Assembly: GCA_003023465.1 (NCBI GenBank)
Contig: PXSM01000035.1
Coordinates: 1-35,765 of the forward strand
Source: Halobacteriales archaeon SW_6_65_15
Lineage (GTDB): Archaea; Halobacteriota; Halobacteria; Halobacteriales; Haladaptataceae
Direction of reading: 5' to 3'
Length of the DNA: 35,765 nucleotides
The notes beneath the pieces are model-generated. The model did no database searches, was not told the origin of the DNA, and saw only the letters and a list, made by a program, of their open reading frames with translations. The position numbers and the translations under genes were made by a program. The first letter of the stretch is position 1. Each line of letters starts with the position of its first letter. Shown here in pieces: positions 1-35,765 of this stretch.

Positions 1-627
1 GACGGCGGCCTGCTCGTCGCCCGGGAGGACGGCGCGATCCTGCGCGGCGAGGGTGAGGACGACGGGAACTCGTGGACCGAACTCGGCGAACTCGCGGACG
101 TGCGAGCCATCGAGGGGGACTTCGTGGCGGCCGAGTCTGGCGTCTATCGCGCGACCTCCATCGCCCAGAACGCGACCAAGACGGCCGACGGGGGCGCGTC
201 GAGCGCCGGACTCCACCACGTCGGACTGGACGACGCCCGCGACGTGTCCGCCGCGGGGGTGCCGTTGGCCGCCACCGGGAGCGGCCTCTACAAACTCGGC
301 AACGGCTGGATGAAAGAGCGCAAAGGGGGCTTCCGGGCCGTCAGCGCCGCCGACGGCGATGCCCCTGGACTCGGCTGGGCGCACGCCGCGGGCGAGTTGG
401 GACTTCTCGTCCACGAGGACGGAGAATGGCGCAAAGAAGAACTGCCAGTCGCGGGCGAAGTGGTTGCGCTCGACCACGGCGAGAACGACCGCGCAAGCGA
501 AGCCGAAGGCGGGAGATCCGGCGTCTACGCCGTCACGGACGACGGCACGTTCTTGCTCTCGGTCGGCGACGGGTGGAACCACCAGATTCTCGGCCTGCGC
601 GGCGTGACGGCGGTGGCCGCGCCGTAG
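1..627 (+). CDS. HVO_0234-type beta-propeller protein, C-terminal part
   Basis: The reading frame is open from the first base of the window to a TAG stop, so the start lies outside. The visible 208 residues are acidic and show repeated short units ending in Gly-Val-Tyr or Gly-Leu-Tyr (GVYRAT, SGLYKLG, GVYAVTDDG), typical of beta-propeller blades that contact each other edge to edge. From memory, haloarchaea carry such a gene directly before prs, and here it does precede prs on the same strand, which supports the family assignment. No catalytic residues are evident and the function is unknown. No signal peptide can be judged because the N-terminus is missing. Confidence 0.75.
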   Translation, partial: DGGLLVAREDGAILRGEGEDDGNSWTELGELADVRAIEGDFVAAESGVYRATSIAQNATKTADGGASSAGLHHVGLDDARDVSAAGVPLAATGSGLYKLGNGWMKERKGGFRAVSAADGDAPGLGWAHAAGELGLLVHEDGEWRKEELPVAGEVVALDHGENDRASEAEGGRSGVYAVTDDGTFLLSVGDGWNHQILGLRGVTAVAAP

Positions 628-657
628 CGAGCAATCCATAGTCAGGTTTCGGCTTTC

Positions 658-669
658 AACACTAGTGTT
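658..669. promoter_or_regulatory. 12-base perfect palindrome after the beta-propeller gene
   Basis: The sequence AACACTAGTGTT is its own reverse complement and lies 31 bases after the stop codon of the beta-propeller gene. It could be a protein-binding site or the base of a transcript-end hairpin. No T-run follows, so a terminator is not well supported. Confidence 0.3.
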
Positions 670-736
670 AGGGGCGTATTATCATTTCCTTAGAGTAGGG
701 AAGGATTGTCTGGCAACGCGCGTAACCCACCTGACC

Positions 737-835
737 TGAAAACCGATTTACCCGCCGACGTTCCCCCACGTACGTGATCATCAGCGGGTCAGCCTCGCAG
801 GTCCTCGCGGCGGCGATGGCCGTGCGGTAAAGGGG
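737..835 (+). pseudogene. Relic of the prs 5' end (leader plus about 14 codons)
   Basis: Positions 737-811 repeat the leader and first codons of the intact prs (1461-1536), with a one-base deletion and a few substitutions. From a GTG at 775 the relic encodes VIISGSASQVLAAAMAVR and then stops at 828-830, so it departs from Prs after about 14 residues. Everything between the two copies is the toxin-antitoxin insert. The deletion falls before the start codon, which suggests the leader is non-coding and that translation of prs begins at the ATG inside the repeat. Confidence 0.8.
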
Positions 836-1176
836 TCAGTACGTTTCCACGTCCAGTACCTCACGTACCGAATCGTCGAGGAAGTCACCGTCCCCCGAAA
901 CCAACGTCGCTCCGACCTCACGCGCGGTCGCGGCGACCATCGCGTCGCGCGGAGCCAACGGCGACCCCGCTTCCAACAGACTCCGCTGGAGACGAGCCGA
1001 TTCTGCCTCGTCGCTTTCGGCTCGTCATCGTCGTCGTGAACTGCTCCCTCGTAAATTTCGTACAGTGCGATAGCGGGAACGTACAGCGGGGCCTCGGCGT
1101 TCTCGGAGAGGTAGACCAACGTGGCTTCCTCGCCATCGAGGTAGTCGACGAGGAAGCTACTGTCCAGACACTTCAT
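836..1176 (-). pseudogene. PIN-domain toxin (VapC family), frameshifted
   Basis: The start region reads MKCLDSSFLVDYLDGEE, with the first PIN aspartate in the usual place (LDSSFLVDYL), followed by VPAIALYEIYEGAVH. The PIN second half then continues in another frame: RDAMVAATAREVGATLVSGD and DFLDDSVREVLDVETY before a TGA at 836-838. The switch lies near 1018-1050, in a run of Asp codons. VapC toxins are ribonucleases that cut RNA (often tRNA) when not held by their antitoxin. As read here the protein would be truncated and inactive, unless the frameshift is a sequencing error. Its start overlaps the end of the antitoxin gene by 20 bases. Confidence 0.8.
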
Positions 1177-1390
1177 CTCCTCGCGCTCCGAGACCTTCGT
1201 TGAGTTCCTCTCTGACCTGACGTGCGCGGTCGGCTTTGTCCGTTCCCTCCCACGCACCGAAGCCACTCGTGAAGTCGCGGTCGTCGTTCGTGACGCGGAT
1301 AATCACGTCCGTAAAGCTCTCACCCTCGCGTTTTCTGGCCTCTAATCGCTCGTACGCTTCGTCGGTGATGGAGATATTTCGACTGCCCAT
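1157..1390 (-). CDS. VapB-type antitoxin (DUF217-like)
   Basis: A 77-residue protein beginning MGSRNISITDEAYERLEARK, which matches the short archaeal VapB antitoxin family with an N-terminal DNA-binding segment and an acidic C-terminal tail that would clamp the toxin. It is first in a two-gene unit, and its end overlaps the toxin start, as is usual for translationally coupled pairs. A GTGTA-N4-TACAC inverted repeat lies 3 bases upstream of the start codon and could be the autoregulatory operator. The antitoxin frame is intact although its partner toxin is broken. The pair sits inside a duplication of the prs 5' end. Confidence 0.8.
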   Translation of the reverse strand: MGSRNISITDEAYERLEARKREGESFTDVIIRVTNDDRDFTSGFGAWEGTDKADRARQVREELNEGLGARGDEVSGQ

Positions 1391-1392
1391 AC

Positions 1393-1406
1393 GTGTACCA
1401 ATACAC
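1393..1406 (-). promoter_or_regulatory. Candidate antitoxin operator
   Basis: The inverted repeat GTGTA-CCAA-TACAC lies just upstream of the vapB start codon, between it and a weak TATA-like stretch (on the minus strand GGTTTACGCC, about 1409-1418). This position fits repression by the antitoxin-toxin complex. Evidence is sequence symmetry and position only. Confidence 0.4.
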
Positions 1407-1460
1407 AGAGAGGGCGTAAACCTTTGGGAAACTCCGTTTCGTGACCCCTTCAGAACGAAG

Positions 1461-1498
1461 TGAAAACCGATTTACCCGCCGACGTTCACCCCACGCAC
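1461..1498 (+). promoter_or_regulatory. prs leader and promoter region, restored copy
   Basis: This stretch is the part of the 75-base repeat that lies before the prs ATG. It contains CCGATTTACC about 30 bases before the start codon, the right distance for a TATA box of a leaderless gene. Its duplication at 737 means that the insertion left prs with a working-looking upstream region. Confidence 0.45.
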
Positions 1499-2314
1499 AT
1501 GATTATCAGCGGGTCAGCCTCGCAGGTCCTCGCGGCCGAACTCGCGGCCGCGCTGGACGAGCCCCTCGCGCGCGTCGAGTACGAGCGATTCCCGGACGGC
1601 GAACTGCTGGCGAGCACACCCAGCGTCGTCGACGGCCCGCTCGTCGGGGGCTTGTTCCAGTTGCAGGACGCCGCCCGCGAGTGGACCGACGGAGAGGTCG
1701 TGACCGTCGTCCCGTACATGGGGTACGCGCGGCAGGACGAGGCGTTCGAGGAAGGCCATCCGGTCTCGGCGCGGGCGGTCGCGCGAGCCATCTCCTCGGG
1801 GACCGACCGCGTGCTGACGGTCAACCCCCACGAGGACGCGGTGTGCGACTTCTTCGAGGTACCCGCCGAACCCGTCGATGCTGCGGGACGACTGGCCGAC
1901 CCCCTGCCCGCCGACCTCGACGACCCCGTCTTCCTCTCGCCCGACGACGGGGCGCTCGACATCGCGGAGGCGGCACGGGACGCCTACGGGTCGGGCGACG
2001 TCGATTACTTCGAGAAGACCCGCCACTCGGGCACCGAGGTCGAGTTGACCCCGAGCGACGCCGACGTGTCCGGCCGGGACGTTGTGGTCACCGACGACAT
2101 CATCGCCACCGGTTCGACGATGGCGGGCGCGGTCGAGATTCTGAACGACCGGGGCGCGTCGCGCGCGTTCGTGACCTGCGTCCACCCGATACTCGCCGAC
2201 GACGCCTACGCGAAGCTCTCGCGAGCGGGCGTCGGGGCCATCTACGGCACCGACACCGTCGAGCGACCCGTGAGCGAGGTGTCGGTCGCGCCCGTGATCG
2301 CCGACGCGCTGTAG
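1499..2314 (+). CDS. prs: Ribose-phosphate diphosphokinase (PRPP synthetase)
   Basis: The 271-residue protein makes phosphoribosyl pyrophosphate from ribose 5-phosphate and ATP for nucleotide, histidine and tryptophan synthesis in the cytoplasm. The N-terminus MIISGSASQ is followed by ERFPDGE, the RQDEAFEEGHPVSARA segment of the ATP/flexible loop region, and the PRPP-binding loop VVVTDDIIATGSTMAGA. Length fits archaeal class enzymes, which are shorter than bacterial ones. The ATG at 1499 is chosen over the GTG at 1460 because the duplicated leader carries a frame-breaking deletion upstream of this codon and because homologues start at this point. A toxin-antitoxin pair lies immediately upstream on the opposite strand. 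Confidence 0.95.
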   Translation: MIISGSASQVLAAELAAALDEPLARVEYERFPDGELLASTPSVVDGPLVGGLFQLQDAAREWTDGEVVTVVPYMGYARQDEAFEEGHPVSARAVARAISSGTDRVLTVNPHEDAVCDFFEVPAEPVDAAGRLADPLPADLDDPVFLSPDDGALDIAEAARDAYGSGDVDYFEKTRHSGTEVELTPSDADVSGRDVVVTDDIIATGSTMAGAVEILNDRGASRAFVTCVHPILADDAYAKLSRAGVGAIYGTDTVERPVSEVSVAPVIADAL

Positions 2315-2352
2315 TCGCGCCCTCGTTTTCGCTGAACTGTCACCGAGGCCGG

Positions 2353-2982
2353 CTAGCGCCAGTGGTCGTAGACGGCAATCACGGTGAGCCCGAGAAACAG
2401 CACCGCGACAAGCGCGTGTTCGCCGCCCTCGGGCAACAGCTCTGGGAGCTCGGCGAGGAAGTCAGCGAGGACGAAGAAACCGCCGACGGCCGCGAGTCCG
2501 AGGTAGTACTTGCTCCAGCGGTCCACCGTGTCGGGGAACAGCCACCGGGTCGCCTTCTCGGCGTCGAGGTCGAACGAGAGGGTCCCGGCGTCCTCGTCGA
2601 ACGCGACCACGTTCTTGGTTTCGAGCCGCGGGATGTGTCGCCGACGGAGCGCCGAGTAGACGCACCGACGGTCGGTCGAGCGAATCTCCTCGACCGGACA
2701 GTCTTTCTCCCACGCGGTCACGACGTCGACGGCCCGCGACAGCGACACCTCGCCGTCGTGGTAGTCCAGACAGTACAGCAGGTAGCGACGCCGCGGGTTC
2801 TCCAGCAGTCCGTAAACGTCTCCGTCGAGCATCGCGGGCGGTTCGACCGAGTCGGTTCTCGTTCCGAGGAGCCGATGCGCCAGTCGGCCCTCGCCGCGAC
2901 GTGTTAGTTCGCTCTCGCTGCGACGTGGCGGCCGACCCTCGCCGCGATCCGAGGAGTCCGCCTCGTCTGGCGCGTCCGTCAT
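2353..2982 (-). CDS. DUF7344-like winged-helix membrane protein
   Basis: A 209-residue protein with a low-complexity N-terminus containing two copies of RRGEGR-like sequence (residues about 12-33), then a domain beginning GLLENPRRRYLLYCLDYHDG that continues through a predicted winged helix (CVYSALRRRHIPRLETKNVV). This pattern is typical of the haloarchaeal DUF7344 domain. The C-terminus has two hydrophobic segments (YYLGLAAVGGFFVLADFL and ALVAVLFLGLTVIAVY) that should be membrane helices. It may be a membrane-tethered regulator, but target and signal are unknown. It is convergent with prs (38 bases between stops) and is transcribed in the same direction as ileS, which lies upstream of it. Confidence 0.75.
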   Translation of the reverse strand: MTDAPDEADSSDRGEGRPPRRSESELTRRGEGRLAHRLLGTRTDSVEPPAMLDGDVYGLLENPRRRYLLYCLDYHDGEVSLSRAVDVVTAWEKDCPVEEIRSTDRRCVYSALRRRHIPRLETKNVVAFDEDAGTLSFDLDAEKATRWLFPDTVDRWSKYYLGLAAVGGFFVLADFLAELPELLPEGGEHALVAVLFLGLTVIAVYDHWR

Positions 2983-3123
2983 AGCTACCCGTCCCGTGGA
3001 GTCGCCACTCGGGATGACTCCGTGCCTCGTCCCGAGTAACGACCGAATGGACGCACCGGACCGGAATAAAGATAGTCGCCACCGGATGACAAATCATGAT
3101 GTTTAAGAAGCGCCGAGCCGGGT

Positions 3124-3152
3124 AAAACGGGCGAGTACGGCCGTCTTGCCCG
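3124..3152 (-). terminator. Hairpin plus T-run after ileS
   Basis: On the minus strand an 8-pair stem (CGGGCAAG with CTCGCCCG, one G-T pair) around a 9-base loop is followed directly by GTTTTA. It begins 22 bases after the ileS stop codon. The shape resembles an intrinsic terminator. Confidence 0.5.
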
Positions 3153-3174
3153 GTTACGCCACCACTCTGACCAG

Positions 3175-6100
3175 TTACGCCTCTGCCTCGGCCAGCGGCG
3201 TGATGGCGATGGTCATCTCGACGCCTTCGACCTCCCACTCTTTCCGGTAGCCGTCCTCGACCGGGCCGACCTCGGCGGCGCGGCCCTCCGTTTTCACGAG
3301 GTCCATGCGCTCCTCGACGAGGGATGACCTCGCGGGCGTACCCCTCGCTCTCGATGTCCTCGGTGAGTTCGGTGTCCACGTAGACGACCCCGCGCTGGTC
3401 GCCGTCGGTGTCGAACGCGACCCCGGTGACGCCCTCGGGCGTCTGGGTCACGAACTCGACCATCTCCGCAGAGAGGGCCACGTCCATGCCGGTCTCGGCC
3501 TCGGCCGCGCCTTCGAGCGCGTCGAGCGTGGGTTCCGCGACGCGGGCGTCGTTGAGCGCCTGCATGACCCTGCCGGCGTCGTCGCCGAACTCGGGACCGA
3601 GGACGCTCATGTCGGCCTCGGCGCTGTACTGGAGTTCGCCCCAGTCCTCGTCGGGCGCGACGAGTTCGACCGCGCGCGAATTGACCCGGTCGGCCAGCAG
3701 GTCGCGGTGGCGCTCGACGGCCTCGACCGTGCGCTCGTCGCCGGCGGTGACCACGACGCGCTGGACGGGCCAGCGGAGCTTTCGCTCGGCCTGCTGGCGG
3801 GCGTTCGACCCCGCCTCCTCGACGGCGCGGAGCAGGGTCACGTCGGTCTCCAACTGCTCGTCCTGCCAGTACTCGTCGGCCTCGGGCCAGTCGCACATGT
3901 GGACGGTGTCGTAGCCGTCGTCGCCGGTGAGGGTGCCGTAGATCTCCTCGGCGACGAAGGGCGCGTAGGGCGCGAGCAGGGCGACGACCGTCGTCAGCAC
4001 CTCGTAGAAGGTGGCGTAGGCGGCCCGCTTGCTCGCGCTGTCGGCCTCGTCCCACATGCGCTCGCGGACGACCTGGATGTAGAACCGCGAGACGTCCTCG
4101 ACCACGAAGTCGAGCAGCACGTCGATGGCCTTGTCCTGTCGGAACTCCTCCCAGTGGTCGGTCATCTCGGCGACGACCGTCTGGAGGCGCGCGAGCACCC
4201 ACTCGTCCACGAGTTCGAGGTCGTCATCGACGTCCGCCAAAGTGGTATCGGTCGGGTCGAAGTCGTCCAGCCGCATGTACGGCAGCGGGAACCGGAACAC
4301 GTTCCAGAGGATGTTGAGGTCCCGCTGCATCTCCTCGGTCTGGTCGTACGAGAAGCGCATGTCCTCGCCCTGCGGGTTCGACGAGAGGAGGAACATCCGC
4401 ATCGGGTCCGTGCCGTACTCGTCGATGACCTCGTGGGGGTCCACGAGGATGCCCTTGGACTTGGACATCCCGCGGCCGTCGGGCATGTTGGCGTACCCGT
4501 GCATCAGCACCTCCTCGTACGGAATCTCGTCCATCGCGGCCGTGGCCATGCCGAGTTGCGACCAGAACCAGCCGCGGGTCTGGTCGTGGGCCTCCATGAT
4601 GAGGTCGGCGGGCCACAGTTCGTCGAAGTCGTCCTGCTCGCTCGGGTAGTCGAGTGTTCCCCACGTCGCCACCGAGGAGTCCAGCCACACGTCGAACACG
4701 TCGCCGACGCGGGTATAGGTGGTGCCGTCCTCGGTGATGGTGAGGTCGTCCACCGTTCCCTTGTGGAGGTCCACGTCCTCGGGGTCCACGTCCTGATCGA
4801 CGCGCTCGGCCAACTCCTCGCGGGTGCCGACGACGATCACGTCGTCCATGTCGCCGGACCAGCCGTCCGGGGCTTCTTCTCGCGGGCTTGCGCGAGACGT
4901 TCCAGTCGGGCGCGTCCTCCACGAAGTCCCGGAAGCGATTGTCACGCGCCCACTGGGGGTGCCACTCGCTGTCCTCGATGTTGGCCAGCAGTTCGTCCTT
5001 GATGTCGGTGACCGTGATGAACCACTGGTCGGTGACGATCTGGATGATGCCGGTGTCGCACCGCCAGCAGTGGCCGTAGCTGTGATGGGTCGTGCCCGAC
5101 GAGAGCATCAGGCCCTTGCCTTCGAGGTCGGCGATGATGTCCTCGTCGGCGTCCTTGACGAACTGCCCGGCGTACTCGCCGCCGCGGTCGTCGTACACGC
5201 CGTCGCCGTCCACGGGACAGAAGATGTCGAGACCGAGTTCGCGGCCGCGCTCGAAGTCCTCCTCACCGTGGCCGGGCGCGGAGTGGACGAGACCGGTTCG
5301 GTCAACCTCCACGTAGTCGGCGGTGTAGACCTGCAGGGCGTCCTCGCCGCTGGCGTGGTCGGGGACCTCTTCGTGGAGGGGATGGTCGTACGTCCAGCCG
5401 ACCATCTCCTCGCCCGTGAACTCGGCTTCGACCTCGTAGTCGTCGTATCGGCCTTCCTTCAAGACCTCCTCGACGCAGCCCTCGGCGAGGTAGAGGACTT
5501 CCTCCTCGCCGTCCTTCTCCGCGCGGACCTGCTGGTAGGTCACGTCGCCGTCCACCGCGACGAAGGTGTTCGCGGGGATGGTCCACGGGGTCGTGGTCCA
5601 GATGACGAGGTACCCCTCCCGGTCGCCGCTCGCGGGTCCTTCGTCCCCGCTCGCGCGTTCCGAGACCTCCCCTCGGTCGGTCTCGCGCAGGGGGAACTTC
5701 ACGTAGATGGAGGGATCGGAGACGTCCTCGTACTCGACCTCGTTGTTGGCGATGGCGGTCTCGCAGCGGGGACACTGGGAGATGGAGCGCTGGCCCTGCT
5801 CGACGAGGCCCTTCTCGTGGGCCTGCTGGAAGCCCCACCACGCGGCCTCCATGTACTCGGGGTTCACCGTCTTGTACGGGTTCTCCCAGTCCATCCAGAC
5901 GCCGAACGACTGGAAGTCCGACTGGAGGCCCTCCAGTTGGTCCTCGGCGAACTCCTTGCACTCCTCGATGAAGTTCTCCTCGCCGAACTCCTCGATGTCC
6001 TTCTTGTTCTTGAAGCCCAGTTGCTCCTCGACGCGCGTCTCGATGGGCAGGCCGTGCATGTCGTAGCCCGGTCGGTCGGTCACGTCGTAGCCGCACATTC

Positions 6101-6323
6101 GGAGGTACCGGATGTAGGCGTCCTTGAGCGTCTTGTTCCACGTCGTCCCCATGTGGGCCGCGCCGGAGGTGTACGGCGGGCCGTCCACGAAGAAGAACGA
6201 CTCCTCGTCGGCACGATGCTCTTTCGTCTTCTCGTAGGCGTCCACCTCGTCCCAGTAGTCGAACACCCGCTCCTCGACCTCGTCGGGTTCGTACTGGTCG
6301 GCGACCTCCTCGAACCTGCTCAT
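3175..6323 (-). pseudogene. ileS: Isoleucyl-tRNA synthetase, two frame-breaking internal losses
   Basis: The product should charge tRNA-Ile. Three frames must be joined. The first (6323 to about 4895) has the HIGH-type motif in PYTSGAAHMGT and the editing domain, ending DWNVSRK. The second (about 4885 to 3325) resumes at PDGWSGDMDD and carries the KMSKS-type motif GMSKSKG and the anticodon-binding helices. The third (about 3322 to 3175) reads LVEERMDLVKTEGR and ends PLAEAEA. Between frames one and two the usual RYWGIP-x-P-W motif of class I synthetases is missing. Between two and three about a dozen residues after EGYAREVI are missing. An essential gene is unlikely to be truly broken twice, so assembly error or a second ileS elsewhere must be considered. 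A TATA-like TTAAATT (6347-6353) precedes the start. Confidence 0.85.
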
Positions 6324-6344
6324 ACCTGTTCTGTTCTCCTACGA

Positions 6345-6354
6345 AGTTAAATTG
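6345..6354 (-). promoter_or_regulatory. TATA box of ileS
   Basis: On the minus strand CAATTTAACT is centred about 27 bases before the ATG at 6323, the spacing expected for a leaderless haloarchaeal gene. Confidence 0.5.
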
Positions 6355-6510
6355 GGTTCGGTTACGCAGTCGGGTCTGTACGAATCGAATGGTTCTGCGA
6401 ACCAACTTCACCTGTGCCGTCGGCGTGCGCGAGCAACGCGCGCGAGGGACGAGGACCGCAGCGGAGTGAGGACCGCAGGAGGTTGGGGAGGTTCGAGGTG
6501 CGGTTTCTCA

Positions 6511-6632
6511 TAGGCTTCGGGAGTAGCTAGCACGTTCGACCGCAACCGCACCGCAACCGCGCCCCGTACCTCCCCGCGTGCTCGGCCACGAGGGCCTCGC
6601 GGCGCATCCTGTAGCTTGTTACAATTCACGAA
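6511..6632. repeat. Dispersed repeat, copy A (two modules)
   Basis: The 20 bases at 6511-6530 (TAGGCTTCGGGAGTAGCTAG) recur exactly at 18329-18348. The 57 bases at 6576-6632, containing CACGAGGGCCTCGCGGCGC and ending ACAATTCACGAA, recur in inverted orientation at 18029-18085 with about nine mismatches. The stretch between ileS and the HIT gene (6324-6803) otherwise holds only short frames I regard as spurious, an AT-richer segment at 6640-6720 and the HIT promoter region. Confidence 0.8.
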
Positions 6633-6803
6633 GCGTAGTCCGTCACCATTCGAGAAAACGAGCGTAGTAATACACAGTTATCTAAAGGGAATAAAGTCGT
6701 TTTTCTAAACCATATTTTGATAGTCGAAGGCACGAAACCGACGATTCGCGCGAGAAGCCTCAAACTTGATACGCCAGCCGACCGAAACACACCGAATAGA
6801 CCC

Positions 6804-7235
6804 ATGAGCCAAGACGATTGCATCTTCTGCCAGATCGTGAACGGCGACATCCCGAGCCGCAAGGTCTTCGAGGACGACACTGCGATGGCCTTCCTCGACG
6901 CCAACCCCCTCGCGCCGGGTCACACGCTCGTCATCCCGAAGGAGCACCACGAGACCCTCCAGCAGCTACCCGAGGAGACCGCGGCCCACGTCTTCGGCGT
7001 GCTCCACCGGCTGAACACCGCGGTCGAGCACGCCGTGGACGCCGACGGGACCAACGTGGCGTTCAACAACGGCGAGGCCGCCGGGCAGGAGGTGCCTCAC
7101 GTCCACGGTCACATCATCCCGCGATTCGAGGACGACGGCGGCAACCCCATCCACGCCGTCGCGGGGCGGCGTCCGGACCTCTCCGACGCGGAGCTGGACG
7201 AAATCGCCGAGGAGATTTCGAACACCGACTGGTAG
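6804..7235 (+). CDS. HIT family protein
   Basis: A 143-residue cytoplasmic protein of the histidine-triad family, which hydrolyses nucleoside phosphoramidates or related adenosine derivatives. The N-terminus has the zinc-type CIFC pair and the family pattern IVNGDIPSRKVFEDD. The active-site triad HVHGH lies at residues 99-103. Length matches the HINT branch. The ATG at 6804 begins MSQDDCIFC, as in family members. An in-frame start 87 bases upstream would add a tail without family similarity and is rejected. It is convergent with the MATE gene downstream. Confidence 0.92.
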   Translation: MSQDDCIFCQIVNGDIPSRKVFEDDTAMAFLDANPLAPGHTLVIPKEHHETLQQLPEETAAHVFGVLHRLNTAVEHAVDADGTNVAFNNGEAAGQEVPHVHGHIIPRFEDDGGNPIHAVAGRRPDLSDAELDEIAEEISNTDW

Positions 7236-7301
7236 CGAACCGCGGTCTCCTCTCGAAAACCGCGCGATAGAATAGGAGCCAAGTTCGGTCGTCCGGCGAG
7301 C

Positions 7302-8621
7302 TCAGTCGTCGGGAGACGCCTCGACCCGTTCGGCGGCGCGGGAGTACATCCCGTTGTTCGTGCTGTGAAGATAGTAACCCGCGAGGACGACCGCCGACAC
7401 GATGATGGAAAGCGGCCGCGCCCAGAAGACCGCAATCGCGCCGAAGCCGAGCGTGATGCCCGCACCCGCCGCGATGGGTAGCTGTAACAGCCACGTCTGG
7501 GCGACCGAGGCCACCATCGTCGTCTTGGTCCGACGAGCGCCGTTGAATCCGGCGCGCACGAGCGAGAACACCCCCTTCGCGGGGTAGCCGACGGCGAGGA
7601 ACTGGAGGTAGGCCACCGCGAATGCGAACGAGCGGCCGCTCATCTCCGGGACGAAGAGGTTGACGACGAGTTCGGGCACGAGCCACTGGCCGACCGCGAA
7701 GACCGTGAGGACGCTCGTGCCGATCTTGACGCCGGTCCAGGTCGTGCTCGTGGCGCGGTCGAGGTTGCCCGCGCCGAGGTTCTGGCCGACGATGCTCTGG
7801 GCCGCGTTGCTCAGCGACATCAGCGTTCGGAACGCGAGCGAACTAACCCGGGAACCGACCGTATAGGCGGCCCGGAACTCCCCGAGGTCGACGGTCGCGG
7901 CCGCCCGCGAGAGGATGCCGCCAGCCCGCCCTCGGAGCACGAACGCGACGCCGAGGAGGAACCCCGCGGTGTAGCCCGCGACGGTGGCGAGCGCCGCGCC
8001 GCGGATGCCCAGCGACGGGAACGGTCCGAGGCCGAAGATGAGGAACGGGTCGAGCGAGAGGTTCGCGGTCACCGAGGCGACGTTCATGTACATGGCGGCC
8101 CGGGACTCCCCTCGGCCGACGAAGGCGGCCTCGATGGTGTCGCTCAGACCAGCGAAGACGATGCCGAGCGAGATGACCTCGAGATAGCGAGTGGCCAGCG
8201 CGACGAGGTCGCCACCCCCGCCAGTCGGGCGGGCGCTCGTGACGAGTTCGAGCAGCGGTCGGACGTTGAGGAACATGAGCGCGCCGACGCCCACGCTCAG
8301 GACCAGCGTCAGCAGGAGGCCGGTGAACGCGGCTCTACGAGCCCCGCGAACGTCGTCGGCCCCGACGCGCTGGGAGACGAGGACCTGCGTCCCGACGAAC
8401 GACGCCGAGACGGTACTCGAGAGGAGGAACCAGACGACCGGCGAGGCGAGGCCGATGGCGGCGACCGCGTCGCTGCTGTACCGGCCGACCCAGAAGAGGT
8501 CCACGACCTGCTGGGCGACCCGTACCATGTTCTGGACGAACAGCGGAGCCGACAGCACGAGCAGCGCCCGCGGAATCGGCCCCTCGGTGATCTCCTCGGG
8601 CGAGAGGTCGAACCGCCCCAT
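7302..8621 (-). CDS. MATE family multidrug exporter, probably lacking one helix
   Basis: A 439-residue membrane protein of the multidrug and toxic compound extrusion family, which exports cationic compounds using an ion gradient. The N-terminal half is regular: RALLVLSAPLFVQNMVRVAQ, VDLFWVGRYSSDAVAAIGLA and GTQVLVSQRVGA. At the start of the second half the sequence jumps from VDLGEF directly to RAAYTVGSRVSSLAFR. From memory of relatives, about 35 residues forming the seventh helix normally stand between these. The loss is in frame, around 7866-7876. The protein would then have eleven helices. Either it is inactive or the assembly lost a segment. A TATA-like CTTATTA lies about 95 bases upstream of the start. 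Confidence 0.85.
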   Translation of the reverse strand: MGRFDLSPEEITEGPIPRALLVLSAPLFVQNMVRVAQQVVDLFWVGRYSSDAVAAIGLASPVVWFLLSSTVSASFVGTQVLVSQRVGADDVRGARRAAFTGLLLTLVLSVGVGALMFLNVRPLLELVTSARPTGGGGDLVALATRYLEVISLGIVFAGLSDTIEAAFVGRGESRAAMYMNVASVTANLSLDPFLIFGLGPFPSLGIRGAALATVAGYTAGFLLGVAFVLRGRAGGILSRAAATVDLGEFRAAYTVGSRVSSLAFRTLMSLSNAAQSIVGQNLGAGNLDRATSTTWTGVKIGTSVLTVFAVGQWLVPELVVNLFVPEMSGRSFAFAVAYLQFLAVGYPAKGVFSLVRAGFNGARRTKTTMVASVAQTWLLQLPIAAGAGITLGFGAIAVFWARPLSIIVSAVVLAGYYLHSTNNGMYSRAAERVEASPDD

Positions 8622-8776
8622 CTACGCTCCTCCGGACGTCGCGTTCGACGGTCGAAACTGCGCGTGTCGATTCGACAGCATTCCCTCGAATCGAACTACC
8701 GGACCGCGGAACTAATAAGCTTGCTGAACTGCAGTAACGTAGCTGAAATTATACTTTTAGAACGGGTCGGCCGAAC

Positions 8777-9214
8777 TCAAAGCGCCGCCGCGCCCTCTCC
8801 GGCGAACTCCCGCCAGTGCCGGAGCGCCCAGAAGGCCAGTCCCGTGCAGATGAGCCCGGCCGCGACGAAGTACACCAGCATGTTCGAGGCGAGCATGCGC
8901 TCGGGGTTCCGGACGGCGAAGACGAACCCCTCGGCACCCAGCGCGGTGAAGACGAAGCACGCCACCGAGACGCCCACCGTGGCGACGATGACCCGGATTC
9001 CGTCGGCCGTGGGATCGTCGAGGACGAAGAGGGTCCCCGCGAACGCGATAGCCATCGCCAGCACGTAGAAGGGGAGTCGCGCGCCGACGTCGGTCGCCGA
9101 GCCCGTCAGAAAGGAGACGACGCCCACGAAGCTCGCAGTGAGGACGACGGTGCTGGCGACGACCGCGCCGCCCGCGCGGGCGACGAACTCCCGGTCGGTG
9201 GCTGGCGAGTCCAT
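8777..9214 (-). CDS. Four-helix haloarchaeal membrane protein
   Basis: A 145-residue protein of unknown function starting MDSPATDREFVARAGGA. It has four hydrophobic segments: about residues 13-36, 46-65, 73-94 and 109-130. The last is followed by a basic patch (LRHWR), so the topology may place both ends inside. The ATG at 9214 is preferred over a start 78 bases upstream, which would add an unrelated Ser-rich tail. It is divergent from the HerA-like gene, with 156 bases between, and its stop lies 155 bases from the MATE start. No enzyme motif is visible. Confidence 0.65.
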   Translation of the reverse strand: MDSPATDREFVARAGGAVVASTVVLTASFVGVVSFLTGSATDVGARLPFYVLAMAIAFAGTLFVLDDPTADGIRVIVATVGVSVACFVFTALGAEGFVFAVRNPERMLASNMLVYFVAAGLICTGLAFWALRHWREFAGEGAAAL

Positions 9215-9336
9215 GCGGCTTTCCTCCGAGCGCGACCCCAAAAATCTACTGGAGACCTCGCTGACACCAACCGACGAGACCACGAACACCAATCGAGAGG
9301 ACCGCCGACATCAATCGTCGAACCGCCTCGGACACT

Positions 9337-9349
9337 AAACATATATCAC
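9337..9349 (+). promoter_or_regulatory. TATA box of the HerA-like gene
   Basis: AAACATATATCAC is centred 28 bases before the ATG at 9371, implying a leaderless transcript. The TATATCA core recurs before two further sites at 11,491 and 11,735. Confidence 0.6.
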
Positions 9350-9370
9350 TGGGGTCGAAACCTCCGGGCA

Positions 9371-10690
9371 ATGGACGACGCGACCACCGACGAGGAGACC
9401 ATCACCGTCACCGACGACGGCCTCGAACTCCCGGTCGTGGAGGTACTGACCGGCCGGGGGTTCATCACCGGCAAGTCGGGGTCGGGCAAGTCCAACACCG
9501 CCAGCGTCGTCGCCGAGGAGTTGCTCGAACACGACTTTCCGCTTCTCATCGTGGACACCGATGGCGAGTACTACGGCCTGAAGGAGGAGTTCGAAGTGCT
9601 GCACGTCGGGAGCGACGAGACCTGCGACGTTCGGGTCGGCGCGGGCCACGCCGAGCAACTCGCCGAACTCGCGCTGGTCGAGAACGTCCCCATCGTGCTC
9701 GACGTGTCGGGCTACCCCGACGCCGACGAGGTGGCCGACGTGGTCGAGGCGGTGGTCAAGGCGCTCTTCCACCGCGAGAAGTCGGTCCGCAAGCCCTTCC
9801 TCGTGTTCGTCGAAGAGATGCACGAGTTCGTGCCCGAGTCGGGCGGCCTCGACGACGTGGGCGAAACCCTCGTCAGGGTCGCCAAGCGAGGCCGCAAGCG
9901 CGGTCTCGGCCTCTGCGGCATGTCCCAGCGCCCCGCCGCGGTGGACAAGGACTTCATCACCCAGTGCGACTGGCTCGTCTGGCACCGCCTCACGTGGGAG
10001 AACGACACCAAGGTCGCCGCCCGGATACTCGGCGGTGACGCCGACGAGACCGTCCAGGAACTCGACGACGGCGAGGCCATCATGCTGACCGACTGGGACG
10101 AATCCACCCGCCGGGGGCAGTTCCGGCACAAGCGAACCTTCGACGCGGGCGCGACGCCTGGGCTCGACGATTTCGACCGCCCGGAACTGGAGACCGTGAG
10201 CAGCGAGGTGGTCGCCCGACTCCAGTCCGCCGAGGACGAAGCGGAGGCCGCGCCACCGGATGCGGACGTCGAAACCCTCCGGGAGCGCCTCGAAGCGAAG
10301 GACGAGCGCATCGCGGAACTCGAAGCCGAGGTCGAGCGACTCCGGGAGGGAGCCAGCGACAGCGACGCGGGCGGCGGTGGCGTGAGCGGCGACAGAGACA
10401 CGAGCGACGGTGGCGGAGACGCGGAGGCGACCCCGACCGCAGACCCCGTCGCCGACGCGACCGGCCTCCTCTGGGAGTCGGGCTACCTCGTCGTCCACCT
10501 GCTCGCGACCCTCGGTCGCCGACTGGCCGCCGCGGGCCGGTGGGTCGCGGCGACGGTCGCCCGCGGAAGTCGCGGGGCCGTCGAGTGGTTGCGGGCCGAC
10601 GACGAACCGCTCCCCGAAGAGACGGCCGCGCTGGTCGCTCTCCTCGCGGTGGTTGCCGCCTCGCTCGTCGCGGTGGCGCTCCTGTTCTAA
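9371..10690 (+). CDS. HerA/FtsK-like ATPase with coiled coil and C-terminal anchor
   Basis: A 439-residue protein. The first 280 residues form a DUF87/HerA-type ATPase: Walker A GKSGSGKS near residues 35-42, Walker B FLVFVEEMHEF near 140-150, then VRVAKRGRKRGLGLCGMSQR, which carries the sensor and arginine residues seen in HerA and VirB4-like ATPases. A coiled coil follows (VETLRERLEAKDERIAELE, about 298-325), then a Gly/Asp/Ser-rich linker, an amphipathic stretch and a final hydrophobic helix (AALVALLAVVAASLVAVALL). Soluble HerA works with NurA on DNA ends. This one looks tail-anchored in the membrane, and no nurA is adjacent, so the substrate is unknown. Its stop overlaps by four bases that of the convergent next gene. 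Confidence 0.8.
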   Translation: MDDATTDEETITVTDDGLELPVVEVLTGRGFITGKSGSGKSNTASVVAEELLEHDFPLLIVDTDGEYYGLKEEFEVLHVGSDETCDVRVGAGHAEQLAELALVENVPIVLDVSGYPDADEVADVVEAVVKALFHREKSVRKPFLVFVEEMHEFVPESGGLDDVGETLVRVAKRGRKRGLGLCGMSQRPAAVDKDFITQCDWLVWHRLTWENDTKVAARILGGDADETVQELDDGEAIMLTDWDESTRRGQFRHKRTFDAGATPGLDDFDRPELETVSSEVVARLQSAEDEAEAAPPDADVETLRERLEAKDERIAELEAEVERLREGASDSDAGGGGVSGDRDTSDGGGDAEATPTADPVADATGLLWESGYLVVHLLATLGRRLAAAGRWVAATVARGSRGAVEWLRADDEPLPEETAALVALLAVVAASLVAVALLF

Positions 10691-11388
10691 TCGTCAGCCG
10701 ACCGGGCTCCACCCGATTGATCCCTGCCCAACCGACGCCGCCGCTGTAGCAGGTACGCCGGGCCGGCCAGAATCGAGGACGCGACGAGCGCGACCACCAG
10801 ACTTCCGGCGAGAAAGCCGACCGATTCCTCGATTCTCTCGACGCCTCGGACCACCGAAAAGGCGCGTATCACCGCCAGAGCGACCGCACTCGGGACCACG
10901 TAGCGCCACGGGTTCGGCGACCAGTCGGCCCCCGCTTCGCGAAGTCGGGTCGCGTCGCGGATCACCGCGAGCGTCCCCGCCGTGCAGAGGAGGAAATATG
11001 GTATCAGCACCGCGAACGCGAGCAGACCCGACGGCGAAGTCCCGGTTCTGAGCGGGTTCGGATCGAATAGCCACGACGCCGCCGAGAGGACGACTGCTCC
11101 CGCAAGCGGTGCGACCAGCACCCACCAGCGGTCGAGGGCCAGCGATTCGGAACCGGAGGGACCACCTCGCTCGGCAGTCTCTGCGTCGGTTGCATCCGCC
11201 ACTTGGGTCGGGCTCTCGGCCGTCGTCGGGTCCTCGACCGCCGTTCCAGCCTCGGCCACCACGTCTGCGACCACTGCGTCCGCGACCGCCGCCGTCCCGT
11301 GGCCGAGACGGCTGGCTATCAGTTCGCTCCACCTCGGAGGCGCGTCCGTCGCTCCCGCCGGTTCGTCCGCGAGTGCTGTCGTGTCCAT
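10687..11388 (-). CDS. Haloarchaeal membrane protein of unknown function
   Basis: A 233-residue protein with an acidic, Ala/Thr-rich N-terminal half (residues 1-85) and then four hydrophobic segments: WWVLVAPLAGAVVLSAASWL, LLAFAVLIPYFLLCTAGTLA, WRYVVPSAVALAVIRAFS and FLAGSLVVALVASSILAGPA. It ends in a basic Arg-rich patch (LLQRRRRLGRD), probably cytoplasmic. No family motif was recognised. It is convergent with the HerA-like ATPase, the two stop codons overlapping. Confidence 0.6.
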   Translation of the reverse strand: MDTTALADEPAGATDAPPRWSELIASRLGHGTAAVADAVVADVVAEAGTAVEDPTTAESPTQVADATDAETAERGGPSGSESLALDRWWVLVAPLAGAVVLSAASWLFDPNPLRTGTSPSGLLAFAVLIPYFLLCTAGTLAVIRDATRLREAGADWSPNPWRYVVPSAVALAVIRAFSVVRGVERIEESVGFLAGSLVVALVASSILAGPAYLLQRRRRLGRDQSGGARSADD

Positions 11389-11761
11389 GTCTGTCCTCCG
11401 GCCTCTCCTTCAGTGGTCAGTCCGTGCGCGGTCGGCCCCGACACTCGTCGGGTGAACCGCCGGACGGCGTTGCCACTCCGGGGAAAGGCTTATATCACCG
11501 GACGGAGAACGTGACGACGTTCCACCATCGCAGTTCTCCACGGTGTTCGTTCGCCTAGGACCTACTCCGTCTCACCCGACCGACTTTAATCTTATTTGCC
11601 GGCAGTAACACGTCCGAGCCGGTCGAAACGGCGCAGTTCTGGTCGAAGTACCGCGGTTTTCGAACCGGACGAGGAGATTCGAATCAGAAGTACGACTCGT
11701 TCTCCGTCGGCTCGCCGCGACCTCCGGACGTTTTTATATCATCGGGAGCAAGCTCAAACCA
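11389..11761. other. Intergenic region with an orphan promoter-like site
   Basis: No convincing gene is visible in these 373 bases. GGCTTATATCACCGG at 11488-11502 resembles the TATA boxes of the genes on either side, but only a 15-codon frame from a GTG at 11511 follows. A short RNA is possible. The real promoter of the next gene is at 11731-11740. Confidence 0.4.
11731..11740 (+). promoter_or_regulatory. TATA box of the MinD/ParA-like gene
   Basis: TTTTTATATC is centred about 26 bases before the ATG at 11762, consistent with leaderless transcription. Confidence 0.6.
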
Positions 11762-12592
11762 ATGACTCACTCGACCGCGGCGCTGGTCGGCGCGACCGGC
11801 GGCGCTGGCGCGACCCGACTCGCCGTCGAACTCGGTGCGACCCTCGCCCGCGACGGCCGCGACGTGGCGGTCCTCGACGTCGCCTTCGACACGGAGGGAC
11901 TGGCACGCCACGTCTCCGGACGCATCGACCCCGACGTGACGGAACTGCTGACCGACGACTCCGCCGGTGGCGACCGACTCCTCTCGGACGCCCTCCGGGA
12001 TTACGACGCGGCCTCGGACCTCCCCGGGAGGTTCGCACTCTGCCCGGCCCACGCGCCCTTCGAGCGGATGGCCCGCGCCAAGACCGCGGACGCGGCACAG
12101 CGATTCGAGGAACTCCTCGCCGAGGCCGCGGAGCGATTCGACCACGTCCTCGTGGACGCACCCCCGGTCGCCGCGAATCAGGCCGTCGCGGCTGTCACGG
12201 CGGCCGAGCGCGTCGCGGTCGTCGCGCCAGCGAGCGAGCGCGGGGTCGATGCGGTCCAGCGCACCCGTGGCCGGATCGCCGACGTGGGCGCGAGCGTGGA
12301 CGCCGTGGTCGCAAATCGCGTCGGGGCCGACCACCATCCGGGCGACGGGGACCACCCGGTCCGGAGCGCCGACGCCGTCATCCCCGAGAGCGACGCGACG
12401 AGCGTCGAGAGCGTCCCTGCAAGCGTCGGTGGAAGGGATGCCGAGCCAGAGCCAGCCTTTGCACCAGCAGTCGCACACGCCGCGGAAGTCGTCTTTGACG
12501 CCGAACTCGGACTGGAGTTCGAGGAGGCCGGACTGCTCGACTTCGATCTCGACCTCGACGCCGAGGAGTTCCTGCCGAACGCGCTGTCCTGA
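11762..12592 (+). CDS. MinD/ParA-like protein with degenerate P-loop
   Basis: A 276-residue protein with the overall order of MinD/ParA ATPases. The N-terminus reads ALVGATGGAGATRLAVELG, where a normal member has a KGGxGKT loop. Both the deviant signature lysine and the phosphate-binding lysine are absent (Thr and Ala instead). The following strand VAVLDVAFDTEG and the Walker B-like HVLVDAPPV remain. An acidic C-terminal tail follows (FDLDLDAEEFLPNALS). It may bind nucleotide weakly or serve as a non-catalytic partner of another MinD-type protein, for instance the one at 16,618-17,292; this is inference. Two hairpins lie just after the stop. Confidence 0.7.
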   Translation: MTHSTAALVGATGGAGATRLAVELGATLARDGRDVAVLDVAFDTEGLARHVSGRIDPDVTELLTDDSAGGDRLLSDALRDYDAASDLPGRFALCPAHAPFERMARAKTADAAQRFEELLAEAAERFDHVLVDAPPVAANQAVAAVTAAERVAVVAPASERGVDAVQRTRGRIADVGASVDAVVANRVGADHHPGDGDHPVRSADAVIPESDATSVESVPASVGGRDAEPEPAFAPAVAHAAEVVFDAELGLEFEEAGLLDFDLDLDAEEFLPNALS

Positions 12593-12657
12593 GTCCTATT
12601 GGAGCGCGATTGATGGTGTCAAGATAGTATCGGTGCTTCGTGGACCGCAGAGCAGTC

Positions 12658-12700
12658 GAGACGTGCGTCTCTGAAACCGCGGGAAAGGAGCAGTCGCTCC
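12658..12700 (+). terminator. Two short hairpins after the MinD/ParA-like gene
   Basis: GAGACG-TG-CGTCTC at 12658-12671 and GGAGC-AGTC-GCTCC at 12687-12700 lie 65-110 bases after the stop codon. No T-run follows, so they may shape the transcript end rather than act as an intrinsic terminator. Confidence 0.35.
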
Positions 12701-12728
12701 GCGATTCGAAGTCTCGATTCCTACTACG

Positions 12729-12745
12729 CATAAAATACATATCAG
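12729..12745 (+). promoter_or_regulatory. Promoter region of the acetyltransferase gene
   Basis: CATAAAATACATATCAG is AT-rich in a GC-rich setting. It lies about 70 bases before the ATG at 12810 but about 20 before an in-frame GTG at 12753, so a longer N-terminus cannot be ruled out. Confidence 0.4.
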
Positions 12746-12809
12746 CCTTTCGGTGACACTGTACGGCACCGTCAACACTTCTACCGCGGGGAATCAACCG
12801 GTTCACGGA

Positions 12810-13439
12810 ATGGCATACGACTTGTACCCCCGACGAATCGAGACCGACTGCCTCGTCTTCGAGCGCGTCAGCCGCGAGACGCTCGACCCCTTCGAGTTCT
12901 ACCGGGTCGTCACCCGCGACGACTGGCTGGGGGGCGCGACCGAGCACATGCCGTGGTTTCGCTTCGACCGACTCGACGAGGTCGCGGACTTCATCGATCA
13001 CGCCGAAGAGCAGTGGGCCGACCGCGAGCGAGCCCAGTACGTCCTCCGCTCGAAAGAGGAAGAACGCGACGTCGTCGGCGTCACGGCGTACGCGCCGGAG
13101 TGGGAGACGCGACGCGCAGGGTCCGACATCGTTCTCGCGAAGCAATACTGGGGCCGAGAGTACGGTCTGGAGCGCGCGTCGGTGTTCGTCGAGTTGACCT
13201 TCGAGCGCTACGACCTCGACGCCTACTACACGACCTGCGCCGCCGACAACGAGCCGTCGCGGCGCATGATCGAGAAGTACGTCGAGAAGTACGGCGGTCG
13301 CCACGAGGGGCTGTTGCGCCACCACTCCTCGCGGCCGAGCGGCGACGTGACCGATCAGCACCGGTTCACAATCCTGCGAAACGAGTACGAGGAGACGACC
13401 GAGGACGCGGAGACGATGGCGTTCGACGCCACGTGGTAG
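12810..13439 (+). CDS. GNAT family N-acetyltransferase (RimJ/RimL-like)
   Basis: A 209-residue cytoplasmic protein of the GNAT fold, which transfers an acetyl group from acetyl-CoA to an amine. The order of motifs fits: an N-terminal substrate region (MAYDLYPRRIETDCLVFE), a central strand (VVGVTAYAPEW), the acetyl-CoA loop equivalent in AKQYWGREYGLERASV, and the late motif CAADNEPSRRMIEKYVEKYG, which matches the N-x-x-S helix of RimJ/RimL members. Substrate is unknown. The ATG at 12810 is favoured because MAYDLYPR resembles family starts; a GTG 57 bases upstream is an alternative supported by the position of the TATA-like stretch. It is convergent with the next gene (12 bases between stops). 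Confidence 0.8.
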   Translation: MAYDLYPRRIETDCLVFERVSRETLDPFEFYRVVTRDDWLGGATEHMPWFRFDRLDEVADFIDHAEEQWADRERAQYVLRSKEEERDVVGVTAYAPEWETRRAGSDIVLAKQYWGREYGLERASVFVELTFERYDLDAYYTTCAADNEPSRRMIEKYVEKYGGRHEGLLRHHSSRPSGDVTDQHRFTILRNEYEETTEDAETMAFDATW

Positions 13440-13451
13440 CCGCGGCGTCGC

Positions 13452-13997
13452 TCAGAGTAACTCGCCGATCCCGCTCATCGTCTCGCCGAGGGCCTCCCGC
13501 TTCTGCACGGTGGCGTCGCCCTCCGGCGCGAACGCGCCCTCCACGAGGTCGCTCGCACCCGGAATCGGGTCGTGGGTCTCGACGAACGTTGCCAGCGCGA
13601 ACTCGGTCTCGTTCGCGCCCGTGAGCTGGCGGGCCTCGGCCCGCGAGAGGTTCGCAGACAGCCAATCGCCGACGATGCGGTGAGCCTCCGGCGTCAACGG
13701 CGAGACGCCCTCGCATCCGAGCAGGTGGAGGGTCTTGGCCGCGGTCATGGGTGCGACGCCCGCCGCGTGGGCGCTGTCGCCGACCGACTTCCCGGCGGTG
13801 TGACCCTCGACTATCGTCGCCGCGGAGGCGGCGTCGCAGGGCAGGTCGTCTGCGAAGTCGGCGAGTCGCTCCCGGAGGGCTCCCGCTCCATCTGCGGTGG
13901 CGTCCACCGACGCGACCCCGCGGTCGCACTGCTCGGTGGTCACCTCCAGCCCGTCCGCGATGTCCGAGAGCGTCACGCTCGGAGGTTGGCCCGTCAT
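13452..13997 (-). CDS. Conserved haloarchaeal protein next to TFB
   Basis: A 181-residue soluble acidic protein starting MTGQPPSVTLSDIADGLEVT. It contains two stretches resembling helix-turn-helix segments (residues about 9-23 and 65-92, with AHAAGVAPMTAAKTLHLLG). No cysteine-rich or membrane segments are present. I do not recognise the family by function. It is transcribed divergently from the TFB gene across 151 bases, so the two may share control or work together. The ATG is chosen because a TATA-like ATATTT lies about 20-25 bases upstream; the longer open frame reaching 14,456 runs across the TFB gene and is rejected. Confidence 0.7.
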   Translation of the reverse strand: MTGQPPSVTLSDIADGLEVTTEQCDRGVASVDATADGAGALRERLADFADDLPCDAASAATIVEGHTAGKSVGDSAHAAGVAPMTAAKTLHLLGCEGVSPLTPEAHRIVGDWLSANLSRAEARQLTGANETEFALATFVETHDPIPGASDLVEGAFAPEGDATVQKREALGETMSGIGELL

Positions 13998-14053
13998 CGA
14001 CTTAAATTTCGGCGACAAATATCGCGTTTGATAATCGTCCGGAGGGAGGAGCC

Positions 14054-14068
14054 TACCGGTTACCGGTA
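14054..14068. promoter_or_regulatory. Inverted repeat between TFB and its divergent neighbour
   Basis: TACCGGT-T-ACCGGTA is a 7-1-7 inverted repeat roughly midway between the two divergent starts (13,997 and 14,149). A regulator bound here could act on both genes. Confidence 0.4.
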
Positions 14069-14113
14069 CGTTCATCGCGCCGTCTACGGGCGTTTCTCCC
14101 CTCGGCGACCTTT

Positions 14114-14123
14114 CTTTAAATAC
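14114..14123 (+). promoter_or_regulatory. TATA box of the TFB gene
   Basis: CTTTAAATAC is centred 28-30 bases before the GTG/ATG pair at 14146-14151, fitting leaderless transcription. Confidence 0.6.
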
Positions 14124-14148
14124 TATCTCGGGCGAAGTTTCGACTGTG

Positions 14149-15024
14149 ATGAGCGAAGCACCCGCGACGGCACGGACGTGCCCCGAATGCGACGGACGAC
14201 TAACCCCCGACCGCGACGAGACGGTCTGCGCGGACTGCGGCCTCGTGGTCTCGGAGGACCGCATCGACCACGGCCCCGAGTGGCGGTCGTTCGAGGACGA
14301 CGACACCCGCAAGGAGCGAACCGGCGCACCCCTCACTCGGTCGCGCCACGACCGCGGGCTGACCACCGAGATCGGCCACGACAGCGACCTCCGGTTGACC
14401 GGGCGGAAGCGACGGCGCGTGGCGCGAATGCGGAAGCACCACGAGCGCGCCCGCATCGGCTCGAAGATCGAGCGGAATCAGGTGTACGCCTTCACCGAGA
14501 TCCGGCGGCTGGTGAGCGCCCTCGACCTCTCGCAGAACGTCCGCGACCGGGCGTGCGTCCTGTTCGAGTCGGCCCAGTCCGAGGACCTCCTCCGCGGACG
14601 GTCGCTGGAGGGGTTCACGGCCGCGGTGGTGTACGCCACCTGCCGGACCGCCGCCGTCTCGCGCACGCTGGACGAGGTGCTGGACGTGGCGCGGGCGAGC
14701 CGGAGCGAGCTCAAGACCGCCTACGACGTGATGAACCGGGAACTCGGCCTGCCGACCGGTCCCATCGACCCCCGCGAGTACCTGCCGCGGTTCGCCAGCA
14801 GGCTCGACCTGCCGGCCGAGGTCGAGCACCGCGCGGCCGACCTCGTCGAGTACGGCCCCGAGCAGAACCTCGTCTCGGGGCGCGACCCCAGCGGGTTCGC
14901 GGCCGCGTGCCTGTACGCCGCGGCGCTGGACTCCCCCTACCGCATGACCCAGAAAGAGGTCGCCGAGGTGGCCGACGTGACGACGGTGACGATCCGGTCG
15001 ACGTACCAGGACCTGCAGCACTGA
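14149..15024 (+). CDS. tfb: Transcription initiation factor IIB (TFB)
   Basis: A 291-residue general transcription factor that bridges TATA-bound TBP and archaeal RNA polymerase. The zinc ribbon CPECDGRL...CADCGLVV is at residues 9-33. It is followed by the B-reader region (GPEWRSFEDDDTRKERTGAP) and two cyclin-like repeats. The first starts near IERNQVYAFTEIRRLVSALD, the second near IDPREYLPRFASRLDLPAEV and ends with the recognition helix VAEVADVTTVTIRSTYQDL. Haloarchaea usually have several TFBs with different gene sets, and this appears to be one of them. The ATG at 14149 is used; a GTG directly before it would add one residue. Confidence 0.93.
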   Translation: MSEAPATARTCPECDGRLTPDRDETVCADCGLVVSEDRIDHGPEWRSFEDDDTRKERTGAPLTRSRHDRGLTTEIGHDSDLRLTGRKRRRVARMRKHHERARIGSKIERNQVYAFTEIRRLVSALDLSQNVRDRACVLFESAQSEDLLRGRSLEGFTAAVVYATCRTAAVSRTLDEVLDVARASRSELKTAYDVMNRELGLPTGPIDPREYLPRFASRLDLPAEVEHRAADLVEYGPEQNLVSGRDPSGFAAACLYAAALDSPYRMTQKEVAEVADVTTVTIRSTYQDLQH

Positions 15025-15077
15025 ACGGTCAGCTTGCGCTATCGAGGATTCTCGGTGGTCCCGGACGGTGAGGTTGT

Positions 15078-15093
15078 GAATAGTTAACTATTC
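15078..15093. promoter_or_regulatory. 16-base palindrome at the decarboxylase promoter
   Basis: GAATAGTTAACTATTC is a perfect palindrome centred 26 bases before the ATG at 15112, exactly where the TATA box should be. It may serve both as TATA element and as operator for a dimeric regulator such as an Lrp-type protein. The regulator is inferred, not seen. Confidence 0.55.
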
Positions 15094-15111
15094 CCGCAAT
15101 GTGCGTCCACC

Positions 15112-16608
15112 ATGGCATCGGACGGAGAACTCCCGGTCGCAGACCTCGATTCCGACGAGTTCCGCGAGTTGGGGTATCGGACGGTGGACCTGATCGCCAA
15201 CTACTACGAGACCGTCGAGGACCGCCCCGTGTATCTACAGGCCGACCCGGAGGACGTCGTCGCGGCATTCGACGAACCACTCCCAGAGGAAGGCGAGGAC
15301 CCGGAAGCGATTCTCGACGCGGTCGAGGAATTCGTCGTTCCGTACGCGACCCACACCCCTTCGCCCCGGTACTTCGGCTTCGTGATGGGCTCGGGAACTC
15401 CGCTCGCGTCGCTGGCCGACGCCGTCGCGGCGACCGTCAACATGAACGTGGGCGTCTGGCACCCGGCACCCTCCGGCACGGAGGTCGAACGACGATGCAT
15501 CCGGTGGCTGGCCGAGGCGGTCGGATACCCGACCGACACCGGCGGCCTGTTGACCAGCGGCGGGACGATGGCCAACTTCACAGCCCTCCTCTCCGCACTT
15601 CGCGACCGAACCGACTACGAGACGACCGATACGGGATTGCAGGGCGCGGACCGACCGCGATACACCCTCTACACGTCCGACCACGAGGGGCACTCCAGCG
15701 TCGTCCGGGTCGCGGACATGCTGAACCTCGGCCGGGACGCCGTCAGGCGAGTGCCGAGCCGCGACGACTTCACGATGGACGTGGACGCCCTGAAGCGGAT
15801 GCTCGAAGCCGACGAGGCGAACGGGGACGAGCCCTTCTGTGTCGTCGGACAGGCGGGGTCCATCAACGTGAGCGCTATCGACCCCCTCGACGAGATCGCC
15901 GACGTCTGTGAGGAGCGAGACCTCTGGTTCCACGTCGATGGAGCCTGCGGGGCAGTGGGTGCGATGGTTCCCGAGTTCGAGTCTCGCTACGCGGGGATGG
16001 AACGGGGCGACTCGGTGACGCTCGACCCGCACAAGTGGCTGTTCGTGCCCTACGAGTGCGGGGCGGTCTTCGTCCGCGAGCAGGACGTGCTGGCGACGGC
16101 GGGCGCCGGGGAGACGAACTACTACGAGTTCGGTCCGCAGATGTCCCGCGGGTTCCGCGCGTTGAAACTCTGGATGAGCCTCAAGCACTACGGTCTGGAA
16201 GGGTACCGGGCGCTACTTCGCGAGAGCGTCGAGTGTGCCGTCCGCCTCGACGACCTCGTTCGCTCTCACGACGACTTCGCCGCGGTCCAGGAGCCGAACC
16301 TCTTCATCTACTCCTTCCGGTACGTCCCGGCAGACCTGCAGGAGGCGCTGGCCGACCCACCGGCTGTACCGCTTGCGCGGGTCCACGAGTATCTGGACGA
16401 ACTGAATCAGGGTATCGCGGACGAGGTCGTCCAGAGCGGTCTCGCGTTCCTCACGACCACGACCGTCCACGATAGGCGTACCCTCCGGATGTCGATCTGT
16501 AGTCACCGGACGACCGAAGAGGACGTCGAGAGGGTGTTCGATGGGCTAGCTGAAGCGGGGGCGCGGCTGGACTCGAACTGGCGCGAGAGCGCTAGCTTGC
16601 CAGTCTGA
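15112..16608 (+). CDS. PLP-dependent group II decarboxylase
   Basis: A 498-residue cytoplasmic enzyme of the glutamate/aromatic amino-acid decarboxylase family, which removes the carboxyl group of an amino acid to give an amine. Family features are PSPRYFGFVMG near residue 84, NMNVGVWHPAPSGTEVE near 111, the cofactor-stacking LLTSGGTMANFTALLSALR near 145, the Asp that binds the PLP ring in FHVDGACGA, and the PLP lysine in LDPHKW (Lys308). The substrate cannot be told from sequence. It stands alone on the plus strand between TFB and the convergent MinD operon. The palindrome over its TATA position suggests regulated expression. Confidence 0.9.
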   Translation: MASDGELPVADLDSDEFRELGYRTVDLIANYYETVEDRPVYLQADPEDVVAAFDEPLPEEGEDPEAILDAVEEFVVPYATHTPSPRYFGFVMGSGTPLASLADAVAATVNMNVGVWHPAPSGTEVERRCIRWLAEAVGYPTDTGGLLTSGGTMANFTALLSALRDRTDYETTDTGLQGADRPRYTLYTSDHEGHSSVVRVADMLNLGRDAVRRVPSRDDFTMDVDALKRMLEADEANGDEPFCVVGQAGSINVSAIDPLDEIADVCEERDLWFHVDGACGAVGAMVPEFESRYAGMERGDSVTLDPHKWLFVPYECGAVFVREQDVLATAGAGETNYYEFGPQMSRGFRALKLWMSLKHYGLEGYRALLRESVECAVRLDDLVRSHDDFAAVQEPNLFIYSFRYVPADLQEALADPPAVPLARVHEYLDELNQGIADEVVQSGLAFLTTTTVHDRRTLRMSICSHRTTEEDVERVFDGLAEAGARLDSNWRESASLPV

Positions 16609-16617
16609 ACGCCCGCA

Positions 16618-17292
16618 TCAATCGCGGGTTCTCCCGGCGAGACGACCGACCTCTGCTGCGAGTTCTCCGAACCGGAGCGCGGGTTCGCTATCCGGGGCAA
16701 CTTCTGACACCGGCCAGCCCTGCCGCCGCGACCGGCTGACCCGGTCGTCCTCGGGAATCGCCACTACCGGCGCGCCGAGCGCCCGCCGAATGCGTTCCGT
16801 CGGCGGATTCTCTCCCGTCCGGTTCAGCGCGACCGCGGCCAGCCCGGCGTCGAGTTCGCGGGCCAGTTCCCGCGTTCGGAGGGCGTCGGCCAGCGCGAAC
16901 TCCCGAGGTGAGGCGACGAGAACCGACGCGTCTGCCGCCAGCAGGGGCATCCCGGCGTCGGCGGCCATCCCCGCGGGGCAATCGATCACGACTCGTTCGT
17001 AGGCGGATTCAACCGCCTCGACGGCTCCGACGAGCTTGGTGGGGTCGGCGGCGCGCGCCCCGGCCAGCGTTCGCCCGCAGGGGAGCAGGGCCACGGGACC
17101 GTCCTCGGAGACCGCCTCGGCTGGGTCGGCGCGTCCGGCCAGCACGTCGTGGAGGTCCGGGCCGCGTCGGGCCGCGAGGTCGGCCATCCCGAGGTCGGCG
17201 TCCACGACCACGGCGTCGAGTTCCGCCCCGAGTTCGAGCGCGACCGTGGACTTGCCGACGCCGCCCTTCCCGCCCGCGACCGCGAGGATCAC
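16618..17292 (-). CDS. MinD/ParA family ATPase
   Basis: A 224-residue P-loop ATPase with a perfect deviant Walker A near the N-terminus (GGKGGVGKST, residues 7-16), the switch I strand AVVVDADLGMADLA and Walker B ERVVIDCPAGM. Such proteins form ATP-dependent dimers and position other proteins or DNA, often at the membrane or nucleoid. No C-terminal amphipathic membrane helix like that of bacterial MinD is evident. Its start overlaps the stop of the upstream gene by four bases (ATGA), so the two are translationally coupled. Cargo is unknown. It is convergent with the decarboxylase gene. Confidence 0.88.
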   Translation of the reverse strand: MILAVAGGKGGVGKSTVALELGAELDAVVVDADLGMADLAARRGPDLHDVLAGRADPAEAVSEDGPVALLPCGRTLAGARAADPTKLVGAVEAVESAYERVVIDCPAGMAADAGMPLLAADASVLVASPREFALADALRTRELARELDAGLAAVALNRTGENPPTERIRRALGAPVVAIPEDDRVSRSRRQGWPVSEVAPDSEPALRFGELAAEVGRLAGRTRD

Positions 17293-17957
17293 GGCGACCT
17301 CCGGGCGCGGGGTTCGGTTCGGCCTCCTCCCGAGGTGGTCTCCTCGCGCAGGGTCTCGATTCGGCGAGCGACCGCCCCGAGCGCCGATTCGTCCTCGGGA
17401 GACAGCGGGGAGTCGGTCGCGCAGGAACCACCGTCATCGGCGCGTTCGGCGACTGCGGAGAGCCACGATTCGACCGGGTCGGGAATCGGTGAAGCGGAGT
17501 CGGCCCTAGCAGTAGGACGAGGCGCGGCGTCCGGGGTAGGCCGGGGCACCGCGTCCGCAGGCGGTCTGGGGTCCCCTAGCGACCGGACGACGTCCTCGGG
17601 CGTTGCGTCGTCGGAGGGGACGGCGTCGGGGGCGACCTCGTCGGCAGACCAGCCAGCATCGTCGGTGCGCTCGGACTCCCCGGCGCGCTCGGTCCAGACG
17701 AGTTCGACCGGGGGTTCGACGGGTTGGGCTGGACTCGCGTAGCCGAGGGCGCGGCGTTCGCCCGGCGCGAGGACGCCCTCGAAGCCGCCGTCGTCCCATC
17801 CGGCCTCGGGGACGCCCTCGCGCCGCGGCGGCCAGACCGCTCCGTCGAGGCGGTTGCCCACCCGGACGCGCCGGGCGCAGTCGGTCGGGTTTTCGACGGT
17901 CAGTTCCACGAGCGAGACGCCAGCGCGCGACTCGACGCGCCAGTCGAGGGTCACCAT
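17289..17957 (-). CDS. Haloarchaeal partner protein of the MinD operon
   Basis: A 222-residue protein of unknown function. The N-terminal 90 residues (VTLDWRVESRAGVSLVELTV, ALGYASPAQP) look like a small beta-sandwich domain. A long Pro/Asp/Ala-rich disordered region follows (about 95-165), then a short helical C-terminus (LGAVARRIETLREETT). No signal peptide or membrane helix is seen. The stop overlaps the start of the MinD-like gene, implying a joint role, perhaps as the cargo or regulator of that ATPase. A TATA-like GGTTTATCAG lies about 22-33 bases upstream of the ATG. Confidence 0.65.
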   Translation of the reverse strand: MVTLDWRVESRAGVSLVELTVENPTDCARRVRVGNRLDGAVWPPRREGVPEAGWDDGGFEGVLAPGERRALGYASPAQPVEPPVELVWTERAGESERTDDAGWSADEVAPDAVPSDDATPEDVVRSLGDPRPPADAVPRPTPDAAPRPTARADSASPIPDPVESWLSAVAERADDGGSCATDSPLSPEDESALGAVARRIETLREETTSGGGRTEPRARRSP

Positions 17958-18028
17958 GGCCCTGCTTCGTCACGTCCTCACTGATAAACCTACAGTCGAA
18001 GTGATCTTCCGAGAATCTCGAACGTAGT

Positions 18029-18348
18029 TTCGTGAATTGTCGCAGACCACGGGACGCGCCGCGAGACCCTCGTGGTCGAGCACGCCGTCGGAGACGAGCT
18101 CCGACGAGCCTTGCTTCGCGACGCCCAACAAGACGCGGGGAGGAAGCGAAGGGAACGTGCGACCCTCGGCGGTCACGCGAGCGCAACGAGGGTGACCTCG
18201 GCAGTCGCAGCCCGCACAGCGAAGCGAGCAGGACCGTCTGCCGGCGGATGAAGGGCGAGCGACGATGAGGACGCGCGCGGCGCTTCGCGCCGTGCAAACG
18301 GCCGAACCGAGCGAGGGCTTCTCTCCCCTAGGCTTCGGGAGTAGCTAG
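18029..18348. repeat. Dispersed repeat, copy B (two modules, one inverted)
   Basis: The 57-base module at 18029-18085 is the reverse complement of that at 6576-6632, and the 20-base module at 18329-18348 is identical and in the same orientation as at 6511-6530. The modules lie about 240 bases apart here and about 45 in copy A. Short frames here contain peptides such as GSSELVSDGVLDHEG that I remember as recurring spurious haloarchaeal predictions. I see no gene between 17,958 and 18,484; the rest is an AT-rich patch at about 18,380-18,440. Confidence 0.75.
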
Positions 18349-18379
18349 CGTCACGCTGTTCTTCACTACAAAACAGATA

Positions 18380-18440
18380 GAAGGCCAAATATATTTTTTT
18401 AGAAATATTTGTATATTTTTAGAACTACTATACACACTCT
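18380..18440. other. AT-rich patch
   Basis: A run of about 60 bases composed almost only of A and T (for example AATATATTTTTTTAG followed by AAATATTTGTATATTTTTAG) stands out against the GC-rich surroundings. It lies after the end of the coiled-coil gene and beside repeat copy B. It could be a transcript end, a promoter, or an insertion scar. Confidence 0.4.
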
Positions 18441-18484
18441 AGAGACAGGAAGAGTAGGTAGCGAATTCTCTGATACAAACCGAT

Positions 18485-19366
18485 TCAGGGGCAGATAACG
18501 GGCGCGTCGAGCCATCGAGCCGCCACATCGACACTTCCGAACGCCTCAACGTCCCTGCCCAACACGACCGGCGCGTCCAGTTCAGCCACGCGAGCGACCG
18601 CGAGTGCCTCGCCGACCGACGCCTCCGTCACCTCAGCAGGAGCCTCCTCGCGCGCGTCCTCGAACGGCTCCCGAACGGTTCCAGCGAGGTGTTCGCGGGC
18701 GGCCCGGCGGAGGTTGTCCGCGCGGTCCTGCAGTCGGAGGCGTTCCCGACGGCGCTCGCGGTTCGCCGCCGCCCGTTCGCGAGCGCGGGCGAGCGCCTGC
18801 TCGGCGGCGATGCGCTCGGTCTCGACCTCTGAAAGGCGGCGGGTCGCCTCGGTCAATTCGGACTCCACGGCCCGTTTGGTCTCTACCGCCCGTTCGGCCT
18901 CCACGGTTCCGCCGTGCTCGCTCGCCTTTCCTGACACGTCCCGAAGCGCCTGCACTCGCCCCTGCAGGGTGGCGACCCGTTCGCGGAGCGCGGCCTCCTC
19001 GTCGCTCGCGTCAGCGACCCGGCGACGGGCGTCCCGGAGGTCGATCTCGGGGGCGTCGAGCGCGTCGAGGCGTTCCCGGACCGCGGCGAGTTCGTCGGCC
19101 TGCGGAGCGATCCGGCCCCGCGAACGGGCGGCCGCGGCGAGCGCGGCGCGAAGCTGTACGTCCATCCCCGACCGGATTAGGCCGACGTGCTCGTGGACGG
19201 GACCGGGGTCCGAGCAGTCGATGGCGATTGCTTCGCTCTCCGCGTGATCACTGCGGACGGCTTCCGCGACCCTCGTCGCGTCGAACTCGACGCCACACCG
19301 TTCACGGACACCACGAAGGTCGATTACCCGTCCGCTCCAGCGCTCCTCGCCGACGCGCACCCTCAT
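18485..19366 (-). CDS. Coiled-coil haloarchaeal protein in the MCM neighbourhood
   Basis: A 293-residue protein. The N-terminal 70 residues form a small globular domain (MRVRVGEERWSGRVIDLRG). From about residue 85 to 235 the sequence is a long charged coiled coil rich in Ala, Glu and Arg (heptads visible in LREVETERIAAEQALARAR-like stretches). The C-terminal 60 residues return to a compact fold (VARVAELDAPVVLGRDVEAF). The function is unknown. The start overlaps the stop of the upstream 112-residue gene (ATGA), so they are one operon. The shape suggests an adaptor or SMC-like structural part, but there is no ATPase motif. Confidence 0.68.
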   Translation of the reverse strand: MRVRVGEERWSGRVIDLRGVRERCGVEFDATRVAEAVRSDHAESEAIAIDCSDPGPVHEHVGLIRSGMDVQLRAALAAAARSRGRIAPQADELAAVRERLDALDAPEIDLRDARRRVADASDEEAALRERVATLQGRVQALRDVSGKASEHGGTVEAERAVETKRAVESELTEATRRLSEVETERIAAEQALARARERAAANRERRRERLRLQDRADNLRRAAREHLAGTVREPFEDAREEAPAEVTEASVGEALAVARVAELDAPVVLGRDVEAFGSVDVAARWLDAPVICP

Positions 19367-19701
19367 AGCTCGGCATCGCGCATCGACTCGGGGGCGGGAT
19401 GGTCGGTTCCGACGGCGAACTTTGCGTAGGAGGTGCTCGGATGCTCGCGGTCCTCGTAGGCGGTGGCGGCCGCGCGGACCGCCTCGGGCGCGTCGCTGAA
19501 CTCGTTGAACGGTGCGGTTCGCTCCACCTGCACGTCCCCGGCGTGTTTCGCGCGGAGGCGGAGCGCGAGGAACGCGCCGAGGTGGGTGGCCTCCAGCAAG
19601 GCGGCGCGGCCGAACCGCTGGACGACGGTCTCCTCGTGTCCGTTGCAGACGTTCCGAAGCGTCTGGCGCGCGGCCTGCGAGTACGTGACGACCAACAGCA
19701 C
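19363..19701 (-). CDS. Small haloarchaeal protein coupled to the coiled-coil gene
   Basis: A 112-residue protein beginning with a GTG (MLLVVTYSQAARQTLRNVCN). The pattern VTYSQAARQTLRNVC followed by VVQRFGRAALLEATHLGAFLALRL suggests a helical globular fold. No catalytic motif is recognised. A TATA-like TTTTAAACG sits about 28 bases before the GTG, which supports this start. Its last bases overlap the start of the coiled-coil gene downstream. Confidence 0.65.
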   Translation of the reverse strand: MLLVVTYSQAARQTLRNVCNGHEETVVQRFGRAALLEATHLGAFLALRLRAKHAGDVQVERTAPFNEFSDAPEAVRAAATAYEDREHPSTSYAKFAVGTDHPAPESMRDAEL

Positions 19702-19792
19702 GCGAGAATATTTCCCCCCGGTATCGTTTAAAATTACGTTATCCAGCGAGGATGCTCTTGGCGCGGAGAGTATCGAGCGCAGATGGCGCGGA

Positions 19793-20428
19793 TTATCGAC
19801 TCCGCATCGTCCACTCGCCGTCGTCGAGTTCGACCACCGTGTCGAACAGCGACGTGAGCGTACTGGTGGTCTGGGAGTCGCACGCGTCCGGGTCGAGGTG
19901 GAAGTGCGCGGTCACGTCCGCCGCCTCGAACCGGCCGGTCAGGACGTGGAGGAACTTGTAGACGGTCTGGAGGTCGGCGTACTGGAGCAGGGCGGTCAGC
20001 GAGTCGAAGCAGGCGACGGTTCGGCCATCGGTGTCGTCCCACTCCTTGAGGACCTCGCTGAGCTTGATCCCGAGACCGGTCAGGTCGCCGGGACTCGACA
20101 GCGTCTCGATGGTCTCGCCGCCCGTGCGCCGCGAGCCACCACCGCGCGCCTGCGCCGACGCCGAGCGCATCGTCTCGCCCACGCTGACGAACCGCATGTT
20201 CGCCGGTCGCTCCCCCGCGTGCGACAGCCAGTCCTGAACGCAGGAGTCGGGCGAGCGCGTGTAGGTAACCCAGAGGACGTTCTCCTCGTTCGGGTTGTCG
20301 AGCGAGAGGAGATCGAGACACACCTCTTCGGTCGCCGCGCTGAGGGAGGGTGCGAGTAGCAAGACAGAGTCCCCTCGCTCGACGTGCTCGTGGAGCGTTC
20401 CGTCGCCGTCGTGACCCTTCGTTTGCAT
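19793..20428 (-). CDS. KaiC/RecA-fold haloarchaeal protein (DUF7504-like)
   Basis: A 211-residue protein that resembles the KaiC-like branch of RecA-fold proteins: SVLLLAPSLSAATEEVCLDLL at the position of the P-loop strand, NVLWVTYTRSPDSCVQDWL, and CFDSLTALLQYADLQTVYKF, which matches the Walker B strand and following loop of KaiC. A true Walker A (GxxxxGKT) is absent, so ATP hydrolysis is doubtful. Haloarchaea carry many such proteins, thought to act in signalling, often near HalOD1 genes as here. The nearest TATA-like stretch is about 85 bases upstream, so a short leader is likely. Confidence 0.65.
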   Translation of the reverse strand: MQTKGHDGDGTLHEHVERGDSVLLLAPSLSAATEEVCLDLLSLDNPNEENVLWVTYTRSPDSCVQDWLSHAGERPANMRFVSVGETMRSASAQARGGGSRRTGGETIETLSSPGDLTGLGIKLSEVLKEWDDTDGRTVACFDSLTALLQYADLQTVYKFLHVLTGRFEAADVTAHFHLDPDACDSQTTSTLTSLFDTVVELDDGEWTMRSR

Positions 20429-20538
20429 CGTAGTGTCTCGTGTTGGTCCCAGTTCGATCCCGAGTTGGTGCGTCCGAACAATTTCTTCTAAGGGAACCTC
20501 GCTTATTTATTTTCCCCTCCGAGTGTCGGAGCCTCGAC

Positions 20539-20829
20539 CTATCGTCCTACTCGTTCGAGTTCGAACTCCAGACTCTCCGATTCGCCCGCATCGACGACGT
20601 CCGCGACTCGGGCCCGCGCCTGCGTCTCGGACTCGGCGACGATCACCAGTCCGTCGGTGCGGTCGCCTCCGGACGTTCGGTAGGCCGACAGGTCGTCGTC
20701 CTCGAACTCCGTCGCGTAGGTTCGCAACACGTTCAGGACGCGTCGTTCGGTCGCTCGCAGGTCGGCCTCGCCGGACTCGAAGTCCGTCAGCGCGTCTTCG
20801 ACGTTTCGGAGTGCGGAGATGCGGTCCAT
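20539..20829 (-). CDS. Small haloarchaeal protein upstream of the KaiC-like gene
   Basis: A 96-residue soluble acidic protein starting MDRISALRNVEDALTDFESG. The first half is helical and rich in Asp and Glu; the second half (GLVIVAESETQARARVADVV) looks like a beta-alpha unit. I do not recognise a function. The ATG at 20829 is favoured because the longer open frame adds a low-similarity Arg/Thr-rich extension. An AT-rich promoter-like stretch for the next gene (20508-20520) lies just past its stop. Confidence 0.65.
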   Translation of the reverse strand: MDRISALRNVEDALTDFESGEADLRATERRVLNVLRTYATEFEDDDLSAYRTSGGDRTDGLVIVAESETQARARVADVVDAGESESLEFELERVGR

Positions 20830-20982
20830 GATCCGTCGAGTGCATTCTCCTCGGGTTCGCGTCTCGGAGCCGGTCTCGGGCACACCACTCGTTCGGACAT
20901 CGTTCGGTTCGAGTACCGTTCGTCCACGTGACGCTTGGTCTTGCTCTCTCACTAGACCTACTAATAGCTTCCGTACCGTCGC

Positions 20983-21267
20983 TCATCGGGTGTCCGGGTC
21001 CTGCCCGTGCAAGTCGTCGGACTCCCTCACGTCGACGCGACCGTCGCTGTAGACCGTCACTTCGTAGCTCTGGTACGCGAACACGACCAGACCGTCGCTC
21101 CGCGGGCTACCGTCTCGGCGATCCGAAAACAGATCGTCCAGAGCCTCCAGTTCGATCACGTCGTAGAGCGGGTCGCGCAACTCGGTCGGAGCGACGCCCT
21201 CTTCGGCCGCGAGTGCCTCGATAACCTTGGAACTCAGCTGCTGTTCTGTGGAGGGACCCTGGTGCAT
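20983..21267 (-). CDS. HalOD1 output-domain protein
   Basis: A 94-residue protein with the core of the haloarchaeal output domain HalOD1: VIEALAAEEGVAPTELRDPL followed by LYDVIELEALDDLF, then the C-terminal strand pair VVFAYQSYEVTVYSDGRVDV. HalOD1 is a small domain found alone or at the end of haloarchaeal signalling proteins. Its exact role is unknown. Two starts are possible: the ATG at 21267 and a GTG at 21276. The TATA-like TAATATTAAA (21295-21304) is centred about 32 bases from the ATG, so the ATG is preferred slightly. It stands upstream of the KaiC-like and other small genes on the same strand. Confidence 0.8.
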   Translation of the reverse strand: MHQGPSTEQQLSSKVIEALAAEEGVAPTELRDPLYDVIELEALDDLFSDRRDGSPRSDGLVVFAYQSYEVTVYSDGRVDVRESDDLHGQDPDTR

Positions 21268-21426
21268 CGTATACACCGTGCTAACTGGGCACCGTAATAT
21301 TAAACCGTTGATTAGTAAAGTCGCGGTAAAATGAACGCTGGTGGCGCCGAATTTATTGCGGCGTCGCCGGGATCGGGGCGTTCGTCGAGTTCGACGCGAC
21401 CGACAGGGACGGTCGGCTGGACCGCC

Positions 21427-24400
21427 TCACGTCGTCCGAAGGTGGTCCGTCGAGGGTTCGTACACCTCGCCTTTCTGCTTGAGCTTGTCGATCTCGTGTT
21501 CGGCCTTCGACTGCTCCATGCCGATCTCGTCGGCGCGGACCATCACCTCCTCGACGGGTGCGCCCTCCTCGTACTCCTCTTCGATCTCGGAGATGAGCTG
21601 TTTCAGGTTCTTGATGCGGTCGCGCTGGGACTTCGAGGTACCGGTCTCGACCACGTCGGCGTCGAACTGGCCGGTCTCTGGGTCCACGCCGATGTCCTGT
21701 AGACAGGAGCGCGTGATGTCGACCGCGCGCTCGGCGTCTTCGGCCTCCACCTCGTCCGAGATGCGGACGCGAGCGCTCGCCTCCGCGAGCCGGACGAGTG
21801 CTTCCAGCTGGCGGGCCGTAACCGGAACCGGAGCGTCCTCGTCGGCTCCTTTCGACCGGAGGTCGACGTAGAAGTCCTCGATGGTCTCCATCGCCTCGTC
21901 GGTCATCGTCGGGAAGCAGTTGCGCTTCGAGTAGGCGATGTACTTACGCAGGAGGTCGGGGTCGATGGTGGGCGCGACCTCCTGAGTCTGGTTGTTGACC
22001 TCCTCTTCGGAGATGTTCGGCGCGCTCATCTCCGTGCGCTGGGTGTTCAGTTGGCCCGCGTAGTTGGTCTGGAGAATGTGTTCGGCCAGTCGCTTGTCTT
22101 CCTCCTCGTTAGGTTTGTCGGTGACCGTGAAGATGAGGTCGAAGCGAGAGATGAGCGCGGGTTCGAGGTCGATCTGCTCGCCGATGGGTTCGTACTGGTC
22201 GAACCGGCCGTACTTGGGATTGGCCGCACCGAGCAGCGAACACCGGGATTTGAGCGTGGCGTTGATGCCCGCCTTCGAGACGGATATCTTCTGCTGTTCG
22301 AGCGCCTCGTGCATCGCCGAACGATCGTCCGCGGCCATCTTGTCTAGCTCGTCCACTGCCGCGATGCCCTTGTCCGCGAGGACGAGCGCGCCGGCTTCGA
22401 GGGTCCACTGCTGGCCGTCGCCGAAGTCGTCCCGGACCGCGGCCGCAGTGTTGTGGGTCACGACGCCGTTGCCGACGAAGTTGTGCGTCTCCGGGACCGT
22501 CAGGTCGAACACCTCCTTCTCGCCAGTGTCGACGGCCGCGACGACCTCGTCCCAGCGAAGGCCCGCGTCGGCCACTTCGCGGACCGAACTCTCTGCGGAA
22601 CCGAGGTCGATGTCGTCGAGCATCGACTGCACTCGGGACCGACTCGGATTGTCGCCCCTCCGAACGTTGTTGTGGTACTCGCCAGCACTACCATCGACGG
22701 TGGCGAGTGCCGAGCCGACGGGCACGGTCTCGCGTTGCCGTCGCTCGTCCGCGACGATTCGTTCGAGTGCTCGCTGTTTCGCCGGCAACGCGAAGCCGAT
22801 GGCGTCGGCGTATCGGTCGACGTCTGCACCGTATATCTCGACGAAGTGCTGGACGTGCTTCGACGTAATCGTTCGACCGTCGGCGAGTTCGTAGGTCCCC
22901 CGGCGGTCTCGTTCGCGAGTCCGGGCGCGAACGCCGTACGACTCCAGCACGAGCTGGACCTGTCGCGCGAGGCGTTCGCTGATCGTAGACACGAGAACGC
23001 TCGACCCGTCGTCGCGCTCGGAGACGGAGCCGTCGGCGTCCATCAACCCGCGGAGGAAGGCGTCGGCGTGCTTTGCGGTCGTCAACTCGGGTGCGAGTGC
23101 GAGGCCAGTTTTCGGCGTCTCCATCCCGGCATTCGCGAACAGTCTGGCGATGGTCGCGCTGTTGACCCGTATGCAGGGCACTCGGTCATCCTGCCGTTCG
23201 ATTTCGGGTCGTTTGTCGAACTTCTCGGCGAAGATGTCGGCCGCGCGTTCGAGCAACGCCTCGTCGCCGTTCGAGATGCGAACCATCCCGCGGTTTCCGT
23301 CGCGCCGGTCGAGCGAGATGTCTCCGTCGCCGAACACGAGTCCCAGCAGGTACATCAGCTCCTCGTCGAACCGGTCGGGAACTGTGATGGAGTCTCCGTG
23401 ACGGATCATCAGACGTTCGAACTCAACGTCGCTCCGTTCGGCTCCGATCGCGTCGAGTATCCGGTCCAGTTTTTCGAGTGGGACGTGGCGGTGCCGCAGA
23501 TGAGAGTAAATGAAGTCCTCCGAGAGGTCGAGTTCCGCCGCGGCATCGCCGAGCGTCCCGAACTCGTCGGTCAGCGACTCTCGAAGGAACTCGATCGAGT
23601 CGTCGGTGAGATGGATTTTCTCGGTCGTGAGCTCGAGGAACTCCCGGACTGACTGCTCGGTTCGGTCGAGGTCGTCGTACTTCGGAACTGCGACGTAATC
23701 GCCAGCCTCGACGTCGGATATTTCCGTCCACTCGATGCCGTTCTCGCCACAGGTCAGCACGGGCGTGTTGACTGACGCTTCGAGTTCTTTCCCGCAGTTC
23801 GTCTCGATCCGGCGACACGGTTTCTCGGGCATTCGCCAGACGTGCGAGGAGGTCGCGTCGGACATCGCTCCAGCTTCGCGGTCGAACGTCCGGACGCCGA
23901 TTTCCTTCTCGACCGCAGTCTCGTCAGCGACCGATTCGGGGAGTTCACTCGACACGACGTCCCGAATCTCCCGGAACCCGTCGTCGGTGTGAATCATCGT
24001 GTCGCCCGTCACGCAGAGTCCGGCGCTCGACGACCCCTTGCCGGAGGTGTAGACCGAGCGCGGGGCGATATTCTGGACGTAGGAAATCATCTGGGAGTTG
24101 TGTGAGACGACGTTGTTCGTGAGGTAGTTATGTGTCCCCGCAACTTCGAGGTCGTACACCCAGTCGTAGTCGGGGTCAACGGTTTCGATAGACTCGATTT
24201 GAGCAGTCCCTACTTTAGAGCCGAGAAGGAGAGATGATGCGTCCGAACCGTAAGTCGCACTTCGTACTCCGCCGTCAGTCAAAGTGACCGAGTCTGATTC
24301 ACGGACTGCCACAAAGTCCCCCTGTCGAAGATTCTCCCCGCGAACAGCTTCGAATTCACCTCCGGATTGGACGAACAGCGGATGTGATGGCGTGACTTCA

Positions 24401-25635
24401 AGTTCAGTTCCGCTTGCCGTCTCAATTTGATACATCTCTTCAGGCACTTCTCGCTTCCAAACCTTTGTCGCGCGTTTTTGAACGAGGGTCCCATCGTCAC
24501 ACATCGATGGCAGTGGAATATCGACCTCTTGGTAAACACCGTCGTCTATTGGTCTGGGGTCAGTAAGATGGGATTCCACGATTTCGCGGATTGGTCTCTC
24601 TGTTCCATTCGCAAGCGTGACTTTCGTGTCTCCTTTTACACACTTACCCGTGCCGGGGTCCCCGATCAAGAGCATATGCAAATCGCCCCGAATCCGGGAC
24701 TCGTCGGGAAGATGCTTCGTCACGCCGGAGAACAACTGGAGGATCATCGCCAGTTTCTCCTCGTCGTAGCCGTAGATGGCCGGAGCCATCGACTCGACCA
24801 TCTGCTCGTAGATGTCGTCTTCGTTCGAGAGTTCGACGATCTGCTTCTTGTCCTCGTCGGTGATGTCCATCTCCTCGAACTCCTCGTCCTCGATGGTCAC
24901 CGACATGCCGTCCATGTACACGTCGAAGACGGCGGACTTGTCCTGTCCGCTCCCCTGCTGTTCGAGGTGGAGGATGCCCGTGACCGTGACGTGGTCGCCG
25001 GGCGTGACCTCGCCCGTCACGTCGTCCTCGATGTGAACGTCGATGCTCTGGGGCGTCTCCCCACCGCGGAGGCCCTCGGGGCTTTCCTGGACGCGAATCT
25101 TCTGGGAATCGACGAACTCCGACTGGTCGAAGTTGATCTGGAACGGACCCTGTCGCTCGCAGCCCTGACACTCGTGGGGTTCCTGGAAGTCGCCGCTGCT
25201 CTGTGGGATGTAGGTCAAGGTACCGCAGCGCTGGCACTCGAAGGCGGCCTCCTGTATCTTCGGCCGGACGTTGGTCGCCTTCCGGACGATGCCCTGCACG
25301 CTGACGAGCATGTTGACGTGCCGGGCGCGGATTGCGCGGATGTCGGTTATCTCCGGCAGATTCTCCACGCGCACGTGGGCCTGTCCGAGACTCACGTCCA
25401 CGGGGAGGTCGTAGAGACGGAGTGCCTCCTCGGCGTACTCCCGTAGCTGTTCGGGTTGCGAGAGGAAGTCGTCCGCGAGGTCGGCGTCGTATCGGTAGAG
25501 GTCCGACCAATCGACGTACACCGACCGCTGCTCGTTCGGGTAGTTCTGGGCGAGTTCCCCGATCTCGTCGCTGTAGTACCGCCGGTAGAACTGCTCGAAG
25601 TCGTCAATCAGCTCCGTGTTCTCCGCGCGAGCCAT
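21427..25635 (-). CDS. mcm: Replicative helicase MCM containing two inteins
   Basis: A 1402-residue precursor. Removing the two inteins leaves 698 residues, the usual haloarchaeal length. MCM forms the hexameric helicase that unwinds DNA at replication forks. The N-terminal domain has a zinc ribbon (Cys134, 137, 156, 159). Walker A GDPGTGKS is split after Lys331 by intein 1. The loop GKGSSSAGLT is split after Leu540 by intein 2. Walker B LADKGIAAVDELDKM follows at about residues 1086-1099, then sensor 1 (LLGAANPKYG), the arginine finger in LISRFDLIF, and a C-terminal winged helix (EEVMVRADEIGMEQSKAEHE). The extein reading frame is unbroken. Both inteins must splice for a working P-loop. Confidence 0.95.
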   Translation of the reverse strand: MARAENTELIDDFEQFYRRYYSDEIGELAQNYPNEQRSVYVDWSDLYRYDADLADDFLSQPEQLREYAEEALRLYDLPVDVSLGQAHVRVENLPEITDIRAIRARHVNMLVSVQGIVRKATNVRPKIQEAAFECQRCGTLTYIPQSSGDFQEPHECQGCERQGPFQINFDQSEFVDSQKIRVQESPEGLRGGETPQSIDVHIEDDVTGEVTPGDHVTVTGILHLEQQGSGQDKSAVFDVYMDGMSVTIEDEEFEEMDITDEDKKQIVELSNEDDIYEQMVESMAPAIYGYDEEKLAMILQLFSGVTKHLPDESRIRGDLHMLLIGDPGTGKCVKGDTKVTLANGTERPIREIVESHLTDPRPIDDGVYQEVDIPLPSMCDDGTLVQKRATKVWKREVPEEMYQIETASGTELEVTPSHPLFVQSGGEFEAVRGENLRQGDFVAVRESDSVTLTDGGVRSATYGSDASSLLLGSKVGTAQIESIETVDPDYDWVYDLEVAGTHNYLTNNVVSHNSQMISYVQNIAPRSVYTSGKGSSSAGLCVTGDTMIHTDDGFREIRDVVSSELPESVADETAVEKEIGVRTFDREAGAMSDATSSHVWRMPEKPCRRIETNCGKELEASVNTPVLTCGENGIEWTEISDVEAGDYVAVPKYDDLDRTEQSVREFLELTTEKIHLTDDSIEFLRESLTDEFGTLGDAAAELDLSEDFIYSHLRHRHVPLEKLDRILDAIGAERSDVEFERLMIRHGDSITVPDRFDEELMYLLGLVFGDGDISLDRRDGNRGMVRISNGDEALLERAADIFAEKFDKRPEIERQDDRVPCIRVNSATIARLFANAGMETPKTGLALAPELTTAKHADAFLRGLMDADGSVSERDDGSSVLVSTISERLARQVQLVLESYGVRARTRERDRRGTYELADGRTITSKHVQHFVEIYGADVDRYADAIGFALPAKQRALERIVADERRQRETVPVGSALATVDGSAGEYHNNVRRGDNPSRSRVQSMLDDIDLGSAESSVREVADAGLRWDEVVAAVDTGEKEVFDLTVPETHNFVGNGVVTHNTAAAVRDDFGDGQQWTLEAGALVLADKGIAAVDELDKMAADDRSAMHEALEQQKISVSKAGINATLKSRCSLLGAANPKYGRFDQYEPIGEQIDLEPALISRFDLIFTVTDKPNEEEDKRLAEHILQTNYAGQLNTQRTEMSAPNISEEEVNNQTQEVAPTIDPDLLRKYIAYSKRNCFPTMTDEAMETIEDFYVDLRSKGADEDAPVPVTARQLEALVRLAEASARVRISDEVEAEDAERAVDITRSCLQDIGVDPETGQFDADVVETGTSKSQRDRIKNLKQLISEIEEEYEEGAPVEEVMVRADEIGMEQSKAEHEIDKLKQKGEVYEPSTDHLRTT
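22450..24015 (-). mobile_element. MCM intein 2 (large, with LAGLIDADG endonuclease)
   Basis: Residues 541-1062 of the precursor (522 residues). It starts with Cys (CVTGDTMIHTDDG) and ends with His-Asn (NGVVTHN) before extein Thr1063. The two endonuclease motifs are YLLGLVFGDGDIS (near residue 762) and FLRGLMDADGSVS (near 864), both with the acidic catalytic residue. Block F reads EVFDLTVPETHNFVG. Block B reads ELEASVNTPVLT, where the usual His is not in its standard place. The endonuclease would cut intein-free mcm alleles and drive spread. GC content is closer to that of the host than in intein 1. Confidence 0.93.
24097..24642 (-). mobile_element. MCM intein 1 (mini-intein in the Walker A loop)
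   Basis: Residues 332-513 of the precursor (182 residues). It starts with Cys (CVKGDTKVTLANG, block A), has block B with the Thr-x-x-His pattern (EVTPSHPLFV), block F (WVYDLEVAGTHNYLTNN) and ends His-Asn (NVVSHN) before extein Ser514. All residues for splicing are present. There is no LAGLIDADG endonuclease; a short linker (SDSVTLTDGGVRSATYGS) takes its place. Base composition is visibly lower in GC than the surrounding mcm exteins, which suggests recent arrival. Insertion is at the most conserved spot of the helicase, between Lys and Ser of GTGKS. Confidence 0.93.
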
Positions 25636-26054
25636 TCAACGAAGCTTAGTTCCTCATCCCGTAAGAAGTTTCGTAAACGGACTGAAAGTGAAAATGGACG
25701 AAAGCGGGCGGGCCTCGGGGAGACGTGTTCGCTCGACAGGAGGTTCTGCGTCGCTCGAATTCGACACCGAACGAGGGGTAGGATTATCGTGATAGAAGAG
25801 TTGGAGCGAGAGTTGCGGAATGGGGAACAGATCGGAGGCGGCGTCAGCCGCCGGAGGGACGCGGGTTGCGGTTTTCATCAACGTTTTGCAAGCGGGGTGC
25901 TCGCAGAGTACCATTCGTAGACCCGGACTAGAAGATACGTGGTCGACGTTGAGTTGGTGATGCCGTCACCCCTTCCAGATTACGGTTGCTGGTCATTCCG
26001 GTTCTGGAGGGAAACGCACCGAAAAAGAAGGCGATTCGTTCGACCGACAGTTAC
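25636..26054. other. Intergenic region before the island
   Basis: No gene is supported in these 419 bases. The first 30 hold a weak promoter for mcm (minus strand AACTTCTTACGGG). Positions 25862-25894 hold one copy of the 33-base direct repeat that also occurs at 32531-32563. An 86-residue frame on the minus strand (25654-25914) contains the peptide PACKTLMKTATR, encoded by this repeat, and is regarded as spurious. Confidence 0.5.
25862..25894 (+). repeat. Direct repeat, left copy, flanking the island
   Basis: The 33 bases agree with 32531-32563 at 30 positions in the same orientation; the shared core is ACGTTTTGCAAGCG preceded by TTTTCATC. Everything between the copies is the lower-GC five-gene island. 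Confidence 0.75.
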
Positions 26055-27911
26055 CTACTTTCGTTCTCCAACGAACCGGAATTCGTTTTTCTTCAGCTGT
26101 CCGAAGCCGCCACCTCCGAACTTGGGATACTCGACCCACGGATAGGAGAACATCTCTTGACTCTCGTGGAACATCGGAAGCTGGATGACATCGGTCCAGT
26201 TCGCCTCCTCGATTGCTACGTAGCCCTCGTTTCGCGCTTGTTGTGCCTCCTCGCCGGGGCCCACGTTCGCCTGGACTTGGTTCTCCCAGGCGTTTGCCGC
26301 CCGATCTGCGGCTTCCGTTCCGCCCCAGTTCGTGAAGCCGACGTTCCCATCGGCGGACGTGTCCGTGTTGGGCGGGTACAGTAGCTGAAGGAAGTTGTCT
26401 GGTCCGGGCCAGTCGAACGCCCACCCCAAGCCGTATGCATCGATATTCCCGTTGAGTAGCCGCCCTGCGAGCGCGGAGAATTCCAAGCGTTCCAGTTGGA
26501 TGTCCATGTACGCGCTGGACATCTGGTCGCGGATGAGTTGGCCTATCGATCTCCAAGCGTCGGTGTACACCAACAGAGTGAATTCGAATCGTTCACCTTC
26601 GCCGTACCCTGCTTCCTCCATGACGCGACGGGCTTCGTCGAGCCGAGACTCGTTGTATCCGTACGGATAGTTGTTCTCGGCGTGGTCGTCGTACGCGTCG
26701 GCTCCACCGGGATAGATCGACGGCGGCGTGAAGTGGTACGCAGGTACGTACCTCCCCTTGAACACTTCCTCGGTGATCAGTTGCTGATCGACGGCGTACG
26801 CAATCGCTCTCCGGGGCGCTCTGGGGATTCTCTCGGTGTTGAATCCGAGATACGACGAGGTGATTGTAGGAACTCGAAGGTAATCCACCGTCTCGTCGTT
26901 GCGCAACGGCCCGTAAGTACCTACGTCCCGTCCTTGGTCGTCGGTTTCCTCCACCGAGACTTTCGAGGGATCGTAATGCGCGTTGGGGAGTTCGAAGATA
27001 TCCGCATTCTTGTTCGTCGCGTAGGTGAACTGGGCTTCTTCGTCCGAGATGGACCTCCACCGGACCCCACTCACGTGCGGACCGTCTCCGTGATAGTCGT
27101 CGAACGCGCTGAGAACGATTTCGGCGTCTTGCTCGTGTTTCTCGAACGTGAATGGCCCACAGCCGACCGGGTTCGTGGCGAACTCCGACTGGGTCATTTC
27201 ACCGTCGTAATTCGGCACGTCGTCGACGATACCCTCCGGCAGGACGCTGAATGGCGAGAACGCGAGCATCTGCAGTGCGGCGTGGAACGGCTCCTGGAGC
27301 GTTATCTCGACAGTCCGCTCGTCGACCGCGCTCACGGCTAACGTCCCGGGCGAGTACACCTCGGTTGCCTCACCATCCTGGGTTGTCGTTTCCGTTTCGT
27401 GTTCGACGCCGAGCGTATCCAGGATGTAATGTCCGCGCGCGGAGTTCTCCGAGGCGGCGAGTCGTTCGAACGAGTAAACGACGTCGTCAGCCGTCAGTGT
27501 CGCCTCGTTGTGGAACGATACCCCGTCCTTGAGGGTGAACGTGTACGTCCGATCATCGTCGGAAATCTGGTAGTCTGCAGCCAGATGTGACCGTACTTCT
27601 GCTTGTCCGTGGTAATAGTTCGTCAACCCGTCGAAAATATTCACGATGACCGCACTATCGGTACTCGTCGTCTGGGGGACCGTATCGAGGGTCCGTACGC
27701 CAGTCGTTATCAGTTCGAGCCGACGCGCGGGCTCCTCCTGCTCCGACTGCGTTGTATCCTCGGCGTCTGTCTCAGTAGGGTCTGAGGTCTCAGCAGTCGT
27801 GGTAGTCTCTTGATCGCCGCTCCCGCTGCAGCCCGCGAGTGCGACTGCCGTGGCAGCACTTCCAGTGGCACGCAGGAAGTTCCGCCGCGATTGTTTGGTA
27901 TGCTTTTTCAC
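26055..27911 (-). CDS. Peptide ABC transporter substrate-binding lipoprotein
   Basis: A 618-residue extracellular solute-binding protein of family 5 (DppA/OppA type), which captures di- or oligopeptides for import. The N-terminus has a Tat signal (SRRNFLRATG, residues 8-17) and a lipobox ending at Cys28 (ALAGC), followed by a Thr/Glu/Asp-rich linker to about residue 60. Family features are TYTFTLKDGVSFHNEATLTADDVVYSFERL near 130-160, VGCGPFTFEKHE and the RRAIAYAVDQQLITEEVF hinge. No permease or ATPase genes for the transporter are in the window, so it must pair with parts encoded elsewhere. A TATA box at 27935-27940 lies 24-29 bases upstream, with an AACAA-N4-TTGTT repeat beside it. Confidence 0.9.
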   Translation of the reverse strand: MKKHTKQSRRNFLRATGSAATAVALAGCSGSGDQETTTTAETSDPTETDAEDTTQSEQEEPARRLELITTGVRTLDTVPQTTSTDSAVIVNIFDGLTNYYHGQAEVRSHLAADYQISDDDRTYTFTLKDGVSFHNEATLTADDVVYSFERLAASENSARGHYILDTLGVEHETETTTQDGEATEVYSPGTLAVSAVDERTVEITLQEPFHAALQMLAFSPFSVLPEGIVDDVPNYDGEMTQSEFATNPVGCGPFTFEKHEQDAEIVLSAFDDYHGDGPHVSGVRWRSISDEEAQFTYATNKNADIFELPNAHYDPSKVSVEETDDQGRDVGTYGPLRNDETVDYLRVPTITSSYLGFNTERIPRAPRRAIAYAVDQQLITEEVFKGRYVPAYHFTPPSIYPGGADAYDDHAENNYPYGYNESRLDEARRVMEEAGYGEGERFEFTLLVYTDAWRSIGQLIRDQMSSAYMDIQLERLEFSALAGRLLNGNIDAYGLGWAFDWPGPDNFLQLLYPPNTDTSADGNVGFTNWGGTEAADRAANAWENQVQANVGPGEEAQQARNEGYVAIEEANWTDVIQLPMFHESQEMFSYPWVEYPKFGGGGFGQLKKNEFRFVGERK

Positions 27912-27934
27912 ACCACTTCCGTACTCCGAGATGG

Positions 27935-27952
27935 TATAAACAATTACTTGTT
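27935..27952 (-). promoter_or_regulatory. TATA box and candidate operator of the binding-protein gene
   Basis: On the minus strand TTTATA is centred 26 bases before the ATG at 27911. Overlapping its upstream edge is the inverted repeat AACAA-GTAA-TTGTT (27939-27952), a plausible operator. Confidence 0.5.
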
Positions 27953-28002
27953 AAATACCCGCATCTACTCAGGAAAGATAGGATTTCGGGCCCTTAATCT
28001 GA

Positions 28003-29178
28003 CTAATCCAACACTAGCTCGGTGGGATAATCAGTCAGGTTCTCATATCCGTCCTCGGTCACGACGACGAGATCTTCGATTCTGACTCCACCAGTCCCCT
28101 GTTCGTACAGACCTGGCTCTACTGTAACCACGTTACCAGCCTGCAGTTCCTCCCCGCCAAGCCCGAGGCTCGGCTTCTCGTGTACGTCAAGCCCGACTCC
28201 GTGTCCAGTGCTGTGGAAGAAGCCATCCTCGGTCGATTCGTCGGTTCGAAGAGTCGGGTAACCCTCCCGTTCGTAAACGTCACAAACTGCGTCGTGGACG
28301 GTCTCCCCGGTGACACCTGCCTCGATGGTATCTAACGCTGCTTGGTACGCCTCGTACGTCAGTTCGTACCACTCCTGGATACGTTCGGTCGGTTCCCCTT
28401 TGACAAACGTCCGGGTAACGTCTCCGTTGTACCGGGTTCGCTTGTTCATCGGGAAGATATCGACTGTAATCGGCTTACCGGGTTCGAGTGGTCCACTCCC
28501 GTTCTCGTGTGCTCGAGCCGAGTCGGCCCCGCAGGCAACGATACAGTTGTCGAGCCCACATCCTTCTTCGAGCAACGCAATCTCGATGTGTTTCCGGACT
28601 CGTTCGCTCGTCAGGACTTCTCCGTCGTAGTACAGTCGACCATCCTGGACGGACGCAGCGGCGAGCAGGTCCTCTGCAACCGCCACCGCTTTTTCGTTCG
28701 CTTTCTGCGTCTCGCGGATGTGTTCGATTTCCGTATCCGTCTTCACCGCCCGAAGTCCGGAGAGGACGTTGTCGTAGTCGGGAACGACAGTAACGTCCTG
28801 CTCTCGTAACGCGTCGGCTGTCCCGACGGGGAACTCCACCGGAACAGCGACTGTTGAAGCTTCGAGTTCGGCGACGAACTCGGCGATTGCACGGTATCGG
28901 GCTTTTTCTGGACCGTACTCTTCGGCTTTGGTCTGATAATCGAACTCCGAGAGTTTACGTACGGTGTCGCCTGCACTGTCCGTCTTCGCACGAGTGTACT
29001 CGAGTTCGGATACGAGGAGGTGAATGTCTCCTTCGGTGTAGAGAGTAGCGAAGTTGTCGGGCGCGTGGTATCCGGACAGGTAGTACTGGTTCGAGTTTTC
29101 GCCGTCCGCGTCGAGCAAGTAGCCGTCGGCTCCCTTTTCGTCGAGGTGCGAGTCCAACTTCGTCGAGTGAATGGTCAC
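28003..29178 (-). CDS. M24 family metallopeptidase (Xaa-Pro type)
   Basis: A 391-residue cytoplasmic enzyme with an N-terminal creatinase-like domain (residues 1-140) and a C-terminal pita-bread fold. The five metal ligands of M24 peptidases can be placed: Asp in ITVDIFPMN, Asp in YNGDVTRTF, His in [13 protein letters not shown], Glu in VTVEPGLY and Glu in GVRIEDLV. Their presence argues for an aminopeptidase or prolidase and against creatinase, which lacks the metal site. It would cleave short peptides, perhaps with Pro in second place, delivered by the neighbouring binding protein (inference). It has its own TATA-like stretch (29201-29210). Confidence 0.9.
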
Positions 29179-29263
29179 ACTACCGATACTGGGAATGCAG
29201 TATTAAGTGATACGGTGCCAGAGAATGTCACCCGATACTGCAGTGAGAAGATGGTTCTTCGAC

Positions 29264-30409
29264 TCAGATGAAGTTCTGCTCGTCCGTCGTTGCTCCCCGC
29301 TCGAAACGGGAACTGCTGAACTCGGACACGTCGGCCAGCGAAGCGGTACCGTCCACGACGAGTTCACTCACGATTTGCCCGGTCGCCGGAGCGTGCATGA
29401 ACCCGTGGCCGGAAAACCCAACGGCGTTGATGAATCCAGGGATCGACTCCTCGATGATCGGGTTCTGGTCCGGAGTAAGCGCGTACAGACCCGTGATGCT
29501 ATCTCTGACTTCGGTATCCGGACCGAAGTATCCCGCCAGTTCCGTAACCCCCTCCAGGACGTCGGTCGTCCACGGTAAATCCACGTTCGACTGATACGCG
29601 TCAGGGTCAGCCTCGACCAGCGTCTCGGTGTGACCGCTGATGACCATGACTTCCGAATCTTCCGGATAGAAGACGGCCCCGCCGTCTAGATCCATCGTCA
29701 GCGGGAGCGTTTCCGGGGACGATTCGGCCGGTTCGACGAGCAACAGACGCCTGAGCGTCGGTTTGACAGGAATGTTTATTCCGGCCAGTTCCGCAACGTC
29801 GCCCGCCCAGGCACCGGCCGCGTTGACCACAAAGTCGGTGACCTGACGGCCTTCCGTCGTTTCGACGCCCGTAACCGTGCCGCCCTCGTCCTGGTAAACG
29901 GCAGTGACTTCGACACCTTCTCTCACGTCCGTGCCCGCCCCGCGGGCCGCGTCGGCGTAGCCTTGAAGTGCAAGGTGTGGATCGACGAATTCGTCGTCGG
30001 GTGAGTAGGAAGCACCGACGAACTGCTCGGCGTGTAGTTCCGGACAGTACGCCGTCGCCTCTTCGGGAGACAAGAACTCGTTCGAAACTCCCAGTTCGTT
30101 TTGCATCTCGACGTCCGCGCGCAGTTTCTCGGCAGTATCTTCCTCCCGGGCCAGAAAAAGATATCCTGTGGGCCTGTGGCGAATGTCGACGCCGAATTCG
30201 TCCTCGAAGTCGTCCCAGACGCGCTTGCTCTCGATTGAGAGGATCACGTTCGCGGGCGTCGAGTACTGGGTCCGAATCCCACCACCGTATCCGGTACTTC
30301 CGGCTCCTAGTCGGGATTTCTCGTACAACGTCACGTCGATATCTTCCTGCGATAGATAGTAGGCGCAAGCGACACCGACGATTCCCCCACCGACGACTGT
30401 GACGTGCAT
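29264..30409 (-). CDS. FAD-dependent amine/amino-acid oxidoreductase (DadA/SoxB-like)
   Basis: A 381-residue flavoenzyme of the D-amino-acid oxidase superfamily. It oxidises the C-N bond of an amino acid or secondary amine to an imine. The dinucleotide-binding motif VVGGGIVGVACAYYL is at residues 4-18, with the ribose-binding Glu in VTLYEKS. Later motifs are NAAGAWAGDVAELAG and the C-terminal flavin-contact segment GFSGHGFMHAPATGQIVSEL. Possible substrates include sarcosine, proline, glycine or D-amino acids; the sequence does not decide. The downstream M24 gene starts 85 bases after its stop, and RidA lies upstream, so the three look functionally linked. Confidence 0.88.
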   Translation of the reverse strand: MHVTVVGGGIVGVACAYYLSQEDIDVTLYEKSRLGAGSTGYGGGIRTQYSTPANVILSIESKRVWDDFEDEFGVDIRHRPTGYLFLAREEDTAEKLRADVEMQNELGVSNEFLSPEEATAYCPELHAEQFVGASYSPDDEFVDPHLALQGYADAARGAGTDVREGVEVTAVYQDEGGTVTGVETTEGRQVTDFVVNAAGAWAGDVAELAGINIPVKPTLRRLLLVEPAESSPETLPLTMDLDGGAVFYPEDSEVMVISGHTETLVEADPDAYQSNVDLPWTTDVLEGVTELAGYFGPDTEVRDSITGLYALTPDQNPIIEESIPGFINAVGFSGHGFMHAPATGQIVSELVVDGTASLADVSEFSSSRFERGATTDEQNFI

Positions 30410-30506
30410 ACGCCGTGTGTCGGAAGCGGATGGCTAAAGTGTTCCCTTCGAAATGAAACTGTTACACTCCGATAGTCAGTGATACCATAATACGCCACCT
30501 GCCGGG

Positions 30507-30893
30507 CTACGCTACGACCGCTTCGACCTCGATCTCCAACAACAACTCCTCCTTCGGCAATCCAGAGATTTCGACCATCGTGTTCGCAGGTTTGACGTCG
30601 CCGAAGACCTCCCGGTGCGCCCGGCCGATCTCCTCCCAATCCGAGAAGTCCGTGACGTAGACCCGGCTCTGGACGACGTCGTCAATCGACGCGTCCGCCT
30701 CGTGAAGTGCGTCCTCAATGACTTCTAGAATGTATTTGGTCTGTTCGTACGGGTCGCCTGGGGCGACGACCTCCCCGTCCCGTAGTGCCGCAGTTCCTGA
30801 CACTTTGACGACGTTTCCTTTTCGAACCGCTCGCGAGTAGCCGAACTGCTCCTCGAACGTACTGCCGGACGAGACGGTGATTCTCTCGGACAT
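30507..30893 (-). CDS. RidA family enamine/imine deaminase
   Basis: A 128-residue protein of the RidA/YjgF family, trimeric enzymes that hydrolyse reactive 2-imino acids to ketoacids and ammonia. Features are FGYSRAVRKGNVVKVSGTAA near the N-terminus, the central VQSRVYVTDFSDWEEIGRAH, with the Arg that binds the carboxylate, and the C-terminal ANTMVEISGLPKEELLLEIE, with the conserved Glu. Its neighbour downstream is an oxidase that should make imines, which gives it a clear role. A TATA-like TTTAAT (about 30922-30928) lies some 30 bases before the ATG. Confidence 0.92.
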   Translation of the reverse strand: MSERITVSSGSTFEEQFGYSRAVRKGNVVKVSGTAALRDGEVVAPGDPYEQTKYILEVIEDALHEADASIDDVVQSRVYVTDFSDWEEIGRAHREVFGDVKPANTMVEISGLPKEELLLEIEVEAVVA

Positions 30894-31023
30894 CGGTACT
30901 ACGTGGACGCAGTGGTCGATTAAAGGTTGTGTCCGCCGACAAAACGGATCGTGGTGCGGTCTGGTCCGTCGTTTGAACTACGACCGGCATGGCCGAGCGA
31001 GACTTCGAAAAGCTACTGGTGAA

Positions 31024-32178
31024 CTACGCGCCGGTAGGAGTGCCGTGAGTTTCGAGGGCGTCGAGGGCACGCTCTATCTCGTCGGCCGTCGTGTAGAAGT
31101 GTGGGGACAACCGTACCCCACCTGCCCGCGTACTGAGATTGAAGCCATCTTCCATCAACGCGTTTGCGACCGATTCCGGCGACTGTACCTGTACGTTCAC
31201 GACTCCGCCCCGATACGCATCCCGGCGAGGTGTTCGCACCGTGAATCCGCGCTCCTGAGCACCTTCGATCAGTCGCGCCGTGTGTTCGACGACTCGGTCG
31301 CGGATCGACTCGACGCCGACCTCCTGGATGATGCTCATGCCAGCGCTCGCCTGATACGCGTTTGGAGCGGGCGGCGTCCCGAGTTCGAATCGGCGTGCTC
31401 CGCTCGCGTACTCGGGACGTTCGGTCTCGAAACCGAACACGTCCTCGACGCCGAACCACCCGAGGTTTGCTGGTTCCAATTTCGCTGCTAAGTCGCGGTC
31501 GACGTAAAGGAACGCAATACCGGGCCCGCCTAGAAGGAATTTGAGCGTTCCGGCGGTCAGCATGTCGATCTCCTGTTTTTCGACGTCTATCGGCACGACG
31601 CCGACCGACTGGTATGCATCGAGAAACAAGTACCCACCCTGATCGTGGACCACGTCGGCGACCGCTTTTGGATTCATCAGTCCACCCGTGAACGAGAACG
31701 CATGGGACGTACAGACCATCGCCGTGTCGTCGGTGATTGCATCGGCGTACGCATTCACAGGGATACGTAGGCCATCCGGCGATTCGACGACGCGAAGATG
31801 TGCATCGCGGCGTCGCTCTTGGGCCCGCCAGAACTGTGGAATAGTCGGGAATTCGAGATCGGACGTCACCACTGCATCCTTATCGTCGTAATCGAACGCG
31901 CTTGCCACCTGTGCTAACGCCTGAGTTGCAGAGGATGCGACGGCAATCTCATCGGAGTCGGCGTTTATGAGGTCCGCAAACCCTTCTTTCGCCTCGTCGA
32001 CTTTCGCGAGCCACGTCTGCCACGGGTTTGCCTCTTCGATCCAGACCCGTTCACATTCCCGACGCGCCTCACGGCCGCGCTCGGGAAGCGGCGACGCCGA
32101 ACAGTTGTTGAGGTGGACTCGACCCTCGTCAACAACTGCAGGAAACTCCTCCCGCCACTCGGCCAGTGAATTCGCCAT
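31024..32178 (-). CDS. Class V aminotransferase family enzyme
   Basis: A 384-residue PLP enzyme of the aminotransferase class V fold, the group with cysteine desulfurases, kynureninase and isopenicillin N epimerase. Features are VHLNNCSASPLPERG near residue 20, ASSATQALAQVASAF near 81, CTSHAFSFTGGLMNP near 160, LFLDAYQSVGVVPID (the Asp contacting the PLP nitrogen) and TAGTLKFLLGGPG, with the PLP lysine Lys213. The short active-site Cys loop of desulfurases is not evident, so racemase, lyase or transaminase activity is more likely. It is the most upstream gene of the island, with a TATA-like stretch at 32200-32207. Confidence 0.88.
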   Translation of the reverse strand: MANSLAEWREEFPAVVDEGRVHLNNCSASPLPERGREARRECERVWIEEANPWQTWLAKVDEAKEGFADLINADSDEIAVASSATQALAQVASAFDYDDKDAVVTSDLEFPTIPQFWRAQERRRDAHLRVVESPDGLRIPVNAYADAITDDTAMVCTSHAFSFTGGLMNPKAVADVVHDQGGYLFLDAYQSVGVVPIDVEKQEIDMLTAGTLKFLLGGPGIAFLYVDRDLAAKLEPANLGWFGVEDVFGFETERPEYASGARRFELGTPPAPNAYQASAGMSIIQEVGVESIRDRVVEHTARLIEGAQERGFTVRTPRRDAYRGGVVNVQVQSPESVANALMEDGFNLSTRAGGVRLSPHFYTTADEIERALDALETHGTPTGA

Positions 32179-32259
32179 GCGATTATGAACATCGGGTGTA
32201 CGTATTAGTTCTAGCGTAACACGTTAGTTTGCCTAGAAACGTCAAGAGCGTTGGATTCG

Positions 32260-32520
32260 ATGCGCGAATCTAACACCGAAACCGCGGCAGACGCTCGCGC
32301 CGCGAACGATGACGTGATCGAGGACTCGAGAGAGCGGACTCCGGACGTCCCGCCGTGGGCGTTCGAACCGAAGACGCAGGACGAGGAACCGTGGATGCGA
32401 GATGATATTCGCGCCGTTGCGCGGTGCTCCGGGTTGTGCCGACAGTGTGGAACCGCCGGGATTCGAACCGGAGCGAGACGGTCCGGGACGCTCACCTGCG
32501 GTCGGGTTCGTAGTGGATGA
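32260..32520 (+). CDS. Possible small acidic protein, doubtful
   Basis: An 86-codon frame starting MRESNTETAADARAANDDV. The first 50 residues are acidic with G or C mostly in third codon positions, as in real haloarchaeal genes (PDVPPWAFEPKTQDEEPW). The last 30 run through a tRNA-like segment and are Arg/Gly/Thr-rich, so the true protein, if any, is damaged or ends differently. No TATA box is evident. It may be a leftover of a lost gene. Confidence 0.25.
   Translation: MRESNTETAADARAANDDVIEDSRERTPDVPPWAFEPKTQDEEPWMRDDIRAVARCSGLCRQCGTAGIRTGARRSGTLTCGRVRSG
32440..32475 (-). other. tRNA 3'-end-like relic
   Basis: On the minus strand the segment reads CCGGTTCGAATCCCGG followed by CGGTTCCACA, which looks like a T-arm and acceptor 3' strand. 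No matching 5' acceptor strand (GGAACCG) or anticodon arm was found at the expected distance, so it is not a complete tRNA. It lies between the island and the real tRNA-Pro. Confidence 0.45.
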
Positions 32521-32530
32521 CGGACCGATT

Positions 32531-32563
32531 CGGGTTGGGCTTTTCATCGACGTTTTGCAAGCG
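32531..32563 (+). repeat. Direct repeat, right copy, flanking the island
   Basis: This stretch agrees with 25862-25894 at 30 of 33 positions in the same orientation. It lies 40 bases beyond the 3' end of tRNA-Pro and touches a strong hairpin (32561-32585). Confidence 0.75.
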
Positions 32564-32585
32564 AGCGACTCTCCGAGTCGCTCGC
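32561..32585 (-). terminator. Perfect 11-pair hairpin downstream of tRNA-Pro
   Basis: GCGAGCGACTC and GAGTCGCTCGC pair perfectly around a three-base loop. In the tRNA direction it follows a short T-run (CCTTTTACT) and may mark the transcript end, or it may be part of the repeat element that flanks the island. Confidence 0.45.
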
Positions 32586-32602
32586 GCAGTAAAAGGTTGT
32601 AG

Positions 32603-32675
32603 TGGGACCGCCCGGATTCGAACCGGGGTTATCGGCACCCAAGGCCGAAAGGATACCAAGCTACCCCACGGTCCC
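32603..32675 (-). tRNA. tRNA-Pro (TGG)
   Basis: Read on the minus strand, the acceptor GGGACCG pairs with CGGTCCC, followed by discriminator A. The D-arm GGGTAGCTTGGTATCC, the anticodon stem TCGGC/GCCGA with loop CTTGGGT (anticodon TGG, reading CCA and other proline codons) and the T-arm CCCGG-TTCGAAT-CCGGG are all present. No CCA is encoded. A TATA-like CTTTACAG (about 32700-32708) is centred about 29 bases upstream. No intron is seen. Confidence 0.95.
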
Positions 32676-32727
32676 GCATACGTTCGTAGCGCGGCAGTGA
32701 CTGTAAAGGGTTTCGTTTGGGACGGCG

Positions 32728-33098
32728 ATCTCGCTTGGATGGGACCAGCGCGACTCGCTCAGAGAACGCGTCGTACGAAGCGTCGCCGGAAACGATGGGT
32801 TCGTCCCTCGACTGGACGAGGTGGATAGCGTCGAAGGGAGTGAAATCGTGATTCACGACGTATCCTGCGGCCGCAAGTAACGGTGCTATCTTTCTCGTAC
32901 TTCGACGAGCGCAGTCGCGTTCGTGACAGTTCGCTCGACGCCCCAGTTCTCTCGATATGCAACTACCATCACCTCCAGAAGAGCGTACGTCGAAGTCCAG
33001 ATGTCGTCCCGATGCTCGCGGTAGATAGCTTCGGCTGAATCCGCTAACCAGTCCTCGTCCTTGATCAGGGCCAACAAGAAATCCGCCTCGACGTACAT
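32728..33098 (-). pseudogene. PIN-domain toxin (VapC family), frameshifted, second copy
   Basis: The N-terminal half reads MYVEADFLLALIKDEDWLAD, with the first PIN aspartate, and IWTSTYALLEVMVVAYRE, with the conserved Glu, then stops at 32886-32888. The C-terminal half continues in another frame: LLAAAGYVVNHDFTPFDAIH and VSGDASYDAFSERVALVP, which carries the remaining acidic residues. One base is missing or extra near 32885-32895. The second frame also has no stop before it enters the tRNA-Pro gene, so the natural end may be lost. The start codon lies two bases after the antitoxin gene. Confidence 0.8.
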
Positions 33099-33099
33099 C

Positions 33100-33324
33100 C
33101 TACGAACCGGCCTGGTCGAGCGCCTCTTTCATCGCACTCTCTTTCAGTTCCTCGACCGACTTGTCCGTCTCACTCGTCTCCTCTCGAAGAGCCTCCAATG
33201 GGTCGTCTGCGACGGGGACCAGAACGAGTGAATTTCCCTGGTCTACGAGTTCGAATCGGCTACCGAACTTCTCTCGGATAGCTTCCGGGAGCCGGATGCG
33301 ACCGTCTTCGACATCGACCCTCAT
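33100..33324 (-). CDS. AbrB/MazE-type antitoxin
   Basis: A 74-residue protein with an N-terminal SpoVT/AbrB swapped-hairpin DNA-binding domain (MRVDVEDGRIRLPEAIREKF, then FELVDQGNSLVLVPV) and an acidic helical C-terminus (LREETSETDKSVEELKESA) that would wrap the toxin. It is the first gene of a pair with the broken PIN toxin. TATA-like TTTAAATGATATTA on the minus strand lies about 17-30 bases upstream. The frame is intact. Without a working toxin it may persist as an orphan regulator. Confidence 0.82.
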   Translation of the reverse strand: MRVDVEDGRIRLPEAIREKFGSRFELVDQGNSLVLVPVADDPLEALREETSETDKSVEELKESAMKEALDQAGS

Positions 33325-33497
33325 AGACGTCAGTTACGCGTAATATCATTTAAACCTCGGGCCGACCCCACCGAATCACGTGGACGAACGTCCGTGAGTA
33401 CTCGACGTGGGAAACGAAAGTGAGCCTTCGTAAATGGTTCCCCACCTAAAAGACAATTTATTCGTTGTTCCAGTGGGGTCCGTCGCTACGAAGCAGA

Positions 33498-34909
33498 CTA
33501 CACGCCCCAGATCGCCGCGATCCCGGCGGTCGTGACGACGGCGAACAGCAGTTGGAGCGGACCGCCGACGCGCACGTAGTCGGTGAACTTGTAGCCGCCG
33601 GGACCGTAGACGAAGAGATTGGTCTGGTAGCCGACCGGCGTCATGAACGCGGTGGAGGCCGCGAAGGTGACCGCGAGCACGAACGCGAAGGCGTTGGCAC
33701 CGAGCTGGGCGGCGGCCTCGGCCGCGACCACCGCCGCGACGATGCCGACCGCGAGGAGAATCTTCGACTCGCGGTAGTCGGGGCGTTCGATCTCCTGAGC
33801 GACGATGAAGTCGCGGTTGACGTTGAGCCGCGAGATGCTGTCGGCGGTCGCCTGCACGAGGAGGATGTCACCGACCTGCAACTCGGCGTCCTCCATGCGC
33901 TTGCGGATGTACTCCGGGCCGCGTCGCAGGGCCAGCACCGTGGCGTCGTACCGGTCGCGGAAGTTCGCGGCGGCGAGCGACTCGCCGACCAGCGACGACC
34001 GGGGCGCGACGACGACCTCCACGAGCGTCTCGCGGTCGGTCCGGAGCGCGAACACGTCGCCCGACTGAATCTGCGTGGGACCGAGCGGTTCGACGAACGT
34101 CCGTCCGCCGCGGATGAGCTGGACGAGGTCCACGTCGAACTCGGTCTCGTCGAGCGCGGCCGCGACGGTCCGCCCGACCAGCGGCGAGTCCGGGGTGACG
34201 ACCACCTCCGTGAGGTAGTCCTGCAACTCGAACTCCTCGGTGAGGTCCTCTCTGGGCGGGATGCGTGCGGGCGTGAGCCAGCGGCCGAGCGTCATGAGGT
34301 AGGCCGCGCCGACGACCGAGACCAGTGTCCCGAGCGCGGTGAACTCGAACATCGAGAAGGCGTGCAGTTCGGGGTGTTCGGTGGCGAGTCGAGCCGAGAG
34401 GTCGCGGGCGAGGATGTTGGTCGAGGTGCCGATGAGGGTGAGCGTCCCGCCGAACATCGAGGCGTACGACAGTGGGAGGAGGAGCTTCGAGGGCGAGGTC
34501 TTCCCCTCGTGGGCGAGGTCGGTCACCATCGGCATCAGGATGGCAACTGCGGCGGTGTTTTTGATGAACCCCGAGATGGAGCCGACCGCGCCGACGGTCG
34601 CGCCCAGCTGGCGGGTCTCGTCGTCGCGGGTGAACGCCGTGATCTTCCGTCCCAGTATCTGGACCGCGCCGGTTCGCTGGACGCCTAGCTCAGCACGAAC
34701 ATCGCCAGCACGGTGACGGTCGCGGAACTGGCAAATCCCGAGACCCCCTCGGCCGGCGAGACTTGCGTCCACGGCTCCAGCACCATCAGCGCCACCATGA
34801 TGCCGATGGCGGTGATGTCGATGGGAACCGGCTCGGTGGCGAACAGCACCAGCGCTGCGAGGATAACGAGGAAGACGACGACGATACCCGGCGTCAGCGA
34901 GAGTACCAC
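33498..34909 (-). pseudogene. SLC13/DASS-type transporter with RCK-C domains, damaged
   Basis: The family imports anions such as sulfate or dicarboxylates with sodium. The start (MVLSLTPGIVVVFLVILAAL) runs to TVTVLAMFVLS and meets a TAG at 34685-34687. Reading resumes one frame over with GVQRTGAVQILGRKITAF, as if one base were missing in a Tyr codon. Helix and loop motifs (FIKNTAAVAILMPMV, GTLTLIGTSTNILA) and two RCK-C domains follow (EVVVTPDSPLVGRTV; EVVVAPRSSLVGESL). Then the sequence jumps from VGIVAAVVAAE to AAQLGANAFAFVLAV near 33705-33735, where from memory about 110 residues with several helices are expected. The end (TAFMTPVGYQTNLFVYGPGG) is typical. Confidence 0.82.
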
Positions 34910-35056
34910 GTCCGGCTACGACTCGCGGTGAGGCTAAAAAAGGTGAGACTCCGGCGGCGTCGGGGTCGTCGCGCTCGGTCCTCGGCTCGTCTGGAAGCTC
35001 GGGTTGTCCGGAGCCTCGGAGTCGTCCGGAGCCTCGGGCGTGTCAGCAGTTTCGGA

Positions 35057-35290
35057 TCAGTCGGTACTCTCGGTTCTGTCGGTGTTCCGGGACGGCGGGT
35101 CCCCGGAGGTGGCGGCGTTCTCGCACACGGTGACGTTGCCGTCGCCCCAGTCGGTCGGGTCCACTCCTTCGGCCGTGGCTATCGCTTCGATCACAGTCTC
35201 GCTGAGGGCCGCCGGCCCGTCGAGGTCGTGGCACGTCTCGTGCGCCGGGTTGGCCCCTTCGCGCGGCCGGTCACCGTCTACTGTCGACAT
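35057..35290 (-). CDS. Short HalOD1-like protein, possibly truncated
   Basis: A 77-residue protein with the first part of HalOD1 (LSETVIEAIATAEGVDPTDW), but the usual Tyr-Asp-Val-Ile and acidic segment that should follow is absent; the sequence passes straight to GDGNVTVCENAATSGDP. After the TGA at 35057-35059 the same frame stays open for 41 acidic, Pro-rich codons (SETADTPEAPDDSEAPDNPS) to a TAG at 34931-34933. This suggests that the ancestral protein was longer and has acquired a stop. It may be decaying, or it may represent a short HalOD1 variant. Confidence 0.55.
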   Translation of the reverse strand: MSTVDGDRPREGANPAHETCHDLDGPAALSETVIEAIATAEGVDPTDWGDGNVTVCENAATSGDPPSRNTDRTESTD

Positions 35291-35410
35291 CGATACGTGA
35301 TTTGATAGGATGGTACATTAAATCCCAGCAGACGAGTGTCAGACGCTTGTACGCTCCCGACGAGTGCTGTATCAAAGTTGTGTCAAAGCGGGGAGTGCGA
35401 CGAGGTCCGA

Positions 35411-35765
35411 TCAGTCCTCTTCGCCGTGACGTTCGAGTTCCGCGACGATCTGGAAGGGTCGCTTGTCCTTCCGGATACCGTCGAGAATCTTGAACGCCTC
35501 GCCTGGCGCGAGGAAGTGGGTGGTGACGACTCGGCCGAGGTCGGTGGGTTCGAGCCCGTCGATGAAGTCGTACTCCAGCAGTTTCCCGAGGGCGTGCTTG
35601 GTCGGGACCTCGCCGATCATCCGGTCGTTGAGGCGCTTGGCCTCCGCCCCGCCGACGGTGATGTTCGCCAACGTCTCCTCGATGGCGGCGCTCTCGTCGT
35701 ACCGGGTGATCACGTCTTCCATCTCGCCCTTGAGGAGCTTGAAGGCCACCTCGTCCTCGGTCATC
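35411..35765 (-). CDS. DEAD/DEAH-box helicase, C-terminal part
   Basis: The frame runs off the right edge, so only the last 118 or so residues are visible. The segment with EDVITRYDESAAIEETLANI, RMIGEVPTKHALGKLLEYDF and PTDLGRVVTTHFLAPGEAF matches the helical C-terminal region that follows the helicase core in Ski2/Hel308-like archaeal helicases. No catalytic motif is inside the window, so the substrate (DNA or RNA) cannot be judged. The Met near the edge is probably internal. Confidence 0.7.
   Translation of the reverse strand, partial: MTEDEVAFKLLKGEMEDVITRYDESAAIEETLANITVGGAEAKRLNDRMIGEVPTKHALGKLLEYDFIDGLEPTDLGRVVTTHFLAPGEAFKILDGIRKDKRPFQIVAELERHGEED

Follow-up and report, generated by a model that had tools for sequence, protein, structure and literature searches.

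Draft MAGs carry local assembly errors which leave incorrect protein-coding genes behind (PMC7111523, Genome Research 2020). In the sections of that article that bear on the present case, the errors include gaps, unsupported joins, incomplete or incorrect protein-coding genes and N gaps at scaffold joins, a picture that the genome considered here resembles; there the errors are recognised by their lack of read support, and here they are inferred from sequence comparison. The second point of reference is the archaeal ileS gene (TIGR00392, class I synthetase), for which a literature search combining Halorussus with isoleucyl-tRNA synthetase returned no paper. The stretch of DNA that was analysed (the window) is the entire contig C35, of 35,765 bases, and belongs to an incomplete Halorussus draft genome of 2,510,763 bases in 169 contigs, with a completeness of 62.47%; the congeners used for comparison are Halorussus species. 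Within the 608,644 bases of the draft that were examined there are 20 runs of N, 5 to 249 nt in size, and such short, uneven runs point to scaffolding of the draft, unless they are masked stretches.

The ileS gene lies on the minus strand of the window, from an ATG at 6323 to a TAA at 3175-3177. Its best DNA match in each congener is 82-88% identical (n = 17), and two of its pieces match positions 3-468 and 482-860 of TIGR00392. Unlike other archaeal ileS genes, this copy lacks two segments in the draft and, as the preliminary description had pointed out, can be read only with two frame changes. The 5' piece (4890..6323, PF00133 match at 4887-6266) runs in frame 1 from M1 to NVSR, after which that frame stops. 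It is followed by a first frame change, join A, made of 27 nt (4863..4889) that cannot be aligned with the other ileS loci, and then by the middle piece in frame 2 (3322..4862, WSGDMDD... to AREVI, PF00133 match at 4352-4846). In the same alignment a second frame change, join B, falls between 3321 and 3322, where 92 nt are missing, and the 3' piece (3175..3321) continues in frame 3 from VEERMDLVK... to the stop codon.

At join A, the congeners carry 44 nt that encode QRYWGIPIPIW and the beginning of a linker, against the 27 nt found here (by eye, against locus L010), which amounts to a net change of -17 nt relative to G010. Join B is a clean loss of 92 nt, or about 31 residues, immediately after AREVI; the congener segment begins with RRVQEMRK. 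All 25 ileS loci from other genomes in the alignment, 17 from Halorussus and 8 from other haloarchaea, carry both segments, four more distant loci (L034-L037) having been left out. The RYWGIP motif is indeed absent, the segment that contains it being replaced at join A. The earlier estimate of about a dozen residues missing at each join holds for join A and is too low for join B. The 27 nt of join A and their left flank, when read in the downstream frame, resemble linker (RASPREEAPDGW), and one congener (G006, locus L021) has an insertion within the same linker; for these reasons join A may end, on its right side, inside a species-specific linker insertion. The idea that the lost pieces had moved to another contig was rejected, as no convincing counterpart was found in the assembled genome: the congener version of one piece found at best a 37-nt match elsewhere in the draft (E = 0.0027, among the 40 of 107 candidates that were scored), and that of the other a 15-nt match (E = 0.49, 10 of 10 candidates scored).

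Outside the joins, ileS is under ordinary purifying selection and resembles a functional copy. Its median pN/pS is 0.262 versus 0.243-0.324 among the 17 congeners; pieces 1 and 2 contain no stop in 971 codons; and 7 of 625 congener-invariant residues are altered in the draft, for a leave-one-out range of 0 to 15.

The preliminary description had put forward, as one possibility, that a second IleRS exists and that this copy is decaying, and had proposed a search of the genome for it. Run on the assembled 2.51 Mb of this 62.47% complete genome with TIGR00392, PF00133 and the 5' 500 residues of ileS, the search found none. With a TIGR00392 cut-off of 621.4 bits, each of the 17 congeners had exactly one ileS above threshold and the draft had none; in the draft the two pieces of the ileS gene itself score 508.9 and 328.5 bits, neither reaching the cut-off; they are the only two strong TIGR00392 matches of the draft, both on C35. 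Besides ileS, PF00133 matched a ValRS gene on C129, in one open frame, the leuS pieces on C115, the metG pieces on C149 and, over a short length, C161; the 5' 500 residues of ileS brought out nothing closer than the genes identified with PF00133. True decay, in which ileS would be a recent pseudogene backed by a second, perhaps acquired, IleRS left unassembled, is compatible with the unseen part of the genome and with the fact that both lesions break the frame. It is nevertheless very improbable, given the single ileS of every congener, the lack of another IleRS in the assembled part and the normal selection on the remainder of the gene. In addition, metG, leuS and pheT are broken likewise (see below), so that decay would call for the same excuse in four synthetases, in trpA and in further genes. 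A variant deserves just as little credence, in which a recently acquired, unassembled IleRS released this ileS from constraint while metG, leuS and pheT were broken by artefacts that have nothing to do with it.

Losses of the same type were sought elsewhere in the draft by comparing 45 contigs or contig parts (608,644 bases) with 1,202 ORFs taken from 1.65 Mb of G010. A loss was scored when at least 25 nt were missing while adjacent matches were separated by at most 20 nt. Any match at all in the sampled contigs was found for 555 of the 1,202 ORFs, and 71 passed the ortholog filter (26,425 aa aligned). As the reference ORFs were chosen greedily by length, some of the 71 calls are antisense to a real gene: the C129 reference ORF is antisense to valS before it runs into gnd, and the reference ORF on C60 lies opposite pheT. 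Eleven calls were split into several matches; another 16, which were single matches covering less than 90% of the ORF, were left out of the examination. Seven of the 71 calls showed a loss relative to G010: ileS at join B (92 nt), metG on C149 (about 113 nt), trpA (133 nt; TIGR00262, PF00290), the phosphogluconate dehydrogenase gene gnd on C129 (34 nt; NF007161), an MFS gene (146 nt; MFS_1, PF07690), pheT on C60 (38 nt; TIGR00471) and a gene of C12 (34 nt, ambiguous in the DNA alignment), the names of trpA, gnd, MFS and pheT having been checked on the G010 proteins. The breaks lie near 30,881 (metG) and 34,889 (trpA) of C149, near 4,290 of C129 (gnd) and near 886 of C60 (pheT). For metG, trpA, gnd, MFS and pheT, G010 was the sole reference from which the lost length was taken; DNA alignment shows those of metG, gnd, MFS, pheT and ileS join B, and that of trpA was read from tblastn coordinates. 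Several breaks were kept out of the count, namely join A of ileS (its net 17 nt being under the 25-nt rule), the MCM gene of C35 and a gene of C15 (both with in-frame insertions in the draft), C70 (a 1-nt insertion near a contig end), a 1-nt loss in the permease gene described next, and the first C129 break (an alignment overlap in the ORF antisense to valS).

A second gene of the window is damaged as well. The permease gene (33501..34909, minus strand, CitMHS and TrkA_C domains) has three lesions in an alignment with four congeners: a loss of 318 nt at 33725/33726, one of 93 nt at 34020/34021 and one of 1 nt at 34685/34686, their lengths being identical against each of the four. Two synthetase genes were also compared by profile. 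For metG there is a single above-cut-off match in 17 of 17 congeners, versus two frames in the draft; similarly, archaeal-type leuS is a single above-cut-off match in all 4 congeners that have this type, versus two frames in the draft. In the latter gene, broken near 7,900 of C115, the two matches lie 31 nt apart and leave out 25 positions of the profile, which suggests a loss of roughly 44 nt, and the gene is net shorter than the leuS of G015 and G012.

The losses disregard the codon frame: of eight lengths (92, 113, 133, 34, 146, 38, 318 and 93 nt; join A, C12 and leuS not included) only two are divisible by three. As a control, the loss rule was applied to three congeners (G013, G007 and G008) over the region of the window, which spans about 50 kb in each: none of the 60 ortholog calls (22,678 aa) showed a loss, and the 5 frame-changing breaks of that region included none of the abutting-loss kind. 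The same type of lesion is hence found in unrelated and essential genes of the draft and is absent from its relatives in this control.

The 7 losses in 71 sampled calls could also be taken at face value, i.e. as those of a genome which truly has many small frame-breaking deletions, through genome-wide decay or a mutator lineage. This is extremely improbable: ileS has a normal pN/pS and is free of stops over 971 codons, and a cell lacking working IleRS, MetRS, LeuRS and PheRS could not live. Since no cell can do without these four enzymes together, it is more economical to place the fault in the draft. As other genes, including three more essential synthetase genes, are broken in the same way, we conclude that the ileS breaks are almost certainly an artefact of an incomplete draft, i.e. 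missing sequence and not gene decay, and that the organism very probably carries one ordinary, intact ileS. That the assembly dropped two pieces had been the other suggestion of the preliminary description; it gains support from the losses without Ns in metG, trpA, gnd, pheT, the MFS gene and the permease gene, and further from the split leuS, the indifference of the losses to frame and the purifying selection on what is left of ileS.

The losses in several genes fit short assembly gaps closed without Ns. At the two ileS sites, the draft would lack a few dozen bases, the flanks having been fused directly, without Ns and regardless of frame. Most likely, these were sites of poor read support at which scaffolding or gap closing, whichever step failed, made an unsupported join; wherever contigs were joined without Ns in this manner, tens to hundreds of bases would be absent. 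The reads would be expected to show the missing ileS bases. Because this type of join breaks the genes of four aminoacyl-tRNA synthetases as well as trpA, gnd and two genes for transport proteins, caution is called for: frame breaks and missing motifs in the draft are no evidence of gene decay, and apparent gene losses or pseudogenes should not be taken from it without reads.

What the joins have in common was examined on ten of them. Their mean GC content is 0.728 versus 0.655 at random positions, and on average they fold more strongly than controls by folding energy (p = 0.0008-0.009; p = 0.007 with GC-matched windows, in a post hoc test with n = 10 joins). About half of the joins carry this signal, and those of metG, gnd and pheT (C60) fold no more than GC-matched windows. 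For stem length the joins do not differ significantly (p = 0.09-0.15). Joins that are GC-rich and fold strongly would fit with coverage drop-out; hairpins were rejected as the general cause and are no more than suggested, stem length being not significant and the folding signal being post hoc and driven by about half of the joins. Dispersed short matches number 23 and 19 at two permease joins, above the random 95% level of 11 (300 random positions), and none of the other joins among the ten exceeds that level. Because the excess is confined to these two permease joins, repeat collapse fails to explain the set and was rejected as a general cause. No common overlap signature was found at the joins in the DNA alignment.

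These features also bear on damage before assembly, by which chimeric or deleted molecules arising from DNA amplification or low-input library preparation would have entered the consensus. Several joins do lie in foldable, GC-rich sequence, and two permease joins permit short flanking matches (by eye); most joins, however, are devoid of clear microhomology (also by eye), and in the draft such molecules would have the same appearance as an assembler join. We regard this origin as highly improbable, and retain missing draft sequence as the explanation of the breaks.

A few side observations were made on the draft and its relatives. A dispersed element of about 45-65 nt is made of two hairpins, AGCGAGGCGC-NNN-GCGCCTCG followed by one of the GAGCGGC..GCCGCGAG type. 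Copies are found in the draft at C115:9399-9461 (minus strand, L136), C12:12105-12167, C18:1336-1388 and C168:17132-17182, and in congeners at positions 1227721, 1980029 and 2096477 of G010 C1 and in the ileS linker of L021. The element is located within frames that are open, one of them in the N-terminal part of leuS. All 7 copies examined share one frame of the element that stays open over at least 248 aa and reads SEAxxASxxx; 4 of these copies have another frame with a longer open stretch. An exact match to the first hairpin is present in 16 of 18 Halorussus genomes, the draft included, and in 5 of the 12 other haloarchaeal genomes searched, against no match for a reversed control pattern. 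The element brings to mind the palindromic elements that lie within genes of Rickettsia; a literature search for palindromic elements in open reading frames of haloarchaea returned no paper.

For two blocks of the window, 7220-11730 and 25730-32580, comparison with four congener regions gave no DNA match above 150 bits. The first contains a MatE transporter gene and an ORF with a DUF87/HerA match, and the second SBP_bac_5, peptidase M24, DAO oxidoreductase and class V aminotransferase genes. Between them lies the MCM helicase gene (21427-25635, minus strand, 1402 aa), with in-frame insertions of 546 and 1566 nt relative to G010 that match the Intein_splicing and LAGLIDADG_3 families; in the corresponding gene of G008 the insertions measure 546 and 1923 nt. 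Lastly, a conserved gene on C15 (339-1819, minus strand) is longer than its G010 counterpart by an insertion of about 1482 nt that keeps the frame and may be a further intein.
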